64,000 nt of DNA from a virus. The position numbers were made by a program, and so were the translations under genes. Location of the stretch: IMG/VR virus record IMGVR_UViG_3300029448_008119, positions 1,539 to 65,538 of that record. The stretch is one strand, 5' to 3'. The notes beneath the pieces are model-generated. The model searched no databases. It was given only the letters and a program-made list of their open reading frames with translations, and was not told the origin of the DNA. This document shows positions 1 to 64,000 of this stretch, piece after piece. Numbering within the stretch: the first letter of the stretch is position 1; each line of letters starts with the position of its first letter.

Positions 1-561
1 ACCTGCCTTGTAGCCACGAAGGATCAAGTCATGAGCGGTGCGGTCATCGACATCAGTAGACTTGTAAGAGTCAATGCGGTTGTCGGAGGTTGTCCAAGAT
101 TCCATCAACTGCCCAATCGCACGAGAAACAATTTGCGGTAAGTCACGCATGATGTGAGTGGTGTGTCTGCGACCCAAAACGATCTCATTAGAGAAGATCA
201 AGTTAGAGCAAACGAACGGAGCGTCACCTGCTGAGATTCCTGCACGGAATGCTTTGTCGTGAGAGTTGCGAAGGCACATAACTGTGCCAACGTCATCGCC
301 ATGCTTGCGACCTGCACCAGTAACTTGGAACAGACCGAAGTAGCGTTGACCATAGCGGTGCAAAGCGTGATGCTCTTGCACAATGTCAAGTGCGGGATTG
401 TTATCGACGGCTTCACGAAACTCTTTGACGAGAGCATCGTGAGCGATTGGTGTCCAACGATCAGAAGCCTCTGGAGTCTTGGTAGACTCAACTTCAGAGA
501 AGTCGCACTCTTTAGACTCGCAAACATTAAGGGAGAGGAAGTTGTCATTTACAGTTACCAT
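1..561 (-). CDS. DUF932-like phage/plasmid protein, partial (3' end outside window)
   Basis: The frame runs 187 codons from ATG at 561 to the window edge with no stop, so the C-terminus is missing. The translation starts MVTVNDNFLSLNV and later contains CLRNSHDKAFRAGISAG followed by FVCSNLIFSNEI and a RRHT segment. This is the pattern of the DUF932 family (TIGR03299-type phage/plasmid proteins). Function in that family is unknown. A serine/threonine-rich open frame on the same strand at 198-548 is a shadow of this gene. Codon use is clean and the GC content is higher than in the late genes. It is the leftmost unit of the small-gene arm. Confidence 0.8.
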   Translation of the reverse strand, partial: MVTVNDNFLSLNVCESKECDFSEVESTKTPEASDRWTPIAHDALVKEFREAVDNNPALDIVQEHHALHRYGQRYFGLFQVTGAGRKHGDDVGTVMCLRNSHDKAFRAGISAGDAPFVCSNLIFSNEIVLGRRHTTHIMRDLPQIVSRAIGQLMESWTTSDNRIDSYKSTDVDDRTAHDLILRGYKAG

Positions 562-602
562 AGTATTTTTTATATAGGATTATTATTTAATTGTGAGACT
601 AC

Positions 603-631
603 ATAGTATTGAGAAAGTGATGCGGTGTCAA
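603..631 (-). promoter_or_regulatory. Sigma70-like promoter for the DUF932 gene
   Basis: On the minus strand TTGACA (631-626) is followed after 17 bp by TACTAT (608-603). Unlike the other minus-strand promoters it leaves a leader of roughly 35 nt before the ATG. No clear Shine-Dalgarno is visible. Confidence 0.5.
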
Positions 632-709
632 GCGTTTATCGCAATAAAAATAAAATAAATTTTGCGGTTAAATTGGCACGGCATCTGTCTGTCCCCCGCG
701 AGCGAGTTC

Positions 710-786
710 CGTAAGTCGTTGTTTATCAACGAGTTGCGGCCGCGGGGGGAGCGGCGCCCCGCAAGTCCTTGACTGTCAAGCACTTA
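710..786. repeat. GC-rich dispersed repeat, copy 1 of 5
   Basis: CGTAAGT opens the element and ACTTA closes it. Each half is an imperfect hairpin of the form AAGT-N2-TTGA / TCAA-N2-ACTT. The halves flank a G/C core of about 20 bp. The right end contains the stop codon (784-786) of the minus-strand gene next to it. Confidence 0.85.
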
Positions 787-1065
787 GAAATTCATCCCAA
801 CATAATGTTCCTTGTAGGCAAGCGAGTCATATAAATTTTCTAGTTCGTTTTTCTCTTTACCCAGGCAAGGATCGTAGTAACCCTCTTCGAAGTCAGCAAA
901 CTTTGGAACCTTCGCTTTAGGAACAAACTTATATTTGAAGTTGTCAGGATCGCCAAGATCATCGACAACGAATGTCACCTCGTGTTCCGATATTCTCTTG
1001 GTTTGGTGTAGCGTGTGTTTAGAACCATTAACAGGCTCAAGCCATTTTACTATTACTGTTTTCAT
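784..1065 (-). CDS. Small protein of unknown function (93 aa)
   Basis: The 93-residue product starts MKTVIVKWLEPVNGSKH and ends KEHYVGMNF. It is charged and soluble, without membrane segments, and I do not recognise a domain. It is the last gene of a minus-strand operon after the GP88-like gene and a 59-residue gene, only 4 nt downstream of the latter. Its stop codon lies inside the right edge of repeat copy 1. No Shine-Dalgarno is evident, so translation may be coupled to the gene before it. Confidence 0.7.
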   Translation of the reverse strand: MKTVIVKWLEPVNGSKHTLHQTKRISEHEVTFVVDDLGDPDNFKYKFVPKAKVPKFADFEEGYYDPCLGKEKNELENLYDSLAYKEHYVGMNF

Positions 1066-1069
1066 ATTT

Positions 1070-1249
1070 TTAGTTGGTTAGCATTTTATCAAACTGCGCC
1101 TTTGAACATTTACCGTCAAAGATTTTTGCTATGGTAAAACCAACAACGCCGTTTTTAAGTGGTTTTGTAGGTGTGCGCTTAGAGCCGTCATAGACTTGCG
1201 CCTTTTTAGTTTTGGGATCGTAGTAGCCGAATTTTTTATCGTATTTCAT
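1070..1249 (-). CDS. Small basic protein of unknown function (59 aa)
   Basis: A clean ATG-to-TAA frame of 59 residues, MKYDKKFGYYDPKTKKAQ at the N-terminus and KAQFDKMLTN at the C-terminus. It is lysine-rich and contains GYYDPKTKKAQVYDGSKRTP, which suggests a small beta-hairpin fold. I know no family for it. It sits between the GP88-like gene (42 nt upstream) and the 93-residue gene (4 nt downstream), so it is part of one operon. Confidence 0.7.
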   Translation of the reverse strand: MKYDKKFGYYDPKTKKAQVYDGSKRTPTKPLKNGVVGFTIAKIFDGKCSKAQFDKMLTN

Positions 1250-1291
1250 TTTTTATTATGGTTATTAGGATTAGTAAGGTAAAGATTATTA

Positions 1292-1999
1292 TTAAGAACA
1301 TTCTAAGACGAAACCAGTTTCATCTTTTTTTGCAAGACCTTTTTCAACAAGTCCGACAATTATATTCTCTTCATCTAGAAAACGCAAGTCTGTTTCGTCG
1401 CCATTTATAACTTTGTATCCGTTCCAAGTCTTAGGTAATTCTTTACGGAAAACTGCTGCGACATTGCCACCTAATCGCAAAACTTTTTCTGTTTCATCAG
1501 CGTTGCTTTCCGAGCGTGAAAAGGTAAGGTGATAGTTTGACGGAAACTTTCCCGCAAGGTATTTTTCCATTCGCTTAACTGATTTAGTATAATCATAAAA
1601 TTGAACATTGGGAAAAATTTCCATTAGCTTAACGCCATTAAACTTTTGAGATTCCCAAGCCAAGTCACTTGTTAGGTTAAGACGGAAGCAAGGTGTTTGA
1701 CTCTTCTTTACTGCGAGCTTTATAGCATTGCCAATCTCTTTCACAAGTTGAAGCATAAAGTTTTCTCTGTCGTTATAGAACCACTTTGTTTTTTTGATTC
1801 GGCTTTCTTGTATTGGTGTCATGCGACCACGACCAGCAGTATTTAAGCAAGCATCGGCACAACCTTTAGAAGCCCAAGCACAAACATTAAAGCCACTTAG
1901 TTTTGCAGGTGCGAGGTGTATTCCGTAAGTCCAAAAGCCTTTCTCAGTAGACTTGTTAATTTTTGCGTTTGCTGTTGGGTTGGTTAGTATTTTTTGCAT
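1292..1999 (-). CDS. GP88-like cysteine-motif phage protein (235 aa)
   Basis: The start is taken at ATG 1999 (MQKILTNPTANAKINKS) because a strong promoter ends 6 bp upstream. A longer frame to 2086 would read through that promoter. The product has a cysteine cluster CAWASKGCADACLNTAGRG, then a segment beginning RLNLTSDLAWE, then FYDYTKS and YHLTFSRSESN. This is the pattern of the mycobacteriophage gene product 88 / DUF7227 group. Function is unknown. The spaced cysteines could bind metal or an iron-sulfur cluster; this is inference. It heads a three-gene minus-strand operon. Confidence 0.75.
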   Translation of the reverse strand: MQKILTNPTANAKINKSTEKGFWTYGIHLAPAKLSGFNVCAWASKGCADACLNTAGRGRMTPIQESRIKKTKWFYNDRENFMLQLVKEIGNAIKLAVKKSQTPCFRLNLTSDLAWESQKFNGVKLMEIFPNVQFYDYTKSVKRMEKYLAGKFPSNYHLTFSRSESNADETEKVLRLGGNVAAVFRKELPKTWNGYKVINGDETDLRFLDEENIIVGLVEKGLAKKDETGFVLECS

Positions 2000-2005
2000 A
2001 GCCGT

Positions 2006-2034
2006 ATTATGATACAGAAATTTTGGTAAGTCAA
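2006..2034 (-). promoter_or_regulatory. Leaderless-type promoter of the GP88-like operon
   Basis: On the minus strand TTGACT (2034-2029), 17 bp, CATAAT (2011-2006), then 6 bp to ATG at 1999. A T7-AAG-T7-A6 tract lies just upstream of the -35 box and could act as an UP element. Confidence 0.75.
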
Positions 2035-2101
2035 GGTATTTTTTAAAAAAACTTAAAAAAACTTTTGGCATGGATCGTGCCACCAACAGACAGCTCAGTT
2101 T

Positions 2102-2180
2102 CGTAAGTCGTTGAACATCAAGGACTTGCGCGTCGCGGGGGGTCGCGGCCCCGCAACTCGTTGAGTTGCAGGGACTTACG
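2102..2180. repeat. GC-rich dispersed repeat, copy 2 of 5
   Basis: It opens with CGTAAGTCG and closes with ACTTACG, an outer inverted repeat. The left arm is AAGTCGTTGA-ACA-TCAAGGACTT. The core is GCGGGG/CCCCGC-rich. It lies between the end of the gene at 2184 and the promoter of the GP88-like operon. Confidence 0.85.
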
Positions 2181-2183
2181 TGA

Positions 2184-2525
2184 CTATAACTCTTCCCATC
2201 CTTGTGACTTGCACATGAGCGTAGTTAGGTTTCCGTTATGATCGTGAATCTTAACAACGTCTCCAACGCTAGTCGAATGAAAAGTTTTCTTGTCTGAGCA
2301 GTTCTCCCACAAAGCCAAAAGAATTTTTTCGTGCGCTTTAGTTATAAGTTCAATCGGCGCGTTAGTTACGTGAAACAAAAGCTCTGCAAGCTTTGACGGG
2401 ATGTGCGGATAGTCGATGTGTTCTTGGTTAAGTCGAACAGAGAAAACGCATTGGCGAGCAACTTCCCATTTTTGAACAAAAGGTTCGTCTTCGCTGCGGT
2501 GTAGTGATAGTTTTATTGTTTTCAT
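2184..2525 (-). CDS. Small early protein with SVGDVV beta-barrel-like C-terminus (113 aa)
   Basis: Starts MKTIKLSLHRSEDEPF. Near the C-terminus it has HSTSVGDVVKIHDHNG followed by CKSQGWEEL. I have seen this 'S(x)SVGDVV ... GW' pattern in many small plasmid and phage proteins, where it marks a small beta-rich domain of unknown role. The gene is a single-gene unit with its own promoter ending 7 bp before the ATG and a dispersed repeat just after its stop. Confidence 0.7.
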   Translation of the reverse strand: MKTIKLSLHRSEDEPFVQKWEVARQCVFSVRLNQEHIDYPHIPSKLAELLFHVTNAPIELITKAHEKILLALWENCSDKKTFHSTSVGDVVKIHDHNGNLTTLMCKSQGWEEL

Positions 2526-2532
2526 TGTTTAC

Positions 2533-2560
2533 AGTATGGTTATTATGGTTAGATTGTCAA
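2533..2560 (-). promoter_or_regulatory. Leaderless-type promoter
   Basis: Minus strand: TTGACA (2560-2555), 16 bp, CATACT (2538-2533), 7 bp, ATG at 2525. Confidence 0.8.
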
Positions 2561-2610
2561 TAGTTTTTTTAAAAAAATTTAGGGATGATAGATTTCTTCT
2601 CACTACCTCA

Positions 2611-2719
2611 CGCAAGTCCCCGTTGCGATCCGTATTAACGCTACGGCTGCTCGTTTAGTCCCATCTCAAGGACGTCTAGAAATTTAAGCCGCCTCGCCCT
2701 AACCACAAGGCGAGACGGC
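2611..2719 (-). ncRNA. Candidate structured RNA between two small genes
   Basis: No gene fits 2561-2753. Four hairpins lie in series: an 11-bp stem (2688-2698 with 2709-2719, one mismatch or G-U); GTCC/GGAC (2658-2661, 2670-2673); CCGTA/TACGG with a 7-nt loop (2630-2634, 2642-2646); and CGCAA/TTGCG with a 7-nt loop (2611-2615, 2623-2627). The strand is uncertain. On minus it would be the 3' part of the transcript from 3364, or a separate RNA. I match it to no known class; it is not a tRNA because no T-loop is present. Confidence 0.35.
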
Positions 2720-2753
2720 ACACACGTTGATAACAACAACAACAAAAAAGTTG

Positions 2754-2996
2754 TTAGACTAGCTCTACTTTGCTAATGCGGTCTTTGTAGAAGGTGCGGA
2801 TACCACCTTGCTTTGCACTCGTCGCATACGAGTAAGTGTTGAATGACCGACCGAAGTCTTCAATGAAGTTCATGTCGATCAAGTAAGAGCCAGTTGTATT
2901 GTCGCTCTTTTTCTTATAGCGAATTGTCGCCATGTTATCTTTTGCGAAAGCCCTGCGAATTGCGAGGCGTGTTTTTTGTATTGGGTTTAGTTTCAT
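2754..2996 (-). CDS. WYL-like small protein (80 aa)
   Basis: The product is basic at the N-terminus (MKLNPIQKTRLAIRRAF). It continues with TIRYKKKSDNTTGSYLID and ends GGIRTFYKDRISKVELV. The pattern 'I-x-Y-K ... RTFYKDRI' resembles the small SH3-like WYL domain, a ligand-sensing module of transcription regulators. That assignment is tentative. A GGAGA Shine-Dalgarno lies about 10 nt before the ATG. It is 38 nt downstream of the 109-residue gene, so it is the second gene of an operon. Confidence 0.65.
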   Translation of the reverse strand: MKLNPIQKTRLAIRRAFAKDNMATIRYKKKSDNTTGSYLIDMNFIEDFGRSFNTYSYATSAKQGGIRTFYKDRISKVELV

Positions 2997-3034
2997 ATTT
3001 TCTTTTCTCCGTTTTGGATTTTCGATTGTTAAGA

Positions 3035-3364
3035 TTACATTGTGACAGAGTTTAAGGTCTCTGTCAAGTTTTTATTTGGAAGTCTAGCAATTTTTTCTAG
3101 CAAGTCGTTGCAACTATCGACATTAAGGAAACCCGCGACATCGTCTGTAATGTCTGGGTGTTGTATGATATTGCCATCTGCGTCAAGCAAAGCAAGCTCT
3201 AGACCATACGAAAATTCGTGTATGACTACAGAAGCTCCGAAGCCATTCGGAAACTCAAAAAGCTTTTGAACGCCTCCAAGCTCTGAGCGTTCGGCTAGTG
3301 TCATAGTGTGAGGCAAGGCACTTGATACCTTGAATATTTGTCGTAGTGTATCGTGTATTTTCAT
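3035..3364 (-). CDS. Conserved-type early phage protein (109 aa)
   Basis: It contains LFEFPNGFGASVVIHEFSYG, then LALLDADGNI and ITDDVAGFL. This is a pattern I know from short uncharacterised phage proteins ('FENGYGASV ... SYG ... LAVLDADG ... ITDDVIGYL'). No function is known. It heads an operon with the WYL-like gene. The start at 3364 is fixed by the promoter 7 bp upstream. Confidence 0.7.
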   Translation of the reverse strand: MKIHDTLRQIFKVSSALPHTMTLAERSELGGVQKLFEFPNGFGASVVIHEFSYGLELALLDADGNIIQHPDITDDVAGFLNVDSCNDLLEKIARLPNKNLTETLNSVTM

Positions 3365-3371
3365 AAGGCGT

Positions 3372-3399
3372 ATTATATATTACTTGTTGTTAGCGTCAA
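3372..3399 (-). promoter_or_regulatory. Leaderless-type promoter embedded in the upstream gene
   Basis: Minus strand: TTGACG (3399-3394), 16 bp, TATAAT (3377-3372), 7 bp, ATG at 3364. The -35 box also encodes Leu-Asp near the C-terminus of the 49-residue protein upstream. Confidence 0.8.
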
Positions 3400-3529
3400 G
3401 GTTTTTTTTAAAATTTCTTCTCCAATTTGCGAGACCAAGCATTCCTATGCGTTTAAAGGTTTCCCAATTTGGCTTGGGGTCTGACAGTTCTAGCCATATT
3501 TTCATTCTTCGTTTGGGATCTATGTTCAT
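3380..3529 (-). CDS. Small basic protein of unknown function (49 aa)
   Basis: The start is set at ATG 3529 (MNIDPKRRMKIWLELSDPKP) because a promoter with CATACT lies 7 bp upstream. The longer frame to 3589 would translate that promoter. The product is rich in Lys, Arg, Trp and Asn and ends RRNFKKNLDANNK. I do not recognise it. Its last codons overlap the promoter of the next gene (3364). Confidence 0.6.
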   Translation of the reverse strand: MNIDPKRRMKIWLELSDPKPNWETFKRIGMLGLANWRRNFKKNLDANNK

Positions 3530-3536
3530 GACTAAT

Positions 3537-3565
3537 AGTATGACAGAACCGAATCGGAATTGCAA
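3537..3565 (-). promoter_or_regulatory. Leaderless-type promoter, weak -35
   Basis: Minus strand: TTGCAA (3565-3560), 17 bp, CATACT (3542-3537), 7 bp, ATG at 3529. Confidence 0.6.
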
Positions 3566-3657
3566 GCAAATAAATAGCAAATCGAACACTTTTTTACGGC
3601 AAATAGTGTAAAGTATTAATAGTCAAGGACTTCGGGAACAAAAAAAACTTACAGGTT

Positions 3658-3734
3658 CGTAAGTTACTGACTATCAGACACTTGCGGGTCGGGGCGGGCC
3701 CTGGCCCCGCAAGTCGTTGACTGTCAAGGACTTA
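3658..3734. repeat. GC-rich dispersed repeat, copy 3 of 5
   Basis: CGTAAGTTACTGA opens the left arm (AAGT..TGA-CTA-TCA..ACTT). The right arm is AAGTCGTTGA-CTG-TCAAGGACTT. The core contains GGGGCGGGCCCTGGCCCC. The right end covers the last codons and stop of the gene at 3724-3930. A stray half-arm (TCAAGGACTT) occurs at about 3623-3632. Confidence 0.85.
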
Positions 3735-3930
3735 TGAGTTCCTCTTTTCTTTCTTCGCGGACTAGGTCAAAGACCTCGGCTAGGGTCTTCACCTCACCCG
3801 TCTCGCCGTTGGTGAGGGTCTCCTTGTTGCCACAAGGCTCGCAGAACTCGAGCCAGTCGCTACCGAGAACGAGGGTGTTGGTGCCACCCATAGGGCGGCG
3901 TGTGTCGCAGAAACAGCAATGATCAGCCAT
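3724..3930 (-). CDS. Small zinc-binding-type protein (68 aa)
   Basis: MADHCCFCDTRRPMGG at the N-terminus and FCEPCGN in the middle give two CxxC pairs, consistent with one zinc ribbon or knuckle. The C-terminus is acidic (VREERKEELISP). It could be a nucleic-acid or protein adaptor; there is no family evidence. It lies 20 nt downstream of the 72-residue gene without a visible Shine-Dalgarno. The final residues are encoded inside repeat copy 3. Confidence 0.65.
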   Translation of the reverse strand: MADHCCFCDTRRPMGGTNTLVLGSDWLEFCEPCGNKETLTNGETGEVKTLAEVFDLVREERKEELISP

Positions 3931-3950
3931 AATTTTTTATGTGGTTAGGG

Positions 3951-4169
3951 TTAGCGTGAAGAAGAATTGGACGCCATCTCGCGACGCATATCGTCAGCCC
4001 AAGGGTCGAACTCCTCGACCACTTCCGAGCCGCAGCGGATGACGTAAGCCGCGGCGTTGTGAGCGAAGGCATAAGCCCCGTTCAGACCCTCGCGAGTGCG
4101 TGGGAAAGTTTCAGTTTCAGTTCCCGTCTCAAAGAGACCCGACACGTGGTATGTAGTAGTGTTATCCAT
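3951..4169 (-). CDS. REGL-AY small protein A (72 aa), paralog of the gene at 5103-5330
   Basis: Contains ETFPRTREGLNGAYAFAHNA and AYVIRCGSEVVEEFDPW. The 75-residue product of 5103-5330 has the same order of motifs (ETF, REGL, AY, NA, I, G, V), so the two are diverged paralogs. I cannot name the family. Promoter geometry fixes the start. It is followed by the zinc-binding-type gene. Confidence 0.65.
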   Translation of the reverse strand: MDNTTTYHVSGLFETGTETETFPRTREGLNGAYAFAHNAAAYVIRCGSEVVEEFDPWADDMRREMASNSSSR

Positions 4170-4176
4170 AATTAAA

Positions 4177-4204
4177 ACAATAAGAAAAAAAGTTAGGTTG
4201 TCAA
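4177..4204 (-). promoter_or_regulatory. Leaderless-type promoter
   Basis: Minus strand: TTGACA (4204-4199), 16 bp, TATTGT (4182-4177), 7 bp, ATG at 4169. It overlaps no coding sequence. Confidence 0.65.
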
Positions 4205-4223
4205 GCGAATTGCGAAAAAAAGA

Positions 4224-4463
4224 TCAGAAATCTGACATTCTTTCCTCGCGTTCCATGTCCCAGAAAGCCTCGTCGTCGAGTTCCTTCTGAGTGGGAGCAG
4301 GAAGCGGAGAGACAGGATCGAGACGATCAAGGCTGACCCAATGTTCGCCACCATCGTCGTCCATGACGAGGGCTTGTCCTTGGTCAACGTCACCGACGAA
4401 GACAGGAGTGGAAAGGTCGAGAATGGCTTCTGAGCCAGATGTGATTTGTGTTTTAGTTATCAT
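4224..4463 (-). CDS. Acidic small protein with DRL motif (79 aa)
   Basis: The start is placed at ATG 4463 (MITKTQITSGSEAILDL). A perfect TATAAT ends 6 bp upstream, and the longer frame to 4511 would translate the promoter. A central segment, DDDGGEHWVSLDRLDPV, resembles DGDDAEVCVDRLTDV in the 54-residue product of 6336-6500, so both may share a small beta-barrel. The C-terminus is strongly acidic (DDEAFWDMEREERMSDF). Unknown function. Confidence 0.7.
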   Translation of the reverse strand: MITKTQITSGSEAILDLSTPVFVGDVDQGQALVMDDDGGEHWVSLDRLDPVSPLPAPTQKELDDEAFWDMEREERMSDF

Positions 4464-4469
4464 GCGAGT

Positions 4470-4498
4470 ATTATAGCATAAAAAAGAACAAAAGTCAA
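4470..4498 (-). promoter_or_regulatory. Near-consensus leaderless-type promoter
   Basis: Minus strand: TTGACT (4498-4493), 17 bp, TATAAT (4475-4470), 6 bp, ATG at 4463. Confidence 0.85.
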
Positions 4499-4512
4499 GC
4501 CCTAAACGCATC

Positions 4513-4540
4513 TTTTTTTGCTTTTTTTTAACTTTTTTTT
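4513..4540 (-). promoter_or_regulatory. Phased A-tracts upstream of promoter
   Basis: Three A-tracts on the minus strand (7, 8 and 8 A; plus-strand T at 4513-4519, 4522-4529, 4533-4540) have centres about 10-11 bp apart. This predicts intrinsic DNA bending or an UP-element effect on the promoter at 4470-4498. Confidence 0.4.
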
Positions 4541-4588
4541 CGTGCGGCAGATTGGCACGGCAATTGACACGAGCGCGGTTCGTAGTTT

Positions 4589-4665
4589 CGTAAGTCGTTG
4601 AATATCAAGCACTTGCGCGGCGGGGCGGGGCCTGGGCCCGCAAGTCGTTGACTATCAGTAACTTA
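4589..4665. repeat. GC-rich dispersed repeat, copy 4 of 5
   Basis: The clearest copy: AAGTCGTTGA-ATA-TCAAGCACTT, core GGGGCGGGGCCTGGGCCC, then AAGTCGTTGA-CTA-TCAGTAACTT. The final TTA (4663-4665) is the stop codon of the adjacent minus-strand gene. Confidence 0.88.
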
Positions 4666-4776
4666 GAACATGTAAGCTACAACCGTGCGGAAGACCTCGA
4701 ATTTATTTATAGCGATGCCAGTGATGGCGGTGATGCATAGAGCAACTACAGTGAATCTGTCAATACTTAATTTCAT
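4663..4776 (-). CDS. Tiny one-helix membrane protein (37 aa)
   Basis: MKLSIDRF is followed by a hydrophobic stretch (TVVALCITAITGIAI) and a short basic tail ending VVAYMF. This is the size of a single transmembrane peptide. It starts 17 nt inside the end of the upstream 76-residue gene in another frame. It is the last of four overlapping genes transcribed from 5365. Function unknown; membrane modulators and small lysis regulators have this shape, but that is only inference. Confidence 0.55.
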   Translation of the reverse strand: MKLSIDRFTVVALCITAITGIAINKFEVFRTVVAYMF

Positions 4777-4990
4777 TTTTTATAGCCTCAATTTTTTTGT
4801 TTTGTTCTATTACTTTTCCGATTGGATAGCCTTGGTCTTTCCAAGATTGGGTTTGAGTTTCGATGCGGTGAGCTTCTCTCTTTTCAGCGAGTGAAAGAAA
4901 CCAAGCAAAGAAAAAGAAAAGGAAGATAGTAAAGCAAACTATCGCAGGGCGAGACCATTCGCTTTCGATGAAGTTGATTATTTTATTCAT
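4760..4990 (-). CDS. Single-TM protein with charged tail (76 aa)
   Basis: The N-terminal helix segment MNKIINFIESEWSRP is followed by a hydrophobic segment of about 20 residues (AIVCFTIFLFFFFAWFLSL). A long charged cytoplasmic-type tail (EKREAHRIE ... QNKKIEAIKNEIKY) could be coiled coil. The start overlaps the stop of the 39-residue gene by ATGA. Unknown function. Confidence 0.6.
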   Translation of the reverse strand: MNKIINFIESEWSRPAIVCFTIFLFFFFAWFLSLAEKREAHRIETQTQSWKDQGYPIGKVIEQNKKIEAIKNEIKY

Positions 4991-5106
4991 GAGTGTTCGA
5001 TTAAGAGAAGGATTGTGGCTATGAAGATCATAAGATTTATTACGGAAAAAGCAAAGTAAAATTCGTTTGTCCAGATTGTGTGTATTGTTTTTAGTATTGT
5101 TTTCAT
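4987..5106 (-). CDS. Tiny membrane protein (39 aa)
   Basis: MKTILKTIHTIWTNEF followed by a hydrophobic stretch (AFSVINLMIFIATILLL) and IEHS. The start at 5106 is chosen because ATG overlaps the TGA of the preceding gene (ATGA). A longer frame to 5199 reads inside that gene. It also ends in an ATGA overlap with the next gene, so translation is probably coupled. Confidence 0.6.
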   Translation of the reverse strand: MKTILKTIHTIWTNEFYFAFSVINLMIFIATILLLIEHS

Positions 5107-5330
5107 TGTGCTGATTGTGCGGATAAAGAGAGAGAATGCAAGTCTAAAAGTGATGGAATTTTTGCATCGACTGAAACTCCTTGGTAAGTGATGCGCCAAG
5201 CACAGGCGTTTGAACTGTAGCTATAAGCCGCCTCTAGACCTTCACGGCATTTGCCGAAGTGAAAGGTTTCAACTTTGCCAGAGTATGTTGGTAGCATCTC
5301 GAGTTTGTAGGTTGGGTTTGGTGTTGTCAT
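5103..5330 (-). CDS. REGL-AY small protein B (75 aa), paralog of the gene at 3951-4169
   Basis: Contains VETFHFGKCREGLEAAYSYS and ACAWRITYQGVSV, matching the motif order of the 72-residue product of 3951-4169. Identity is modest, so the duplication is old or the copies evolve fast. First gene of a four-gene operon of overlapping genes that continues with three small membrane proteins. Confidence 0.65.
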   Translation of the reverse strand: MTTPNPTYKLEMLPTYSGKVETFHFGKCREGLEAAYSYSSNACAWRITYQGVSVDAKIPSLLDLHSLSLSAQSAQ

Positions 5331-5337
5331 GGTTAGT

Positions 5338-5365
5338 AGTATGATTATTTTTGTGTGGTTGTCAA
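5338..5365 (-). promoter_or_regulatory. Leaderless-type promoter
   Basis: Minus strand: TTGACA (5365-5360), 16 bp, CATACT (5343-5338), 7 bp, ATG at 5330. The -35 box starts 5 bp after the stop of the upstream gene. Confidence 0.82.
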
Positions 5366-5369
5366 GGGT

Positions 5370-5633
5370 TTATTTATCCATGCTTTGCATGAAAGTTGCC
5401 ATAGCCGAGGCACTCTTTTTAAGAGCGTCGAGGATGTCTTGAGGGTTTACATCTTCGGCAACCTTAAGGTTGTTGAGAATCTTTGAGTCGCTAGCACGAC
5501 GACCAAGAGTCCGACCGAAGCCGTAGCGACCATCTGTAAAACTGTAACGACCATAAGTGATGTCTTTTAAGACCATAGGCTTGTCATCCACGATGTAAGC
5601 CTGTCCGATTTGTAGTGTGTTATTTGTTATCAT
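5370..5633 (-). CDS. Small protein of unknown function (87 aa)
   Basis: MITNNTLQIGQAYIVDDKPM followed by KDITYGRYSFTDGRYGFGRT, a glycine/tyrosine-rich beta segment, then a helical tail (DILDALKKSASAMATFMQSM). It could be a small beta-barrel with a helix. Unknown family. The first codons ATGATAACAAAT are shared with two other cassette genes (5821, 6694). Confidence 0.65.
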   Translation of the reverse strand: MITNNTLQIGQAYIVDDKPMVLKDITYGRYSFTDGRYGFGRTLGRRASDSKILNNLKVAEDVNPQDILDALKKSASAMATFMQSMDK

Positions 5634-5640
5634 AGTAAAC

Positions 5641-5668
5641 AGTATGGTTATTTTTGTGTGATTGTCAA
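5641..5668 (-). promoter_or_regulatory. Leaderless-type promoter inside the 3' end of the upstream gene
   Basis: Minus strand: TTGACA (5668-5663), 16 bp, CATACT (5646-5641), 7 bp, ATG at 5633. TTGACA encodes the Leu-Thr near the C-terminus of the upstream 57-residue protein, and that gene's stop lies in the spacer. Confidence 0.82.
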
Positions 5669-5821
5669 GCGTTTTTGGAAGTTTTTTTCCATAAGAGCAA
5701 CTTCTTTTTTGCTGAAGATTAGAGCGAGCCTTTCGGGTGTCTCACCGAGGTGGCGGTTAGCATTGTAGCTAGCTTGGGTTAGGTGGTCGATTACCTTTTC
5801 AATTTCCTTATTTGTTATCAT
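5648..5821 (-). CDS. MITNKEI paralog A (57 aa)
   Basis: MITNKEIEKVIDHLTQASYN at the N-terminus is nearly the same as the 59-residue product of 6515-6694 (MITNKEIDSVIDHLTQSSYN). Both end LT-x2-QK and both C-termini run into the next gene's promoter. Predicted mostly helical. Function unknown. Promoter spacing (7 bp) fixes the start. Confidence 0.7.
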   Translation of the reverse strand: MITNKEIEKVIDHLTQASYNANRHLGETPERLALIFSKKEVALMEKNFQKRLTITQK

Positions 5822-5828
5822 ACGATAC

Positions 5829-5856
5829 AGTATGACAGGAAAAACGCAAAAGTCAA
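5829..5856 (-). promoter_or_regulatory. Leaderless-type promoter
   Basis: Minus strand: TTGACT (5856-5851), 16 bp, CATACT (5834-5829), 7 bp, ATG at 5821. A T7-AAG-T7-A6 tract precedes the -35 box, as at the GP88-like operon. Confidence 0.82.
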
Positions 5857-5892
5857 GGCTTTTTTAAAAAAACTTAAAAAAACTTTCAGTTA

Positions 5893-5971
5893 CGTAAGTG
5901 GTTCACCATCAAGCACTTGCGCCTCGGCGCCCCGCCCCGCCCCGCAAGTCGTTGACTTGCAGGGACTTACG
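5893..5971. repeat. GC-rich dispersed repeat, copy 5 of 5
   Basis: Opens CGTAAGTGGTTCA and closes AGGGACTTACG. The core is CGGCGCCCCGCCCCGCCCCGC. It sits 12 bp beyond the stop of the minus-strand gene at 5983. Confidence 0.85.
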
Positions 5972-5982
5972 GATGATAACAA

Positions 5983-6318
5983 TTAGTTGGGAATTATTTC
6001 ACGAATTCCCTTGACAAGTGCCTTGACCTCGTCACGGCTGAGGCTGACATCCTTATCGCCACCGCATCCGTCGTCACCCAAGATTAGAATCTTTCCAGCC
6101 AAGGGCGAAGGGTAGACGCTCTCGACGAACTCGACGGCACGAGACGTGCCGTTGATCAGTCCCTCGTCGTCGCAGTAGATGACGTTGTCCTTAAGGGCTT
6201 CACCTCGGACGCAAGTGAAACAGTCGCAACCGATATGCTTCTGTATGTCTTCGAAGCCATCGACAGAGACCTCTTTGATGCTTACATCGAATGGATTTAT
6301 AAGTAGTGCTTTGTTCAT
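5983..6318 (-). CDS. DUF3846-like protein (111 aa)
   Basis: MNKALLINPFDVSIKEVSV, then IQKHIGCDCFTCV, then NVIYCDDEGLINGTSRAV, then GKILILGDDGCGGDKDVSLS. This order (N-terminal strand, 'LQ..IGG', 'DEEGL.. N..A', 'G..ilvG.D..G') matches DUF3846, a small domain common in phages, plasmids and mobile elements. It has no assigned activity. It lies 17 nt after the 54-residue gene and shares its promoter. Confidence 0.7.
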   Translation of the reverse strand: MNKALLINPFDVSIKEVSVDGFEDIQKHIGCDCFTCVRGEALKDNVIYCDDEGLINGTSRAVEFVESVYPSPLAGKILILGDDGCGGDKDVSLSRDEVKALVKGIREIIPN

Positions 6319-6335
6319 GGTAGTAGTAGTGTGGG

Positions 6336-6500
6336 TTAAAATTCTAGCGGTGTGAGGTCAAGCTCTTGGTGCTCGACATCAGTGAGGCGATCGACGCAAA
6401 CCTCTGCGTCGTCTCCATCGTTAGTGAGGATTATTGCGTTAGCTCCGTCGATGCCTACGACCTCGACGCGTGTCTTGTTATCTAGTGTAGCGGTTATCAT
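6336..6500 (-). CDS. Acidic small protein with DRL motif (54 aa)
   Basis: Clean ATG-to-TAA frame: MITATLDNKTRVEVVGIDG, then AEVCVDRLTDV, ending LTPLEF. The DRL segment resembles that of the 79-residue product of 4224-4463. The start is supported by a promoter ending 7 bp upstream. It heads a two-gene operon with the DUF3846-like gene. Confidence 0.65.
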   Translation of the reverse strand: MITATLDNKTRVEVVGIDGANAIILTNDGDDAEVCVDRLTDVEHQELDLTPLEF

Positions 6501-6507
6501 GTCTTAC

Positions 6508-6535
6508 AGTATGGTTATTTCTGTGCGGTTGTCAA
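6508..6535 (-). promoter_or_regulatory. Leaderless-type promoter inside the 3' end of the upstream gene
   Basis: Minus strand: TTGACA (6535-6530), 16 bp, CATACT (6513-6508), 7 bp, ATG at 6500. TTGACA encodes Leu-Thr of the upstream 59-residue protein, whose TAA lies in the spacer. Confidence 0.82.
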
Positions 6536-6694
6536 GGCTTTGTTGTAATTAGTTTCTAGCTGAACCTGCTCGGTGCGTCCGTAGATCGCGCCCCAGTTCT
6601 TAGCAGGGATCGCAGGGTATAGCTGACGCTGTGTGTTGTAACTAGACTGAGTGAGGTGGTCGATGACCGAATCTATTTCTTTATTTGTTATCAT
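6515..6694 (-). CDS. MITNKEI paralog B (59 aa)
   Basis: MITNKEIDSVIDHLTQSSYN matches paralog A (5648-5821) at the N-terminus. The middle differs (YPAIPAKNWGAIYGRTEQ). The last residues TTAQK resemble TITQK in the paralog. Unknown function. Its terminal codons overlap the promoter at 6508-6535, exactly as in paralog A. Confidence 0.7.
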   Translation of the reverse strand: MITNKEIDSVIDHLTQSSYNTQRQLYPAIPAKNWGAIYGRTEQVQLETNYNKALTTAQK

Positions 6695-6701
6695 GCCTTA
6701 C

Positions 6702-6729
6702 AGTATAGGGAAGAATCGTGTGGCGTCAA
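6702..6729 (-). promoter_or_regulatory. Leaderless-type promoter
   Basis: Minus strand: TTGACG (6729-6724), 16 bp, TATACT (6707-6702), 7 bp, ATG at 6694. The 197 bp to its right (6730-6926) hold no convincing gene, only C/G runs such as CCCCACCCC and a run of seven G. Confidence 0.8.
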
Positions 6730-6926
6730 GCCCTAATAGCAGAAAAATTAAAGTTTTTTCTACAAACACCCCACCCCATTGTCAAAACTTCTGGGCGCAG
6801 ATATAACAAAACAAGCGGGGGGGAGGGTTTTATCAATCTCCCAAGGCAAAATCACAATTGGAAATTACTTAAGTCGAAAAAAAATCCGAGCCTTATTTCT
6901 ATAGGGGTAAATGTTTATTTTTGGGG

Positions 6927-7172
6927 CTAGTATATTAGTTGACTGATAAAAAGACCAGTCGCTGTTCCACAACAAGCACCTAGCGAATAGGTTATTTTTT
7001 CGCTTAATTTAGAGAAGGCAATACCTTGTATGTTAAAACACCAAACAAAAGATATAAGAAATCCAACAAAGATAGCACCTATAATTTTACCGTTAGCTAT
7101 TTGCCAAGTATTAAGGCACACAAGTGAAACTTGCATCCAAGCGTATATGAATCTTTTTATATTTTTATTCAT
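6927..7172 (-). CDS. Small multi-helix membrane protein (81 aa)
   Basis: The start at ATG 7172 (MNKNIKRFIYAWMQVSLV) is chosen because the longer frame to 7226 runs through the tRNA gene. Three hydrophobic segments are visible: FIYAWMQVSLVCLNTW, IIGAIFVGFLISFVWCF and YSLGACCGTATGLFISQLIY. The tail pattern 'N-I-x-x-I-A-F ... Y-x-x-G-A-x-x-G-x-x-x-G' recalls a family of short phage membrane proteins of unknown function. A holin-like role is possible but unsupported. Confidence 0.6.
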   Translation of the reverse strand: MNKNIKRFIYAWMQVSLVCLNTWQIANGKIIGAIFVGFLISFVWCFNIQGIAFSKLSEKITYSLGACCGTATGLFISQLIY

Positions 7173-7181
7173 TTTAAAGTC

Positions 7182-7253
7182 TAGCTCCACCAGGAATCGA
7201 ACCTGGAACGCAAGATTAGAAATCATGTGTTATATCCGTTTAACTATAGAGCC
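7182..7253 (-). tRNA. tRNA-Arg (anticodon UCU)
   Basis: On the minus strand: acceptor GGCTCTA pairing with TGGAGCT (including G-U pairs), D-arm GTTA/TAAC, anticodon arm CATGA-TTTCTAA-TCTTG with anticodon TCT, and T-arm CCAGG-TTCGATT-CCTGG. The discriminator base is A and CCA is not encoded. One U-U mismatch occurs in the anticodon stem. It would read AGA/AGG, frequent in this AT-rich phage. The 5' end overlaps the stop codon of the HNH gene. Confidence 0.88.
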
Positions 7254-7831
7254 AAATTGCCATTTACTAGCTTAATAAAGTTAACAAATTCTTCGTGGGT
7301 CATATCTCCTTTTGCTTGATTAGCTTCTTTGGAAATAATTTGTAAATTTTCTAAAGTATTTTCTCCTCCCCTAGAGCGTGGAGTGATGTGATCATATTGA
7401 TATTCCTCTGGGCGAGTCCAGCATAAAGTCTTTCCAGTATATCTGCAAGTAAAAATGGTATTAGATTCTTTTATACCGTATTTTGCTTTAACATACTTTA
7501 TTTTAGTCTTTTGTTCCATTGTATCAGATTTGTGGTGTTTCGAGAAATTTTTTAATCTATTCCTATTAGTGGCATGAGCTTCCTTAAAAGTCAAGTCTTT
7601 TATTTTAACTTTTTGTTTGTTTTCTGTTTTGGAGCAAAAAAATCGAGATATGTTCCTGCAGTTCTTTACTTCATAGTTTGGAATCTTTTTTTTCCTTTCT
7701 TGAGCTTTCTTCAGTTGCTTGTCTGGATCTAAATGCCAGCATACGGTAGATCTAGCGCAACCTATTTCTCTAGATATCTCACCTTGATTTAAACCTTTGG
7801 AACTTAGTTCTAATATTTTTTCCTTAAGCAT
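7244..7831 (-). CDS. HNH endonuclease with N-terminal helix-turn-helix (195 aa)
   Basis: The start at ATG 7831 (MLKEKILELSSKGLNQGEIS) is set by a promoter 7 bp upstream. Residues 1-30 read as a helix-turn-helix (QGEISREIGCARSTVCWHL). The C-terminal nuclease part has CRYTGKTLCW, then YDHITPRSRGG, then ENLQIISKEANQAKGD, the HNH pattern with D-H, N and a second catalytic-type region. This is the layout of free-standing homing-type HNH enzymes. Its stop codon TAG lies in the acceptor stem of the downstream tRNA-Arg. Confidence 0.85.
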   Translation of the reverse strand: MLKEKILELSSKGLNQGEISREIGCARSTVCWHLDPDKQLKKAQERKKKIPNYEVKNCRNISRFFCSKTENKQKVKIKDLTFKEAHATNRNRLKNFSKHHKSDTMEQKTKIKYVKAKYGIKESNTIFTCRYTGKTLCWTRPEEYQYDHITPRSRGGENTLENLQIISKEANQAKGDMTHEEFVNFIKLVNGNLAL

Positions 7832-7838
7832 TAAACAA

Positions 7839-7866
7839 ATAATGCATAAAACCCCAAACATGTCAA
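7839..7866 (-). promoter_or_regulatory. Leaderless-type promoter of the HNH gene
   Basis: Minus strand: TTGACA (7866-7861), 16 bp, CATTAT (7844-7839), 7 bp, ATG at 7831. It follows directly on a terminator. Confidence 0.75.
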
Positions 7867-7867
7867 C

Positions 7868-7902
7868 AAAAAAGAGCCGCCCCAAATTAATAAGGCGACT
7901 CT
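7868..7902 (-). terminator. Rho-independent terminator of the 93-aa gene
   Basis: Minus strand: AGAGTCGCC (7902-7894) pairs with GGCGGCTCT (7881-7873) and is followed by a T run. Confidence 0.75.
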
Positions 7903-7921
7903 AGCTCATTTTCTGATTTAA

Positions 7922-8203
7922 TTAAGCAGCTTTGTCTTTACTTGCTCGCCATTTGTCAGCATGAAGTTTGCTCCAAGATTCTTGGGCGCTTTCGATGCCA
8001 ACGTCATGACCAGCCTTTTCAGACTCAAACCACTTGTGTTTTAGTATTTCTGATTGTTCGGCCTTATGTAGTGTGATCTCATACGCGACCCTTAATCCAC
8101 TCTTCTTTGAATTACGATGGTAATAAGGAGAGGTTTCAAGAAGTATTGCCGCGACAAGAATACAAAGCACAAGCCAAGCAGTTCCATATGTTAGTAGTTC
8201 CAT
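7922..8203 (-). CDS. Membrane-anchored HKW-ESEKAG motif protein (93 aa)
   Basis: The N-terminal signal-anchor-like helix is MELLTYGTAWLVLCILVAAI. A polar region follows, ending with SEILKHKWFESEKAGHDVG and WSKLHADKW. The 62-residue plus-strand product of 55343-55531 has the same motif (EILKHKWIESEKAGKDIG). The motif recalls the DUF4032 C-terminal region. Function unknown. A terminator lies 20 bp after the stop. The promoter upstream is not clear. Confidence 0.7.
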   Translation of the reverse strand: MELLTYGTAWLVLCILVAAILLETSPYYHRNSKKSGLRVAYEITLHKAEQSEILKHKWFESEKAGHDVGIESAQESWSKLHADKWRASKDKAA

Positions 8204-8250
8204 AACGGCCTATATTACAGTATAAATCGTGCCAATGTGAAATTAAATAC

Positions 8251-8289
8251 AAAAAAAGCCCCATAATCCTGGGGAAAGGAAAATGGGGC
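8251..8289 (-). terminator. Rho-independent terminator facing left
   Basis: A 7-bp GCCCCAT/ATGGGGC stem followed on the minus strand by seven T. No protein gene precedes it on that strand, which supports the small-RNA reading. Confidence 0.7.
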
Positions 8290-8344
8290 ATAAATTTGTT
8301 ACGACCGATAGCAAACACCAACCACGCGTTTAAGCCTATGGCGG
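8251..8344 (-). ncRNA. Candidate small RNA (~94 nt) with own terminator
   Basis: Between the divergent arms no ORF is convincing. On the minus strand a GTGTAA motif (8358-8353) is placed like the late promoters, predicting a start near 8344. The predicted RNA folds as CCG(CC)ATAG / CTATCGG (8344-8336 with 8311-8305), enclosing AAACGC / GTGTTT. It ends with GCCCCAT / ATGGGGC (8289-8283 with 8264-8258) and seven U. No known class is recognised. Confidence 0.45.
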
Positions 8345-8400
8345 TACTAGTGTTACACAAGAATTTTAAAAAAAAGAAAAAAAATTTTTAAAAGGAAAAA

Positions 8401-8414
8401 GTGTAAAATACTTT
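8401..8414 (+). promoter_or_regulatory. Late-type motif GTGTAA-8-ATG
   Basis: GTGTAAAATA at 8401-8410 sits 8 bp before ATG 8415. A long A/T tract precedes it. There is no Shine-Dalgarno between the motif and the ATG. Confidence 0.6.
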
Positions 8415-9203
8415 ATGTTCGTAGGTTCGGAAGACGCAAAGGTAATAATACAAGGTTATGCGATAACTGGCATTACTGATATATCATTCAACAGCAGTGT
8501 TGAGGAAAAGGCCGTAGTTTTATTGGCTGAAAGGGGTATAAATAGAAAAGTAAATAATGGACATACTGTAGAATGTAAAATTTCTAAATCATATCTTGGA
8601 CAGGATAGGTTACAGGAATTTACTGGAATAACTAATTTATCTGGGCAATTTATTTATGGAACAAACGCAGTAGAATTTGACCAGGCTGCTATCACTTCAT
8701 ATTCCATATCTGCAGACGCGACAAGCTCTCCTAAGGTATCTGTAAGCATAAAAATATTTGGAGATTTTAAACCAGCCGCAATTATACAAGCTGGTACGGC
8801 AGACTACGGATTTGAAAATTTAGGGCCAGAGTCTACATTTATAAATGTTGACAACAGAAACTCTCTTTTGACAAATTTCTCTTATAATGTTAATTTTGAT
8901 GTTAAGCCAACTTATGAAATAAGTTCGACAAAAGCGACAACTTCAAGAATACAATCTCCTATAAAATATTCTACATCCGCAGATATGCTAATGGATGAAC
9001 AAGAATTTGTTGATCTAACAGGTTTGATGGAATCAGAAACTTTTACCAGACCCGTAACATTTGAGATGAAAAACGAAAGCTCCACGGTTTTGAATACATA
9101 CAACATACCGAATGCCAGCATAAGTTCACAGTCGGCGAGTGTGGCAGCTGGAGATTTAGTTAAAATGTCTGTCAAATACCAGGGGCTAGAGTTAAATGTT
9201 TAA
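8415..9203 (+). CDS. Tail-tube-like virion protein (262 aa)
   Basis: The N-terminal part (IIQGYAITGITDISFNSSV ... CKISKSYLGQD ... LSGQFIYGTNAVEFD ... SVSIKIFGDFKP) parallels the N-terminal domain of the next gene's product. The second half (SYNVNFDVKPTYEI ... VTFEMKNESS ... GDLVKMSVKYQG) looks like a second beta-rich domain. Other virion genes (24836-26320, 37205-38257, 38257-39750) have similar two-domain layouts. A major tail or tube-like role is inferred from that and from the late motif. No catalytic residues are seen. The end overlaps the next gene by 8 nt. Confidence 0.6.
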   Translation: MFVGSEDAKVIIQGYAITGITDISFNSSVEEKAVVLLAERGINRKVNNGHTVECKISKSYLGQDRLQEFTGITNLSGQFIYGTNAVEFDQAAITSYSISADATSSPKVSVSIKIFGDFKPAAIIQAGTADYGFENLGPESTFINVDNRNSLLTNFSYNVNFDVKPTYEISSTKATTSRIQSPIKYSTSADMLMDEQEFVDLTGLMESETFTRPVTFEMKNESSTVLNTYNIPNASISSQSASVAAGDLVKMSVKYQGLELNV

Positions 9204-10878
9204 CGAATCACGAGAGAGTAACATAATCCTACAGGGTGTTCTTTTAACTGGAATAAAAGATATTTCTTTCAGTTCGTCTGTAAGCGAAAGTTCTACAAAA
9301 TTATTAAATAATAAAGGGATAAAAAGAAAAATTTATGGGCCCCCTAAAACCACTTGCTCATTTTCAAAAGCTTACAATGGCAAAGATTTTATCCAAAGTT
9401 TGACAGGGGCAAGTAATTTATCTGGTCAATTTATATATAAAGATAATGCTATAGATTTTTCAGACGCAGCGATATCTAATTATACTTTAAATTTAGACGA
9501 AGATGGATTTGCAGAAATAAGCGTAACAATGCAGATATTTGGGAATATGAATCCGACAACAAATTTGCAATTGTCTACAGCATCCGAAGATTTTCCAATA
9601 CTTGATCAAACGCCCACAATAACTCATTTTGACTTAGGTAGTAAAAATTCAGCGATCAAATCATTAAATTATCAGGCTTCTCTTAACCCCAAAAGTTCAA
9701 ACAATATTGGTAGCATAATTTCTTCTAATGTAGATTTCACATCTCCCACGACGCACAGCATATCCGCCGATATAGAGATGTTAGAACAAGAAGTTGAAGA
9801 CGTAACTGGTTTTGCAGAAAACGATCAACTAACAAAAAATATAGATATAATATTTGGGACTCCAGGTAATAAAACAAGTATTGATAGAATTTTAGAAATT
9901 CAATCTACAGTTAGAGATATTGAATCTAGCGGGTTTGATTTGAGTGATTTAGATTTTTCTGTGGGTCCATGCGCTTATAACGCTTTTCAGTTTAATGAAT
10001 CTTCAATATCAAATCAAAATTTAAATGCAAAGGCTGGAGAAGTAGTGCAGTTAAAAAATCAATATAATGCATACACTAATATAAAAAAAATAACAGGATC
10101 AATTCCAGTTCCACTTCAATTTCCAACATGCGATAGTCATTTGCAAAAATTAGAAAATAATTTAAATCTCGCGCTTGGTCGACCACTTGATGTTTTTTTT
10201 ACTAACCAAGTAGATTTTGAAAATAGGAATGTTGGAGAAACAAATTTTAATTTATTCTCTGGCCAAACATCCACAGTTGTGGCATTAGAAGAATCAGATT
10301 TTGAGAATAGGCCAATAGGAGAGCACGTACAAAATATTTTGGCTTTTACGGATTTTTACAAACATTTAGTTGACTTTGAAAATGATACGGTTGGAGCTCA
10401 AAATTTAATTTTCCCTCGCGATCCACTTTTATTCGACGAAACAGAAACATTCGAGCTATCTACAAAAGGGGCTACTGGTCTGATTCACCTAACAGGCACT
10501 TTGGATATGCAGATAACTTTTGAAAATTTCTCAAAAGGAGCAACAGGATTAATTGAGCCAACTATTGTTAATGATTTTTCCCATGAGGTTGATTTAGAGG
10601 GTGAAACCGTTGGAGCAGTAAGCTCAAATTTAAATCAGCTAATAATTGATAATACTTTTTTTAATGAAACCGATTTAGAGGGCGAAACCGTGGGGGCGGT
10701 GAGTACGAATTTAAATCAGCTAATATTTGATAATTTTTTCAATGAGGTTGATTTAGAGGACCTTTCGATTGGTTCAACAGGATTAATTGATCTTAAAATT
10801 AATAATACTTTTTTCAATGAAAATGATTTCGAGGGAGAAACTGTTGGGCAAATTAGCACAAATCTAATCAATTTATAA
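9196..10878 (+). CDS. Tail-tube-like protein with C-terminal tandem repeats (560 aa)
   Basis: Residues 1-290 resemble the preceding product (NIILQGVLLTGIKDISFSSS ... CSFSKAYNGKDF ... LSGQFIYKDNAIDFS ... VTMQIFGNMNP). Residues about 330-560 carry repeats of roughly 25-30 residues built on 'DFENRxVGE' or 'DLEGETVGAVSTNLNQLI', the last four very similar and visible at DNA level from about 10582 to 10870. These acidic repeats could form a fibre or decoration on the virion surface. Function is inferred. It starts inside the end of the upstream gene. Confidence 0.6.
   Translation: MFNESRESNIILQGVLLTGIKDISFSSSVSESSTKLLNNKGIKRKIYGPPKTTCSFSKAYNGKDFIQSLTGASNLSGQFIYKDNAIDFSDAAISNYTLNLDEDGFAEISVTMQIFGNMNPTTNLQLSTASEDFPILDQTPTITHFDLGSKNSAIKSLNYQASLNPKSSNNIGSIISSNVDFTSPTTHSISADIEMLEQEVEDVTGFAENDQLTKNIDIIFGTPGNKTSIDRILEIQSTVRDIESSGFDLSDLDFSVGPCAYNAFQFNESSISNQNLNAKAGEVVQLKNQYNAYTNIKKITGSIPVPLQFPTCDSHLQKLENNLNLALGRPLDVFFTNQVDFENRNVGETNFNLFSGQTSTVVALEESDFENRPIGEHVQNILAFTDFYKHLVDFENDTVGAQNLIFPRDPLLFDETETFELSTKGATGLIHLTGTLDMQITFENFSKGATGLIEPTIVNDFSHEVDLEGETVGAVSSNLNQLIIDNTFFNETDLEGETVGAVSTNLNQLIFDNFFNEVDLEDLSIGSTGLIDLKINNTFFNENDFEGETVGQISTNLINL
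10582..10875 (+). repeat. In-gene tandem repeats (~80-100 bp units)
   Basis: At least four units encode 'F(F/N)NExDLEGETVGAVS.NLNQLI.DN'. The second and third are nearly identical in DNA (for example GATTTAGAGGG.GAAACCGT at 10591 and 10671), which suggests recent duplication. Confidence 0.7.
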
Positions 10879-10884
10879 AATAAA

Positions 10885-10898
10885 GTGTAATAAGATAT
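10885..10898 (+). promoter_or_regulatory. Late-type motif GTGTAA-8-ATG
   Basis: GTGTAATAAG (10885-10894) ends 4 bp before ATG 10899, with 8 bp between GTGTAA and the ATG. It follows directly after the upstream stop. Confidence 0.6.
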
Positions 10899-11834
10899 AT
10901 GCCAGGTGGATATATATTTAGTAAACAGCTAGAGGATGTGGAAGGTGTAGCGACTTTTGAGAAATCGCTTATAATAGACCCAAATTACGCCTATCAGGTG
11001 CCCTTTAACTTCGGAAGTACTTGGAATGATATAAAAATAGGTATGTTTGTCAGTTACGTACAAACTGGAGTAGGGGTTGATTCGAATGATAATGCAATTA
11101 ACGGAAATTCAGGTGTGCCGACTGCGTCAATAATACAAGCTGGTGGCGTATCAAATGATGGTTTTAATTATGTTGGGATAATGAAAACATCTTCGAGTAA
11201 TTCTTTACCACTTGCTTCAGATAATGCTGGGTATTTAGGACTTCAAGCGGATTCAGTGAGGATAGAAGACAACAATACCACTGCCTACAATAAACTTTAT
11301 CACAGCGATGAGACTAGTTCTAGCAGTACCGCAGGCGATGCTAGATTTATAGCCACTAACGGATCGACCACCTTAGAATCAAAACGATTTAAAGATGGCC
11401 AAGGAAATTTTAATGTAATTGGGCTGCAAGCTGCTGACGCCGAGGCGGGAGATGGTTCTTGCGAAAACACGACCCTTTTTTGTGATTATTGGGGAATGAG
11501 GTTTACGGTAATTGATCCTGGTAATACAAGCACTCAAAGAATAAGGTTTACGGCATCAATAAATGGGACGTCCAGTACTCAGAATACTTTTGGATCTTCC
11601 AGAGCTATATCAGATACGTCTATACAAGCATTAAAATTATTAATGAATGGTGTTGGAGAATTTCAATATAAAGCAAGCAGTGCGAATATGCATAATTCAA
11701 CCACTCTCAGCGATGGGTTTGATTGGAATAATGGCTTAACTGCATATACTCTTCCAGATTCACTCTTTTTCTACAACGCTTTCACAGATATTAGGCCAAG
11801 AATTCATGCTTGGGCGGTTAAAAAGATATCTTAA
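10899..11834 (+). CDS. Putative virion protein (311 aa)
   Basis: MPGGYIFSKQLEDVEG at the start, then Ser/Thr/Asn/Gly-rich beta-type sequence (for example NSGVPTASIIQAGGVSNDGF). The C-terminus is NAFTDIRPRIHAWAVKKIS. There are no membrane segments or enzyme motifs. Composition resembles phage fibre or decoration proteins. Own late-type motif. I do not recognise the family. Confidence 0.5.
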   Translation: MPGGYIFSKQLEDVEGVATFEKSLIIDPNYAYQVPFNFGSTWNDIKIGMFVSYVQTGVGVDSNDNAINGNSGVPTASIIQAGGVSNDGFNYVGIMKTSSSNSLPLASDNAGYLGLQADSVRIEDNNTTAYNKLYHSDETSSSSTAGDARFIATNGSTTLESKRFKDGQGNFNVIGLQAADAEAGDGSCENTTLFCDYWGMRFTVIDPGNTSTQRIRFTASINGTSSTQNTFGSSRAISDTSIQALKLLMNGVGEFQYKASSANMHNSTTLSDGFDWNNGLTAYTLPDSLFFYNAFTDIRPRIHAWAVKKIS

Positions 11835-11843
11835 AGAGATGCA

Positions 11844-12536
11844 ATGTCTAAATTAGAATTTAAACAGTTAAATCAAAAAATAAGATTTAAGGATCGCAAA
11901 TTTAAATTTACTGAAAATCAAGTAAATCTTTTAAAAACAACTTTAGACTCAAATACTAAGTTAATGTTTTTGGCTGGTCCAGCTGGCACAGCAAAAACTT
12001 ATATGGCCGTCTATTGCGCTCTTCAGTCTATAATAGACTCAGACCTAGAAAAAGATATACTGTACGTTAGAAGCATAGCTGAAAGCTCTCAAAGAAGCCT
12101 TGGGTCTTTACCTGGCTCTATAGATGAAAAATTTGGAGTGTTCGCTTCTCCATTTTATGACAAATTAGAGGAGATGCTAGAAATTCAGGATATAAAACTT
12201 CTTAGAGAAAAAAAACAATTCGAATGTATCCCAGTCAATTTTGTAAGAGGTGCCAATTGGAATGATAGAATTGTCATAGTAGATGAAGCTCAAAATTTTA
12301 CACATGCAGAACTTTTAACAGTGTTAACAAGAATTGGAGAAAATTCAAAAATAATAATCTGTGGAGATATGATGCAAAGTGATATTAAAGTAAGTGGTTT
12401 TTCAAAAATATTTAACGCATTTGACGACGAGGAATCAAAAGATAATGGAATTCATTGTGTAAAGTTTACAAACAAAGATATAAAAAGAAGCAAAATACTT
12501 AAATTTATTGTAGCTAAACTAGAAGATAAAATTTAA
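11844..12536 (+). CDS. phoH: PhoH-like ATPase
   Basis: Walker A GPAGTAKT at residues 45-52, a YVRSIAESSQRSLGSLPGS region, and Walker B IVIVDEAQNFTHAE followed by LTRIGENSKIIICGDMMQSD. This is the PhoH-family P-loop ATPase (230 residues, the usual phage length). PhoH-like genes are common in marine phages; the phage role is not settled, with RNA or nucleotide metabolism proposed. A Shine-Dalgarno (AAGAGA) lies before the ATG, 10 nt after the upstream stop. It may be co-transcribed with the 311-residue gene. Confidence 0.92.
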   Translation: MSKLEFKQLNQKIRFKDRKFKFTENQVNLLKTTLDSNTKLMFLAGPAGTAKTYMAVYCALQSIIDSDLEKDILYVRSIAESSQRSLGSLPGSIDEKFGVFASPFYDKLEEMLEIQDIKLLREKKQFECIPVNFVRGANWNDRIVIVDEAQNFTHAELLTVLTRIGENSKIIICGDMMQSDIKVSGFSKIFNAFDDEESKDNGIHCVKFTNKDIKRSKILKFIVAKLEDKI

Positions 12537-12564
12537 AAAATTATTTTTAAACTTATAATAAAAT

Positions 12565-12885
12565 ATGATAAAATATTGTTCAGAATGTGGCTCAAAACAC
12601 GAATATAAATTTAGTCCACCTAAATTTTGTCCTAATTGCGGTAGTCCATTGGGCGTTGCAAGCTTAAATGAATCTAAACCTTTAAATAGAAGCATTTCTT
12701 CTACTAGAAAATCTAAAGCTATTAGCGATGATGAAACAGATGCAGAAGAAGTGCCAAATATTTCTAAATTACAATATGAAATAGAAGATTTCGGATCTAA
12801 TTTTCAACAAACAATAGGATCACTAGCGGGAAAGCAAGCCCCTAAGAGAAAAAAAAATAATATTAGAAATATAGACGATTTATAA
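12565..12885 (+). CDS. Zinc-ribbon protein (106 aa)
   Basis: YCSECGSKH and FCPNCGSP give a four-cysteine CxxC..CxxC ribbon within residues 4-28. The rest is polar and acidic, ending in a basic tail (KQAPKRKKNNIRNIDDL). The stop overlaps the next ATG (TAATG) of the sigma-like gene. It may act as a transcription adaptor with that factor; this is inference from adjacency only. Upstream, TATAATAAAAT lies just before the ATG. Confidence 0.7.
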   Translation: MIKYCSECGSKHEYKFSPPKFCPNCGSPLGVASLNESKPLNRSISSTRKSKAISDDETDAEEVPNISKLQYEIEDFGSNFQQTIGSLAGKQAPKRKKNNIRNIDDL

Positions 12886-13523
12886 TGTATTCTTTCGAAG
12901 AAAAGCTCAAGGAAATTGAAGCTGCTTTAGAGAGAAAACGTTGCAAGTGGCATCTAGACGCAGTTACATATATTGATTACGATGACATTAAACAAGTCAT
13001 CATGGCCCATATTTATAAAAAATGGCATTTATGGGATCAGGAAAAACCCATAGAGCCATGGCTTAGTAGGGTAGTATCTAATCAATTTAAAAATTTATTA
13101 AGAAACCACTATGGTAATTATGTAAACCCTTGCCCAGATCAACATTTAAGCGATCACGATCCATTGACATGTCCAATTTGTACAAAATGGCGTCAAAGTA
13201 AAAAGTCAGCTTACGATATAAAACTGGCAGTTACGATGGAAAACCATATCTATGAAATTCACGAAAAAAAGGACAACTTCTTAGATCTGGATTCTGCAAC
13301 CAAAAGACTATCCGAAGAGATGAGGCCTCATCTAAGCATAAGGCATTTTAATGCATTTAAAATGCTATTTATAAATAACTGCACCGAAGAAGAGGTTGCG
13401 AAGTATTTAGGTTTTAAAACAAATGAAAAAAAACGCTCTGCAGGTTACAAGCAAATAAAAAATTTAAAAAAGATATTTCACGAAAAAGCTAAACAAATAA
13501 TAAAAGAAAGGGATATAATATAA
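12885..13523 (+). CDS. Sigma-70-like factor A, candidate late sigma (212 aa)
   Basis: Residues about 30-80 (TYIDYDDIKQVIMAHIY ... IEPWLSRVVSNQFKNLLRNH) match sigma region 2, including the core-binding helix and the -10 recognition helix. A cysteine cluster (NPCPDQHLSDHD-PLTCPICTKW) follows, which could bind zinc. The C-terminal part (MLFINNCTEEEVAKYLGF ... GYKQIKNLKKIFHEKAK) resembles a region 4 helix-turn-helix. By location among late genes it is a candidate for reading the GTGTAA late motif, analogous to T4 gp55; this is inference. Confidence 0.7.
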   Translation: MYSFEEKLKEIEAALERKRCKWHLDAVTYIDYDDIKQVIMAHIYKKWHLWDQEKPIEPWLSRVVSNQFKNLLRNHYGNYVNPCPDQHLSDHDPLTCPICTKWRQSKKSAYDIKLAVTMENHIYEIHEKKDNFLDLDSATKRLSEEMRPHLSIRHFNAFKMLFINNCTEEEVAKYLGFKTNEKKRSAGYKQIKNLKKIFHEKAKQIIKERDII

Positions 13524-14557
13524 TGGATTTAACAGATGATCAAAAAGAATTTGCTTTGGAGATGTTTCAGGATGATCCTAATATTATCAACATAACAAAA
13601 AAAGTTTTTAAAGATGATTCATTGGATGGTAGATCTAAAGAAGGTCGCGCAGTCAGTAAGTTCTTAGCGGAAAATGGCTTGCGGGCCCAAACCACAAAAC
13701 GGCCAAAGTCAGATGACGTGACACTCTCAGGGGATCAAGTGGAAAAGGTTTTAGAGATGGAGGGCGAAGGTTTCAATACATCTCAAATCGCAGACGTTCT
13801 TTTTAATAAAGAAGTAAAGAGACTGAGTAATGAGTGGAGAGCTGTTAATGATATTCTGGGCCAAGAACGAGAAGCTCCATCAGATCAGTCTTCAGTAACT
13901 TATGCTCCACCGCAAGCTATTTCTAGAATAATTAAAAAAATTAATGACTCAACTGGTTATGGGTTAGAAGAAAACAAAATGTCACGAAATCAACATACTT
14001 GCTGCGACAAATTAAGAATTAATTTATCTAACTCAAGATTCGTAGCTATTGTTAATAACTACATAAATTTTAGAGACAAAGAACTCTTTGAGCAGGAGTT
14101 TGTTAGGTTGACCTGGGATAAGCCAGACCTAACGCCAGATGAACTCAATCTTTACATGAATGTATGTAAAGAAATTATTAATCTAGAACTTATTACCTCT
14201 CACTTACAAAAACTAAACGACATGTTTGAGTCTGCGGATGATCAAGATGAGATGAGTATTAGATTGGCAGAAATTATTAAAGCAAAAAGCTCAGAGTATC
14301 ATCAGTGCGAAACTCGTATAGAAAACCTGACAAAGAAGCTTCAGGGTGATCGTGGAGCACGTTTGGCCAACAAACAAAAAGAAAGCGCATCATTCTTATC
14401 TATTGTTCAACTATTTCAAGAAGAGGAGGAAAGGAAGAACATGGTTCGAATTGCTGAAATGCAAAAAGAAGTTATAAAAGAAGAGGCTCAGAGACTGGAG
14501 GGCATGGCCGCATGGAAAGCCCGTGTTCTCGGAATCGGTATTGAAAATGTCCTATAA
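13523..14557 (+). CDS. Candidate small terminase / DNA-binding packaging protein (344 aa)
   Basis: Two N-terminal helix-turn-helix-like units repeat one theme: 'FALEMFQDDPNIINITKKVF..GRAVSKFLAENG' and 'VLEMEGEGFNTSQIADVLF..WRAVNDILG'. The C-terminal half is helical and coiled-coil-like (ETRIENLTKKLQ ... QLFQEEEERKNM). DNA-binding repeats plus an oligomerisation helix, upstream of the nuclease and large terminase, fit a small terminase subunit. I have no direct family match. It begins one base inside the sigma gene's stop (TAATG). Confidence 0.5.
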   Translation: MDLTDDQKEFALEMFQDDPNIINITKKVFKDDSLDGRSKEGRAVSKFLAENGLRAQTTKRPKSDDVTLSGDQVEKVLEMEGEGFNTSQIADVLFNKEVKRLSNEWRAVNDILGQEREAPSDQSSVTYAPPQAISRIIKKINDSTGYGLEENKMSRNQHTCCDKLRINLSNSRFVAIVNNYINFRDKELFEQEFVRLTWDKPDLTPDELNLYMNVCKEIINLELITSHLQKLNDMFESADDQDEMSIRLAEIIKAKSSEYHQCETRIENLTKKLQGDRGARLANKQKESASFLSIVQLFQEEEERKNMVRIAEMQKEVIKEEAQRLEGMAAWKARVLGIGIENVL

Positions 14558-15464
14558 ATGCAAAGAATGTGGAGCTGAGTTCGAGACAGAAAAAGCTCTC
14601 CACGCGCACCTTAAGGCACATAAAATGTATGTGGCGGATTACTATGTAAAACACTACCCCAGATTCAATAAGTTAAACGGAAACCCGTTGCCCTTTAAGA
14701 AAAAAGACGAATACTTCGCAAACGATTTTATTAATAGATCGCAACTTGTAAAGTGGTGTGAGTCTGCTCCAGATGAAGAAGTTAAGGACTACATTCTTGA
14801 GTTGGGCAAGAAAAGAATTGAAAGAAAAAAATATAAGAATGCTCCCTTTCATTTAGAGCTTCTCAAACGACAATTACCAGACCTAGATGTTTATAAAAAA
14901 CACTTCGGGACATATACCAAAGCTTGTGAGGCTATGGGGGCAAAACCTATATTTTATAAGGGCATGCCAAAAGAATTTAACAATAATACGAACGTCGAAG
15001 TGTTGATAGATACCAGAGAACAACAACCACTGGAGTTCGAAAAATCTTCGATTTTAAAGTTAGACTTCGGAGATTATACTTTAGGTGGAGATGATTTTAC
15101 TAATACATTTGTAGATAGAAAAAGTGCTGGCGATTTCTTATCAACTTTTGGCGGACAAGTAGATAGATTCAAAAGAGAGATGGAAAGATGTGTCGAGCTA
15201 GATAGCTATATGTACATTGTTATAGAAAAATCTCTTAAAGCAATAGAAAAAGAAGCTGTGTTCACAAAAGGAAGGAGAGCTCCTAAACTAGGTTGGGTGT
15301 TTTCTAATTTGATTTCTGTACAACATGAATTTGCTGGAAATTGTCAATTTGTTTTTACAGACAGCAGGAAACATAGCGAAGAAGTAATACCTAAACTACT
15401 TTCCTTAGGCAAAAAGTTATGGGACGTAGACATACAATATTTTTTAGATAAGGAAGAAAGATGA
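14547..15464 (+). CDS. C2H2 zinc finger - ERCC4/XPF-type nuclease fusion (305 aa)
   Basis: The start ATG 14547 (MSYKCKECGAEF) overlaps the upstream stop; a GTG at 14523 is an alternative. Residues 5-25 form a C2H2 finger (C5, C8, H21, H25). Residues about 150-290 are an ERCC4-type nuclease: VLIDTREQQPLEF (D155), FGDYTLGG, and VDRKSAGDF with D190, K192 and D196 as the V-x-R-K-x3-D active site. Such enzymes cut branched DNA. Placement between the small and large terminase candidates suggests resolving replication junctions before packaging. Confidence 0.82.
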   Translation: MSYKCKECGAEFETEKALHAHLKAHKMYVADYYVKHYPRFNKLNGNPLPFKKKDEYFANDFINRSQLVKWCESAPDEEVKDYILELGKKRIERKKYKNAPFHLELLKRQLPDLDVYKKHFGTYTKACEAMGAKPIFYKGMPKEFNNNTNVEVLIDTREQQPLEFEKSSILKLDFGDYTLGGDDFTNTFVDRKSAGDFLSTFGGQVDRFKREMERCVELDSYMYIVIEKSLKAIEKEAVFTKGRRAPKLGWVFSNLISVQHEFAGNCQFVFTDSRKHSEEVIPKLLSLGKKLWDVDIQYFLDKEER

Positions 15465-17311
15465 GTTGGGACGCAGGCAATCAGAAACCCCTGAAAAGGG
15501 AACCAGTTAACCAGCAGATTATGGATCTCGAGGGATATCTGGAGGATACTAAAGCTAAAATTTGGTTATATAAATTTATGAAGGAAAATGTAACCTTCAC
15601 CACAGAACTACTTACTGGCATTGAATTATTTCCGTTTCAACACATGGCGGTTAAAGCAATGATGGAGAACGATTACTTTTTGGGCGTTTGGTCTCGTGGC
15701 ATGTCCAAGTCTTTCTCTACTGGTATTTTTGCATTGCTAGATGCAATGATGAATCAAGGAGTTCACATTGGGATCATTTCAAAATCGTTTCGTCAATCTA
15801 AGATGATCTTTCGTAAGATAGAAGATATATCGCAAGACCCAAAAGCTGAGCTATTTAGACAATGCATAGGTAAAGTAAGCAAGTCTAATGATGAATGGTC
15901 AATGCAGATCGGCAAAAGCCGAATTACCGCTTTACCACTTGGCGATGGTGAAAAGCTCCGTGGTTTTCGTTTTCAACGTATTATTATTGATGAGCTTTTA
16001 CTTATGCCAGAGAAAGTTTTAAACGAAGTTATTATGCCGTTCCTGGCTGTTGTGGAAAACCCAACAGAAAGGCAAAAAATCAAAGACGCAGAAGATGCGA
16101 TGATTAAGGCTGGAAAAATGGCAGAAGATGAGAGAACGGAGTGGCCGTCGAATAAAATGATTGGATTGTCTTCAGCGTCTTATAAATTCGAATATCTCTA
16201 TAAAATGTATCAAGCCTATGAAAATATGATCTTCAATCCTGGGGCAAAAAATCAGGGTAGGAGGTGTATTATGCAGTTTAGTTATGATTGCGCGCCCAAG
16301 GCGCTATATGACGAAAACTTAATATCACAGGCCAGGGGCACGATGAGTCAGTCGCAGATTGATAGAGAGTTTAACGCTCAGTTTACTGATGATAGTGCTG
16401 GTTATTTCAAGATTAGTAAAATGGCAGACTGCACAATCGAAGACGGAGAATCTCCTTCTATAGAAGTTGCTGGAGAAGAGGGCGCTGAATATATTTTAGC
16501 TTTTGACCCCTCTTGGTCTGAATCTGAAGCTTCTGATGATTTTGCTATACAGGTTATAAAGCTATTGCCAGAAGAAAAAAAAGGAGTGTTGGTACATAGC
16601 TATGCTTTGCCAGGAACGAATCTAAAAAAACATATAACTTACTTTAAATACATATTGGATCACTTTAATGTAATTATGGTCGTAGGGGACTATAATGGAG
16701 GTGTTCAGTTTATGAATTCTTGTAACGAAAGCGACTTATTTAAAAAAGATAAGTTAGAAATAGGAATGTTTGAAGGGGATTTTAATAATCCTCGTGACTA
16801 CACAAGGGATTTAAGGGAGGCTAGAAGAAGATATAATGTTCAAAGTAAAGTTATATGTCACTTAAGAAAGCCTTTATCGATATGGATAAGAAACGCAAAC
16901 GAAATGCTACAAACTGCTTTCGATAGAAAAAGATTATATTTCGCAGCGACGGCAATGGATGATAACTATTCTGAGCAAAAAGCTAAAAGAATACCAATTA
17001 AGGATTTGAAGTTCTCAAAATATGAGGACGAAAAAAATGTAGGAGCGAAGATGATCGATTTTATTGAGCACCAAAAGGATATGATTGACTTAACAAAAGC
17101 TGAATGCGCACTCATACAAGTTTCTAGTTCAGCTGGAGGAACTCAAAGTTTTGATTTGCCGCCTAATTTAAAAAGACAAAAGGGTGTGGATAAAGCAAGG
17201 AAGGACTCTTATTCTGCATTGATATTAGGGAACTGGGGAATGAATATATATTATGACATGATGAATGTACCGCAAGAATCTCAAGCTGGGTTTGAGCCTA
17301 TGTTTATTTAA
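15461..17311 (+). CDS. terL: Large terminase subunit
   Basis: The N-terminal ATPase has a Walker A variant WSRGMSKS (residues 77-84) and Walker B RIIIDE near residue 174. The C-terminal RNase H-like nuclease shows ILAFDPSWSE and VVGDYNGG. Its 616 residues are typical of the family. It powers DNA translocation into the prohead and cuts the concatemer. The start overlaps the nuclease gene by ATGA. Confidence in the role is high; the headful or cohesive-end type cannot be told from sequence alone. Confidence 0.93.
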   Translation: MSWDAGNQKPLKREPVNQQIMDLEGYLEDTKAKIWLYKFMKENVTFTTELLTGIELFPFQHMAVKAMMENDYFLGVWSRGMSKSFSTGIFALLDAMMNQGVHIGIISKSFRQSKMIFRKIEDISQDPKAELFRQCIGKVSKSNDEWSMQIGKSRITALPLGDGEKLRGFRFQRIIIDELLLMPEKVLNEVIMPFLAVVENPTERQKIKDAEDAMIKAGKMAEDERTEWPSNKMIGLSSASYKFEYLYKMYQAYENMIFNPGAKNQGRRCIMQFSYDCAPKALYDENLISQARGTMSQSQIDREFNAQFTDDSAGYFKISKMADCTIEDGESPSIEVAGEEGAEYILAFDPSWSESEASDDFAIQVIKLLPEEKKGVLVHSYALPGTNLKKHITYFKYILDHFNVIMVVGDYNGGVQFMNSCNESDLFKKDKLEIGMFEGDFNNPRDYTRDLREARRRYNVQSKVICHLRKPLSIWIRNANEMLQTAFDRKRLYFAATAMDDNYSEQKAKRIPIKDLKFSKYEDEKNVGAKMIDFIEHQKDMIDLTKAECALIQVSSSAGGTQSFDLPPNLKRQKGVDKARKDSYSALILGNWGMNIYYDMMNVPQESQAGFEPMFI

Positions 17312-17337
17312 AAAAGTTCATAAAGTCACTTTTAAAA

Positions 17338-17361
17338 GTGTAATTAACTTTATAATAAGTT
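17338..17361 (+). promoter_or_regulatory. Late-type motif before the portal gene, longer spacing
   Basis: GTGTAATTAA (17338-17347) overlaps a perfect palindrome CACTTTTAAAAGTG. The distance from GTGTAA to ATG is 18 bp rather than 8 and includes TATAAT. Whether this or TATAAT drives the portal gene is unclear. Confidence 0.45.
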
Positions 17362-19326
17362 ATGCCAAAAAGAAAATATAATAAAAAGTCTAACTATTGG
17401 AATAAATTCAATAAAATTTCGGCTCAAGTATCAGTAGCTGAAGAAAGTGTAGAGCCAGCAACAATGGGAGAATCTTATCACGTTTCTAATGGATCGTACA
17501 ATAGAGCTGGTTCTTTAAGTGGACTATCTTCGTCAAGCACTTCGAGGAGAATTAACAGATCATCTGTTACCGTTCCCCTGAACAAATACAGCCAAATTAG
17601 AGGAGGACTTCTTCCTTACGAAATTTCATCTGATGGCATAAATGTCAGAGAAGCTATAGAACTTTGTCAGAAGGCTTACTCAAATGTACCAATTTTTAGG
17701 AACACTATTGACATGATGTCTGAATTCGCAAATGCGGAATTGTATCTAGAAGGGGGTAACGCAACATCTAGAAATTTCTTTGAGAAACTGCTTGATAGAA
17801 TAAGAATTTGGGATTTAAAAGATCAGTATTTTAGAGAATACTACAGGAGCGGCAATATTTTTCTTTATCGTATAGATGGTAAATTTAACTTAGATGATTA
17901 TAAGAAATTTTCTCAAAACATTTCAGAAGGGCCTTCGTTAAATAAATTTCCACTTAAATATATTGTTCTAAATCCTTTTGAAATTGTAGCTAAAAGAAGC
18001 ACTGTATTTAATACAAGAGATGGAGCTTATGCAAAGATTCTTTCTGAATTTGATATGGAAAGACTATCGAATCCCAAGGACGATTATGATAGAGAAGTGT
18101 TCGAAGCTTTAGATCCAGAAGTTAAAAAACAAATTAAGGAGGGGGCTTATTTCAAGGATGGCCTTAAAATTAATTTAAAGAATGAAAAAATTTCTTACAG
18201 CTTTTATAAGAAGCAGGATTACGAGCCGTTTGCAATACCGTTTGGTTACCCTGTCCTTGAGGACATAAACGCCAAAATGGAAATGAAGAAAATGGATCAA
18301 GCGATCATGAGAACCGTAGAGAATGTTATTCTGATGATCACCATGGGCGCAGAGCCAGACAAGGGAGGAATTAATCCAAACAATGTCAAAGCTATGCAAA
18401 AACTTTTTCAAAATGAATCTGTCGGTCGCGTACTCGTTTCTGACTATACGACTAAAGCCGACTTCGTTATACCAGACATAAACAAGGTTGTTGGGCCAGG
18501 AAAATACGAAGTAATCAATAAAGACATCAAGGAAGGTTTACAAAATATCATTCTAAATGATGACAAATATAATGGCGCACAAATTAAAGCCAGAGTATTT
18601 TTAGATAGATTAAAAGAAGCTCGTGAAGCTTTTATTCAAGATTTTCTACAACCAGAAATCAGAAGAATAGCAAAGGATTTAGGATTTAGATCTTATCCCA
18701 CTGTTAAGTTCAAGGATATTGACTTAAGAGATGAAGTGCAGCTCATGAGGGTAGCAACAAGACTTATGGAGTTGGGAGTTGTAACCGCAGAGCAAGGTAT
18801 GGAACTATTTCACACTGGAAGATTCCCTCAAGCTGATGAGCTAGAAAAAGCTCAAGAAAAATTTGTAGGTCAAAGAACAAAAGGATACTTTAATCCAATA
18901 GTTGGTGGCGTTCCTATGATGGAAGATGAAACCTCTATCGAGCCAGAAAATTCTAAAAAGCCAGATAGGGGAATGTCTGGACGACCAGAAGGATCCGAGG
19001 ATCAATTTTCTAGAGAAAATATACAAGCTACCATTTATGAAGTCGAAGCTTTAAATTCTGTAGCTAAAGAAAAAATGCTTGAATTTTATGGAACAGAATC
19101 GTTGAGTGAAGATCAAGAAAAAATGGTAAGCAAGCTATGTGAATCCATTGTATGCGCCTCGGATAAAGAAAATTGGACAGAAAGTCTCGTTTCTTGTGTA
19201 AATGATTTCAATGAAATAGAAAAACTTGGGGCCATGGAAGATATATTGAATATTTCAGAGTCTCACAAATTAGAAATTTATCCATCAGCAATCTTATACC
19301 ATTCAAAAAATTATGAAAGAAATTAA
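17362..19326 (+). CDS. Portal protein
   Basis: 654 residues following terL. A low-complexity N-terminus precedes LPYEISSDGINVREAIELC, then KQYSNVPIFR-type helix packing, then YFREYYRSGNIFLYRIDGKF, a pattern of phage portals that form the dodecameric DNA entry ring. Region 430-500 (LDRLKEAREAFIQDFLQPEI) fits the stem/wing helices. The gene overlaps the next by 14 nt. The assignment rests on position, length and these motifs. Confidence 0.85.
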   Translation: MPKRKYNKKSNYWNKFNKISAQVSVAEESVEPATMGESYHVSNGSYNRAGSLSGLSSSSTSRRINRSSVTVPLNKYSQIRGGLLPYEISSDGINVREAIELCQKAYSNVPIFRNTIDMMSEFANAELYLEGGNATSRNFFEKLLDRIRIWDLKDQYFREYYRSGNIFLYRIDGKFNLDDYKKFSQNISEGPSLNKFPLKYIVLNPFEIVAKRSTVFNTRDGAYAKILSEFDMERLSNPKDDYDREVFEALDPEVKKQIKEGAYFKDGLKINLKNEKISYSFYKKQDYEPFAIPFGYPVLEDINAKMEMKKMDQAIMRTVENVILMITMGAEPDKGGINPNNVKAMQKLFQNESVGRVLVSDYTTKADFVIPDINKVVGPGKYEVINKDIKEGLQNIILNDDKYNGAQIKARVFLDRLKEAREAFIQDFLQPEIRRIAKDLGFRSYPTVKFKDIDLRDEVQLMRVATRLMELGVVTAEQGMELFHTGRFPQADELEKAQEKFVGQRTKGYFNPIVGGVPMMEDETSIEPENSKKPDRGMSGRPEGSEDQFSRENIQATIYEVEALNSVAKEKMLEFYGTESLSEDQEKMVSKLCESIVCASDKENWTESLVSCVNDFNEIEKLGAMEDILNISESHKLEIYPSAILYHSKNYERN

Positions 19327-19669
19327 AACCCCATTAGTAGCTAACGTCGATCGTTCGAGCGGAGATATTGAAATATCTATCGCTAAAAAATATAGTAAAA
19401 CAGAAGAGGCTATGTACAAGTCTTACATGAGCGTTTGTGCCATGGATGACAAGGCGCTAACCGATACAAGCGACATGGACGATAAGCAAACCATGAAAGC
19501 TTGTGCAGGACAGTATGGCAAGATGAGAGCTATGATGAATGAAGTTGGTGAAGGCGGCTTAACGGACAAACAAAAGAAATTACCACCAGCTTTACAAAAA
19601 GCGATTCTTAAAAAGATGAAAGAAGAAGGTGATGCTTCCAAGTCTTATGCTGAAGAAAAGGATGCATAA
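19313..19669 (+). CDS. Small helical head-region protein (118 aa)
   Basis: Polar, Met- and Lys-rich, for example KYSKTEEAMYKSYMSVCAM and ALQKAILKKMKEEGDAS. It lies between portal and protease, overlapping both. Unknown family. The location suggests a head-assembly accessory. Confidence 0.6.
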   Translation: MKEIKTPLVANVDRSSGDIEISIAKKYSKTEEAMYKSYMSVCAMDDKALTDTSDMDDKQTMKACAGQYGKMRAMMNEVGEGGLTDKQKKLPPALQKAILKKMKEEGDASKSYAEEKDA

Positions 19670-21206
19670 GTATACTACAACTTTTGAATTCGAAGTTAAG
19701 GCCTGTGAAGAAATTGCGGGCATCGACGTTAGCAAAGCTAACATAGAAAACTTAAGAAGTTTGATTCCAGATTCGGTTGACCTGGAAAAAAATATCGATC
19801 TTATGGGCGTGGCTTTTAATGCTGCCGTTGTTAATGAGTTCAATAAAAATGGAGATGGTATCGATACAAAAACAGCGATAGAATCTGTTCAACAATTCAT
19901 CCACAAGCCCACAAATATAGAACACAACAAGCAAAAAGTCGTAGGTCATATTGTTAATGCTGGGTTTAGTGATTATTCAGATAGCACATTATTGATTAAT
20001 GTAGATGACAAAGAAACAAATCCCTTTAATATCGCTCTCGGTGCTGTTGTATACAAAACAGTAGACAAGGATTTTTTTGACACTCTGCAAAAAAGCACAG
20101 ATTCAAAAAATAAATTACATAACACCGTTTCTGCTAGCTGGGAAATCGGATTTAGTGAATATCAAATAGCCGTAGGAAGTAAAAATTTAAAAGACGCAGA
20201 AATTATTTCAGATCCACAAAAGGTAAGTGAAATGAAAGGTATGCTAAAGGGTTTTGGCGGCAAGGGAGTGACTGAAGATGGTCGACCAGTTTATAGATTA
20301 ATAACTGGAAATGTATATCCACTAGGTATCGGCTTTACTATGAAACCAGCTGCTAATGTCAAAGGAGTTATAAGCAATGAATACGAAAAAGAAGAGCCAA
20401 AGGATGAAGAAGTTTCTGAATCTAATAAGGGGCAAGCTTCTACTTTAAAAAAAATTAATGACAAAATTTCACAAAATTTAAAAAATACTGTAAACAATAC
20501 TAAAATTATGGACTTAGAAAATCTACTATCAGAACTAAAAGACTCTCTTGCGGAAAAGAAATTTTCTGAAGAAGCTGTCGCTGGCATGACTTCGACTTTT
20601 GCCGAAGCCATTAAATCAAAAGATGATGAGTACAAAGCTTCTCTAGAAGCTGCCGAAACAGAGAAGGCTGAAATCGCTGCTGCGAGAGAAGAGCTTCAAG
20701 CTTCTGTAGAATCTATTAAGGAAGAGCTTAAAACTGCTCAAGAACGCATCGATGCATTTGAAAGTGAAAAAGCTGCTCAAGAAGCAGTCGCTTCATTTAA
20801 TGCACGTATGGAAGAAATTGATTCTGTTTATGATCTAGAAGAAAGCGACAGTGCATTTATCGCTGAAAAAATCAAGGGACTTGACGCAAGTGAAGAAGCC
20901 TTTGCATCTTTCAAAGATGAGCTTGCTGTTTTCTGGGCATCAAAAAACAAGGAAGCTAAAGCAAAACAAGAAGAAGTAATCGCCGCTCGCGTCGAAGCTG
21001 AAATTGAAAAGCGCCTTAATACATCAGAAGCATCTGAAGTCGTAGCTGAAGAAGCTACAGCCGAAGAAGTTGATGTTGAAAAAGCTCTTGAAAATGCTGA
21101 AGCAACCGAAGAAGCTCTTCCTAACAATAACGAAGCTCAAGCTTCCAAAACAACTTTAAAGGACAAGTTCGCTGCTGCTTTTAGCCGTGAAAATGTTCTT
21201 GGATAA
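19662..21206 (+). CDS. Prohead protease fused to scaffold domain (514 aa)
   Basis: The start ATG 19662 (MHKYTTTFEFEVKACEE) has AAAAGG nearby; a GTG at 19629 is the longer alternative. Residues 1-230 look like a serine prohead protease, with H88 in KPTNIEHNK and S157 in NTVSASWEIG as the likely catalytic pair. Residues about 280-500 are a long Glu/Ala/Lys coiled coil typical of scaffolds. An in-frame ATG at 20508 (MDLENLLSELKDSLAEKK) begins exactly at the scaffold part and could give a separate scaffold, as in lambda C/Nu3. Confidence 0.82.
   Translation: MHKYTTTFEFEVKACEEIAGIDVSKANIENLRSLIPDSVDLEKNIDLMGVAFNAAVVNEFNKNGDGIDTKTAIESVQQFIHKPTNIEHNKQKVVGHIVNAGFSDYSDSTLLINVDDKETNPFNIALGAVVYKTVDKDFFDTLQKSTDSKNKLHNTVSASWEIGFSEYQIAVGSKNLKDAEIISDPQKVSEMKGMLKGFGGKGVTEDGRPVYRLITGNVYPLGIGFTMKPAANVKGVISNEYEKEEPKDEEVSESNKGQASTLKKINDKISQNLKNTVNNTKIMDLENLLSELKDSLAEKKFSEEAVAGMTSTFAEAIKSKDDEYKASLEAAETEKAEIAAAREELQASVESIKEELKTAQERIDAFESEKAAQEAVASFNARMEEIDSVYDLEESDSAFIAEKIKGLDASEEAFASFKDELAVFWASKNKEAKAKQEEVIAARVEAEIEKRLNTSEASEVVAEEATAEEVDVEKALENAEATEEALPNNNEAQASKTTLKDKFAAAFSRENVLG
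20508..21206 (+). CDS. Possible nested scaffold protein (232 aa, in-frame internal start)
   Basis: ATG 20508 is preceded by ACTGTAAACAATACTAAAAT, a relative of the late motif and very like the sequence before the minus-strand gene starting at 26320 (ACTGTAAACAAATACATAAA). It would express only the coiled-coil scaffold of the protease-scaffold fusion. Supported by position and by the lambda Nu3 precedent, not by direct evidence. Confidence 0.4.
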   Translation: MDLENLLSELKDSLAEKKFSEEAVAGMTSTFAEAIKSKDDEYKASLEAAETEKAEIAAAREELQASVESIKEELKTAQERIDAFESEKAAQEAVASFNARMEEIDSVYDLEESDSAFIAEKIKGLDASEEAFASFKDELAVFWASKNKEAKAKQEEVIAARVEAEIEKRLNTSEASEVVAEEATAEEVDVEKALENAEATEEALPNNNEAQASKTTLKDKFAAAFSRENVLG

Positions 21207-21241
21207 AAAAACAAACTAATAAAATTTAACTTAAAAAAATT

Positions 21242-21871
21242 ATGGCACTTAGACTATTACCATTCAGACAATACGATGAGCAAGATGTTGTTAACATTTT
21301 TGCTCTCAAAAGCGACGAGGTCCTCGACTCTGTAACTACAGACAGCAAGGGTTCACAAGGCGTTTTTGTAGTTCCTACCGCTGGTATTGATTCTTTCAAC
21401 GGCGAGCCTGTTTCTTACGCAACAGACTCTTATCTTGGAAAGTCAGATTACCCTCATGTCGGTGGAGAAATGTATCCCTCCAATCCTATGACTGTTGAAG
21501 CTGCTGTTTCTGGTGAAACCCCTCTTGGGTTGACACTGAATCAAACAGCAAAAACTGACGAGAACGGTGAGAAACTTCTTTATAATACAGCCAAGAAAGA
21601 AGAGCTTCAAGCTGTTCTTCCTGGACAATCTGTTCCCGTGGCAACCAAGGGTATTTTTACCATTGGTGTTAATGGACTTACAGCATCTGATAATGCTGGA
21701 TTCACCATTGGTGGTGGATTTGAAGTCGCTGCCGCTGATGGATCTATCGGTCCAATCGACGTTAAAGATACAGGTTCTCTCGGCATGGTTCTTGGAACTG
21801 GTACACGCACCTCTCAAGGTGGAATCACTGACTCCTTCGCTGGCGATTATGTTGTCGTTAAACTAGGATAA
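21242..21871 (+). CDS. Putative capsid decoration protein (209 aa)
   Basis: Begins MALRLLPFRQYDEQDVVN. It contains VFVVPTAGIDSFNGEPVSY, then TKGIFTIGVNGLTASDNAGF and DSFAGDYVVVKLG, a glycine-rich beta pattern. It directly precedes the major capsid gene, the usual place for decoration or head-fibre proteins. No family name is certain. Confidence 0.55.
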   Translation: MALRLLPFRQYDEQDVVNIFALKSDEVLDSVTTDSKGSQGVFVVPTAGIDSFNGEPVSYATDSYLGKSDYPHVGGEMYPSNPMTVEAAVSGETPLGLTLNQTAKTDENGEKLLYNTAKKEELQAVLPGQSVPVATKGIFTIGVNGLTASDNAGFTIGGGFEVAAADGSIGPIDVKDTGSLGMVLGTGTRTSQGGITDSFAGDYVVVKLG

Positions 21872-21890
21872 TTGAAAGGAATTTAATACT

Positions 21891-23036
21891 ATGAAAATTA
21901 CTTTAAAAAACACTCCCGAACAAGTCGAACTCGTCAAGGCAATGGCTTCTCGCAACCGCGATGTTGCTTATGAAGCTCAAACTGCTCTTGCTGAATTTAT
22001 CGGCCCCGTTCTCGCTGAAGTTGTAAACAATGCTCCTGCATTGTCAAACCTCTTCACTACTCTTCAGTATAATGCTGATGACAATCCTTCTATCCCATTG
22101 GATCTCTATTATGATGTATCTGCTGAGGATTATGTACAAGTTTTCAGCCAAAGCCGTGCTGGTGGTCTTCCTACTTCGGAAGTTCTTCCAACAGCGTCTG
22201 AGCTTAAGATTGCTACATACAGCCTCGATTCGGCTGTAAGCTTTGATCGTCGTTATGCTGCTAAGAGTCGCATGGATGTTGTCGCTAAGACAATGACTCG
22301 CGTTGCTCAAGAGATTCTTCTCAAGCAAAACACTATCTCTGCTAACGTTATCATGAAGGCTGTTGCAAATGCAACTACTAATAGCGTTGCTCACGTTGAA
22401 GAGGCTGCAGCTGTTAAGCGTTTTGTCTTAGCTGACCTTAATCGCATGATCACTCGTTCTAAGAGAATCGGTGCATCATTTGTTGGTGGTACTCCAGATT
22501 CTGGCATTGCTAGAGGTGTGACTGATATCATCTGCTCTCCTGAGATCGTTGAAGAGCTTCGTGCTATCGCTTACAATCCAATCAACACTAAGGCAGCTCC
22601 TGCTGGTGGTGATGGTGTGCGCACTTCTGATGTAATTGCAGAAGAAGCTTATAGCGCTGCTGGTGCACCTACATTCTACGGCATCAATGTTATTGAGCTT
22701 AATGAAATGGGTGGCTCTGGACTTGGCAGTGCTTCACGCAAGTTCAATGACATCTTTGTAGCAGAACAAACTGGAAACGTCCCACTTGCAGGTGGCGCAG
22801 GTGGTGACCAAGCAGCCGCTGGTGATGACGAGCTTGTTCTTGGTATCGACCGCTCTCGTGAATCTTTGGTTCGCCCTGTAGCAGTTGACGCTGAAAGCGG
22901 TGGAGAGTTCTCTCTTATTGCTGATGATCAATATAGCATCCGTCAAAACAAGATCGGTTACTTCGGCTCGCTCGAAGAAGGCCGCGTTGTTCTTGACAAT
23001 CGTGCTCTAGTTGGTACAGCAGTAATGGGAGCATAA
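21891..23036 (+). CDS. Major capsid protein (HK97 fold)
   Basis: 381 residues, next to protease/scaffold and followed by a strong terminator, with high codon regularity. N-terminal helix KITLKNTPEQVELVKAM; central YVQVFSQSRAGGLPTSEVLP resembles the P/E-loop region; C-terminus EGRVVLDNRALVGTAVMGA. A good Shine-Dalgarno (AAAGGAA) precedes ATG 21891, unlike most genes here, which fits high expression. Confidence 0.85.
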   Translation: MKITLKNTPEQVELVKAMASRNRDVAYEAQTALAEFIGPVLAEVVNNAPALSNLFTTLQYNADDNPSIPLDLYYDVSAEDYVQVFSQSRAGGLPTSEVLPTASELKIATYSLDSAVSFDRRYAAKSRMDVVAKTMTRVAQEILLKQNTISANVIMKAVANATTNSVAHVEEAAAVKRFVLADLNRMITRSKRIGASFVGGTPDSGIARGVTDIICSPEIVEELRAIAYNPINTKAAPAGGDGVRTSDVIAEEAYSAAGAPTFYGINVIELNEMGGSGLGSASRKFNDIFVAEQTGNVPLAGGAGGDQAAAGDDELVLGIDRSRESLVRPVAVDAESGGEFSLIADDQYSIRQNKIGYFGSLEEGRVVLDNRALVGTAVMGA

Positions 23037-23056
23037 CCTTAATCAATCTTAAAACT

Positions 23057-23086
23057 GGGTCACTCTTCGGAGTGGCCCTTTTTTTT
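23057..23086 (+). terminator. Strong rho-independent terminator after the capsid gene
   Basis: GGGTCACTC-TTCG-GAGTGGCCC with one G-U pair and a UUCG tetraloop, followed by eight T. Confidence 0.92.
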
Positions 23087-23119
23087 GGAATTTTTAAATA
23101 TTTATTTTACTATATTATT

Positions 23120-23722
23120 ATGGAAGAAGAAAATAAAGAAAGCAAGACTCTGCACGATTTAAAAGAGGAATATATTGAAGAATTAGACATTTCTACTGCT
23201 ATCGAAAATGATGAAGTGAATAATGAAGAAATGCAAAAAGGAGATGCGTTGGAAAACCTTGAATATTCTGATGGAAAAGAAAGGGATGAAGTAGATCTTG
23301 CAGAAGAACAAGAAAAGATTTACGGAGTTGATACTGTTAGCCCATTTAAAACTGCAGACGTAAGAGTATTTAGAAGAAAACTGGAAACGATGTCAAGAGA
23401 CGCAATGACAACGATAGCAAATAGAGTGGCAGCCAGAATATACTCCTCTGAAGAAGATCAAAAAGAGGAGTTGCTTAAAGCATTCAATAGCTGGGTCTCG
23501 GCAAACGGCTTTATTCAAACAGATGTGACACAAAAATCAGAAAAGGGCGCTCTATCTGAAGCTTTTGAAAATGCAGATAGTTTAAGCTCTTTAACGGAAA
23601 AATTGAAAGAAAAGACTTTGTCTGATCTTCAATCAACCGCGGCAAGGTTAGGGTTTAATCCTAGTTTTGAGAGAGACAGGCTAATAAAGGTTATAACACA
23701 AGAGTATCAAAGACAGTCATAA
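23120..23722 (+). CDS. Acidic protein with SAP-like C-terminus (200 aa)
   Basis: The start ATG 23120 (MEEENKESKTLHDLKEE) is preferred because the longer frame from 23072 reads through the terminator. The N-terminal half is very acidic. The C-terminus LKEKTLSDLQSTAARLGF ... DRLIKVITQEY resembles a SAP DNA-binding helix-turn-helix. The next gene ends in a similar motif. The role, perhaps head-to-tail joining or DNA contact, is unknown. Confidence 0.65.
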   Translation: MEEENKESKTLHDLKEEYIEELDISTAIENDEVNNEEMQKGDALENLEYSDGKERDEVDLAEEQEKIYGVDTVSPFKTADVRVFRRKLETMSRDAMTTIANRVAARIYSSEEDQKEELLKAFNSWVSANGFIQTDVTQKSEKGALSEAFENADSLSSLTEKLKEKTLSDLQSTAARLGFNPSFERDRLIKVITQEYQRQS

Positions 23723-23734
23723 AGACCGCTTTTA

Positions 23735-23748
23735 GTGTAATATACTTC
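23735..23748 (+). promoter_or_regulatory. Late-type motif GTGTAA-8-ATG
   Basis: GTGTAATATA (23735-23744), 8 bp between GTGTAA and ATG 23749. Confidence 0.6.
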
Positions 23749-24012
23749 ATGGACCAATCAGATAACATATTAAACAACCTAACCACTGTTAATGGCAAAG
23801 AAGAATTTGAGCCAAAAAAATCAGTTAAGAAAAAAACCGCGACAAAAAAAGCGGTAGCCAAAAAAGCAGTTCAATCAAAACCCCTTACAAGTAAGAGCCC
23901 TGAAAGGCTGAGTAAATGCAGCACTGATCAACTAGTTGAATTGTGCAAGTATTTTAAGGTTTCTTTTTCGGGAAGTAGAGAAGAAATGATAAACACCCTC
24001 TTAGGTAAATGA
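23749..24012 (+). CDS. Lysine-rich, SAP-like small protein (87 aa)
   Basis: The middle is a histone-tail-like run of KK, TKK and AKKA repeats (residues about 25-45). The C-terminus LSKCSTDQLVELCKYF ... SREEMINTLLG looks like a SAP motif. This combination suggests direct DNA binding. Its TGA overlaps the next ATG (ATGA). Confidence 0.65.
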   Translation: MDQSDNILNNLTTVNGKEEFEPKKSVKKKTATKKAVAKKAVQSKPLTSKSPERLSKCSTDQLVELCKYFKVSFSGSREEMINTLLGK

Positions 24013-24473
24013 GCAATATTGAAAATTTAGCAACTTCGATCTACCAAAGTGAATTTGATTCAGAAAGTGGATCGCCATCAGTAACGTCTATTTCTGGATG
24101 GCTAGAAAACAATTTGGGGCAATTAAACAATGCTCTATATACTAGCTTTTCTGGGGTGGCTGGAGATGTCAGCGGATTAAATTTAGAAGAGCAGAATATT
24201 TATAAAGAGATGTATCTTTATCATTATTATGTCAAACAAACCAGAAATACAATTCGTGGCATAGCTAATGATACAAATGGCAACATTGTAAGCGTCAGAG
24301 ACGGCGACAACGCCATTACGTTCGTTAATAAGAACGAAGTATCAAAAGTATATAAAAGCCTAGCTAGAGACTCCTACGAGGCCCTAGAGACGCTTGTAGG
24401 CAATTACAACAGGTATCAGGCAAGCCCAAGGCAAGTTGGGGGAATAGAAGCTGGTACAGCGGCCGAAGAATAA
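24009..24473 (+). CDS. Putative connector or neck protein (154 aa)
   Basis: Mostly helical, for example QNIYKEMYLYHYYVKQTRN and DSYEALETLVGNYNRYQ. It follows the capsid gene and ends in a terminator, where head-tail connector genes often lie. No family recognised. Confidence 0.5.
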   Translation: MSNIENLATSIYQSEFDSESGSPSVTSISGWLENNLGQLNNALYTSFSGVAGDVSGLNLEEQNIYKEMYLYHYYVKQTRNTIRGIANDTNGNIVSVRDGDNAITFVNKNEVSKVYKSLARDSYEALETLVGNYNRYQASPRQVGGIEAGTAAEE

Positions 24474-24475
24474 AA

Positions 24476-24500
24476 AACCCGCCTAAAAAAGACGGGTTTT
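24476..24500. terminator. Bidirectional terminator between convergent genes
   Basis: AACCCG / CGGGTT with an A-rich loop (24476-24481, 24493-24498). On the minus strand it is followed by six T; on plus by four T. It separates the plus gene ending at 24473 from the minus gene ending at 24505. Confidence 0.65.
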
Positions 24501-24504
24501 GAAT

Positions 24505-24651
24505 TTAATCTTCAACTACAGAGCCTCTATATATTTTTAGAGTCTTTGCCTTAGATGAAGTCTGTTTCTTAGCTTTTTTAAAGTAAGCCTTAGAAACTTG
24601 TTTCATAGTATCGCCGTCGAATGCGACGCCTCTATATTGCATTAGCTTCAT
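24505..24651 (-). CDS. DUF4278-like peptide (48 aa)
   Basis: MKLMQYRGVAFDGDTMKQ, then a basic stretch, then LKIYRGSVVED. The doubled 'YRG' theme (MKL.YRGV ... YRGS) recalls DUF4278, known mainly from cyanobacteria and their phages. Function unknown. A Shine-Dalgarno (AAAGG) precedes the ATG, and a roughly 100-nt structured leader lies between it and a late-type motif at 24757. Confidence 0.6.
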   Translation of the reverse strand: MKLMQYRGVAFDGDTMKQVSKAYFKKAKKQTSSKAKTLKIYRGSVVED

Positions 24652-24757
24652 TGTTAGCCTTTCTATTTACGTGTTTATTAATCACGCGTTCCTTGGGGAG
24701 CACTATGCACCTTACTTCCGTCTCTTTCGAGATGAACGGCTATATAATATATTACAC
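24652..24757 (-). promoter_or_regulatory. Late-type motif and structured 5' leader
   Basis: GTGTAATATA (minus, 24757-24748) is followed by about 95 nt before the ATG. That stretch can form TCTC-GAAA-GAGA, GCA-TAG-TGC and CGTG/CACG hairpins. A plus-strand open frame here (24621-24809) has no support. Confidence 0.45.
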
Positions 24758-24785
24758 AAAAAAAGCGGCATTTCTGCCGCTTTTG
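24758..24785 (-). terminator. Rho-independent terminator with GAAA loop
   Basis: On minus, AAAAGCGGCA-GAAA-TGCCGCTTTT and further T. It ends the gene at 24836 and abuts the next late motif. Confidence 0.92.
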
Positions 24786-24835
24786 ATGAAATTTAGTTGG
24801 GCTTCGTAGCGTTAGCTCCACCCAAAGATTTTTGC

Positions 24836-26320
24836 TTATTGAGATATGCTCAATGAACCACTAATAGTATTGCTAGTAGCTTTAGCTGTAGGAGCGATTG
24901 TAAGTTTAGTAGTGGTACCTTCACCAGTTACACTGTTGAGGCCACCATTTCCGCTGAATGTACCTTGTGCAGCACTACTGAAGTCTAAGTCTTCTTCTGC
25001 TGTTTGATTACCAGCATAGGTAACAGTGAAATCTCTTGAGTCCTGTCCATGAATGTATCCAACTGTTACTGGGCCATTTGCAGCATCAACATCGTTACTG
25101 CTTACATTACCTGATGTAATTGTGAATCCATTTATAGTTACGCTTTCAGTACCTGTTAGGCCATCTCCATCGAGAACAATTGGTTGTAGTGCAAATTTTG
25201 CATCTGTGTTTGCTCCAGAGAAGAAAAGATTATTTTCTTGGTCATCTGGGCCACCAACAGAAATACTGAAGGTAAGATCAACTGTTTTATTTGGTCCAAT
25301 ACTAGAGCTGAATGATTCAGAATCGAGCTTTAGGTTTGTAAGCTTGTAAATAGCAGATTCAGTTCCATTAGGATCCTTAATAGTTATTTGAGCACTAGGG
25401 ATAAATGTATCATTATCAATGATATTGGTTAGTGATCTTTCTGCAGTTTCATTAACAATCGCAGAAACACTAAGTGTCGGAGTAATTGGAAAATCTACTG
25501 TTCTAGCAAATGGGAATCTGGTTCCTAATCTTTCAATTGGAGTTCTACTCAAAGGAACACTTAAGGAAACGCTTTGAACGTGAGCGCCATCAGTACCGTG
25601 GATACTTGCAATAGTGTCTCCATCTGCGGCTTGTAAATCAAAACTAATGTCTGCTGGTCTAAGTGCCGATACAACTCCTGAAGTGCCAGGATCTGCTGGT
25701 CTTATAGCAATACCTGTAGTACTTATTTGATTAGCTATTGGAGTACCAGAGACGGGGTCAATTCCAGCTCCAGAAAATTGGCCATCTAAACCTGTATTGA
25801 CATTGAATCCATCTTTATTTCCAGTAATATTAGTAGAAGCATTGATGTTAGAACCTTCAAAAGAAACCGTGACTGTTGGAAATCCACCGACTGAAGCTTC
25901 TAGTGAGTAATCTGTTACGAAAGCATTACCAATGCCGATCGAACCGAAAACACCCGTACTTAGAGTGGCGTCTAGACCATCATCACAAGTCATGATGTAA
26001 AGATTTTGGCCACTAGAGGAAGTAATCTGGCCAGAAACAAAACCCACGTTTAGGTCTGAGTTGGCGAAGTTTAATACTTCTTCGTTAAACCCATCTCCAA
26101 GGAAGTATGAAACGTCAGCGGATACTGTCGGCGCTTCTAGGATCAATGAATCAATTCTGGACAGTTGTCCAAACTGATTAAGATCGGTGCGGGTTACATT
26201 AAAAGAATAATTCGCGGATTGTACTCTGCGAAGTTGCATGTGATCCGCCCTGCCAGTAGAATCAATGTTCTTACTGGCGAAGAGCGCTTCTGATTGGTAA
26301 ATAACTCTATTTCTACTCAT
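24836..26320 (-). CDS. Tail-tube-like virion protein (494 aa)
   Basis: The N-terminus MSRNRVIYQSEALFASKN, then SANYSFNVTRTDLNQFGQL, TVSADVSYFLGDGFNEEVL and GNAFVTDYSLEASVGGFPTV. The second half repeats the scheme (VQSVSLSVPLSRTPIERLG ... FPITPTLSVSAIVNE). This doubled layout matches the products of 37205 and 38257, and loosely those of 8415 and 9196. The C-terminal 90 residues look like an Ig-like domain (SVTINGFTITSGNVSSNDVD). It is probably the major tail tube or similar; the role is inferred. The start is preceded by a late-motif relative. Confidence 0.65.
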   Translation of the reverse strand: MSRNRVIYQSEALFASKNIDSTGRADHMQLRRVQSANYSFNVTRTDLNQFGQLSRIDSLILEAPTVSADVSYFLGDGFNEEVLNFANSDLNVGFVSGQITSSSGQNLYIMTCDDGLDATLSTGVFGSIGIGNAFVTDYSLEASVGGFPTVTVSFEGSNINASTNITGNKDGFNVNTGLDGQFSGAGIDPVSGTPIANQISTTGIAIRPADPGTSGVVSALRPADISFDLQAADGDTIASIHGTDGAHVQSVSLSVPLSRTPIERLGTRFPFARTVDFPITPTLSVSAIVNETAERSLTNIIDNDTFIPSAQITIKDPNGTESAIYKLTNLKLDSESFSSSIGPNKTVDLTFSISVGGPDDQENNLFFSGANTDAKFALQPIVLDGDGLTGTESVTINGFTITSGNVSSNDVDAANGPVTVGYIHGQDSRDFTVTYAGNQTAEEDLDFSSAAQGTFSGNGGLNSVTGEGTTTKLTIAPTAKATSNTISGSLSISQ

Positions 26321-26362
26321 AATTTATGTATTTGTTTACAGTTAAAAATTTAAAATGTGAAA

Positions 26363-27211
26363 TTAAGACCTGGGAAATCTGTTGGTAGAAACATCAAAAT
26401 CTATAAAACCTATTTTTAGGCTTCCAGGTAATTTGCTTTGTACCCTTTCTGAGAACTTTGAAACGGTTACATCTTCTATAAAATACGGAGTTTCAGCTGA
26501 ATAAGAATTAGACAGGCTTAAATAATTGTATACTGCGCCCTTTAGGTCTCCGTATTCTGTAGAGGGGTGATTAGAAAAAGGTATTTTAGAAAACGTCTTA
26601 CGTGCTGTATCTGCAAAAATAGAAAGCGCGCCATCTAGTTGATATTCGCTGTCTGCAATAACTACTGCTTTTATAGTGTTTGTAGTTTTGTCTTCCCCAC
26701 CAAAAGCAAAGCCTTCATTTCTCATGTACTCAGAATTTAAAAATATTGCAGGAACAACTTGGTCGTATGGATCTATACCGCTTATTGACAAGTCTCCATA
26801 TCTACTGTTTATTTGAAATTTATTTTCTAATATTAAATCTTCCTCTGTTTCGTTCGTTAAATAGATATTAAAATCCTTTACCGCAAAAGTTCCAGTTATA
26901 TCGGTTGATATGGTTGCTCCACCTGTTTCTATGATTCTGCCATTTTCAAAGTCAAAAACAAAATCATCAGCTCTGCCGCTACCCATAAATTGAGTTGGAA
27001 TAACTGGATTTATCGAGCCCGACACAGAAGAATCATTTACCCATTGTTTATAGTCACTTTGAAAAGAAGAATAAGAGGTTGGAAGTCTTGAGTCAGATTT
27101 GCTGTAAAGTTGCCCAGTTTTGTTAGAATAAGCTTCTCCTTCTTGTAGTAGTTCGTGATCGAACCAAAGCATAAAGCTTGTCATTAGTTCATGTTTATAT
27201 TGGGGCTTCAT
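26363..27211 (-). CDS. Virion-associated protein, likely neck/tail (282 aa)
   Basis: MKPQYKHELMTSFMLWFDHE, then FMGSGRADDFVFDFENGRII, then DFNIYLTNETEEDLILENKF, then VPAIFLNSEYMRNEGFAFGG. It is a beta-rich protein without enzyme motifs. It lies between a tube-like gene and two closure-type genes. The late motif on minus (27227-27222) is 10 bp upstream of the ATG. Confidence 0.5.
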   Translation of the reverse strand: MKPQYKHELMTSFMLWFDHELLQEGEAYSNKTGQLYSKSDSRLPTSYSSFQSDYKQWVNDSSVSGSINPVIPTQFMGSGRADDFVFDFENGRIIETGGATISTDITGTFAVKDFNIYLTNETEEDLILENKFQINSRYGDLSISGIDPYDQVVPAIFLNSEYMRNEGFAFGGEDKTTNTIKAVVIADSEYQLDGALSIFADTARKTFSKIPFSNHPSTEYGDLKGAVYNYLSLSNSYSAETPYFIEDVTVSKFSERVQSKLPGSLKIGFIDFDVSTNRFPRS

Positions 27212-27221
27212 TTATTATTAA

Positions 27222-27227
27222 TTACAC
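27222..27227 (-). promoter_or_regulatory. Late-type motif GTGTAA-10-ATG
   Basis: GTGTAATTAA on minus, 10 bp before ATG at 27211. It lies within the 3' intergenic end of the upstream gene. Confidence 0.55.
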
Positions 27228-27229
27228 TG

Positions 27230-27814
27230 TTAAAGCTGAAGGTTGGCAAATTCTTTTTGATACTTCTTTATGAGTGCTGATATATACTGTGTATTTTTAA
27301 ATTTAGATCCAGATTTTCTAACTTTTCTGGGAGATTGTATCCCAAGACCAGATCTACTACTATCTTTGCTTATTTTAAGGTAATATCCTAATCCAGATAT
27401 TCCAGTTTCTATTCCTTTCGCCCAGCTTCTTCCTGGCGCCCAAGGCATTGGTGTTGCAGCGAATATTTCAGCAGCTTCAGGCATATCAATCTCAAACTCA
27501 ACTGAGTTCCTGGTTGTCCGAGTGAATCTGAAATTAGTGGAAGATAGAATTTTTTCTATTGCATCTGTCGGGTCTGAGCCAGATTCGAAGCCTATGAATG
27601 AGAATAAATTTGTAGCGCCTCCTAGGGTACCGCTAATATTACTAGAACTTGTGCCCCCTTTTATTTCAAGAGTAACTGGGTGATTGAGAAACTCAGCAAT
27701 CATTTTATTTTTAAGTTTTTGAAAAGCTGGGGCAAATAGTTTTTGAACTTGCCCTCTTGCAAGATTGGGTACTTGCCTATTTATTTGAGATATATTTGAA
27801 CTAGTTAATATCAT
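27230..27814 (-). CDS. Putative tail completion / neck protein (194 aa)
   Basis: It contains QVQKLFAPAFQKLKNKMIAE, then a Gly/Ser segment, then MPWAPGRSWAKGIETGISGL and a basic C-terminus (PRKVRKSGSKFKNTQ). Size and basic C-terminus recall HK97 gp10-like neck proteins. Its ATG overlaps the upstream stop (TAATG). Confidence 0.45.
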   Translation of the reverse strand: MILTSSNISQINRQVPNLARGQVQKLFAPAFQKLKNKMIAEFLNHPVTLEIKGGTSSSNISGTLGGATNLFSFIGFESGSDPTDAIEKILSSTNFRFTRTTRNSVEFEIDMPEAAEIFAATPMPWAPGRSWAKGIETGISGLGYYLKISKDSSRSGLGIQSPRKVRKSGSKFKNTQYISALIKKYQKEFANLQL

Positions 27815-28272
27815 TATTCTTCAATTGGAGAAAGATAAAAATGATAATACTGAGGCCCAAAAATGCCAGTGGGGTTACCTTTACTTTCTATTGTATATTT
27901 TCTTCCCTCAAATTCGCACCTTTTTGCTTCTTTTAAAATTACAAACCCACTTTCATCTACAGTGATTCTAACAGAACCATCTATGGTCTCTATTCCTAGT
28001 TGGCTAGAAATATTACCGTCTGAAAGGTTCTGTTCTCTTGCGTTTATGTATTTTATTCTAGCTTTTATTGTATGGGTAACAGAGGTTTTTGAAGTACTGG
28101 CTGTGCCGCTAGAAGTTTTTCCATATATCCCATTATATTCAGAGCTGGCAGATATTAAAATTTTCTTGCCTTCTTCGTAAACTGTTATATTTCTAGCAAA
28201 AGTTTCATGTATGTCATCAATAATAGCTTTGATCGTACTTTTTTGAGAATCTGATATCAAGGAGGTGGCCAT
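27814..28272 (-). CDS. Putative head closure protein (152 aa)
   Basis: An N-terminal helix (ISDSQKSTIKAIIDDIHETF) is followed by beta-rich sequence (VTHTIKARIKYINARE ... GSVRITVDESGFVILK). The layout resembles head-stopper proteins in length and fold type only. It heads a three-gene minus operon starting at a divergent late promoter. Confidence 0.45.
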   Translation of the reverse strand: MATSLISDSQKSTIKAIIDDIHETFARNITVYEEGKKILISASSEYNGIYGKTSSGTASTSKTSVTHTIKARIKYINAREQNLSDGNISSQLGIETIDGSVRITVDESGFVILKEAKRCEFEGRKYTIESKGNPTGIFGPQYYHFYLSPIEE

Positions 28273-28280
28273 GTCTATAT

Positions 28281-28298
28281 TTACACTTTTTTGTGTAA
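28281..28298. promoter_or_regulatory. Back-to-back divergent late motifs
   Basis: TTACAC-TTTTTT-GTGTAA: a minus motif 8 bp from ATG 28272 and a plus motif 23 bp from ATG 28322. The plus gene also has an AAGGA Shine-Dalgarno. Confidence 0.65.
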
Positions 28299-28321
28299 AG
28301 TAATTCAGGTATAAGGATATT

Positions 28322-28612
28322 ATGATTGCAAAAGAATTTTTGTATGATCGTTCTGATCATCACATTCGGTATTTATTTAAGTCTTTTTTGCTAACTTTGG
28401 AAGAGATGCAAAAGGTTCACGAGATAAATTTTGAAAAACTGTACAGCAATTTGCCAAAAGAGTCTCAGTCGTTAATTGAGATGGCAGATTACTTCGACGA
28501 AGATCATTACGAAATGTATAGAAAAAAAATATTAGATATTGGAAATTCTGTTTTGCGAGATTATAATAGTGAGTTAGAAAACTTAACAGTAGAATTCAAA
28601 TTTAAGAACTAA
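28322..28612 (+). CDS. Small helical protein (96 aa)
   Basis: MIAKEFLYDRSDHHIRYLF, then LTLEEMQKVHEINFEKLY. All-helical and acidic. First of three overlapping genes ahead of the tape measure, so a tail-assembly role is likely. No family recognised. Confidence 0.6.
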   Translation: MIAKEFLYDRSDHHIRYLFKSFLLTLEEMQKVHEINFEKLYSNLPKESQSLIEMADYFDEDHYEMYRKKILDIGNSVLRDYNSELENLTVEFKFKN

Positions 28613-29373
28613 TGTTAGACTATGGCAAAGGCAAAATTATGGCAAAAGAAAATATTTACGAATTTACGTTAAAGAAAAAAGTTAAAAAGCAGGTAGAAAC
28701 CAAAAGAAAAAACAAAGATGGAGAAGAAGAAACCATCTTATCTAATCGGACGGTTACTGTGCCAGTAAAGTTTTTTGTAAAAAAGCCGACAAGGCGCATG
28801 GCCGATGAAGCTGAAGTGTTTTATTCAGTTCAGTTAAGCAAGGCTATTAAAATGGGAATAGTCACGAAAGCGATGCTTATTAAAAAGTATGCTGACAATG
28901 GAGGGGCTTTATCAGAAGAAGAATCCAAACTGCTTTTAAAATCTTTGAAAAAACTCAATGATTTAGAAAACGAGTACAAACTCTCTGTTATTAAAAAAAC
29001 AAAAGATAGTAAAAAGAAAAGTGACGAGCTCGCATTACAAATTGTAACTCTAAAAAGAGAACTTCAAGAATTAGAATCTTCTTTACAATCCGTTTATCAA
29101 CATACAGCAGATTCTAAAGCAGAAAAAGAAGTTTTGCTTTGGTACGCTATTCAACTAGCTGAATTTTCAGAAGACGAAGGTGAAAAGGAGGCATTTTTTA
29201 ACGGACTGGACTTTGAAGAACAGTTAGAAGATTTATATAATAAATATGAAGTAGACGAAAGTTTTGAATCTGAAGCTACTTCAAAAATTTGCAAAGTAGT
29301 AGGATATTGGTTTTATAATCAAGCCGCAGAGAAAAAAGATATAGAAGAGTTCATCAAGCAAGATGAACAATGA
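28612..29373 (+). CDS. Putative tail assembly protein 1 (253 aa)
   Basis: The start 28612 overlaps the upstream stop (TAATG); ATG 28639 (MAKENIYEFTLKKKVKKQV) is an alternative. The N-terminus is basic beta (KEETILSNRTVTVPVKFFV-like), the middle a long coiled coil (KLNDLENEYKLSVIKKTKD), the end acidic helices. Its place just before the tape measure is that of tail assembly chaperones. Confidence 0.6.
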   Translation: MLDYGKGKIMAKENIYEFTLKKKVKKQVETKRKNKDGEEETILSNRTVTVPVKFFVKKPTRRMADEAEVFYSVQLSKAIKMGIVTKAMLIKKYADNGGALSEEESKLLLKSLKKLNDLENEYKLSVIKKTKDSKKKSDELALQIVTLKRELQELESSLQSVYQHTADSKAEKEVLLWYAIQLAEFSEDEGEKEAFFNGLDFEEQLEDLYNKYEVDESFESEATSKICKVVGYWFYNQAAEKKDIEEFIKQDEQ

Positions 29374-30337
29374 TAGAAATTTAGAAATAGTTTCAGAGAT
29401 ATTGCAGGGCGTTACCGTTGTTAGAGGCTCCTTCGGATCTTTGTACTTAAAGCACCTTTCTCAGTTTGAACAAAGAGAGGTATTGTCTCAATCAAAAATT
29501 TTTGAAAAAGAGGGGGTATCAAAAGGCCTGCTAACGGAAAAGCAAGGTCTTCAAAATATACTAGATCAAGATATGTGGTCTTTGGATGATGAAAATTTAA
29601 TAAAAAATTTAAAAAAAGAAATTGATGATTTGAAATTGTCATCCTCACAAGTTTTTTTACCATCTCAACAAAAACAGTTTATAGACAAATCTAAAGAGAA
29701 AGAGAAGGAATTGTTTTCTCTTGAAAAAGAAAAATCGCAACTTATTGGCTTGACTAGCGAAAAGTATGCGAGGAATAAAGTTCAAAAAACTATAGTAAAT
29801 AAAATTCTTTTTTATGACAGGGGGTTTAATAAAGGGGTTTATGAAGATTTGTATCTAAATGAAAATATGAAAGAGGCGGAACTATTTAAGCTACAAAAAG
29901 ATTTCTTTGAAAAATTTGAAGACTCAAACATTTCTGAAGCTGTTTTAAGTGATTATTTTTCAATGTATTTACCATTCTGTGAAGATGTTATGGGCGTTTT
30001 TGGAAAACCCCTGGCCGATTTAACAAGTTATCAATTAAAGCTAATATCTTTTGGTAGGTACTTTTTAAACATATTTAAAAACTCTCAAAAAGAAATTCCA
30101 GACAATATAGCTAAAGACCCAGAACTTTTAATTGCTTTCCATCAGAATCAAAGAAATGAAAGATCTAAAACAAAAGCACAGTCTTCAGAAGGAGGATCGG
30201 CTTTTTTTGGCGCGAGTAAAGAAGATATACAACAAATTAAATCAAACGACGAAAGAGCTGTAGATTTAAATGAAGAAGTGAAGAAACAGGGGGGCTCTCT
30301 TAATATGGAACAAATGATGAAATTGCACGGAGTTTAG
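29363..30337 (+). CDS. Putative tail assembly protein 2 (324 aa)
   Basis: Overlaps the previous gene by 11 nt. It contains YLKHLSQFEQREVLSQSKIF, coiled coil (SKEKEKELFSLEKEKSQLIG), then FCEDVMGVFGKPLADLTSYQ and a polar C-terminus. The gene pair may correspond to the G/GT chaperone pair of other tailed phages, but here as separate genes with no slip site that I can see. Confidence 0.55.
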   Translation: MNNDRNLEIVSEILQGVTVVRGSFGSLYLKHLSQFEQREVLSQSKIFEKEGVSKGLLTEKQGLQNILDQDMWSLDDENLIKNLKKEIDDLKLSSSQVFLPSQQKQFIDKSKEKEKELFSLEKEKSQLIGLTSEKYARNKVQKTIVNKILFYDRGFNKGVYEDLYLNENMKEAELFKLQKDFFEKFEDSNISEAVLSDYFSMYLPFCEDVMGVFGKPLADLTSYQLKLISFGRYFLNIFKNSQKEIPDNIAKDPELLIAFHQNQRNERSKTKAQSSEGGSAFFGASKEDIQQIKSNDERAVDLNEEVKKQGGSLNMEQMMKLHGV

Positions 30338-30352
30338 GTGTAATATCATTAT
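30338..30352 (+). promoter_or_regulatory. Late-type motif GTGTAA-9-ATG
   Basis: GTGTAATATC (30338-30347) before the tape measure ATG 30353. Confidence 0.6.
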
Positions 30353-33300
30353 ATGGCGGTAAAACTAGGAGTTGATTTTAATCCAAATACAAAAAAGGTT
30401 GAGGCGGCTTTAGCTAGGATACAAGCCCAAGCTAAGGGCGTTCAATTTGGTGGGGGCGCAAGATCAATTGAGAAACTATCGCGTCCTTTAGGAAAAATTA
30501 CTGGACAGGCCTCTGAGTTCCAAAAATCACTAGAAGCTTCTAATGCTCGTGTTTTGGCTTTCGGTGCTTCTGTAGCTGTCATTAATAAACTTTCTCAAGC
30601 TTTTGGAGCGTTAGTTGCTAATACTGTTAAAGTCGAAGCATCTTTTGCTAAAATTAACACTATTCTTGGTGGAACCCAAAGACAATTAGAACAGTTTGGA
30701 AATGGAATTTTTAAAGTTGCACAAAATACTGCTACATCTTTTGATCAAGTAGCCGAAGGAGCTTTAGAATTAGCTCGTCAAGGTTTATCTGTTGAAGAAT
30801 CATTATCTAGGGTCGAGACCGCATTAAAGTTGGTTCGTGTAGCTGGAATTGATTCTCAGCAAGCCGTTGCTGGTTTAACTGCCGCTATAAAAGGTTTTGA
30901 GGGAGCTGGATTAAACGTTGCCCAAATAGCAGATAAGTTGGCAGAGGTTGACACAAAGTTTGCTGTTTCTACAGAAGATTTAATTAATGGACTTGAACGA
31001 GCATCTGCATCAGCTCGTGTTGCTGGGGTAGATTTTGATGAGCTTTTAGGCGTCATAACAACAGTTCAAGAAAGAACGCAACGTGGTGGTGCTGTTATTG
31101 GTAATGCATTTAAAACTATTTTTGCTAGATTGGGTAGAACAGATACATTAGTTGCTTTAGAGCAGTTAGGTATACAAGTTTTAGATTCACAAGGTAATGT
31201 AAGAAGTGCCATACCTCTTTTCCAAGAACTAGCGGTAGAGCTTGATAGGCTTGGTTTGAAAAGCCTTGAAGCTGGAGACATTATTCAAAAAGTTGCTGGA
31301 GTCAGGCAACGTGATATTTTAATTAGTTTGGTAGAAGATTTAAATTCAGGACAAAGCCAATTTGCAAAAGCTTTAGAAGTTTCTGCTGGAGCTGCTGGGT
31401 CTTTGGATAGAAAAAATGCTCAATTAAATGATACATTAGAGGCCTTGATAAATAATTTAACTGTAGGCGCTCAAAAACTTTCAGCTGTACTCGGAGAATT
31501 AGGATTTGCTGATGCAGCTAAAGATATTTTAAAAGTATTCTCTGCGGCGGTAAATGGACTGAGTGATTTATTGCAAGGAGATTCAATCGGCGCCAAATTT
31601 GCACAAGGGCTTGTAAAAGGCATTGGAAGCATTTTAACTGGTCCTGGGCTTGCGTTAATAAGTGCTATATTTGTAAAGTTATTTGTTGATTTAGCTAAAT
31701 TTGGATCTACCTCTCTTAAAAGTTTATTGGGTATAAATAAAGCAGCGGAACAACAAAATTTACTCCAAAAGTCTGTTTTTCAAACACTTCTGCAAAACGA
31801 AGCAATTCAAAGAGAAATTTTAGCTCTTGAGGGTAATAAGGTAGCGCAAGAACAATTACTTTTAAAAATATATAATCAACAAGCTGCTGCTTTAGCTAGG
31901 GTACAAAAGGCTGCCGCGACCGTAAGTCCTGGTCTTTTTAGAGGAGGATTTAGAGGCGGTGAAGGCGGCGTAGGGAGAACTAGAAGAGGAGCTAGTGGTT
32001 ATGTTGCCGCTGAAGCTCGTGATGTATCTAGAGGAGTTGGTGGAGCGCCCGCAAGTTCTAAAGTAGTATCAATTCCAAACTTTGCTTTTGGCGGCGGCAA
32101 GCGCGGGACAATGGTTGCTAATACTAGTGAGTATTTTGTTCCTAATTATGCTGGCGGTGGAGATGCAATATTTAATCGTGACATGATCCGATCTAGCGGT
32201 CTTCCGTCTGGCGCTAGAAAAATAAATGCGGCTGATGGATATATACCAAATTTTGTTAGAAGTAGGGTTGGAGCTGGTCTTGCTGTAAATAATAGATTTA
32301 GAACCAACAATCTTTCTGAGCTTAAGAGGATGGATCCATCAAAATTAAAAGGCAAGGACCGAAAGGACTATGATGCTGCACTAGCTTCCAAGCAAAAGGC
32401 TAAAGTAAAACCATTAAACCTAAGTGCTGCTGGATTTTCTTATCTAGTTCCCCAGCTTAATTTTTCACAAACAGGAGGGCCGCCCAAAAGAGGAAGTTTT
32501 AAAAAAGGAAAAAGAAGTTTTCCATTTTCTCTTTCTGGCTTCTCGGCGTTTGGCCCAAAAATACCAGGAGGGGTTGATGCTGCTGGAGATCCTCAAGATG
32601 AATTTCTTGAAGAAAATATAACCAATGCTTTAGTAAAAGAATCTCAAAAATATGCAAACATATTAACCAGAGCTGTTGGCGGTAGAACGGTAAGTGGGGG
32701 AAATTTAAGGACTAAATTTTCTTCTGGCGGTACAAAAGGTGCATTTGGCGCGTTAAGATCTTCCGTAGGTTCGGCCTTTGAAATAGCTACCTCAGAAGCG
32801 TTGGGAATAGATGATGCCGCTGTTAAAAAGGGTGGGGGAGATTTTGATATAAGAAATCCTAGCCCAGAAGCTAAGCAAAAATTACGAAAACTTTTTGGAT
32901 CAGCAGGTGGTGCGAATCAAGGAGAATTTAAAGTAAGCACTTCCATAGATAACATTGCTAGTTTTGCTAAAAAAATAGCTACAGAAAAGAAAATGGCTTC
33001 GGGTGGTTATATTCCAAATTTTGCTATGTCCCCTATTGACGATGCTGTTCAAAGAGAAAAAGATGCTGGCGTACCAATTAATCAAATTAGAATTAATCAA
33101 AGCGGCAAACTTCGTAATGCTGGAAATCCAGATGGATTAGCTGTGACAAATACAAGAGATGAGCCGACTGGAAGAATTCCAAACTTTGCAGAAGTACCCA
33201 GAGGAAGCAGAGATACTTTGGCGACAGCAGCATCACAAAGTAAAGCTGCCGCTGCGGCTAACAAGGCCGCCGCATCATCCGAAAAGCTTGGCAAAAGTTT

Positions 33301-36184
33301 AGATGTGTCTATCGGCAAGTTTTTTATTTTACAATCGGCTCTAGGGGGATTAACTAGCATGCTTGGCAGCACACAAGAAAACGCAAGTGGTTTACAAAAA
33401 ACTTTTACAGCTTTGGGTTCAGCCGCGATGGCTGCAGTAAATGCAATGTTTGTTATGTCAATGGTTGGAGTTAATCCAATTGGAGCCTCAAAGATACCGA
33501 CAGGAGCCTTAAAGGGTGTTGCTGGAGCTTTAAAATCTATGGGTAAATTTGGTAAATTTATAAAACCATTAGTAAAACTTTTTGGTGGTCTTGCTAGGTT
33601 TGCTGGGCCAGTGGGGCTTGGACTTGTTGCGCTAAATACTGCGTTAAAAGTATTTACTGGAAAAGGTATTTTAGGACAATTCGGTATTGGAGTTAAAAAC
33701 GCTACAGACAGATTAAAAGATTTTGAAAAAGAGCTAGAAAATAAAAATACAGAGCAAAGAGTTGAAGCAAATGAAAAAGCGCAAAGTCGTGTTAGTAATC
33801 TGGAAGGGCAAAAGGCATTTTTTGAAAGGACAATTAAAGAAGACGGTCTCGGGCTTGGCGCGGCACGACGAGGGGAAGAAAGTAGTGACGTCACGCTTGC
33901 GAGAAGAGAACTAGCAAAAATAAATTCACCAGATGGTCGGCAGTCATTGTCTGTGGCACGCGCGGAGGCAAGGGTAACTCAAGCAGCAGTTGATGAAAGC
34001 GCTGCAGGCATAGCGTCGGGCGACTCTGGTTCTTTTTCAACTGGAAGATTTGCGTCAGACTTTTTAAGAAATTTTGGGCCGCTTGATAAAGGCAGGCAGG
34101 TGACGTCAGGCGTAGGAACTTCACCTTTCATTGGGCCTCAACAAAAAATTGATTTCTCAGACCCTGCTTCAATCGTAGCACCTAAAGTTGGAACACAGGG
34201 GACTGTAGGAAATAGAAAAAAACTACTACAAGAAGAACTTAAACTTGCAAAAGACCAAGGCACTGTAGATAAATTTAACATAGAATCAAGAATAGCTGGA
34301 TTAAAATTCGAAATAGAAGCGAATAAGCAAAGATTTCAAATTACTGACGAGTTTACAAAAAATTTAGAAAAGGGCGGAGCTATCTCCCAAAAATCTCTTA
34401 AGATTATACAAGAACAAGTTGAGAATGGTGGAGATCTAAAAGATATACAGAATGCGCTTACAAAGGAGGGGGAAAAACTAAGTGATGCAAGTGAGAAAAT
34501 TTTAAAAAAAGATTTACAAAGACTAGCTACTCTGAATTTAAACTTAAGTGCCCAAGAACAGGAAGTGGCCAATGAGCAACTTATAATTAAATTCAAACAA
34601 GAACAATTTACAATTGAACAAAATCTAGCAAAATTACTAGCAAAAAATAAATCAAAAGCAGCAAGTGAAAGTCTGGGTAGAGACGTAAACACAAGAACAT
34701 TATCTCTTCAGGCTAACAAAGGCCCTATCGGTTCAGGAGAAAGTAGGTCTATTAAATTTAAACAAGAGATGATTTCGCTGGATGAAGAATTGGCTGGTTT
34801 AAATCTTGAAAAACAGAACGCTGCAGATGAATTAGCTGCCCTTGAAAAGAAAGGTTTAACAATAGCTGATCAAGATTTTGTAACGGCGCAGAATTTAGTA
34901 AATTCCACTCAAGAAAGGCTTGATAAAATGAAGCCACTAATAGAAGCTGAAAAGGAACTAGCTCAATTTAGATCTCAGCAAAGTGGTTTTAGCTTAGGTT
35001 TAGAAGAATTAGATTCGACAATACTAAGCTTTGAGGATAAGCTTGGCAGAGAAATACCAGGACTATTTGCGGATAATTTAGGTACGGCAATTAAAGACGC
35101 TGTTACTGGAGCTGAAGATATAGGAGACGCTCTTTCGAAAGCTGGAGAAAGTTTCTTAGGCTACATTAGAGATGCGTTTTTACAACAAGCAGCAAACCAG
35201 GCCACTAGCGCTATATTTGGTGGAATGGGAGGCGGTGGAGCTCCAGGCACAGGCGGAGGTTTAGTCGGAGGTTTATTTGGTGGTATTAAGGACGCATTTT
35301 CAGGAGGATCAGGCGGTACCGAAGGAGCAGCTGGTGGCGCAACCGAAGAAAAAAAGGGGGGTATAGGAGGATTTTTCTCTAATCTCTTCGGCGGAGGCAA
35401 AAAAGGCGCAGCTTTAGGAGCTACTCCAGCCTCGCCAATGTATGTTTCAGATGTTTCATTAAGTAAAGGTGGAGCTGGTGGGGCTTTAGAAAGCTTGACT
35501 GGTGAAAAAAAGGGGGAAATGTCTGTAGAGGGAGAAGAAGGAAAAGGATTTTTCTCTGGACTAACAACCAAATTTGGTGATTTATTTAGTGGCTTAAAAG
35601 ATGGTTTTGGTGATATCCTTGGAGGATTTAAACAAGGTATTGGTGGACTGTTTGGCGGTGGAGCAGGTGGTGGTGGTGGAGTCGGCGGCCTATTCAGTAG
35701 TATTATAGGTGGATTTTCAAGTGGATTCGGAGGATTTGGAACGGCACTTGGTGGATTTTTTGGATTCCAAAATGGAGGCAGAGTTGGATTCGCAAATGGC
35801 GGCCCAGTTGGATCAACAGACACGGTACCAGCAATGCTAACACCTGGAGAATTTGTAGTAAAAAGATCTGCGGTAGATAAATACGGAACAGATTTCTTAT
35901 CTAGTTTAAATAAGGGTATATTACCGATGCAAGGATTCCAAAACGGAGGTTCTGTGTCTCCAGTCGCATCGGAAGCTGGCGCTTCTGCAATGGGCGGAAA
36001 CCAGATCAGCAACAATTCAGATTTCACTTTTAATATACAAGAAGGTAAAGTTAATGAAGAGGGTGGACAGTCATCTTCAGAGCAGCAAAAAGATTTTGCT
36101 GCCAGAATAAGATCTGCGGTTACAACAACTATACAAGAAGAATCAAGAACTGGAGGTTCGTTAAATTATTTATATAAAGGATAA
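30353..36184 (+). CDS. Tape measure protein with embedded nuclease-like segment (1943 aa)
   Basis: Residues 1-400 carry a classic tape measure region (AFGASVAVINKLSQAFG ... VITTVQERTQRGGAVIGNAF). Residues 574-946 hold five IPNFA-type motifs (574, 596, 631, 887, 942). Between the third and fourth lies FEIATSEALG (E810), GGGDFDIRN (D830, D832) and GEFKVS (E858, K860), a PD-(D/E)XK-like order. Hydrophobic segments near 1000-1110 and a coiled-coil region about 1130-1570 follow. The Gly-rich C-terminal part has FQNGGRVGFANGGPVG and TVPAMLTPGEFVV, typical of phage tape measures. It sets tail length; the inserted domain could enter the cell with the DNA. Confidence 0.9.
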   Translation: MAVKLGVDFNPNTKKVEAALARIQAQAKGVQFGGGARSIEKLSRPLGKITGQASEFQKSLEASNARVLAFGASVAVINKLSQAFGALVANTVKVEASFAKINTILGGTQRQLEQFGNGIFKVAQNTATSFDQVAEGALELARQGLSVEESLSRVETALKLVRVAGIDSQQAVAGLTAAIKGFEGAGLNVAQIADKLAEVDTKFAVSTEDLINGLERASASARVAGVDFDELLGVITTVQERTQRGGAVIGNAFKTIFARLGRTDTLVALEQLGIQVLDSQGNVRSAIPLFQELAVELDRLGLKSLEAGDIIQKVAGVRQRDILISLVEDLNSGQSQFAKALEVSAGAAGSLDRKNAQLNDTLEALINNLTVGAQKLSAVLGELGFADAAKDILKVFSAAVNGLSDLLQGDSIGAKFAQGLVKGIGSILTGPGLALISAIFVKLFVDLAKFGSTSLKSLLGINKAAEQQNLLQKSVFQTLLQNEAIQREILALEGNKVAQEQLLLKIYNQQAAALARVQKAAATVSPGLFRGGFRGGEGGVGRTRRGASGYVAAEARDVSRGVGGAPASSKVVSIPNFAFGGGKRGTMVANTSEYFVPNYAGGGDAIFNRDMIRSSGLPSGARKINAADGYIPNFVRSRVGAGLAVNNRFRTNNLSELKRMDPSKLKGKDRKDYDAALASKQKAKVKPLNLSAAGFSYLVPQLNFSQTGGPPKRGSFKKGKRSFPFSLSGFSAFGPKIPGGVDAAGDPQDEFLEENITNALVKESQKYANILTRAVGGRTVSGGNLRTKFSSGGTKGAFGALRSSVGSAFEIATSEALGIDDAAVKKGGGDFDIRNPSPEAKQKLRKLFGSAGGANQGEFKVSTSIDNIASFAKKIATEKKMASGGYIPNFAMSPIDDAVQREKDAGVPINQIRINQSGKLRNAGNPDGLAVTNTRDEPTGRIPNFAEVPRGSRDTLATAASQSKAAAAANKAAASSEKLGKSLDVSIGKFFILQSALGGLTSMLGSTQENASGLQKTFTALGSAAMAAVNAMFVMSMVGVNPIGASKIPTGALKGVAGALKSMGKFGKFIKPLVKLFGGLARFAGPVGLGLVALNTALKVFTGKGILGQFGIGVKNATDRLKDFEKELENKNTEQRVEANEKAQSRVSNLEGQKAFFERTIKEDGLGLGAARRGEESSDVTLARRELAKINSPDGRQSLSVARAEARVTQAAVDESAAGIASGDSGSFSTGRFASDFLRNFGPLDKGRQVTSGVGTSPFIGPQQKIDFSDPASIVAPKVGTQGTVGNRKKLLQEELKLAKDQGTVDKFNIESRIAGLKFEIEANKQRFQITDEFTKNLEKGGAISQKSLKIIQEQVENGGDLKDIQNALTKEGEKLSDASEKILKKDLQRLATLNLNLSAQEQEVANEQLIIKFKQEQFTIEQNLAKLLAKNKSKAASESLGRDVNTRTLSLQANKGPIGSGESRSIKFKQEMISLDEELAGLNLEKQNAADELAALEKKGLTIADQDFVTAQNLVNSTQERLDKMKPLIEAEKELAQFRSQQSGFSLGLEELDSTILSFEDKLGREIPGLFADNLGTAIKDAVTGAEDIGDALSKAGESFLGYIRDAFLQQAANQATSAIFGGMGGGGAPGTGGGLVGGLFGGIKDAFSGGSGGTEGAAGGATEEKKGGIGGFFSNLFGGGKKGAALGATPASPMYVSDVSLSKGGAGGALESLTGEKKGEMSVEGEEGKGFFSGLTTKFGDLFSGLKDGFGDILGGFKQGIGGLFGGGAGGGGGVGGLFSSIIGGFSSGFGGFGTALGGFFGFQNGGRVGFANGGPVGSTDTVPAMLTPGEFVVKRSAVDKYGTDFLSSLNKGILPMQGFQNGGSVSPVASEAGASAMGGNQISNNSDFTFNIQEGKVNEEGGQSSSEQQKDFAARIRSAVTTTIQEESRTGGSLNYLYKG

Positions 36185-36186
36185 CA

Positions 36187-37230
36187 ATGATTGAGGTATT
36201 GGCAACTTATGATAGAGATAACAATATAACTGGAACTATCGAAGCTAACACCTTTGTTCCAGAATATGGTTCTGTAGTCTCGTTTCAAAATAAAAATGTT
36301 CACATTAGTACCGCCGACAATTTTTACAAAAAGTTCCCAAAAGGTTTAAATGGTACAGAAATAAAATTAAATTTAAAGTACTCAAACAAAACCGAAGAAG
36401 AGGCAAGATCTTTTTTAAGTTTTTTGGAAGATAGATCTAGGATTGAGGATGGCCTTATTGATTTTAATAGTCCCAATTCAAATAGCGTTGAATTAGCTTT
36501 TCCGACTGGAGACATATATACGGATTTTTCGGGATTTAATATAGAGAATTATGATTTTAGATTTCACGATGGGCTTTTTGATATAGATTTGAAAGTGATG
36601 AAAAATTCACACTCTTCTTTTATAAACTGGAGCGGTTCTTCGTATTTAAATACTGATAATTTTCATAGTACTTGGTCTGATGCAACATCTTATTCTAAAT
36701 TTGATGTCGTTTATTTTCCAAACTACAATACATCTGCGTATTCAAATTTTGATCCAGTTGCCAATAGAATTGAAAAGTTTTACTACTGTAATCAAAGCCA
36801 CAATTCGAGCGAAGAAACAAGTCCAACAGGATCCAGCACAAAATGGACTAGATCTTTCTTTTATGATTTGGACGACGATGTAAAAATAGCTACTGACAAA
36901 AAATCTGAGATAGTAAATTTTAAAAACTCATTTTCTTCTTTTGGAAAAACAAACGCTAATGCTGGTTTAATAAAAGGACTGACGTTGAATTTAAAAAACA
37001 GAACAGACAAGGAAACTAGATCAATCATCCATTTTTTAGAAAAACATGAAAACTTCATGCCTTTTGAATTGTCAATACCGCAATTATATACAAGAAGAAA
37101 ATTATTTGTTTGTGGCTCAATGAGCCATAAGTTTGTATATAAGAACTGCAATGATATAAACATTACAATAGATGAAGTAGTAAAGTTTAAGGCAGACCCT
37201 ATGTTTGACAACCATCAGTATGACAATTAA
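36187..37230 (+). CDS. Minor tail protein with two related domains (347 aa)
   Basis: The motif 'L-N-L-K-x-x-x-x-T-x-x-E-x-R-S-x-x-x-F-L-E' occurs twice: GTEIKLNLKYSNKTEEEARS near residue 60 and KGLTLNLKNRTDKETRS near 265. The second is followed by PFELSIPQLYTRRKLFVCG. This pattern is found in minor tail proteins that join tube to tip (lambda M / COG4718-like). It follows the tape measure, as expected. Confidence 0.65.
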   Translation: MIEVLATYDRDNNITGTIEANTFVPEYGSVVSFQNKNVHISTADNFYKKFPKGLNGTEIKLNLKYSNKTEEEARSFLSFLEDRSRIEDGLIDFNSPNSNSVELAFPTGDIYTDFSGFNIENYDFRFHDGLFDIDLKVMKNSHSSFINWSGSSYLNTDNFHSTWSDATSYSKFDVVYFPNYNTSAYSNFDPVANRIEKFYYCNQSHNSSEETSPTGSSTKWTRSFFYDLDDDVKIATDKKSEIVNFKNSFSSFGKTNANAGLIKGLTLNLKNRTDKETRSIIHFLEKHENFMPFELSIPQLYTRRKLFVCGSMSHKFVYKNCNDINITIDEVVKFKADPMFDNHQYDN

Positions 37231-38257
37231 TGCAGACAGGCCAACAATAAGATATGAAAACGTTTCTTTACTAAAGGGCGGAGCGACTTCCTACTCAAAT
37301 GCATCAAACAATGCTTCTTCAATAAAATTAGTTCCGCTTGTTCAAGATTTTTCTTTTAATTTTAATACCAAAACGGAAGATATATTAACTCTAGGAAATA
37401 AATTTTACTCGAAGAGAATAAACAGATACGATGTAGATGTAAATTTAGACGTTACCTTGTTTGAAACGTTTGAAGATATGTTTTCTGGATTTTTTAGTGG
37501 AAACGCCCTTCTTGATGATTTAAACAAAGATGCTAGTTTTTACTTTTTAGTTGGTAAAAAGAAAAATTTTGATAATTTTTCTGACGCAGATGAGACAATA
37601 AACTTTGGCAACGCATTTATTGAAAACTTTTCTCTTTCTCAGTCAAAAAATCAATTTTTATCTTCCAAGTATTCTTATAGCTGCAGCAATGTAAATGCCG
37701 AGGAATTAGTGTCTAATGATATAGCAAATCCAGCAATAGACTTAACGGGTACTCAGTTGCAAAATTTAACATCAACACTGCCAGACGTACAATCTCTTTT
37801 AGATTCTCAGTCTAATTTACAGGATAAGGCATTTCCAGCTTACAAGACCAATGTATCTATATCTGGAATACAATCCCAAGATATATTTCTAGTTAAGCCA
37901 GACATGGTACAAGATTTTAATCTTTCAATACCTTTTGATAGAAAGAAAATTTTTAAAATAGGAAAAAAATATCCCATACAAAGAAGATTTGTAGACACTA
38001 CGGAGGCGTCTATTTCGATTTCGTGTATAACTTCAGAGTTTGTTTTAAATGGAAGCGATTCTAATTTAAAAAGTTTTTTAACTCAAAACGATTCTTATGT
38101 AATCAATTTAAACTTCTTAAGTGAAGGATCTCAATCTCAAAATTTTGAAATATCTGCAGCAAGGTTAAATTCTAACTCACAATCAGCATCTTTAAGCCAA
38201 GATCTAAACGGCTCCTTTTCTTTCGATTTTAATCCTTTTGATTTTAAAAGACTGTAA
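37205..38257 (+). CDS. Tail-tube-like paralog 1 (350 aa)
   Basis: Overlaps the upstream gene by 26 nt; an ATG a few codons on (MTINADRPTIRYENVS) is a possible later start. Two halves follow one plan: VQDFSFNFNTKTEDILTLG ... ETFEDMFSGFFSGNALLDD ... NFGNAFIENFSLSQS, then VQDFNLSIPFDRKKIFKIG ... KKYPIQRRFV. The next product has the same plan. Likely stacked rings near the tail tip. Confidence 0.6.
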   Translation: MTTISMTINADRPTIRYENVSLLKGGATSYSNASNNASSIKLVPLVQDFSFNFNTKTEDILTLGNKFYSKRINRYDVDVNLDVTLFETFEDMFSGFFSGNALLDDLNKDASFYFLVGKKKNFDNFSDADETINFGNAFIENFSLSQSKNQFLSSKYSYSCSNVNAEELVSNDIANPAIDLTGTQLQNLTSTLPDVQSLLDSQSNLQDKAFPAYKTNVSISGIQSQDIFLVKPDMVQDFNLSIPFDRKKIFKIGKKYPIQRRFVDTTEASISISCITSEFVLNGSDSNLKSFLTQNDSYVINLNFLSEGSQSQNFEISAARLNSNSQSASLSQDLNGSFSFDFNPFDFKRL

Positions 38258-39750
38258 TGACCGCAAGAAGATTAGTAAATAGGTCGGACGATATTGCTAT
38301 ATTTTATAGCGACGACCAGTTCAGCCAAGAACAAATGAATCATGGTAGCGGTATGTATTTTTTACCAGCTGTTCAAGATTTAAAATTTGGATTTGATGGA
38401 TTGACTAAAAAAAACAAATCAATCGGATCAAGAAATCAAAGTTTTACTTACCCTAACCAAGCACCAGACATTTCTGTAGATATTTCTATACTAGAAAATT
38501 TTGAAACCCTATTTGAAGACGTTTTTACTGGAGGAAATCTGTTGCACAATTTCGACAGTGGGAAGAATTTTTATTTTTTGATAAGTACAGACGAAGAAAG
38601 AACGGCATTAAGTAGATACAAAAACTCGATATCTGTAGGAAATTGTTTTTTAGATTCTGTAAATATAAGTCAAAGTATTAATGGAGTTTTAAAAAGTGAT
38701 TATTCTTATGTTGGAAGTAATATACTTGCCCAAGAATATCAAGGGACTAGCGTAACTGATACTAGTGATATTAACTTTTTTCAACCGATACCATCGAAGC
38801 CGCGCAGTTATAAAACTTTTATAGAATTAGCGAATAAAGCTGATGGTTCAAGTAGTCGGGACACACAAAATTTAACGATAAAGGTAACCACCTTACCTCA
38901 AAATTTTGCTAGATATCGCATAGTAAAAACTGTAGCTAATGGTAATTTTTCCTTTAGTAGTAGTAAGCCCTTATATTTAGGATTCCAGACTATCACAGTG
39001 CCTGCTGTCGGATTTGATCGAAATGTTAGAATCCAATTTAGTAGTGATTCTATTGAGTTCGATTTCTTGCATGTAAACGGTCAGGCGCTTTGGCCATCTA
39101 GCGATCCAAGTTTAAGTAATAGATATATATCTAGTAGTGGTCTGGCCCCTTCTGTTAATTCAACTGGAGATCAAGAGCCTGTTGGTAATTTTTTCTTTAG
39201 CGGTATAAATCAAGAAATATCTAGTTCTAATTATTATGGAGAATTTACTGCTGGAAGAAAAACATTTGTAAAGGTAAGCGGGGTAGGCACTGACACTTCT
39301 TTTTTAATAACCCCTAATAATGTGCAATCTTTTGATATTGCATTAAACCTTAATCGAAAAAGGATAAATTCTGTAAATAAGTTTTTTCCCATGGGAAGGA
39401 AGGCTACGCCGCCCTTTTTAGGGACTATATCTTTAGAAAATAAATTTTCAGATATAGAAACTGGAGATTCTTTTATAAATTTTTTAAAAAATCCAGAAGA
39501 GTACCATATTAGCATAAGTGGTGAAAAATTTAACGGCAAAAGCTTTATGTTTGATATCCCTAAGGCTTTTTTGCAGTCAAAAAATGTTCAAGGTTCAATT
39601 TCTTCAAATTTATCAGAAAAAGCTAATTTTATATTTGGTCTGGATAGCGTGAGTGTTTTAACTGATCTGACCTCTATAAACCTATGGAGTAGGAACAATG
39701 GTACAATTTGGGACGATAATGACTTTATTTGGAACACTATTAACGATTAA
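38257..39750 (+). CDS. Tail-tube-like paralog 2 (497 aa)
   Basis: VQDLKFGFDGLTKKNKSIG ... ENFETLFEDVFTGGNLLHN ... VGNCFLDSVNISQS align in order with paralog 1. Then NVQSFDIALNLNRKRINSV and NKFFPMGRKATPPF match its second half. An insert of about 130 residues in the middle (FIELANKADGSSS ... NFFFSGINQEI) looks like an added beta domain. One-base overlap with the previous stop (TAATG). Confidence 0.6.
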   Translation: MTARRLVNRSDDIAIFYSDDQFSQEQMNHGSGMYFLPAVQDLKFGFDGLTKKNKSIGSRNQSFTYPNQAPDISVDISILENFETLFEDVFTGGNLLHNFDSGKNFYFLISTDEERTALSRYKNSISVGNCFLDSVNISQSINGVLKSDYSYVGSNILAQEYQGTSVTDTSDINFFQPIPSKPRSYKTFIELANKADGSSSRDTQNLTIKVTTLPQNFARYRIVKTVANGNFSFSSSKPLYLGFQTITVPAVGFDRNVRIQFSSDSIEFDFLHVNGQALWPSSDPSLSNRYISSSGLAPSVNSTGDQEPVGNFFFSGINQEISSSNYYGEFTAGRKTFVKVSGVGTDTSFLITPNNVQSFDIALNLNRKRINSVNKFFPMGRKATPPFLGTISLENKFSDIETGDSFINFLKNPEEYHISISGEKFNGKSFMFDIPKAFLQSKNVQGSISSNLSEKANFIFGLDSVSVLTDLTSINLWSRNNGTIWDDNDFIWNTIND

Positions 39751-39762
39751 TATTTTCTTTTC

Positions 39763-39776
39763 GTGTAATTATAGAT
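39763..39776 (+). promoter_or_regulatory. Late-type motif GTGTAA-8-ATG
   Basis: GTGTAATTAT (39763-39772), 8 bp between GTGTAA and ATG 39777. Confidence 0.6.
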
Positions 39777-42700
39777 ATGGCAAACCTTGAAGGAAAAAGA
39801 ATAGATTCAACATATGTTTATGTGTTGAATTCAGATCCAAATACGGCTATAGTAACAAATGGTGACGGAAGTGCTGTGAATTGGCACAAAAATTTAATAG
39901 TGTTACAAACTGGAAATCAAACCATTTCTGGTGTCAAAAACTTTGAATCTATACCTAAATATCAAGGATTAGATATTGTATATAAAAATAATCCACTTTC
40001 TGGACTTGGCGAGGGCGTTTTGCACCAGGCTCAAAATTCTAACGGGTCTATTATATTAGCTGGTAATATTAATAATCTAAGTGGAAACTATTCTGTAATT
40101 TTAGCAGGAGAAGGACACGGATTGACTGGGGACAGGTCTGCGATTTTAGTTGGAGTAAATAACTTATTGACGGGAGATAGGTCTTTAATTGGAGCTGGAT
40201 CTGGCAATTATGTAAGTGGAGATAATTCATCAATAGCAGGTGGAAAAGAAAACTCCGTGCAAGGCTCTGATTCTTTTATAGCTGCTGGATTTGATAATAA
40301 AATATTTTCTAATAAATCTATAATTGGGGCTGGAGATGAAAACAGGTGTCATTCTTTGGCAGGAGGAATTTTAGCAGGTCTAAATAATACAGTTAGTGGA
40401 CAGAGGTCCGTCATAGGTGGTGGGTTTCAAAATGAAGCCGTGGGAGACATTTCTGCTATATTAGGAGGAAGAGATAATCAAGTTCAAGAACACACTTATT
40501 CTAGTAACGTATTGGGTGGCAGATCAAATAAGGTAACTTCTGGAGACTATTCTTCTATAGCGGGTGGTCATCAAAATATTGTAAGTGGGTCTTTTTCTGC
40601 TATAGTTGGTGGAATCTTAAACAGTGTTGAAAATTCAGACAATTCTATAATTGGTGTAGGTACTGGCAATCTAATAAAAGACTCAACTGGTGCAGCTTTA
40701 TTTGGGGGTAACTCAAATATGGTTAGCGGCAATAGAAGTGTCCTTATTGGCGGCGGTGGAAATAAAGTTTTTGGGGACGAAATAGTCCTAATGGGTGGCA
40801 AAACAAATACTGCAAGCGGCGAATTTGCAACGCTTTTTGCTGGTGAAAATAACAATGTAACAGGTATAGCATCAACAATCGTAGCTGGTAGAGAAAATAA
40901 TATTCAAAACTCTAACGATAGTTCAATCATTGCTGGAAGTGGCCAGTTGATTGCTGGCGCTTTAAGATCTTCAATTCATGGGGGGAGGGATAATACAAAT
41001 ACAAATTCTCATGATTCTTCTATAACTGCAGGAACTGGCAATACTTTAACAAGCAATACAAATTCGTTAATTGGCGCTGGAAGATCTAATACATTACAAA
41101 GCTCTCATGATTCAACCATTAACGCTGGAACTGGAAATACTATAGCATCATCTCAAAAATCTTTTATTGCAGCTGGACATACCAACGATATATTAAACTC
41201 TCTTCATTCTTCAATTAATGCTGGACATACAAATAAAATTACAGGATCTAATTACTCTTTTGTTTCAGCTGCAATTTCAGGTCAAATTTTACAATCAACT
41301 GGCTCTGCAATTATTGCTGGGCTAGATAATAAAATTACAGGATCTATAGATTCTTTTATTGGAGGAGGAAATAGAAATTTAATAAGTAAGTCAGATAACT
41401 CTCTAGTTGGAACATCAGACGATTCTGTGATAGATATAAATACAGATGTAATTTTTACTTTTACTGGTTTTTCTAACGAAACCCTTGGGCACAAAAAAAT
41501 AGTAGAACGAGGATTTGCATCAGACTTTACCAAATTTCCGTTTGCAGATATTAGTTCAGCTTCGTCGTTTTCGAACTTTTCTGACGATGATTATACTTAT
41601 TCTGATCAAGCTGGTTTTGAAAGAGTTTCGGGTTTGTGGCTTCAGGAAAAACGTTTTGACGAACCTGTATACGCGTCTATTTTAAATGGAAAAGAAAATA
41701 AAATCGAATCTGATTTTTCTACTATTTTAAATGGCTCTGGAAATGAATTGGCTGGAGCAAACTCAGTAATATTTGGCATAAACAATAAAGCTTCTGGTCA
41801 TAATTCATACATTCTTGGAGGGACTGGTAATAAAATCAATTTAGGGTTTTTGCCAACTGGTTTAGTAGAAAATTTTAGTTTTGGGTTTGGTTTAACAAGA
41901 AATTATGAAAATTACAATACAATAATTGCTGGAGAAAATAATGAAATAGGCGCCAATGAGATTGGAGAAGTATTTGCAACTTTTGCTGGGGGATTTTTTG
42001 AGGGTGTACAAAATAGACATGTTCATATATTCGGAGGAGAGAAAAACTCTGCAAACGGAATAAGTAATTTTATATTAAACGGCAAAAGAAACACTATACA
42101 TGCAACGACTTTTTCTCCGCGTGCAGAATTTAACATTTCAGAATTTACAGCAGGTGACCAAGAGATTACTCAGTTTCATATACCAGAGCTAAGCGGGGTA
42201 TTTGCAACTGATTTTATCCGCCATCAAAGTACGAAGAGACAAACCTACGAGGGTCACTCTTTTATTTCTTCTTCGGTTGGATGTACTACGCACGGAACAT
42301 TTTTGTCAATAAATAATTCTATAAATTCAGATATAGAAAGTGGGCAAAAATTTAATAATAATTCAGTTTCTTCTACTCAGGATGCTTATCCATTCTTTTG
42401 TAATGTGAACGGTAGTCTTGGCTCTTTAATTAAAGGGTCTCATTATGCTTCAATCTTTAATGGTATCGGAAATGAAATTTTGGAGGCTGATAATAGCTTT
42501 AGAATCAGTAATATCAACTCAACCATTTTAAATGGAAACAGAAATAAGATTGTTGGCAATGGCCCAGAGTTTGACGCGGTAGACTCGACGATTAATAATA
42601 CATACTGTACGATTTTAAATGGGCTGAGAAACGAACTTTATAACAAAAAATCTACAATTATAAATGGCTTAGATAACATATCGTCTGGTAGGTCAACTTT

Positions 42701-43916
42701 AATTTTTGGTGACGACAATATTATTTCCGCTAGTGAGTTTGTTGATTCTCCAGCTGTGTCTTTTATATTTGGAAAAGCAAATACTATGAGTGGGGCAGCA
42801 TTCACTACACAGCAGACAAGGCAAGACGGTAATTATATATTTGGAAGAAAGAATGAACTTAAAAACTGCTCTAGTGTGTTTGCTATTGGTGGTCATAAAT
42901 TTACTGATGCTGGAAATACAATTTTGGTTGACAATAAGTTTATTCTGTGTCGTGATGTTTTTTCTTTTAATAACGAGGTATCTGAAATTGCTGATTGCAA
43001 TGACTCAAATATGGGTAATATAGTGTCTTCATATATAAGTGGAGTGTCTAATTCGTCACTGCAAAATATACGCAATGTTACCACCTCACAGATTTTCGAT
43101 GGACGATTAAATGTTGTAGATAGATCCACTATCCAAGCAAATATTTGTGATTTCTGTAACGTTTCTGATACAACTATATCTGGAGTTAACACGTCTGCTC
43201 TTTTTAATGTTACTCACAGTGATATAACTGGCATGTCACATTCGCGTGTTCAAGGTTCCTATAATAAAATAGGCAACCTAAGCAATAATAACTGCGTCGA
43301 CGATACGCAGATATTTGGAAATCATATTAATATAACTGGAAGAGTAGGTCTTGACGGGTCAAACATACATGGCGACAATATTGATTTTAAAGTTAAGAAT
43401 GAAGGAAATTTCTGCGACTATTCAAATATCGACATTCTTGGTAGCAACCACTCAATGTTTGGAAATCAAGGTGATATGTTTCAAATAACGATTAGGGGAG
43501 GCAGTAATAATATTACAACATCAAGTCGTCTTTTTCTGCACGGTTCACAAATTGATGTAGAAGACTCGAATGACTCTTTTTTCTTTGGAAAAAATATAGA
43601 CTCAACTGGGGATAGTACTTTTATTTTCGGCGAAAAGATAAAATCTGAATTTAAGGGAGGATCTGTAATAAGAGACAGTAATCCAGAAGGCTCATTCCTT
43701 GAATCTAAGGGGCAAGATACTCTTTTACTTAGCTTTGCAAAAGGAACTTATTTAAATATGCCATCGGGCAATTCAAGCAATACCACCCCAAATGATGGAG
43801 TCCCAGGATCTCTCTTGTATAGTGGAGAGTTTTTACTGGTAAAAACTGGACTTGGCTCAGCGACTAATAGTAATCCGCATGGATGGGGCAAAATACAAAT
43901 ATCGTCCCTGGATTAA
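39777..43916 (+). CDS. Giant tail adhesin with YadA-like head repeats (1379 aa)
   Basis: Residues about 90-560 consist of some 25-30 repeats of 15-18 residues with the consensus S-x-I-x-x-G-x-x-N-x-V-x-G, such as SVILAGEGHGLTGDRSAIL and NTVSGQRSVIGGGFQNEAVG. This matches the head repeats of trimeric autotransporter adhesins (YadA/Hia), which form a left-handed beta-roll. Degenerate repeats (SxILNGxxN) recur later. The N-terminal about 75 residues probably attach it to the tail. Likely receptor-binding side or tip fibre. The end overlaps a convergent gene by 4 bp. Confidence 0.75.
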   Translation: MANLEGKRIDSTYVYVLNSDPNTAIVTNGDGSAVNWHKNLIVLQTGNQTISGVKNFESIPKYQGLDIVYKNNPLSGLGEGVLHQAQNSNGSIILAGNINNLSGNYSVILAGEGHGLTGDRSAILVGVNNLLTGDRSLIGAGSGNYVSGDNSSIAGGKENSVQGSDSFIAAGFDNKIFSNKSIIGAGDENRCHSLAGGILAGLNNTVSGQRSVIGGGFQNEAVGDISAILGGRDNQVQEHTYSSNVLGGRSNKVTSGDYSSIAGGHQNIVSGSFSAIVGGILNSVENSDNSIIGVGTGNLIKDSTGAALFGGNSNMVSGNRSVLIGGGGNKVFGDEIVLMGGKTNTASGEFATLFAGENNNVTGIASTIVAGRENNIQNSNDSSIIAGSGQLIAGALRSSIHGGRDNTNTNSHDSSITAGTGNTLTSNTNSLIGAGRSNTLQSSHDSTINAGTGNTIASSQKSFIAAGHTNDILNSLHSSINAGHTNKITGSNYSFVSAAISGQILQSTGSAIIAGLDNKITGSIDSFIGGGNRNLISKSDNSLVGTSDDSVIDINTDVIFTFTGFSNETLGHKKIVERGFASDFTKFPFADISSASSFSNFSDDDYTYSDQAGFERVSGLWLQEKRFDEPVYASILNGKENKIESDFSTILNGSGNELAGANSVIFGINNKASGHNSYILGGTGNKINLGFLPTGLVENFSFGFGLTRNYENYNTIIAGENNEIGANEIGEVFATFAGGFFEGVQNRHVHIFGGEKNSANGISNFILNGKRNTIHATTFSPRAEFNISEFTAGDQEITQFHIPELSGVFATDFIRHQSTKRQTYEGHSFISSSVGCTTHGTFLSINNSINSDIESGQKFNNNSVSSTQDAYPFFCNVNGSLGSLIKGSHYASIFNGIGNEILEADNSFRISNINSTILNGNRNKIVGNGPEFDAVDSTINNTYCTILNGLRNELYNKKSTIINGLDNISSGRSTLIFGDDNIISASEFVDSPAVSFIFGKANTMSGAAFTTQQTRQDGNYIFGRKNELKNCSSVFAIGGHKFTDAGNTILVDNKFILCRDVFSFNNEVSEIADCNDSNMGNIVSSYISGVSNSSLQNIRNVTTSQIFDGRLNVVDRSTIQANICDFCNVSDTTISGVNTSALFNVTHSDITGMSHSRVQGSYNKIGNLSNNNCVDDTQIFGNHINITGRVGLDGSNIHGDNIDFKVKNEGNFCDYSNIDILGSNHSMFGNQGDMFQITIRGGSNNITTSSRLFLHGSQIDVEDSNDSFFFGKNIDSTGDSTFIFGEKIKSEFKGGSVIRDSNPEGSFLESKGQDTLLLSFAKGTYLNMPSGNSSNTTPNDGVPGSLLYSGEFLLVKTGLGSATNSNPHGWGKIQISSLD

Positions 43917-44080
43917 GTTTCTGAATCTGCTGAAGAATTTTCTTTTTCAACCTCTTCAGATTGTAACTTTGATTCAATAATCTTCATTATCTGTTGAACC
44001 TTGTTTAATTCTTTAATTGGAAAATCTGTAAGGATTGTATTAATTAAGTTAATTTCTTCTTGTTCTAGTATTGATTTCAT
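43913..44080 (-). CDS. Small acidic helical protein (55 aa)
   Basis: ATG at 44080: MKSILEQEEINLINTILTDF, then KELNKVQQIMKIIESKLQ and an acidic tail. Two amphipathic helices. It is convergent with the adhesin gene. It lies 14 nt after the FmdB-like gene, so it is probably the last gene of that operon. Unknown function. Confidence 0.6.
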   Translation of the reverse strand: MKSILEQEEINLINTILTDFPIKELNKVQQIMKIIESKLQSEEVEKENSSADSET

Positions 44081-44094
44081 TTTTTATAATAATT

Positions 44095-44508
44095 TTAAAT
44101 TTCTATATTTATACCCTTTTTTGAGGCTTTTTCTACAGCTTTGTTGAATTTTTCTTTTTGCTCTTGAGGGTGAAGTTTGCCGTTGGTCATTTTTTTATAA
44201 TCGTCATATGATTTTTGTTTTACTGGATCAACGCCTCCAGCTTGTTGGGCTCTCATTTCAGACGCTTCAGCGCTACGTTCAAAAAGCTGTCCATATGTGT
44301 CGTTTTTACCAACAGTTGAAGCTCTAAATGATGATTGACTAAATGGATCGAGTTTGGTGTCTGTACACATATTAGGATTAACGTATATGCGCCTCCAGAG
44401 GCCTTTCTCCGATTCATCCTCACCGTTGTACTCGTGAGTGTCGTTCATCGCTTGTAGGACCTCTAAGACCTCTCCAGTCTCTTTGTTTTCATATAAATAT
44501 AAGGGCAT
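44095..44508 (-). CDS. FmdB-like protein lacking zinc cysteines (137 aa)
   Basis: MPLYLYENKETGEVLEVLQA opens like the FmdB zinc-ribbon family (MPTY.YE...TGE.FE), but the usual CxxC pairs are absent. Then LWRRIYVNPNMC and a charged helical tail (PQEQKEKFNKAVEKASKKG). A similar degenerate FmdB form occurs in marine phages. Role unknown. Confidence 0.65.
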   Translation of the reverse strand: MPLYLYENKETGEVLEVLQAMNDTHEYNGEDESEKGLWRRIYVNPNMCTDTKLDPFSQSSFRASTVGKNDTYGQLFERSAEASEMRAQQAGGVDPVKQKSYDDYKKMTNGKLHPQEQKEKFNKAVEKASKKGINIEI

Positions 44509-44516
44509 AACTAATT

Positions 44517-44552
44517 ATAAAAAAGCCCCCGACATTTTCAATCGAGGGCTTT
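44517..44552 (-). terminator. Terminator after hsp20
   Basis: Minus: AAAGCCCTCGA (44552-44542) pairs with TCGGGGGCTTT (44532-44522), followed by further T. It partly insulates the FmdB-like gene. Confidence 0.85.
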
Positions 44553-44555
44553 GAT

Positions 44556-44951
44556 TTATTCTACTGAAATTTTAACAGTTTTAGAATTTTCTGACTTAGG
44601 GAGCTTAATTTCAAGAATTCCGTTCTTTAACTTAGAGGATATCTTAGTAGCATCAATGTAATCAGTGTCAATTCTTAAACTAACAGCATCAGTTGGTTTT
44701 TCTTTTTCGTTCTTTACAAAAACCTTTAGAATACTTTTTCTTACATTTGCTGTAATGTCATCAGAGTCGAAGCCTACAATTATTTTTTTAATTAAATAAA
44801 AATCTTCTTCGTCTTTAATTTCTAGTGGACCTACATAACCTTTTCCTAGCTTACGGAAAGAATTATCGCTAAAGCCTTCGTGAAAGGCGTTTTCAATTTG
44901 ATTTATTAATTGTGAATACATAGACTTACTGTTTTGCAAAGCCCGTGCCAA
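44556..44951 (-). CDS. hsp20: Hsp20 / alpha-crystallin-type small heat-shock protein
   Basis: 131 residues. The alpha-crystallin domain spans about 38-125, with DDITANVRKSILKVFVKNE and KLKNGILEIKLPKSENSK, and the C-terminal I/V-x-I/V pair KISVE. Such chaperones are common in marine phages and are thought to protect folding of virion proteins. It follows the glycosyltransferase gene by 2 nt on the same strand. Confidence 0.88.
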   Translation of the reverse strand: MARALQNSKSMYSQLINQIENAFHEGFSDNSFRKLGKGYVGPLEIKDEEDFYLIKKIIVGFDSDDITANVRKSILKVFVKNEKEKPTDAVSLRIDTDYIDATKISSKLKNGILEIKLPKSENSKTVKISVE

Positions 44952-44953
44952 AA

Positions 44954-46042
44954 TTAAGACATCTCTTCAATCCCTTTAAGTAAGCGGTCTACAGAGCGAC
45001 TGTAAGAAAATTCGTCTTTTAGTTTCTCTCCTTCTGTGTTGATTTGTCCCTTTTTAGAGACAGCTAAATCCATGCACTCTGCCACATTGTCACTATTCCA
45101 AGTATAAATATTTCCTTGATTAAACGAAGAACCTTCTTGAAAAAACTTGCCATCATAACAAGGTTCAGTTCCGTTTGAGTCAACTAAAATAGAGTTGACA
45201 TTATTGGCCCAGTCTTTGTGGGCAGTCTCATTTAGTACTATTGACCATTTACCCAAGCAAGAAGCATTAAATGCTGGTAAGTTCCAGCCCTCGGCGCCAC
45301 TTAAACCAGTTAAGTCAATATCAATCGAATTTAGCAATTGATTAACTTCTGAATTAGATTTTAAATAAGGAAGAAAATTGATATTAGTATATCTTTTGCC
45401 TGACAAACAATTTGATAAAATACTATTCATTTCTTTTTCGTTAAAGAATGGGTTTGTGGCACAAACAGTAAGTTGAAACTTATTGTTATTTCCAAATTTA
45501 GAAAGCCAAAGTTTTATAATTTTTTCTGTATGTTTTCTTTTCTCAAATTTTCCCATTAGTCCAAAATGAATAATTTCTGGACTCAATGAACCATTTTCTA
45601 TTTTCTTAAAATCCTCGTCAAAACCAACAGGTATAACTGAAGCGTCTACTCCTTGATTCTTAAAAAGGTCTGCTGAATATTGACTAGAAAAATAAACTTT
45701 ATCTTGAAGTTTTGCTAAATTAACTTCTGATTCAGTTGGCTGATCTAATTCATAAAAAGTATAAAGAGCCTGCTTAGGTCCTATTCTACTTTGGGAGCCA
45801 TTTAAATGCCAAAGCTTAAAAGACGGAACATCTTTCTTTACTTTTAAATTAGCTGTTAGAGCTGATTCCTTCAACCATTCAAAAAAGTCTTTGTCCATTT
45901 TATCAAAAGACTTAAAGTCTGTATTTCCTCCCAATGGAAATAAGTTAACATTAACACCCTTCCGCCATAATTGGCGGAGGATGTTATATGATACGTTCCC
46001 AAAAGAAAGGGAATTAAGGGGAGCCTCTACGCTTAAATCCAT
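44954..46042 (-). CDS. Glycosyltransferase, GT4-like (362 aa)
   Basis: SFGNVSYNILRQLWRKGVNV is a GT-B N-terminal pattern. VIPVGFDEDF marks the interdomain region. HFGLMGKFEKRKHTEKII and then LTGLSGAEGWNLPAFNASCLG include the nucleotide-sugar E-x7-E-type region. It would transfer a sugar to a glycan, protein or modified base. Its ATG overlaps the ssb stop (TAATG), so it is translated with replication genes, which is unusual. Confidence 0.8.
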   Translation of the reverse strand: MDLSVEAPLNSLSFGNVSYNILRQLWRKGVNVNLFPLGGNTDFKSFDKMDKDFFEWLKESALTANLKVKKDVPSFKLWHLNGSQSRIGPKQALYTFYELDQPTESEVNLAKLQDKVYFSSQYSADLFKNQGVDASVIPVGFDEDFKKIENGSLSPEIIHFGLMGKFEKRKHTEKIIKLWLSKFGNNNKFQLTVCATNPFFNEKEMNSILSNCLSGKRYTNINFLPYLKSNSEVNQLLNSIDIDLTGLSGAEGWNLPAFNASCLGKWSIVLNETAHKDWANNVNSILVDSNGTEPCYDGKFFQEGSSFNQGNIYTWNSDNVAECMDLAVSKKGQINTEGEKLKDEFSYSRSVDRLLKGIEEMS

Positions 46043-46401
46043 TAGAATGGAATTTCTTCGTCAGTTCCAGCGCTTGAAGTTTTAGCTTCTGCTTTGTCGT
46101 TCTTACCGCCCATAAATTGGACGTTATCAGCCTTGACATAAAGCTTGGACTGCTTCTTTCCATCTTTTTCCCAAGTGTCTTGGACTAACCGACCTTCAGC
46201 CAATACTTGACGACCCTTAGTAAGATACTGTTGACAAATGTCACCAAGCTTACTCCAAGCGTCTACGTCAATATAGGAAACCTTATCCTTTTGACGAGCG
46301 TCATTTACTGCTACCACAAGACGAGTTACATTTGTTTCGCCAGCCTTGCGCGATTCTGGATCTCTTGCGAGATTTCCTACTATTACTGTTTTACTATACA
46401 T
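46042..46401 (-). CDS. ssb: Single-stranded DNA-binding protein
   Basis: 119 residues with an OB-fold: SKTVIVGNLARDPESR, then YIDVDAWSKLGDICQQYLTKG and RQVLAEGRLVQDTW. The acidic tip TDEEIPF matches the bacterial SSB C-terminal peptide that recruits partners. It starts within the end of the sigma-like gene. Confidence 0.95.
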   Translation of the reverse strand: MYSKTVIVGNLARDPESRKAGETNVTRLVVAVNDARQKDKVSYIDVDAWSKLGDICQQYLTKGRQVLAEGRLVQDTWEKDGKKQSKLYVKADNVQFMGGKNDKAEAKTSSAGTDEEIPF

Positions 46402-46951
46402 ATTTTTTTATCTCTGTTAAATGTTTGTTGTGAATATTTATACATCCTTGAATTGATAAGTCAAGCTTTTTCGCAATTTTTTTCCAAGGAGTGAGTTTTC
46501 TCCCATCCTGATATCTCATTCTAAATATTTTTTTAACCCTATCATCTTTCATGGAATCTATCCTATTAAATATTTTTTTTATTAACTCTTCTTTTTCCAT
46601 TGTCTTCAACTCGGAATCGCAACTAACAGTATCGTCAAAAATTTCAGAAATACAAGATTGGGGAAATTTAATATTTTTATTATAAATATTCAAACACTTC
46701 CATCTTGCTAAATTACCTATATATGTGCTGAATTTTGCGTTTTTGGTATCATCAAACTTTATAGCTGCGTCATATATACAAAAATCTTTGTCTTGTAGAA
46801 CGTCTTCTTTATTGAGGCCCTCGCTAGATTCTGGAAGATATTTATTAACCATATCCACATAAATACCAGAGTGTCTATCAATAAGCTCTCTCATTGATTC
46901 TTGGTCTGCATATTTTTTAACCTTATCTATTAAGTATATATCGTTTTCCAT
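46394..46951 (-). CDS. Sigma-70-like factor B (185 aa)
   Basis: Region 2: EDVLQDKDFCIYDAAIKFDD then KFSTYIGNLARWKCLNIY. Region 4: DDRVKKIFRMRYQDGRKLT, PWKKIAKKLDLSIQGCINIH. A compact two-domain sigma factor without regions 1 and 3. Located in the nucleotide/replication operon and so probably made earlier than sigma A (12885). It overlaps both neighbours. Which promoters it reads is unknown. Confidence 0.78.
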   Translation of the reverse strand: MENDIYLIDKVKKYADQESMRELIDRHSGIYVDMVNKYLPESSEGLNKEDVLQDKDFCIYDAAIKFDDTKNAKFSTYIGNLARWKCLNIYNKNIKFPQSCISEIFDDTVSCDSELKTMEKEELIKKIFNRIDSMKDDRVKKIFRMRYQDGRKLTPWKKIAKKLDLSIQGCINIHNKHLTEIKKYV

Positions 46952-47505
46952 TGTTTACCATTTTGATTAAGCATTTGCCATAATATCTCTGCATGTTGTT
47001 CGCATTCTTCCATGTCGTCAGGTTCATATTCTGGCCAAGAATGGCATACGTCTGCCACCTTCTGTACAAGGGGATCATTTCTAGCTTCTATTTCGTTTGG
47101 TGGTTGATTTCCTATTTTTGATATGTGAACAATTAATCCATCATTCTTTTTTATCTTTTCCGCTTCAAAATCAAATCTAACATCAGAGATTATAGGAAAA
47201 AAAACGTCTTTGCTGTTTTTGATATTATCTATCACTAGATCTGCCCAAATTGTATCGCCATAAATCTTCTTCATGGTTTCTCCGTGACTAACCAAAATAT
47301 CTCTGATTATTTGTTTTTCTTCTGTATCTTCAGTATATGGGCTTATATTATAATGATCATGAATCACATCTTTCATTTGCCACTTTATTCTATCGGCAAA
47401 AGATAAAATTTTAACCTCTAAACCTAATTCAGAAGTTATTATCTTGGCCAAATTTTTGGCTAATGTATCTTTACCTGCCCTCGCTAGTCCACTTATTCCA
47501 ATCAT
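46930..47505 (-). CDS. Deoxynucleoside monophosphate kinase-like
   Basis: 191 residues with Walker A GLARAGKDT (residues 6-14), then EVKILSFADRIKWQMKDV, then GETMKKIYGDTIWADLV and ISDVRFDFEAEKI. This is the T4 gp1-like dNMP kinase pattern. It supplies dNDPs during replication, next to ribonucleotide reductase across the divergent region. Confidence 0.85.
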   Translation of the reverse strand: MIGISGLARAGKDTLAKNLAKIITSELGLEVKILSFADRIKWQMKDVIHDHYNISPYTEDTEEKQIIRDILVSHGETMKKIYGDTIWADLVIDNIKNSKDVFFPIISDVRFDFEAEKIKKNDGLIVHISKIGNQPPNEIEARNDPLVQKVADVCHSWPEYEPDDMEECEQHAEILWQMLNQNGKQWKTIYT

Positions 47506-47792
47506 TTTTTTAAATTTTTAAAAATTTCAGACATAGATCGAGATTCTTTATGCATGCCTATATCTGCTAAAACTTTATCTATTCTAATCAAAATATCTGA
47601 ATCTTCAAATTTTTCTTCTATTTTTTTTACCCTTAAACACGGAGATATTAATGCGCCCTCCTTAAGTTCGCCCATCACCTTGGTCACAGCTTTATTTGCA
47701 GCATCATTTTCGTTTTCGGCCTTCACAATTGTAGACCAGTCAGCGCTAGTACAAAAAAAGAAATCGTTGATATCTTGTTCTAATTTAATCAT
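47502..47792 (-). CDS. Small protein of unknown function (96 aa)
   Basis: MIKLEQDINDFFFCTSADWS, then VKAENENDAANKAVTKVM, a DUF-type small alpha/beta layout. First gene of the minus operon. Its stop overlaps the kinase start by ATGA. Upstream on minus TTGACT is present but the -10 box is weak. Confidence 0.65.
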   Translation of the reverse strand: MIKLEQDINDFFFCTSADWSTIVKAENENDAANKAVTKVMGELKEGALISPCLRVKKIEEKFEDSDILIRIDKVLADIGMHKESRSMSEIFKNLKK

Positions 47793-48047
47793 TAAACATT
47801 TAATAAATACATCAAAACAAATAAGTCAAGACAATTTTGTCTTATTATAATATATTTTTATAAATACTTATAAAATACTTAAATATTTAATATATATATA
47901 TTAATTACTCGTCAGCTCACTGCGTTCGCTAACTCGTAATAAACTCTATTTTAACACGAATACACGAAAAGTCAAGTGGTAAAAAATATTTTTATGAATT
48001 TAAAGAAAATAGTTGACTTTTAAATATGACGGTGTAAATTTAGGCGT
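47793..48047. promoter_or_regulatory. AT-rich divergent intergenic region
   Basis: 255 bp without a gene between two operons. It contains long A/T stretches, an ATATATATAT run near 47890 and one GC island (47905-47938). On minus the island reads GC-GA-AC-GCA-GT-GA-GC, a hairpin with tandem sheared G-A pairs. It could hold an origin or a promoter switch. Confidence 0.4.
48013..48040 (+). promoter_or_regulatory. Leaderless-type promoter of nrdB
   Basis: TTGACT (48013-48018), 16 bp, TAAATT (48035-48040), 7 bp, ATG 48048. This is the same geometry as the minus-strand cassettes, and it also contains GTGTAA (48032-48037). Confidence 0.7.
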
Positions 48048-49019
48048 ATGTTATTTGAAGAACAGGTATCGAGGAAACCAAATTTATATCCCTGGACGGA
48101 TGAATTTGTAAACGCCATGCATAATGGCTTTTGGACTGACAAAGAATTTAACTTCCAGTCTGATGTACAAGATTTTAAAGTAAATCTAAATGACCAAGAG
48201 AGAGAAATTATAAAGAGAACTCTCTCTGCTATTGGTCAAGTTGAGGTTTCCGTTAAGAAGTTTTGGGCTAATTTGGGTAACCATTTGCCACACCCAGGAA
48301 TCACTGACCTTGGATATGTTATGGCCAACATTGAAGTTATCCATAATAATGCTTATGAGCGCCTACTAAGCGTGCTTGAATTGGAAGACGTTTTTGAAGA
48401 AAACCTCAAACTTCCTATCATTAAGGGGCGGATTGATTATCTAAAAAAATATCTAGAAAAATGCTACAAGGATGACAAGAAACAGTATATTTACTCAATG
48501 ATTTTGTTCACTTTGTTTGTTGAAAATGTTTCGTTGTTTAGCCAGTTCTATATCATTAATTGGTTCAATAGATTTGACAATGTGCTTAAGGACACTGCTC
48601 AGCAAGTAGCTTACACAAGCCGTGAAGAAAATATTCATGGACTAGTTGGCACAAAAATCTTAAATACCTTAAGAGAGGAATACCCAGAGCTATTTAACGC
48701 CGATCTACCAGATAGATTAAAGGAAGAGGCTCAATGTGCCTTCGAAGCGGAGTCTAATATTATTGATTGGATTATTGGCGATTATGATAGAGAAGGCCTC
48801 AATGCAGGCATTTTAAAAGAATTTATTAAAAACAGACTAAATGAATCTTTAGAACAAATTGGGTTCGAAAAGGTTTTTGATGTTGACAAAGATAAAATAA
48901 ACCTTACTATGTGGTTTGATGAAGATGTATTAGGCAATTCCGCCACCGACTTCTTCTTCAAGCGTCCTGTCGAATATTCGAAAAAGGACAAATCATTTGA
49001 CGAAGACGATTTATTTTAA
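48048..49019 (+). CDS. nrdB: Ribonucleotide reductase class I, beta subunit
   Basis: 323 residues. Metal ligands are visible in GQVEVSVKKFW (E), NIEVIHNNAYERLL (E, H, with Tyr at the radical-tyrosine spacing E-x2-H-x3-Y), ENVSLFSQFY (E) and SREENIHGLVG (E, H). It makes the radical used by NrdA to reduce ribonucleotides. First gene of a three-gene unit. Confidence 0.93.
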   Translation: MLFEEQVSRKPNLYPWTDEFVNAMHNGFWTDKEFNFQSDVQDFKVNLNDQEREIIKRTLSAIGQVEVSVKKFWANLGNHLPHPGITDLGYVMANIEVIHNNAYERLLSVLELEDVFEENLKLPIIKGRIDYLKKYLEKCYKDDKKQYIYSMILFTLFVENVSLFSQFYIINWFNRFDNVLKDTAQQVAYTSREENIHGLVGTKILNTLREEYPELFNADLPDRLKEEAQCAFEAESNIIDWIIGDYDREGLNAGILKEFIKNRLNESLEQIGFEKVFDVDKDKINLTMWFDEDVLGNSATDFFFKRPVEYSKKDKSFDEDDLF

Positions 49020-49021
49020 TT

Positions 49022-49228
49022 ATGGATTATTTAGAAGCGATATTACAAAAACTAATTGGCCAAAAGGCCATAGAAACACAAGATTTAATGATATACCTTA
49101 GCAACCCAGTTGGGGTTGGAGAGCACTCTAATATAGGCGAAGAGGTAGAAAAAAAGGTATCTAATATAGATCAAATCAGTTCAAAAATTGATACTATTCA
49201 AGAATTACTCAAAACATTAAATCAATAA
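49022..49228 (+). CDS. Small protein between nrdB and nrdA (68 aa)
   Basis: MDYLEAILQKLIGQKAIETQ, then KVSNIDQISSKIDTIQELLK, a coiled-coil tail. Two bases from each neighbour. I do not recognise it as glutaredoxin (no CxxC). A role in RNR assembly is speculative. Confidence 0.65.
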   Translation: MDYLEAILQKLIGQKAIETQDLMIYLSNPVGVGEHSNIGEEVEKKVSNIDQISSKIDTIQELLKTLNQ

Positions 49229-49229
49229 A

Positions 49230-50879
49230 ATGAACAAAGATTATTACTGGCTAAATAAGGATTCAAGAACTTTCCTTAAAAGGGGTTATCTAGAAGATGG
49301 CGAAACTCCAGAAGAAAGAATAGCCACCGTAGCTGACGCTGCTCAAAAAATTCTAGCCATACCTGGATTCTCTGAAAAGTTTCAAAGCTATATGGCAAAA
49401 GGATGGTACTCCCTGTCATCACCCATTTGGGCTAACTTTGGAAAAGAAAGAGGATTGCCGATTTCTTGCTTTGGTTCTTACATAGAGGACACAATGGAAG
49501 CCATCCTAAAGAAAAGCTCAGAGGTTGGCATGATGACGAAAGGCGGAGGAGGAACCTCTGGATATTTTGGAGAACTCAGAGAAAGAGGTGCCGAAATAAG
49601 CAGCGGAGGCAAATCAAATGGGCCAGTTCATTTTTTAGAAATTTTCGAAACGATAGCAAACGTAGTTTCACAATCCAATGTTCGCAGGGGTAGCTTTGCC
49701 GCTTACTTGCCAGTAGAGCACTCAGACATTTTGGAATTCCTACAAATCAGAGGAGATGGTAACGCCATACAGAATCTATCAATAGGTGTCACAATTACGG
49801 ACACCTGGATGAAAGAGATGCTTGCTGGGGACAAAGACAAGCGTAAGGTATGGGGAGCTATCATCAAAAAAAGATTTGAAAGCGGATACCCTTATGTTAT
49901 GTTTAAAAACGCTGTTAACAGAAATTCTCCCCAAGTCTATAGAGACAAGGGGATGGATATTCATGCAAGTAATCTGTGCTCAGAAATAGCACTTCATTCA
50001 AACAAAGATGAATCGTTTGTATGCAATCTTTCTTCCATGAACTTACTTCATTACGAAGAATGGAAAGATACGGACGCAGTCGAAACTCTCACTTACTTCT
50101 TAGATGCGGTAATGACCGAGTTCATCGACAAATGTAAAGGTAAGCCATTCATGGAAGCTCCAATGAATTTTGCGAAGAATCAAAGAGCGCTTGGTATAGG
50201 TGTGCTAGGCTGGCACTCCCTCTTACAATCAAGGATGATTTCATTTGAGTCAATGAAGGCTAAGTTTTTGAATACAGAAATTCATAAAGTAATACAAGAA
50301 AAATCTCAATATGCCACGGAACAGCTGGCAGAGGTTTATGGAGAGCCCCCCTTGCTAAAAGGATATGGCAAGAGAAATGTTACCACAATGGCGATTGCAC
50401 CTACAACCTCTAGCTCATTTATTCTTGGGCAAGTATCTCCGAGCATTGAGCCGTTAAATAGTAATTATTTTGTAAAAGATCTAGCCAAGGGTAAATTTAC
50501 ATATAAGAATCCATACCTAGAATCATTGCTTGAAGAAAAAGAAAAAAATACACCAGAGATATGGAAAGATATTCTAGTTAAAGGCGGTTCGGTTCAGCAT
50601 TTAAAGTTCTTTTCAGATGATGAAAAAGCCGTTTTTAAGACATTTGGTGAAATAAGTCAAAAAGAAGTCTTGATTCAAGCTGCTCAACGTCAAAAGTTTA
50701 TTGACCAATCTCAAAGTTTAAATATCATGGTTCATCCTAAATCTTCTCCAAAAGATGTCAGCCAACTAATGATTTTTGCTTGGGAACAGGGAGTCAAAAG
50801 CCTATACTATCAAAGAGGGACTAACCCATCACAAGAATTGAGTAGAAATTTATTAGAATGTCAATCTTGCTCTGGTTAA
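49230..50879 (+). CDS. nrdA: Ribonucleotide reductase class I, alpha subunit, short form
   Basis: 549 residues, without the N-terminal ATP-cone. Catalytic Cys in PISCFGS, the N-x-C-x-E motif in ASNLCSEIAL, partner Cys in FVCNLSSMNL, and a C-terminal redox pair CQSCSG. Lacking the ATP-cone suggests loss of dATP feedback inhibition, useful during phage replication. Start 2 bp after the 68-residue gene. Confidence 0.93.
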   Translation: MNKDYYWLNKDSRTFLKRGYLEDGETPEERIATVADAAQKILAIPGFSEKFQSYMAKGWYSLSSPIWANFGKERGLPISCFGSYIEDTMEAILKKSSEVGMMTKGGGGTSGYFGELRERGAEISSGGKSNGPVHFLEIFETIANVVSQSNVRRGSFAAYLPVEHSDILEFLQIRGDGNAIQNLSIGVTITDTWMKEMLAGDKDKRKVWGAIIKKRFESGYPYVMFKNAVNRNSPQVYRDKGMDIHASNLCSEIALHSNKDESFVCNLSSMNLLHYEEWKDTDAVETLTYFLDAVMTEFIDKCKGKPFMEAPMNFAKNQRALGIGVLGWHSLLQSRMISFESMKAKFLNTEIHKVIQEKSQYATEQLAEVYGEPPLLKGYGKRNVTTMAIAPTTSSSFILGQVSPSIEPLNSNYFVKDLAKGKFTYKNPYLESLLEEKEKNTPEIWKDILVKGGSVQHLKFFSDDEKAVFKTFGEISQKEVLIQAAQRQKFIDQSQSLNIMVHPKSSPKDVSQLMIFAWEQGVKSLYYQRGTNPSQELSRNLLECQSCSG

Positions 50880-50894
50880 GTGTAAATATCTCAT
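50880..50894 (+). promoter_or_regulatory. Late-type motif GTGTAA-9-ATG
   Basis: GTGTAAATAT begins one base after the nrdA stop and precedes ATG 50895 by 9 bp. Confidence 0.6.
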
Positions 50895-51206
50895 ATGGAG
50901 CTAGATTTTTCAGATCAAATTAAAAGTAACTCGAGTCTTTGGGAAAATATTCGCAAAAAAAAAGAGCGCATCAAGCGAGGCTCTAAAGAGAAAATGCGCA
51001 AACCTGGAGAAAAGGGTGCACCTACAAAAGAGCAAATAGAAAGAGCTAAGGGAGAAAAAAAGGTCATCGACGAGGAGAAAGACTTTAAACCGCACATGAT
51101 GTATGATCCAAAAACAGGTAAAGGCTATGAAGCGAAAACCTACAAGGATCATTTAAAAATGAAAGACATGGGATATACCCATGAAAAGCCTAATAAAAAA
51201 GTGTAA
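50895..51206 (+). CDS. Basic small late protein with MELDFS start (103 aa)
   Basis: MELDFSDQIKSNSSLWENIR, then a Lys/Arg/Glu-rich middle, then HMMYDPKTGKGYEAKTYKDH. The first six residues MELDFS recur in the DUF5872 protein at 54427, also a late gene. It may be a head-associated basic protein; not recognised. Confidence 0.6.
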   Translation: MELDFSDQIKSNSSLWENIRKKKERIKRGSKEKMRKPGEKGAPTKEQIERAKGEKKVIDEEKDFKPHMMYDPKTGKGYEAKTYKDHLKMKDMGYTHEKPNKKV

Positions 51207-51214
51207 ATCACTTT
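51201..51214 (+). promoter_or_regulatory. Late-type motif GTGTAA-8-ATG
   Basis: GTGTAAATCA (51201-51210) overlaps the upstream stop codon; ATG 51215. Confidence 0.6.
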
Positions 51215-51565
51215 ATGGCAGCAGGAACCTTTAACATAACAATAGAAAAAAGAGCTTCTTTTTCGTTTGAGACTACTTTTACGCAAGCTGATAATACGCC
51301 ACTAGATCTCTCAAACAGAACTCTTTCTGGAGAAATTAGACGAAATTTTGACAATGGCCTAGAAGCAACTTTTACCATTGCCAAAACAAATGCGTCAGGC
51401 GGAATTGCAACCATTTCTCTGTCAAAGGTAAAAACAGCCTCTTTGACGGAAAGTCCATGCACTTATGATGTATTTGCTGACCATCTCTCAGACGGAAGCT
51501 CTATAAAATTACTTACTGGATCTGTAACTATTATTAAAAATATAACTTCAGCTAACCTTATCTAA
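51215..51565 (+). CDS. BppU-N-like Ig-fold tail protein (116 aa)
   Basis: MAAGTFNITIEKRASFSFET, then TPLDLSNRTLSGEIRRNFDN and GIATISLSKVKTASL. This is the strand order of the BppU N-terminal-like domain found at the base of tail fibres. It sits before the fibre gene and may couple the fibre to the tail. Confidence 0.65.
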   Translation: MAAGTFNITIEKRASFSFETTFTQADNTPLDLSNRTLSGEIRRNFDNGLEATFTIAKTNASGGIATISLSKVKTASLTESPCTYDVFADHLSDGSSIKLLTGSVTIIKNITSANLI

Positions 51566-51569
51566 TAAT

Positions 51570-54098
51570 ATGGCAGAAATAAAAGTAACAATTACGGAAC
51601 AAGTTAATCCGTCTGTAACGATAAACACAATTGCTAGTTCTTCTTTATCTCAATCCCTTTCGGCTAATAGCAATCAACTATCTTCGCTAAACACAGCTAC
51701 TGGCGTGCTGTCTTCAAAACAAGGACAGCAACAACAGGCAATACTTGACCTTGAGGACGCAACTGGTCTACTTAACACAGCAACGGGTGCACTTGATAGT
51801 AGCTTTTCGGGTTTACTGGTAGACGCCGATCTTAAGAACTTGACCGTTACTGGGGATACAACATTTAACAAAACAGTTAATATATTTCCACCACAAGGCA
51901 GAGCAATTACTGCACGAGCTACAAATTCAAACAATGCAGCTATACAAGTTGTTTTTGAAGGCCCAACAACTGTTGGCCACGATCTTTTCAAAAAAGGCGG
52001 ATTTACAAATGGATTTGGCGATGGTTCTAATCATTTTCACGACTTAACGGATATAAATCGCATCGAACAAGCTCCCGAAGGAGACGTTAAAAACTTAGAG
52101 CGTGTTCAAGAAAGATATTACGCCATAACAAATAACAACCTAGCAAACGGTAACGCGGCTTTTTGGGCTTGGCATAGGGTAGCTAGAAAAATCAGCACGT
52201 CCAACGTAGATACTAGTAGTGCCACATTAGATGTCTCTGCTTTACAAAATTCATCTAATCGTCAGTCAGACTTTCAATTCCCTTTTAGATCTAACACAAG
52301 TCCAAGTAGAAAATCCGAAGAAATAGTTATCACCCTAAACGGCCATTCGTTTTCTGACGGAGATACCATAAGAATGATATTTGGACAATCTTTTGAAGGG
52401 CCAATTGTAGCAGCTGGGCTTTTTGGTATAATTGTAAGCTCAACTACAAATACAATTAACGTCGAACTGTATGGAGGTAACTATAAAACAACTAGTGAAG
52501 TTCCATTAGGAACTAATCAAACTGCTCTAAGTTTTGATTTTGTTACTCTTCAATCTATTGGCACAGATACACTAGTTCAAAATAACAACAAATCCGATTT
52601 TCAACATTATGCCAATACAAATTTTACCCCAAATAGACTAAGAAACAATACAGTAAAAGCCACCTGGACATCTGATCACGGACTCAAAAAAAACGAAACG
52701 CTAATGATAATTACCGACGGCAGGGCCAGTATTGATGGGTCTGACGGTTTAGAGATAAAACAAGGCGGTTATGTTCTTGATCCAGATCCAGACGGAGACG
52801 GTAATAGTGCTATAATAGCATATGGCCGAAGGGTTGATACAATAGATATTTCTCCGTTTTCTGCATTTGGTAACACTAATTGGTCAATACATAAAGGAAG
52901 TATAGACGGCATTCACGATGATACCTTAGGAGACAACTTATTTAATTTTAACGCAAATAATGTTGGTGAATATAAACAGTATCAAATTGGCCCAGGTTGT
53001 GAAACTGATGCCGATTGTATTTCAATTGGCAAAAATGTTTATAACAGAGACGCTTCTACAATTAAGATTGGTTATGACAATCAAATGCTTGATATTAGAT
53101 CTGATGGCGTTGTAGTTGATGGATCTATAAGTTTAAACGCTGGCGATATTCAGCCAGAAATTACTGCCCCAGGCACGGGAACTGCGCTAGGCGGGTCGGT
53201 AGCAGGAAACGATATCAGAATAGATGCAGGCATGACAGCTGGTAATGGCTCAACGGGTGGTAATTTATTTCTAAATGGAGGCAAAGCTCTTCAAGTCGCA
53301 GGTCAAACTGTTACAGATGGCAAAGTCTCAATAGGCGCCGACCATACAGAAAAGCTAGAAATTACTCCAAATACAGATATTTTTGGAAACCTAAACGTTT
53401 CAGGCGAGATTGCGACAACTGGAATTATAAGAAGCAACAAACTTAATGTTTCTACTGGCAAGCTTTTTGTTGATGACGATAGCACTAATTATTCAGTTAA
53501 AATTGGAGCTTATGGTCAAGGGACATTCTTTGGTAAAGATGGTGCAGAAAATGGAGCTCAATATACTTTAGCAGTAGGAACTGGAGGCAAAATATGTGAA
53601 GACCTTAGAGTACAAACTTTTAAAATTAGTGGAGATGGCTTCTTAAACTTAAATGCATCTCCCAAAACCCTTATTGCTACTCCTGGTGCTGGCAAGGCAA
53701 TTCGCGTCCACGACATTTGCTTTTATGTAGACCACAATGGAAATAAAGGCGTGGGCGCTGGAGGCTTCGATCAAGGCAGCGAAGCATGTTATAATGTTGG
53801 TATACACAGCGATACTACATATGCTTCTAATGAACAATTTTATGCAATGGCTGGACTTCCAAGAAATATACTTAATTCAGAGCCTGGCGATTTTATATGG
53901 GCTGGAGAACCAGATGATGATTTTAGAGTTTTGCCTAATAGAGCCTTGTTGTTAAAATCACCAGCGACAAATGAAATAACAACTTCAAATACCGCCGCAA
54001 AACCAGGCGGAGCACATTACATTAAGATTAGGTATCAAATCTTAAATTTGTCTTCAGATTTTCAAAATGTTGCAAATTTAACTACAATTACTAGTTAA
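51570..54098 (+). CDS. Tail fibre-like protein (842 aa)
   Basis: An N-terminal coiled-coil segment (residues about 20-85) with the repeated theme LNTATG.L.S. Then VFEGPTTVGHDLFKKGGFTN, and a long beta-rich shaft with Gly/Asp motifs (DPDPDGDGNSAII, APGTGTALGGSVAGNDIRID). The C-terminal head region ends ILNLSSDFQNVANLTTITS. Typical composition of a receptor-binding fibre. It follows the BppU-like gene. Confidence 0.65.
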   Translation: MAEIKVTITEQVNPSVTINTIASSSLSQSLSANSNQLSSLNTATGVLSSKQGQQQQAILDLEDATGLLNTATGALDSSFSGLLVDADLKNLTVTGDTTFNKTVNIFPPQGRAITARATNSNNAAIQVVFEGPTTVGHDLFKKGGFTNGFGDGSNHFHDLTDINRIEQAPEGDVKNLERVQERYYAITNNNLANGNAAFWAWHRVARKISTSNVDTSSATLDVSALQNSSNRQSDFQFPFRSNTSPSRKSEEIVITLNGHSFSDGDTIRMIFGQSFEGPIVAAGLFGIIVSSTTNTINVELYGGNYKTTSEVPLGTNQTALSFDFVTLQSIGTDTLVQNNNKSDFQHYANTNFTPNRLRNNTVKATWTSDHGLKKNETLMIITDGRASIDGSDGLEIKQGGYVLDPDPDGDGNSAIIAYGRRVDTIDISPFSAFGNTNWSIHKGSIDGIHDDTLGDNLFNFNANNVGEYKQYQIGPGCETDADCISIGKNVYNRDASTIKIGYDNQMLDIRSDGVVVDGSISLNAGDIQPEITAPGTGTALGGSVAGNDIRIDAGMTAGNGSTGGNLFLNGGKALQVAGQTVTDGKVSIGADHTEKLEITPNTDIFGNLNVSGEIATTGIIRSNKLNVSTGKLFVDDDSTNYSVKIGAYGQGTFFGKDGAENGAQYTLAVGTGGKICEDLRVQTFKISGDGFLNLNASPKTLIATPGAGKAIRVHDICFYVDHNGNKGVGAGGFDQGSEACYNVGIHSDTTYASNEQFYAMAGLPRNILNSEPGDFIWAGEPDDDFRVLPNRALLLKSPATNEITTSNTAAKPGGAHYIKIRYQILNLSSDFQNVANLTTITS

Positions 54099-54106
54099 AA
54101 AAATTT

Positions 54107-54394
54107 ATGTCCGAAAACCAAGATAGACTAACCCGAATAGAAGAGAAGGTTGATAAATTATCAGATGCCATTATCTCTATAGCCAGAGCCGAAGAAAAGT
54201 TAATTCAGCTAGGTACTTTAACTGACGTACTGTTCAAAAAAATAGAGGACATGAACTCAAGGATGATGGATATGGAAAAATCCGTAGCTGAAACAAAAGC
54301 TTTTATGAGTGGTTTTAATAAAGTTACTTGGGTTTTTATTAGTGGATTATTGACGACCGTAGCTGCTGCTATAGTATATAAACTCTGGGGTTAA
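54107..54394 (+). CDS. Coiled coil with C-terminal TM helix (95 aa)
   Basis: Coiled coil over residues about 5-65 (DRLTRIEEKVDKLSDAII ... MMDMEKSVAETKAFM), then a TM segment VTWVFISGLLTTVAAAIVYK. This is the shape of many phage lysis-module holin or spanin-like proteins. No endolysin gene is nearby in the window, so the role is open. Confidence 0.6.
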   Translation: MSENQDRLTRIEEKVDKLSDAIISIARAEEKLIQLGTLTDVLFKKIEDMNSRMMDMEKSVAETKAFMSGFNKVTWVFISGLLTTVAAAIVYKLWG

Positions 54395-54409
54395 AATTTT
54401 TTAAAAAAA

Positions 54410-54426
54410 GTGTAATACTATATATC
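54410..54426 (+). promoter_or_regulatory. Late-type motif GTGTAA-11-ATG
   Basis: GTGTAATACT (54410-54419), 11 bp between GTGTAA and ATG 54427; A/T tract upstream. Confidence 0.55.
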
Positions 54427-55341
54427 ATGGAACTAGATTTTTCAGAAGAACTTCAAGCTGGCAGAGCAGGACCTAAAAGTGCCGCTCAAACCCCAGCTAA
54501 ACCAGAAGAAAGAAAGAAGGGCTCTTCTGTAAATGAGCCTGGTTCCGCTGCTGGCGCAATTACCTTTAGTGAAAAAGTCACAACAGCTCTCAAAAACAAA
54601 GTAAAAAAGCACAACGAAAAACACTCCAAAAAGGTAACTTTAGGAATGTTGAAAAAAATATATCGTAGGGGTGCGGGAGCCTTTTCCACTTCACATAGAC
54701 CAGGCCAAACCAGAGGAAGCTGGGCGATGGCTAGAGTAAATATGTTTCTAAAGATGGTTCGCGGCGGTAAGGTAAAGAAATCTTATAGAGCAGCAGATCA
54801 AGATGTAGCAAAAGCTTCAGAAGAAGAACTCCTTAACTTAGCAGACGTATTTAGTGAGTGGAGTCCAGGAGATTTCTCAGAAGCTAGAGATATTTCAAAT
54901 GTACAATTCGCTTTAGCTAGAATTGATTTATTAGGCGCAGGTGCAACTCCAACAGAAATGTTAGAGGGAGATGCATCCCAAGATTTTATATTAGAAGCTA
55001 AAGAAAAAAAAACTTTAAATAAACCATTTAGACTTCCAAGCGGTTCGAAAAAAAAGTTTGGAGTTTATGTTAAAAACGAAAAAGGTAACGTTGTTAAGGT
55101 AACCTTTGGCGATCCAAACATGGAAATTAAAAGAGACGACCCAGAGCGTCGTAAATCATTTAGAGCTAGACATCAATGCGATACAAATCCTGGCCCCAAA
55201 TATAAAGCACGATATTGGTCTTGTAAACAATGGAGAGCTGGTAAAAAAGTAGAAGGGTCTGAAGAACTTGAATCTGATGCCTCACTTCTTCTTATAGATC
55301 CTAAATTAGCTGAAGCTCCAACTATTCAAGAAAAAGAATAG
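54427..55341 (+). CDS. DUF5872/DUF5824-type phage protein (304 aa)
   Basis: MELDFSEELQAGRAG at the start. Residues about 45-120 (KVTLGMLKKIYRRGAGAFST, TRGSWAMARVNMFLKMV) match DUF5872. Residues about 200-270 (KKFGVYVKNEKGNVVKVTFG, DDPERRKSFRARHQCDTN, RYWSCKQW) match DUF5824. Both are frequent in phage head regions and have unknown function. Confidence 0.8.
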   Translation: MELDFSEELQAGRAGPKSAAQTPAKPEERKKGSSVNEPGSAAGAITFSEKVTTALKNKVKKHNEKHSKKVTLGMLKKIYRRGAGAFSTSHRPGQTRGSWAMARVNMFLKMVRGGKVKKSYRAADQDVAKASEEELLNLADVFSEWSPGDFSEARDISNVQFALARIDLLGAGATPTEMLEGDASQDFILEAKEKKTLNKPFRLPSGSKKKFGVYVKNEKGNVVKVTFGDPNMEIKRDDPERRKSFRARHQCDTNPGPKYKARYWSCKQWRAGKKVEGSEELESDASLLLIDPKLAEAPTIQEKE

Positions 55342-55342
55342 A

Positions 55343-55531
55343 ATGACTGGTCACTTTGCCACTGGTTCCACATTATACCAAGAATTTTTGGCGGAAAGAG
55401 AAGAGATCTTAAAACATAAATGGATTGAGTCAGAAAAAGCTGGCAAAGACATAGGATTTGAAAGGGCTTTATTAACTTGGGTAACTGGATACCGAGTTGA
55501 GTGGAAAAAAGACCGAGGCAGTTTAAAATAA
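55343..55531 (+). CDS. HKW-ESEKAG motif protein (62 aa)
   Basis: EEILKHKWIESEKAGKDIG then FERALLTWVTGYRVEWKK. This is the motif seen in the membrane-anchored product of 7922-8203, but here without a TM helix. The family is unknown (DUF4032 tail-like). Confidence 0.65.
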   Translation: MTGHFATGSTLYQEFLAEREEILKHKWIESEKAGKDIGFERALLTWVTGYRVEWKKDRGSLK

Positions 55532-55537
55532 ATCCTA

Positions 55538-55795
55538 ATGGAACAATTCTTAGGTTTGGTATATACAATATGCTTTAGTACTTGCATTTGGCCGCAAATA
55601 ATTAAAAGCGTAAAAACAAAAAAAGTAGAAGATGTTAGCATCTCTCTCTTTATTCTTTCTATTGTCGGATACGTGTCCGCTATATCTTACACTATACTAA
55701 GGGTAGGCTTTGATTTTTGGTGGTTGATAAATTATTGTTTGAGCTTATTATCAGCTATAATCATGGTTATACTATGGTTTAGATATAAGAAATGA
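55538..55795 (+). CDS. SemiSWEET-like PQ-loop membrane protein (85 aa)
   Basis: Three TM helices with the PQ-loop motif WPQIIKSVKTK in helix 1 and VGYVSAISYTIL in helix 2. 85 residues is the size of bacterial SemiSWEET sugar transporters. It is 4 bp upstream-overlapped with the DegT gene and so probably belongs to the sugar cassette. Transport of a sugar, or membrane delivery of the modified sugar, is inferred. Confidence 0.75.
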   Translation: MEQFLGLVYTICFSTCIWPQIIKSVKTKKVEDVSISLFILSIVGYVSAISYTILRVGFDFWWLINYCLSLLSAIIMVILWFRYKK

Positions 55796-56880
55796 AAATA
55801 CCAATTTATAAACCCTGGATAACTAAAACAGAAAAAAATATACTGCAAGATGCCATAGACTCAGGGTGGTTTTCTTCTATTGGTAAATATATAAATTTAT
55901 TTGAAGATAAATTTAGTGAATTTATTGAATGCAAATATTCTGTAGCATTGAATAACGGTACCTCTGCTTGTCATTTATCTTTATTGAGTAGTGGTATTAA
56001 AAGCGGAGACGAGGTCATAGTACCAGCATCAACTTTTATTGCTTGTCCAAATTCAGTTAAATATTGCGGCGCAGTACCCGTAATTGCTGATGTAGATAAA
56101 GATACTTGGAACATATCTCTTAATGAAATAAAAAAGAAAAAAACAGAAAAAACAAAAGCTGTTTTTCTGGTTCATATGCTTGGTAACCCCTGTGATCAAG
56201 AAATATATGACTGGTGTGAAGAAAACAATATTCTATGTATAGAAGATGCTTGTGAATCTATAGGAGCCTCTTTGAATGAAAAAAAAACTGGTACCCTAGG
56301 TAGCTGTGGGGCGTTTAGCTTTTTTGGCAATAAAAATCTTACAACAGGAGAGGGCGGAATGTTGACAACTAACGACAAAACAATCTTTCAAAAAGCCAAG
56401 TATTTAAGGGGCCAAGCCCAAGACTCAACATATCGTCACGGAGACATAGGGTACAATTACAGAATGACGAATATACAAGCAGCTTTGGGCTATAGTCAAA
56501 TGTTGAGGATTCAAGAAATTATGTCCGAAAAAGATAGAGTCTTTAATTGTTATAAAAAAAATCTAGAATCTCTTGTTGGTCAGGATTCATTTAAAATTCA
56601 AAAAACTACTGAAAATTCAAAACACGCCAATTGGATGTTTGCTATATATTCCAAGAAAAAAGATAATATTAAAAATGTTTTAAATAAAAATGGAGTAGAC
56701 ACAAGGCCAATGTTCTACCCCGTAAACTCCATGAATCCTTATCTGTCTGAGGAGGTTCATCGCGTAGCTGGTGATTTAAGCTCTAGGGTAATTATGCTTC
56801 CGTCATATCCTGAATTAAAAGATAGCCAGATTGAGAAAATATGCGAATTAGTAAAGGATTCTAATGGAAAAAATATCTAA
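55792..56880 (+). CDS. DegT/DnrJ/EryC1-type sugar aminotransferase
   Basis: 362 residues, PLP-dependent. ALNNGTSACHLSLLSSGI, EVIVPASTFIACPNSVKYCG, CIEDACESIGAS, and the Lys-bearing FFGNKNLTTGEGGML; arginine in YLRGQAQ and FNYRMTN-type YNYRMTNIQAALG. Close in plan to GDP-perosamine synthase. Together with the dehydratase at 58756 it would turn GDP-4-keto-6-deoxymannose into GDP-perosamine. Confidence 0.88.
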   Translation: MKIPIYKPWITKTEKNILQDAIDSGWFSSIGKYINLFEDKFSEFIECKYSVALNNGTSACHLSLLSSGIKSGDEVIVPASTFIACPNSVKYCGAVPVIADVDKDTWNISLNEIKKKKTEKTKAVFLVHMLGNPCDQEIYDWCEENNILCIEDACESIGASLNEKKTGTLGSCGAFSFFGNKNLTTGEGGMLTTNDKTIFQKAKYLRGQAQDSTYRHGDIGYNYRMTNIQAALGYSQMLRIQEIMSEKDRVFNCYKKNLESLVGQDSFKIQKTTENSKHANWMFAIYSKKKDNIKNVLNKNGVDTRPMFYPVNSMNPYLSEEVHRVAGDLSSRVIMLPSYPELKDSQIEKICELVKDSNGKNI

Positions 56881-57532
56881 AACACTAATTAACAATTATG
56901 TCTTAGATTTGGACGGTATACACATCTTAGAATGTGGCGCTTATGATGGCTCAGAAACAAAAAGCCTTAGAGGTAAGCATAACTGTTGGTATTTAGAGCC
57001 CGACAAAGACTTATTTAATAAGTTAAACCTAGATACAGATAATTGTCTAAACTTAGCTTTATCAGATAAAGACGGTGAAGCTGAACTTAAGGTAACTAAC
57101 ATTCCTGGTAATTCTAGCATAGGTCATAACGCCAAACATCTTGAAGATATAAGAATAGTTGATACAGTAAAGATTAATACAATATCATATAAGACTCTCC
57201 TTGATAAACTCCAGATAAAAAAAATCAACATTCTTATATTAGATGTCGAAGGCCATGAAGATATTATATTAAATAATATTTTTTCAAGTTTAGATCAGGA
57301 TAGTTGGCCAGACGTATTATGCGTTGAGTGTGGATATGATTGGAAGTCCAGGCAAAAAATTATTCTAGATGCTGGATATAGTCAGGATTTTTACTCTTAC
57401 AACAATTGTTTTTTTAGTAATGGAAAACTTCAAATAAATAAAGAGTCCGTGAAAAAAACAAATTTAAACAACCAGAATTTTATTTTTCAAAAAAAATTAA
57501 TTTATGAAAATGATTGTCAGGAATATAAATAA
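56864..57532 (+). CDS. FkbM-type methyltransferase (222 aa)
   Basis: ILECGAYDGSETKSLRG is the SAM-binding glycine motif; WYLEPDKDLFNKL, LNLALSDKDGEAELKVTNIPG and ILILDVEGHEDIILN complete the FkbM pattern. It probably O-methylates a sugar of the cassette. Starts within the aminotransferase gene. Confidence 0.85.
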   Translation: MEKISKTLINNYVLDLDGIHILECGAYDGSETKSLRGKHNCWYLEPDKDLFNKLNLDTDNCLNLALSDKDGEAELKVTNIPGNSSIGHNAKHLEDIRIVDTVKINTISYKTLLDKLQIKKINILILDVEGHEDIILNNIFSSLDQDSWPDVLCVECGYDWKSRQKIILDAGYSQDFYSYNNCFFSNGKLQINKESVKKTNLNNQNFIFQKKLIYENDCQEYK

Positions 57533-57929
57533 ACAAAATAAAGATTTAAAAATCTTTGTGGATAATTTATCAATATCATCTGATACTTTTACTTATTTTA
57601 AATCAAGATGTTTCGACGCATTAGATAATCACACACTTACAGCCTTGGGTTATGTTAAGAACAGTCCAGTAGCTTATGGCCATTTAGACAAGGATGGCGA
57701 TACTGTTTGGTTGGGTATTTGTGTCGTAGGCTCGGAAGTTGGTAAGGGTTACGGAAAGAAAATGATGGAGTACTTAACTGAATATGCCGATAAAAATAAA
57801 ATAAATTTAAAATTATCAGTGCATAGATTTAATATACAAGCAGTAAACCTATACAAAAAATTTAATTTTATAAAAACATCAGAGTCTGATAAAAGTTTTT
57901 ATTTTACCAGGCCTTATTTAAACAATTAA
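57504..57929 (+). CDS. GNAT acetyltransferase (141 aa)
   Basis: HLDKDGDTVWLGICVVGSEV followed by GKGYGKKMMEYLTEYA is the acetyl-CoA binding motif A; SVHRFNIQAVNLYKKFNF is motif B. It may N-acetylate the amino sugar, as in N-acetylperosamine. Overlaps the methyltransferase gene by 29 nt. Confidence 0.82.
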   Translation: MKMIVRNINKQNKDLKIFVDNLSISSDTFTYFKSRCFDALDNHTLTALGYVKNSPVAYGHLDKDGDTVWLGICVVGSEVGKGYGKKMMEYLTEYADKNKINLKLSVHRFNIQAVNLYKKFNFIKTSESDKSFYFTRPYLNN

Positions 57930-57938
57930 TCACACAAT

Positions 57939-58754
57939 ATGAAAAATATAGCAGTATGTTCTCTTTTCAAGGATTCCGTCTCTTGGCACGGAATTCAAAC
58001 AGATCAAGTTAATAAGTTTTTTGAAACCATGGACACGCAAAAACAGAATTTAAGCGAAAACTTTGATATATCTATAAGTGTTTTAGAAAACAATTCTGCC
58101 GACGATACAGAAAAACACATTAGAGCTAATCAAAAAAAATACGAGAATGTTCATTTTTTAAAATTAAGTGATAGTTTAAACCTAGGGGAAGTAAGGTCTG
58201 TCTCATCCTCAGAAAGAATTAATGCTCTCGGTTTTTTGGCTAATTTGCTTTTTTCTTTTGCCAAGAATTTTAATTCAGAGTATATTTTATGGACAGAGTC
58301 AGATTTAATTTTTCCACAAAAAGATACAATAAATCAGTTGGTTGAAAAAATGGAATCTGATAAAAGCATTTCGGCAATTTCCCCAGTTATATTTTTTGAT
58401 GCCGATATGTCGGAAAACGGCAACTTCAAATGTGACAGTAATGGCAAACTTTCAAAGGGCTATAAATATTTTTATGACACATGGGCATATGAAAACAAAA
58501 ACACTTCTACCTGGACAAACAACCCCCCATACAATATAGAATATGCGCTCACAAAAGAAAGATATATTGAAATGAATGCTGTTGGCTCCTCTTGTCTGTT
58601 TAGGACCGCTGATGTTAAAGATATAAGTTTTGATGATCAAGCCTTCAAAGGAATATGTTCTAAAATTATTTCAAATGGTGGTAAAATATTTTTAGATAAA
58701 GAACTAGAAATATTACATCCAACAAATTACTATATGAAACAAAGACTTATTTAA
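57939..58754 (+). CDS. Glycosyltransferase, GT-A type (271 aa)
   Basis: ISVLENNSADDTEKHIR is the GT-A nucleotide-binding start. SEYILWTESDLIFPQKDTIN carries the metal-binding D/E-x-D (ESD). NAVGSSCLFRTADV lies near the acceptor site. It would transfer the modified sugar. Confidence 0.75.
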   Translation: MKNIAVCSLFKDSVSWHGIQTDQVNKFFETMDTQKQNLSENFDISISVLENNSADDTEKHIRANQKKYENVHFLKLSDSLNLGEVRSVSSSERINALGFLANLLFSFAKNFNSEYILWTESDLIFPQKDTINQLVEKMESDKSISAISPVIFFDADMSENGNFKCDSNGKLSKGYKYFYDTWAYENKNTSTWTNNPPYNIEYALTKERYIEMNAVGSSCLFRTADVKDISFDDQAFKGICSKIISNGGKIFLDKELEILHPTNYYMKQRLI

Positions 58755-58755
58755 T

Positions 58756-59802
58756 ATGAAAAAAGTAATAATTACAGGAGTAACGGGTCAAGTTGGATCC
58801 TATATGGTTGACTATCTTTTAGCAAATACTGATTATAAAATCTACGGGGCAATTCGTAGACTCAGTGTTCCAAATCATAGAAACATTGAACATGTTGACT
58901 CAGACAGGTTTGAATTTATCGAAATGGACTTGGGTGATGAGCATAGCATTTTTGCTATAATTCAAGACATTAAACCAGATTATTTTATAAATTTTGCAGC
59001 TAATTCTTTTGTTGGCGGCAGTTGGCACATGCCAGTTAATCATTTTGATACGAACGCTCTTGGTGTCATGCGACAGCTTGAAGCTATTCGTAAAATTTGT
59101 CCAAAGTGTCGTTATTATAACGCAGGATCTTCAGAAGAATTTGGCGATGTAGCATATAGCCCACAAGACTTAAACCACCCGCCAAGACCAAGAAGCCCAT
59201 ATGGAGCATCTAAAGTTGCCGCTAGGCAGATAGTTAAGGTTTGGAGAGATTCTTATAACTTATTTGCAATCCAAGGTTATCTTTTTAATCATGAATCAGA
59301 ACGTCGTGGTGAAGAATTTGTAACTCGAAAAATAACAAAAAATGTAGCACGAATCGCGAAATCTATACAACAAGGAAATGACGATTTTGAACCTCTCGAA
59401 CTTGGTAATGTAGACGCTAAGAGAGACTGGAGTCATGCAGAAGACTTTGTAGAAGCGGTTTGGCTAATGTTAAACGAAGAAAGCCCGAAGGATTATCTAC
59501 TTGCTTCTGGAGAAACTCACAGCGTTAGAGAGTTTGTTGAGCTTGCTTTTGATAATGCTGGCTTAGAAGGTTATTGGTCTGGCGAAGGAGTTGATGAAGT
59601 TTACAAACTAAGAGGAGAAGTCCTCGCAGATATTACTCTAATGAAAGTAAATCCTAATTTTTATCGCCCAGCAGAGGTTGATTTGCTTCTTGGAGACCCT
59701 TCTGAGGCAGAAAAAGAATTAGGCTGGAAGAAAAAGGTTGACTTTAAATCATTGGTATGCAGAATGTGCGAACATGACTTTAAAGAAATTAACGCCACAT
59801 AG
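58756..59802 (+). CDS. gmd: GDP-mannose 4,6-dehydratase
   Basis: Rossmann motif ITGVTGQVGSYMVDYLL, then YGAIRRLSVPNHRNIEHV, FAANSFVGGSW, Ser-Ser-Glu AGSSEEFGDV, catalytic Y-x3-K in PYGASKVAARQI, and LGNVDAKRDWSHAEDFVEAV. 348 residues as usual. Produces GDP-4-keto-6-deoxy-mannose for the aminotransferase encoded 2 kb upstream. Confidence 0.94.
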   Translation: MKKVIITGVTGQVGSYMVDYLLANTDYKIYGAIRRLSVPNHRNIEHVDSDRFEFIEMDLGDEHSIFAIIQDIKPDYFINFAANSFVGGSWHMPVNHFDTNALGVMRQLEAIRKICPKCRYYNAGSSEEFGDVAYSPQDLNHPPRPRSPYGASKVAARQIVKVWRDSYNLFAIQGYLFNHESERRGEEFVTRKITKNVARIAKSIQQGNDDFEPLELGNVDAKRDWSHAEDFVEAVWLMLNEESPKDYLLASGETHSVREFVELAFDNAGLEGYWSGEGVDEVYKLRGEVLADITLMKVNPNFYRPAEVDLLLGDPSEAEKELGWKKKVDFKSLVCRMCEHDFKEINAT

Positions 59803-60130
59803 AAGGCGACAGCTAGCAATCCAAAAGCTAATCGAAGTCCCTAAAACCCAAAAAAGATTGTTTTGGGCTAGGGAAATGAAGCTATTGAAAGATCTAGAAG
59901 CTAGATATTCTCTAGACTTTTTGGAAATTGTTACTTTTCCAAAGAAATACGACAGCTTAGCTTACTTAGTATCTAAAGAACTTAAATCGACAATGGATAG
60001 AAAATGGCGCAATTTTAACTTTAAAGTTGACTTATCTAAGTATGAGACTATTGTTTTAGGAGAAAAAACTGGAAAAGATTATATTCCCAGTGATAATAAA
60101 CCAAAAAATACAAAAGATTTATTTAAATGA
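59774..60130 (+). CDS. Small basic protein before recA (118 aa)
   Basis: The start at ATG 59774 (MTLKKLTPHRRRQLAIQKLI) is chosen over 59738 to reduce overlap with the dehydratase gene. Basic and helical: RLFWAREMKLLKDLEARYSL, then KELKSTMDRKWRNFNFKVDL. Overlaps recA by ATGA. It might be a recombination mediator; no family recognised. Confidence 0.6.
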   Translation: MTLKKLTPHRRRQLAIQKLIEVPKTQKRLFWAREMKLLKDLEARYSLDFLEIVTFPKKYDSLAYLVSKELKSTMDRKWRNFNFKVDLSKYETIVLGEKTGKDYIPSDNKPKNTKDLFK

Positions 60131-61239
60131 GCGATAAAGATTCAGAAATATTAGAAAAGTTTCTTAAAGACAAAAAGGGACAGCATTATAACTTCGAAGA
60201 GTCGATTGATTACAAGGCATCAAGCGGATCTCTCCAACTAGACCTAAACCTTAACGGTGGCTTTGGGCCAGGATTACACAGGTTTGTAGGTATGAATGAG
60301 GGCGGTAAAACTTCAGCAGCTCTCGAGGTTATGAAAAATATGTTAAATACACAGGAACAAGGCAAAGGTTTCTACATTAAGGCAGAAGGTCGTCTTTCAA
60401 ATGAGATGGTGGCTCGTTCTGGAGTCAAGTTTGTGTATGATGCAAAAGACTGGGTTGCAGGCACCTGCTTCGTTTTTGAAAGCAATATTTATGAGGTTGT
60501 AGTTGATGCAATCAAGACCCTAGTCGACCAAAACGAAGATAAGCACCGCTACTGCTTTATATTAGACTCAGTAGATGGCCTAATCTCACAGCAAGATATA
60601 GATAAATCCTTTTACGATTCCAACAAAGTAGCTGGCGGTGCGGTCATCGCAGCCAACTTTATGAAGAGAATGTCTATCTCTCTTGCAAAAAGGGGTCATA
60701 TGGCCATCTTCATTAGCCAGGTGAGGGCAGACATCAAACTAGACCCCTACTCCAAAGCTCCGATACGTCAGACGTCAGCAACGGGTGGTAACGCACTTTT
60801 GCACTTTGCTAACTATATCATCGAGTTTGAGCCTAGATTCAAGTCTGATATGATTTTACAAGACCCAGCAAAAAAGCAACCAGATCCCAAAACCAATCCA
60901 ATTATTGGCCACTGGGCAAAAGCTACCATTAAGAAGTCCCCAAATGAGAAGACAAATAACACAATTCCCTACCCCATTAGATACGGTAGGACTGGAGGCA
61001 AGTCCGTTTGGGTAGAGAAGGAGCTTGTCGACTTATTATACATGTGGGAGTTTGTCACCAAAAAGGGCGCTTGGATCACTATTGGAGAAGAGCTAAAAGA
61101 GCTTGTACAGGATGTTGTACAAGATTTACCAGAAAAAGTCCAAGGAGAAGCTAATTTATTTAAGATGGTGGAAGAAAACGAAGAGCTTTCTAAGTTTTTA
61201 ATTAATTATTTTAAATCTAATATTGGCGAATTAGTTTGA
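60127..61239 (+). CDS. RecA/UvsX-like recombinase
   Basis: 370 residues. Walker A GMNEGGKT (residues 55-62), YCFILDSVDGLISQQDID as Walker B, and AIFISQVRADIKLDPYSK then RQTSATGGNALLHFANYIIE as the L2/ATPase-coupling region. Promotes strand exchange in replication and repair. Confidence 0.92.
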   Translation: MSDKDSEILEKFLKDKKGQHYNFEESIDYKASSGSLQLDLNLNGGFGPGLHRFVGMNEGGKTSAALEVMKNMLNTQEQGKGFYIKAEGRLSNEMVARSGVKFVYDAKDWVAGTCFVFESNIYEVVVDAIKTLVDQNEDKHRYCFILDSVDGLISQQDIDKSFYDSNKVAGGAVIAANFMKRMSISLAKRGHMAIFISQVRADIKLDPYSKAPIRQTSATGGNALLHFANYIIEFEPRFKSDMILQDPAKKQPDPKTNPIIGHWAKATIKKSPNEKTNNTIPYPIRYGRTGGKSVWVEKELVDLLYMWEFVTKKGAWITIGEELKELVQDVVQDLPEKVQGEANLFKMVEENEELSKFLINYFKSNIGELV

Positions 61240-61637
61240 AATTTTTAACCTTATATGGCAAAGAGAAGCCGCTTAGGAATCCACATAAGTACAAAATTAA
61301 GTGGAATGGCAAATGTCGTAGTAAATTTCAAGCAGAAGTAAGAAAATACTTATATAAGTATTGGAAATATGATGCCGTATACGAGGAATTTAGGGTTATA
61401 GGAACCCAATTATCCTTAGATTTCTACAATCATAACAGAAAAATAGCTATTGAAGTACAAGGGGCCCAACATTTACGGTTTGTAAAACATTTTCATAAGA
61501 CAAGGGCTAATTTTGTTCGTCAAATACGCAGAGACAATAAAAAAATAGAGTTCTGCGAGATGAATGACATAAAATTAATAGAAATTTATCCAGACGACGA
61601 ATTATCAGAAGATTTTTTCGCAAACCTTTTGGGGTAG
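61236..61637 (+). CDS. VSR/PD-(D/E)XK-like endonuclease (133 aa)
   Basis: YEEFRVIGTQLSLDFYNHNR then KIAIEVQGAQHLRFV gives the D ... E-x-Q-G pattern of VSR-like / DUF2726-type nucleases, with FCEMNDIKLIEIYPDDELSE as the last strand. Likely a nicking or Holliday-type enzyme working with RecA (ATGA overlap). Confidence 0.75.
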   Translation: MKFLTLYGKEKPLRNPHKYKIKWNGKCRSKFQAEVRKYLYKYWKYDAVYEEFRVIGTQLSLDFYNHNRKIAIEVQGAQHLRFVKHFHKTRANFVRQIRRDNKKIEFCEMNDIKLIEIYPDDELSEDFFANLLG

Positions 61638-61652
61638 TGTAAAACAGTACAG
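61637..61652 (+). promoter_or_regulatory. Late-type motif GTGTAA-10-ATG
   Basis: GTGTAAAACA (61637-61646) overlaps the preceding stop; ATG 61653. Confidence 0.45.
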
Positions 61653-61901
61653 ATGGAATCTAAACCTAAATTTAAAAATTTTGAGTTGCCCCCCAAAATT
61701 CTAACGCAATTATATGAACTTACAGGTGGAGCAGAGTCCTACAAGGGGTTTATAATAGCGTACTGCAATGAAGAGGGGACTCCAGTCGTTTATACAAACT
61801 GTGAATCCCAAATTACGGAATCTGGCTTAATAAAGTCCTTAGAGAATTATTTAGAAGAGTACACTCAAAATAGTTACGAAGTAGGCCAAGAGTCAGAATA
61901 A
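61653..61901 (+). CDS. Small protein of unknown function (82 aa)
   Basis: FELPPKILTQLYELTGGAES then KGFIIAYCNEEGTPVVYTNC and a helical acidic end. A small alpha/beta protein between nuclease and helicase genes. A TTGACA box lies right after it (about 61903) for the helicase gene. Confidence 0.65.
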   Translation: MESKPKFKNFELPPKILTQLYELTGGAESYKGFIIAYCNEEGTPVVYTNCESQITESGLIKSLENYLEEYTQNSYEVGQESE

Positions 61902-61941
61902 TGCTTGACAAGTTATTTGTTTTATGTAGTATGGACTACAT

Positions 61942-63456
61942 ATGATATATAGTCTTGAAATTGAAAAGCAGGTTTTGGCCGCTTTTATACAGAAACCAAA
62001 TACACTTATAAACTTTATGCATCTGATTGGTGAGTCAGATTTCTATGATGGTTCGCTGCTGCACAAAACAATTTTTGCAGTCATAAAAAGAGCTTGCCAG
62101 AAAGACGAGAATATCGATGATATAGTATTGGTCCAAAGAATCAAAGACTTAGGAATAAAGTTTGAAGAGGATATTTCTTTAGTTGACTATGTAAGATCCC
62201 TTTCAATGAGAAGGATAAACTCAGAAGAAAAAATTGAGTCATCAATTAAAGAGCTTAAAAAATACAGCGTTCGCAGAGAGATTACAAAGACGGCTAACAA
62301 TATTGCTGAATCAATGAAGAGCGTATCTACAGATACTTCTTATTTAAAGATTATTGAAAATGCTGATCAGATATATAATGATAAGATCAATTTATTTGAA
62401 GTTGGCGACGATGTTCCATCAAATATTTACGAGGAAATGGAAGATTTCATTGAGGATCGTGGCAATAACCCAATCGACGAGTTTGGCATGATGGGCCCGC
62501 ACCCAAAAATTAATGAAATATACGGGTCTCTTTTACGTCCAGGAAATATCACGGTTATAGTTGCGCGTTCTGGCGTAGGTAAGACGCAGTTTTGCATGCA
62601 TTATGCTACTCAAGTTTCATCCAAGTATGATGTCCCAGTTTTACACTTCGATAACGGAGAGATGAGTAAGGAAGAATTAATTATTCGACAATGCGCTTCT
62701 ATCTCTGGAGTCCCATCACACTTATTAGAAAGCGGCAAGTGGAGACAGGCTGGTCCAGAGGTTGTGTCTAAAGTTCGTTCCGTTTGGAGTAAGGTTAAAA
62801 AACTTCAGTTTTATTACTACAATGTCGGTGGTATGGATGTTGACTCTATGATTAATACGTTAAAACGTTTTTATTATTCAAAGGTCGGTCGAGGGAACAA
62901 GATGGTATTTTCTTTTGACTATATTAAAACATCTTCAGAAAACGGCGGAAATAAAAGCGAATGGCAAACAGTTGGAGAAATGGTTGATAAGTTCAAGAAG
63001 TGTATCCAAAAAGAAATACTAGAAGAAGGTAATCCAGTAATTCCAATGATCACATCAGTACAGTCGAATCGAAGCGGGATTACAACCAATCGTCAGAGTG
63101 CAAATATTATAGATGACGAATCTATTGTTTCACTCTCTGACCGAATAACTCAGTTTTGTTCTCATATGTTTATCTTGCGCCAGAAAACAAACGACGAGGT
63201 TGCAGAAGAGGGTAATCAGTTTGGCACACATAAACTTATAAATGTAAAGTCTAGACACCTAGGTAAAGACATCGCAGGTGCAGTTGAGCCAGTCCAAGTT
63301 GACGACAATCTTCGTAAGAATTTTATTAATCTATCTTTTAGAAACTTTAACATCACAGAGTGTGGAGACTTACGAGACATCGTAAACTTTAGAAATACTG
63401 GAGGAGATTTAAACGAATCTTCTTCTAATGAAATCCCTTCTTTTGATGACCTATAG
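61942..63456 (+). CDS. dnaB: DnaB-like replicative helicase
   Basis: 504 residues. The N-terminal helical domain (LEIEKQVLAAFIQKPN) binds primase in the family. The RecA-like C-terminal domain has Walker A ARSGVGKT (residues 208-215), VPVLHFDNGEMSKEELIIRQ, and MVFSFDYIKT as a Walker B equivalent, with SVQSNRSGI as the H3-like motif. Unwinds DNA at the fork with the primase that follows. Just upstream TTGACA (61903-61908) precedes TAGTATGGACTACAT. Confidence 0.92.
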   Translation: MIYSLEIEKQVLAAFIQKPNTLINFMHLIGESDFYDGSLLHKTIFAVIKRACQKDENIDDIVLVQRIKDLGIKFEEDISLVDYVRSLSMRRINSEEKIESSIKELKKYSVRREITKTANNIAESMKSVSTDTSYLKIIENADQIYNDKINLFEVGDDVPSNIYEEMEDFIEDRGNNPIDEFGMMGPHPKINEIYGSLLRPGNITVIVARSGVGKTQFCMHYATQVSSKYDVPVLHFDNGEMSKEELIIRQCASISGVPSHLLESGKWRQAGPEVVSKVRSVWSKVKKLQFYYYNVGGMDVDSMINTLKRFYYSKVGRGNKMVFSFDYIKTSSENGGNKSEWQTVGEMVDKFKKCIQKEILEEGNPVIPMITSVQSNRSGITTNRQSANIIDDESIVSLSDRITQFCSHMFILRQKTNDEVAEEGNQFGTHKLINVKSRHLGKDIAGAVEPVQVDDNLRKNFINLSFRNFNITECGDLRDIVNFRNTGGDLNESSSNEIPSFDDL

Positions 63457-64000
63457 AGAATCATTAGATAAATTAGGATACCCTCTTCAAGATTGTGGAA
63501 GCCATTGGAGAACTCGTGCTATATATAGAAATGGAAAAACAAATACTTCTGTTATTATCTATAAAGACAGTGGCGTTTGGAAAGATTTTGGCACAGACGG
63601 TCAAGCCAAACCCTTTTCTGCTTTAGTGCAGGAAACACTAAATACAAATGACCCCAAGACGCTTAAAGAATATTTGATCGATGGCTCAGATCAACAATAT
63701 AAACCCAAACTCAAAGAAGATAAAATAGAAATGGAAAAAATATATCCCGAATCCTATCTAGATAAACTTTTGCCAATGAAGACCTTCTATGAAAAAAGAG
63801 GCATCTCTTCTAAAATCCAAGATAAATTTAAATGTGGTTATGCTGGTGGCGGTAAAATGTATCGTAGAATTGTTTTTCCTATTTATGATTTAGATAATCA
63901 AATACATGGTTTTTCTGGTCGCAGTATTACAGATGGCGACAATATCCCCAAGTGGAAACATATGGGTCGCAAAACTAATTGGATTTACCCTCATCATCTT
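63446..64000 (+). CDS. DnaG-like primase, partial (5' part)
   Basis: 185 codons to the window end without stop. The start ATG 63446 (MTYRESLDKLGYPLQDCGSH) overlaps the helicase end by 11 nt; ATG 63428 is possible. It has HWRTRAIYRNGKTNTS and VWKDFGTDGQ like a CHC2-type N-terminal domain, but no complete zinc cysteines are seen. Then KMYRRIVFPIYDLDNQIHGF, SGRSI and PKWKHMGRKTNWIYP are the toprim-preceding region of DnaG. It would make primers for the fork. Confidence 0.85.
   Translation, partial: MTYRESLDKLGYPLQDCGSHWRTRAIYRNGKTNTSVIIYKDSGVWKDFGTDGQAKPFSALVQETLNTNDPKTLKEYLIDGSDQQYKPKLKEDKIEMEKIYPESYLDKLLPMKTFYEKRGISSKIQDKFKCGYAGGGKMYRRIVFPIYDLDNQIHGFSGRSITDGDNIPKWKHMGRKTNWIYPHHL

Follow-up and report, generated by a model that had tools for sequence, protein, structure and literature searches.

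Two promoter classes placed at fixed distances from start codons suggest leaderless mRNAs in a marine phage lineage

Known systems

Leaderless mRNA is known from many bacteria and from single phage genes. It has been described in mycobacteria (PMC4633059), and a GeneMarkS-2 survey, as quoted in PMC9581028, gives a figure of about 21.6% of bacterial species with leaderless transcription. Single leaderless genes of phages lambda and P2 are mentioned in the mycobacterial article (PMC4633059), and Cluster O mycobacteriophages (the Corndog group) have predicted leaderless SigA-like promoters (PMC4351075).

The DNA analysed here, termed the window, is a 64,000-nucleotide stretch of an IMG/VR virus record. 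As in bacterial leaderless genes, a -10 box stands directly before the ATG, there is no Shine-Dalgarno (SD) sequence and the predicted mRNA begins with AUG; in bacteria, however, leadered and leaderless genes are mixed within a cell, whereas this phage has a second, dedicated promoter class. The lambda and P2 mRNAs are also of phage origin, but are isolated cases and not a genome layout. Cluster O phages resemble this phage in having sigma70-type promoters whose +1 position is predicted to coincide with the first base of the start codon. Three of their promoters are so described, all for host SigA, whereas about 15 starts of one class (E) and about 15 of another (L) are found here, together with a phage sigma-like protein and conservation across the lineage.

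The second class recalls late transcription in T4, which depends on gp55, gp33 and gp45 (PMC2988020). Both have a small phage sigma-like protein, here with a predicted domain 2, and a -10-only box that precedes the start by about one helical turn, with AT-rich sequence downstream and no -35 element. The box itself differs, being TATAAATA in T4 and GTGTAAWA here. In addition, TATAAATA lies mostly 22–36 nt before the start codon in T4, and the T4 genes have SD sequences (79% versus 3.5%). The resemblance of gp55 to sigma70 is confined to domain 2, whereas the sigma-like protein here also has a conserved C-terminal helical part.

Class E promoters

Class E consists of TTGAC, 16–17 bp, a YATAMT-like box, 6–7 bp and ATG, and is found mostly in the small-gene arm. 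Early in infection, the host holoenzyme presumably recognises these promoters. The sequence-only reading had assigned this geometry to 13 units, and it holds for 12 of them: in each, TTGAC starts exactly 35 nt upstream of the A of ATG, the spacer to the -10-like box is 16 or 17 bp, and 7 or 6 bp separate this box from ATG. The thirteenth, a 49-amino-acid open reading frame with its ATG at 3529, has TTGCAA at 36 nt, and the homologue search of the units found no homologue for it.

Eleven of the 12 are on the minus strand. The GP88-family gene (ATG 1999) has TTGACT-17-CATAAT-6-ATG at 2000–2034, and its homologues of 61–64% identity align from residue 1 and have a cassette of their own upstream. 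TTGACA-16-CATACT-7-ATG precedes ATG 2525 (2526–2560; homologues of 86–92% from residue 1, with cassettes), ATG 5330 (5331–5365), ATG 5633 (5634–5668; homologue of 71% from residue 1, with cassette) and ATG 6500 (6501–6535). The other units have TTGACG-16-TATAAT-7-ATG (ATG 3364, 3365–3399), TTGACA-16-TATTGT-7-ATG (ATG 4169, 4170–4204), TTGACT-17-TATAAT-6-ATG (ATG 4463, 4464–4498; homologue of 71% from residue 1, with cassette), TTGACT-16-CATACT-7-ATG (ATG 5821, 5822–5856), TTGACG-16-TATACT-7-ATG (ATG 6694, 6695–6729) and, at the HNH gene (ATG 7831, 7832–7866), TTGACA-16-CATTAT-7-ATG, where homologues of 58–64% align from residue 1 and have cassettes. On the plus strand, nrdB (ATG 48048) has a hybrid promoter at 48013–48047, with TTGAC plus the second motif as GTGTAAATT. 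The hybrid is retained in several relatives whose NrdB proteins are 63–96% identical and aligned at residue 1. The -10 boxes of 4169, 7831 and 48048 (TAAATT) are weak; an ATG in the relative G006 is preceded by a layout like that of 4169, TTGACAACCTCACC..TATTGTTTTAATTATG.

A fixed-distance motif search of the genome and its relatives, which had been suggested along with the geometry, found the spacing enriched and recurring in relatives. Genome-wide, 16 of 212 TTGAC copies have an ATG at exactly +35, whereas the base is 2.9 per distance (p~5e-8), and 13 of these 16 ATGs are called gene starts. TTGAC-N30-ATG occurs 15 times in the relative G001 and nine times in G006, versus once each for the reversed control pattern. 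Among gene starts of many records, de-duplicated and called independently of the motifs, TTGAC stands at 34, 35, 36 and 37 nt in 6, 26, 11 and 9 cases, and at other distances in 0–3. A similar unit outside the window (L004) has the distance of 35; it is 37 at 61942 and at L005:4702. An unbiased hexamer-by-position scan of the genome ranks CTTGAC at -36 and GTGTAA at -14 as its top two.

The units had also been described as near-identical cassettes. This applies to 2525, 5330, 5633 and 6500, which are 72–75% identical over 64 nt to a reference copy; the remainder share geometry and not sequence. The first codons ATGATAAC(A/C/T) are indeed common to several genes (4463, 5633, 5821, 6500 and 6694), and the proteins of 5821 and 6694 are paralogues (49%). 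One may ask whether the pattern is an artefact of chance or composition in an AT-rich genome, or of one promoter block copied round the arm. Because of the four similar cassettes, not every class E unit counts as independent, but the others have geometry alone in common, and the distance statistics and the relatives have already largely refuted this explanation, which is hardly credible.

The class L box

The restriction of this arrangement to the small-gene arm proved too narrow, as a second, late-type promoter has the same placement. Structural, packaging and replication genes have GTGTAA(A/T)A 14–16 nt upstream of their ATG, with about 6 nt between box and ATG. Sixteen of 38 GTGTAA copies have an ATG at 14–16 nt, against 0.74 per distance (p~9e-10); the 22 without one count against the explanation. 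In the de-duplicated gene starts, GTGTAA is at 14, 15 and 16 nt in 50, 20 and 12 cases. This spacing, too, recurs in relatives. A search for conserved positions at -34 to -20 found none in class L, i.e. no -35 element, the nrdB hybrid excepted.

On the plus strand, boxes precede ATG 8415 (GTGTAAAATACTTT, 8401–8414), 10899 (10885–10898), 23749 (23735–23748), the tail gene at 30353 (30338–30352), 39777 (39763–39776), 50895 (50880–50894), 51215 (51201–51214), 54427 (54410–54426) and 61653 (61637–61652); on the minus strand, they precede ATG 27211 (27212–27227) and 28272 (28273–28286). A putative ncRNA at 8345–8255 has no annotated relative that could be found. The portal-like gene (ATG 17362, plus strand) is an exception: its box begins 24 nt upstream (17338–17361), which predicts a leader of about 10 nt and counts against a strictly leaderless layout. 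The 18-nt gap between box and ATG is seen at 60 places in relatives.

The box is near ATG and, in either orientation, on the coding strand, as would be expected also of a translation-initiation or mRNA-processing signal that is no promoter. Several features argue against this. Where the upstream gene is less than 10 nt away, overlapping or abutting genes included, the box is nearly missing (1 of 150), whereas it is present in 22 of 54 gaps of 10–29 nt. Such gaps are too short for a promoter plus leader, and this frequency therefore counts for leaderless starts. Two boxes are immediately 3′ of terminator T-runs. A further copy (24744–24757, minus strand; predicted start ~24743) stands directly after a terminator hairpin and before a glutamine riboswitch rather than an ATG. 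Moreover, in several phages the nrdB promoter combines the box with a -35 TTGAC, and distant phages again have the box together with the sigma gene. A processing signal was rejected on the basis of the T-runs, the gap distribution and the riboswitch copy, and a non-promoter signal of either kind is very improbable.

The riboswitch (RF01739; 24683–24740, minus strand; 42.3 bits, gathering threshold 35) starts 17 nt after a GTGTAA, and thus provides an independent match to a transcription start 14 nt after the G of the box. It should be pointed out that the 48-amino-acid gene 3′ of the riboswitch is leadered, which counts against the explanation.

The sigma-like protein

A 185-amino-acid protein (46394–46951, minus strand) is the proposed reader of the late box. 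It matches Pfam Sigma70_r2 at 5e-4, below the curated cut-off, and SigA in the PDB at 1e-3. The fold search ranks only sigma factors at the top, with sigmaE region 2 at a Z of 10.5 and an rmsd of 2.6 over 91 residues, and cellular sigma factors were listed by both sequence and fold searches. The sequence scores are marginal, and the predicted fold carries the case for sigma identity.

The protein is conserved, and in phages with 37–47% identical copies GTGTAA at -15 again has the strongest positional enrichment of any hexamer. GTGTAAWA is probably read by the phage's own sigma-like protein, presumably with host RNA polymerase, as in the T4 late system. A search of G001, which has late boxes, did not find the sigma gene, and this is counted against the explanation; nrdB, which is near the sigma gene in this phage, was likewise not found there.

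Start codons and the base before them

At most unit ATGs, the first residues of homologous proteins are aligned with each other, which supports these as true starts, and the cassettes of the homologues have diverged but are equally placed. Such support is absent for 3529, 5330 and 6500. From the position of the -10 boxes, transcription would be expected to start at the first base of the start codon. SD sequences at -16 to -4 are found in 2% of class E, 8% of class L and 13% of other starts (controls 6–18%), with no start class enriched. Most promoter-less genes also have no SD sequence, so that its absence by itself reflects the phage or host and does not mark leaderless genes. Promoter-less genes inside units mostly overlap or directly abut the preceding gene and therefore probably depend on coupling. 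A pyrimidine is at -1 in 81% of class E and 84% of class L starts versus 51% of others (p=0.004 and 2e-8).

These data bear on whether the promoters are real with starts slightly off, such that an A-rich, SD-free leader of 2–10 nt is translated, or transcription begins inside the codon. The box distance varies by 1–3 nt, the portal-like gene has its box at -24 and starts in this phage are generally SD-free, all of which fit such leaders. Both classes, however, have their mode at one base, and the pyrimidine at -1 and the riboswitch register also speak against them; this alternative is unlikely, although leaders of 1–3 nt may occur and count against strict leaderlessness.

The best reading remains the leaderless starts suggested originally, given the fixed promoter-ATG geometry, its conservation at verified N-termini, the lack of SD sequences and the pyrimidine before the A. 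Host sigma70 early promoters and phage-sigma late promoters would start transcripts at, or within 1–3 nt of, the AUG, and ribosomes would start on the 5′-terminal AUG. That many transcription units yield leaderless mRNAs, from two promoter classes with the start locked onto the A of AUG, is in our judgement quite probable.

Host and relatives

The lineage is widespread, uncultured and marine. No isolate was matched by DNA or by the portal-like protein, and TerL gave a distant match only. Compared with species genomes, the portal-like protein has one match, on a 6.2-kb contig in a Patescibacteria metagenome-assembled genome (MAG). Patescibacteria were not assigned as host, as the protein was present in 1 of 379 genomes of the phylum. 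That MAG has a -10-like peak of its own at -12 from ATG (17 of 310 starts), which is suggestive only. Pattern counts from Patescibacteria form no part of the analysis, as a list behind them, shortened by hand, favours short gaps. psbA is absent in 19 records. Nor does the glutamine riboswitch point to one particular host, because an OM43 methylophage has it as well (PMC9004378).

Significance

No phage lineage that is built on leaderless mRNA and has a late promoter class of its own turned up in a limited search of open-access papers. The pattern marks the transcription starts and gene starts of uncultured phages cleanly in the sequence, and its dozens of genes are a natural set on which leaderless initiation can be tested. 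The small sigma-like protein, with its strict box-to-AUG spacing, could also be reconstituted in vitro. On balance, it appears likely that a diverse, widespread marine phage lineage runs its early and late programme mainly from 5′-AUG leaderless mRNAs, with a phage sigma box locked to the start codon. If so, the heads of transcription units in this lineage would be translated without any SD recognition.

Fixed-distance promoter cassettes

The source virus record is 92,312 bases long (the window is its positions 1539–65538), and neither a near relative of the record nor a match to its portal-like protein was found among 50,697 isolated phage records. The sole cellular match, weak as a host pointer, is to a short contig of a Patescibacteria MAG. 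In contig 1 of the Patescibacteria MAG G013 (L116–L133), −10-like hexamers are most frequent 12 nt before ATG (17 of 310 starts vs 0–6 at other positions), which suggests leaderless promoters in this candidate-phylum genome.

The sequence-only reading had proposed near-identical cassettes of one fixed geometry in 13 units. The geometry holds in 12, where TTGAC starts at exactly −35 from the A of ATG, and where 16- or 17-bp spacers pair with 7- or 6-bp gaps, respectively, between the −10-like box and ATG. It fails at 3529, a 49-aa ORF with no homologue and with TTGCAA at 36 nt. The −10 boxes of units 4169, 7831 and 48048 are weak. Near-identity applies to four cassettes only; the others are alike in position but not in letters, which argues against mere copying. 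Over the whole record, 16 of 212 TTGAC have an ATG exactly 35 nt downstream (base 2.9 per distance, p~5e-8). With no motif supplied, a ranking of all hexamers at all positions from −8 to −54 before called genes places CTTGAC at −36 first and GTGTAA at −14 second.

Between the arm genes are five copies of a ~94-nt element (window 693–786, 2085–2178, 3641–3734, 4572–4665 and 5876–5969), with GC content far above its surroundings and internal inverted repeats (AAGTCGTTGACT..TCAAG..ACTTGCG). It is possibly a terminator or mobile repeat.

A second box and its putative reader

At 16 sites, spread over both strands, GTGTAA(A/T)A is 14–16 nt upstream of an ATG (p~9e-10), and the genes behind it are those of tail, packaging and replication. 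The consensus from 83 de-duplicated genes is A-rich sequence, GTGTAAWA, about six A/T-rich bases and ATG, with T at −1 in 72% and no conserved −35. GTGTAAWA is probably a second promoter class besides the TTGAC type, and gene content would make the two classes early (TTGAC) and late (GTGTAAWA).

A glutamine riboswitch (RF01739, window 24683–24740, minus strand, 42.3 bits) precedes a 48-aa ORF (24651–24505), and that gene is leadered. One GTGTAA stands directly behind a terminator and ahead of the riboswitch. Its G is 17 nt upstream of the riboswitch's first base, and a transcript beginning 14 nt past that G would start three bases ahead of the riboswitch. The riboswitch would thus fix the late-box register independently of any ATG. 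GTGTAA at 8358 also heads an apparent ~90-nt non-coding RNA (window about 8345–8255, minus strand), which ends in a GCCCCAT..ATGGGGC-T7 terminator and has no Rfam family above threshold.

A 185-aa protein (window 46394–46951, minus strand) matches Sigma70_r2 weakly, at 5e-4 and short of the Pfam cut-off, and SigA entries in the PDB at 1e-3. The top fold matches of its model (mean pLDDT 76.7) are exclusively sigma factors, and sigmaE region 2, in complex with its −10 strand, superposes on the N-terminal ~95 residues with Z 10.5 and an rmsd of 2.6 over 91 residues. Homologues were found at 41 loci; in the 26 with a 37–47% identical sigma, GTGTAA at −15 is the most position-enriched hexamer of all. 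This co-occurrence ties the protein to the box, of which it is likely the reader. The relative G001 has the late box with no sigma gene detected, but nrdB, which is near the sigma gene in the window phage, was not found there either, and the G001 record may simply lack this region.

Conservation in relatives

Relatives (80) were fetched via the portal-like protein, and stretches of larger records were also read. TTGAC-N30-ATG is present 15 times in G001 and 9 times in the relative G006 (control 1 in each). Among de-duplicated starts, TTGAC distances of 34/35/36/37 to ATG number 6/26/11/9 and GTGTAA distances of 14/15/16 number 50/20/12, with 0–4 at other distances for both. Homologues of window proteins align from residue 1, which disfavours later in-frame starts for most units, and each homologue is preceded, at an unchanged distance, by a diverged cassette of its own. 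The nrdB promoter (window 48013–48047) is a hybrid of a sigma70 −35 TTGAC and a late −10 box, GTGTAAATT; it is kept in several relatives, with NrdB identity down to 63%, and is possibly read by both holoenzymes.

G001 also has a cluster of about nine tRNA genes (L098 2416–4327), and the window phage a single tRNA-Arg (7181–7254). Window 39777–43916 (plus strand) encodes a 1379-aa protein, probably a beta-roll tail fibre, whose repeats match LbR_Ice_bind, the grass antifreeze beta-roll family (2.4e-8).

Probable leaderless starts

Mycobacteria commonly have leaderless mRNAs (PMC4633059), and predictions place such mRNAs in about one in five bacterial species (PMC9581028). Described phage examples include single genes and three promoters of Cluster O mycobacteriophages (PMC4351075, PMC4633059); a search of a partial open-access collection found no phage lineage described in these terms. 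In T4, transcription starts about one helical turn downstream of a −10 box (PMC2988020); with equal placement, the GTGTAAWA class would have +1 on the A of ATG. This class would work like the T4 late system (PMC2988020), from which it differs in its box, in the distance between box and start codon and in lacking SD.

SD enrichment is absent from every start class; in T4, by contrast, this test yields 79% vs 3.5%. Of 150 genes overlapping or abutting their upstream neighbour, 1 has a late box, against 22 of 54 with gaps of 10–29 nt, where a promoter plus leader would not fit; two late boxes start directly after a terminator T-run. The portal-like gene, with a conserved predicted ~10-nt leader, is an exception. 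The usual initiator is Y−1/R+1, which fits the pyrimidine at −1 in 81% (TTGAC class) and 84% (GTGTAAWA class) of genes vs 51% of others. A leader of 1–3 nt is possible instead of a strictly leaderless start. The leaderless translation that the sequence-only reading had proposed gains support in that both boxes would put the expected start on A+1.

Follow-up and report, generated by a model that had tools for sequence, protein, structure and literature searches.

Interchangeable cassettes framed by IPNFA motifs, often holding a nuclease-like domain, in the tape measure proteins of uncultivated siphophages

The window analysed here is a stretch of 64,000 nucleotides (positions 1,539 to 65,538 of IMGVR_UViG_3300029448_008119), part of a 92,312-base IMG/VR virus record. 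It encodes a tape measure protein (TMP), recognized both by sequence matches to TMP families and by its place in a tail gene cluster, with a minor tail protein gene directly 3'. Against cultured phages, the match of this protein is confined to its N-terminal core. The features discussed below are as follows (residues of the TMP in brackets):

30353–36184, plus strand: TMP, 1943 aa, matching PHROG tail length tape measure families (to 6.8e-43) and Pfam PhageMin_Tail (1.3e-27)
30353–31927, plus strand: N-terminal core (1–525), with PHROG TMP profile matches and 84–90% identity to the nearest relatives
31631–31687, plus strand: hydrophobic, membrane-like segment (427–445), Kyte–Doolittle peak 2.03
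32033–32257, plus strand: conserved linker, the left border of the cassette (561–635), 88–89% identical in the nearest relatives
32072, 32138 and 32243, plus strand: starts of the linker motifs IPNFA (574), VPNYA (596) and IPNFV (631), read from the sequence
32258–33004, plus strand: exchangeable cassette (636–884), delimited by comparison with L310
32594–32998, plus strand: nuclease-like domain, hereafter the N domain (748–882), with conserved G806, E810, D832, E858, K860 and K874
33011–33175, plus strand: m55 module of 55 aa, the right border of the cassette (887–941), beginning with the motif IPNFA (887)
33176–33190, plus strand: fifth motif, IPNFA (942), where homology to L310 is lost again
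33410–33475, plus strand: hydrophobic segment (1020–1041), Kyte–Doolittle peak 1.69

The C-terminal half of the TMP (33191–36184, residues 947–1943) is also mosaic, with ~26–32% identity in relatives whose N-terminal core is 86% identical. Long open frames lie antisense to the gene (33097–33894, 265 aa; 35161–36027, 288 aa) and are probably by-products of codon use. Downstream of the TMP, a 1379-aa protein (39777–43916) matches the ice-binding beta-roll family LbR_Ice_bind (2.4e-8) and is perhaps a tail fibre repeat. The window also carries a ribonucleotide reductase large chain (49230–50879), a DegT/DnrJ/EryC1/StrS aminotransferase (55792–56880) adjoining a DUF5824 protein (54427–55341), and a minus-strand tRNA-Arg gene (7181–7254).

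An earlier note, made from the letters of this DNA, had placed five IPNFA-type motifs in the TMP, and the ORF translation has all five at the residues it gave. We scanned IMG/VR with DNA patterns for GYIPNFA, GFIPNFA and GYVPNFA; the resulting counts are lower bounds. At least 274 non-redundant motif-bearing ORFs held at least 1205 motifs (mean 4.4), compared with 10 after shuffling; as these ORFs were gathered by the motif itself, the excess reflects repetition within ORFs, not overall frequency. Among the matches listed, the consensus across the 274 ORFs is (A/S)xG(Y/F)(I/V)PN(F/Y)A, and the N-terminal core of the window TMP finds a match in 166 of the 173 motif ORFs that have at least 400 aa before the first motif.

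Within the cassette region, conservation is highest in m55, whose profile matches at least 197 of the 274 motif ORFs. Its consensus is IPNFAxPLxDAIxREKxAGxP...NPxGLAVTNTRDEPxG, with R901, E902, G906, N925, P926, G928, V931, N933, D936, E937 and P938 near-invariant. A motif nearly always opens the module, which makes up the cassette's right border. Searches of m55 against Pfam and the PDB gave no match, and a role in docking or cleavage is a guess. A second set of loci, collected with an m55 DNA pattern and hence independent of the GYIPNFA patterns, had the same architecture: a motif stood at the start of m55 in 57 of 70 m55 ORFs, and the N domain was present in 34 of the 53 with at least 330 aa upstream.

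The earlier note had proposed surveying other TMPs for domain exchange between IPNFA motifs. The window TMP is near-identical to that of L310 up to motif 631, diverges abruptly, agrees again from just before motif 887 to 942, and then diverges a second time. We examined the borders of such divergent blocks in 29 TMP pairs from a non-redundant set with N-terminal cores at least 80% identical, using each ORF once and making no further correction for shared ancestry. Among the matches listed, no more than 5 aa separated the left border from the end of a motif in 21 of the 29 pairs (1.6 expected) and the right border from the beginning of one in 24 (2.2 expected). Where the cores were 80–90% identical, median identity was 28% for the cassettes and 83% for m55, again among the matches listed. 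The pair L160/L185 has ~95% DNA identity on both flanks with unrelated cassettes between them; at the protein level, identity is ~97% for the cores, ~30% for the cassettes and 98% for m55. At the level of sequence, these comparisons show that the motifs bound a cassette which phages exchange as a unit, and that the breakpoints fall at the motifs. In 2023, a survey of mosaicism among phage proteins reported that TMPs often seemed mosaic and that no genuine recent case could be confirmed (PMC10684548). Pairs of the L160/L185 type are recent cases of TMP mosaicism with defined borders, of the kind that survey could not confirm.

Clean replacement of alleles between conserved flanks is also what a selfish nuclease would produce, by cutting co-infecting TMP alleles that hold other cassettes and being copied in by recombination at the motif flanks, homing-like but with no intron or intein; homing endonucleases do often interrupt the TMP genes of other phages (PMC10448857). 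Yet homing elements show empty alleles, whereas among the matches listed the slot was empty in only 1 of 130 near-complete TMPs. Non-nuclease modules also occupy slots, and the domain is translated within the TMP; we consider a selfish nuclease very unlikely. An intein or a simple in-frame homing insertion was rejected on the same count of empty slots, and because the IPNFA borders do not have the usual intein C-terminal His-Asn followed by Cys, Ser or Thr.

Between the third and fourth motifs, the earlier note had picked out E810, D830/D832 and E858-x-K860 as following the order of a PD-(D/E)XK active site. FEIATSEALG (at 809), GGGDFDI (at 827) and GEFKVS (at 857) do lie there. Using an iterated profile seeded with the window N domain, we obtained matches in at least 161 of the 274 motif ORFs and aligned 156 distinct sequences. 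Among these 156, as listed, G806 is kept in 155, E810 in 151 (with D in the other 5), D832 in 155, D/E858 and K860 in all 156, and K/Q874 in 155. The note had asked whether the proposed residues might prove unconserved in homologues; across at least 156 copies they are near-invariant, with the exception of D830, which varies, leaving D832 as the conserved acid. The copies are otherwise mostly 15–40% identical overall. Outside the motif ORFs, the domain was seen in one more long ORF only (L311, with copies from residue 663) among the matches listed for 3749 locus ORFs. Relative to its nearest relatives, the window N domain has a dN/dS of 0.18–0.24, indicating purifying selection and thus that it is kept as a protein. 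On this conservation, the E-D-(D/E)xK arrangement in the TMP is not a chance pattern: a helix acidic residue, then D, then (D/E)xK follow one another, in order and conserved, in at least 156 copies, as in PD-(D/E)XK sites.

The predicted fold tells another story. Two confident AlphaFold2 models of the N domain, built from 65 and 122 sequences (pLDDT 86.0 and 87.3; pTM 0.74 and 0.75), are mainly helical, with the order helix (E), very short strands (D), helix, short strand ((D/E)xK) and helix (K/Q). Neither contains the alpha-beta-beta-beta-alpha-beta core of PD-(D/E)XK nucleases or its final strand, and Foldseek searches with both models against the PDB and BFVD returned no match. The residue order claimed for the active site stands, while the core that the earlier note had set as its fold criterion finds no support. 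Nor did the window N domain match any family in Pfam, PHROGs or NCBIfam. A deeper profile search of PDB sequences pointed to hemopexin-type lectins (E ~0.0015); this covered a partial repeat, with an i-Evalue of 0.64 for the best stretch, and was judged to be chance. Because the predicted fold gives no confirmation, we do not file the N domain under the PD-(D/E)XK superfamily. It may be a reduced version of that fold or a convergent site; the order helix(E)-strand-strand(D)-helix-strand(DxK)-helix in the 122-sequence model could represent such a reduced form.

The same results could be read as a non-nuclease domain, metal-binding, enzymatic or structural, that helps to assemble the tail or open the DNA channel, with allele exchange reflecting adaptation to partner proteins. 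The lack of a nuclease fold in the models and the Foldseek searches fits, as does the retention of the domain in most TMPs of this type, which a structural need would predict. On the other hand, the four to five charged residues that stay invariant across at least 156 very divergent copies look catalytic, and TMPs lacking the N domain hold other enzymes, such as SNase (staphylococcal nuclease). We regard a non-nuclease role as rather unlikely.

The other contents of the slot are diverse. Among the matches listed, the N domain precedes m55 in 105 of the 130 near-complete TMPs; 17 of the 25 TMPs without it match the regular expression G..(F/Y/M/L)E..D..(D/E)xK, some of them loosely. Other modules found between motifs include SNase (2.2e-9), GNAT (7.3e-8 in one case), P-loop AAA, HATPase and the head of a PolyA_pol (poly(A)-polymerase; 9.8e-15). 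HAD-like DWDGT, DLHGSNY and HExxH motifs were recognized in modules by eye or pattern only, and most modules between motifs have no family match. One family that also sits between motifs, M6, carries an SAxD..(E)xK signature with the usual PD-(D/E)XK spacing. Using hhalign, we found the N domain to be related to another cargo module, M13 (probability 93%); a relation to the SAxD..ExK family M6 was not demonstrable by the same comparison. Cargo family M10 (L057:523-1101, L200:9306-9875) resembles the N domain, with DxH replacing (D/E)xK. In a related locus, the segment L279:1254-3182 between IPNFA motifs contains GGSVRD and probably gave rise to the PolyA_pol/tRNA nucleotidyltransferase matches.

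Taken as a whole, we see about an even chance that the TMP has a cargo slot for interchangeable enzymes, most often filled by a metal-dependent nuclease that probably enters together with the DNA. The linker with its IPNFA motifs on the left and m55 on the right would frame the cassette in this slot. The motifs may serve as flexible spacers, docking or cleavage sites, allowing any module to sit inside the TMP without disturbing it. The usual occupant, in the window as elsewhere, is a domain whose conserved residues predict a PD-(D/E)XK-type metal-dependent nuclease. Ejected from the tail before the DNA, the TMP would take the cassette across the host envelope; the delivered enzyme would then act at the start of infection on host DNA, competing DNA or a defence system. 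An injected enzyme is plausible by analogy because the TMP is ejected: in lambda, the TMP gets as far as the inner membrane during injection (PMC13190303). The TMP of mycobacteriophage TM4 carries an active peptidoglycan hydrolase, and an enzyme domain inside a TMP can therefore be active (PMC1796659). A co-delivered nuclease would need a means of sparing the phage's own DNA, and none was found.

Among the matches listed for 110 complete TMPs, a hydrophobic segment precedes the slot or first motif in 93, follows the slot or m55 in 50, and lies inside the slot in only 4. This fits, and does not prove, a cassette that forms a soluble loop between membrane segments. A position between hydrophobic segments would also suit a variable region contacting a host protein of the inner membrane or periplasm for DNA entry, its diversity tracking host range. 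Strong cassette divergence between near-identical cores points the same way, and variation at residues 300–400 of siphophage TMPs alters ManYZ dependence (PMC13190303). Receptor-binding regions, though, do not usually retain an invariant E/D/(D/E)xK/K site, and the cargo of other members includes recognizable enzymes; we hold this role in host-protein binding to be improbable.

The distribution of these cassettes lies largely outside cultured phages. A tblastn search of 50,697 cultured-phage records with the window N domain, two divergent copies of it, m55 and three multi-module cassette regions gave no TMP match; the exception was the SNase module of L100, which found two stand-alone SNase-like records. 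The at least 156 N-domain copies come nearly all from motif-bearing TMPs of uncultivated phages. A genome collection yielded seven m55 loci, one on a contig encoding a 2225-aa TMP, in bins assigned to Flavobacteriia/Flavobacteriales (3), Halobacteriovorax (2), Verrucomicrobiales (1) and another bacterium (1), binning of phage contigs being unreliable. We found no published account of IPNFA motifs in this sense, or of the cassettes, in the open-licence literature.

More broadly, we put only a little short of even the proposal that, across a large group of uncultivated siphophages, the TMP serves to deliver interchangeable enzymes set between IPNFA motifs and m55, with a new compact nuclease family as the standard load: a polymorphic tail effector system. 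If the cassettes are delivered, hundreds of phage-carried enzymes entering with the DNA would be predicted from sequence alone, and could be found by reading the segments between IPNFA motifs.

Several known systems resemble the one proposed. With PD-(D/E)XK nucleases, the N domain shares the strictly conserved order E, D, (D/E)xK, K/Q; it differs in the long distance from D to ExK, with a helix between them, and in having neither the canonical core nor a fold match. The TM4 TMP, with its peptidoglycan hydrolase motif 3, likewise has an enzymatic domain within a TMP, but this is a single domain, a wall hydrolase, and an exchangeable slot framed by motifs is not described there (PMC1796659). 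Polyvalent proteins (Iyer et al. 2017, PMC5512222) are likewise multidomain phage proteins with varied enzymes and predicted injection. Their trait of disparate enzymatic domains is seen here across the TMP family, which has several, while the window TMP has one enzyme-like domain. That account does not mention tape measure proteins or the IPN motif, whereas here the carrier is the TMP and the modules are framed by IPNFA motifs and m55. Finally, T4 Alt, an injected ADP-ribosyltransferase (PMC5512222), is an enzyme that passes from the virion into the host together with the DNA, as we propose for the cassette, but it is a separate head protein and not a TMP cassette.
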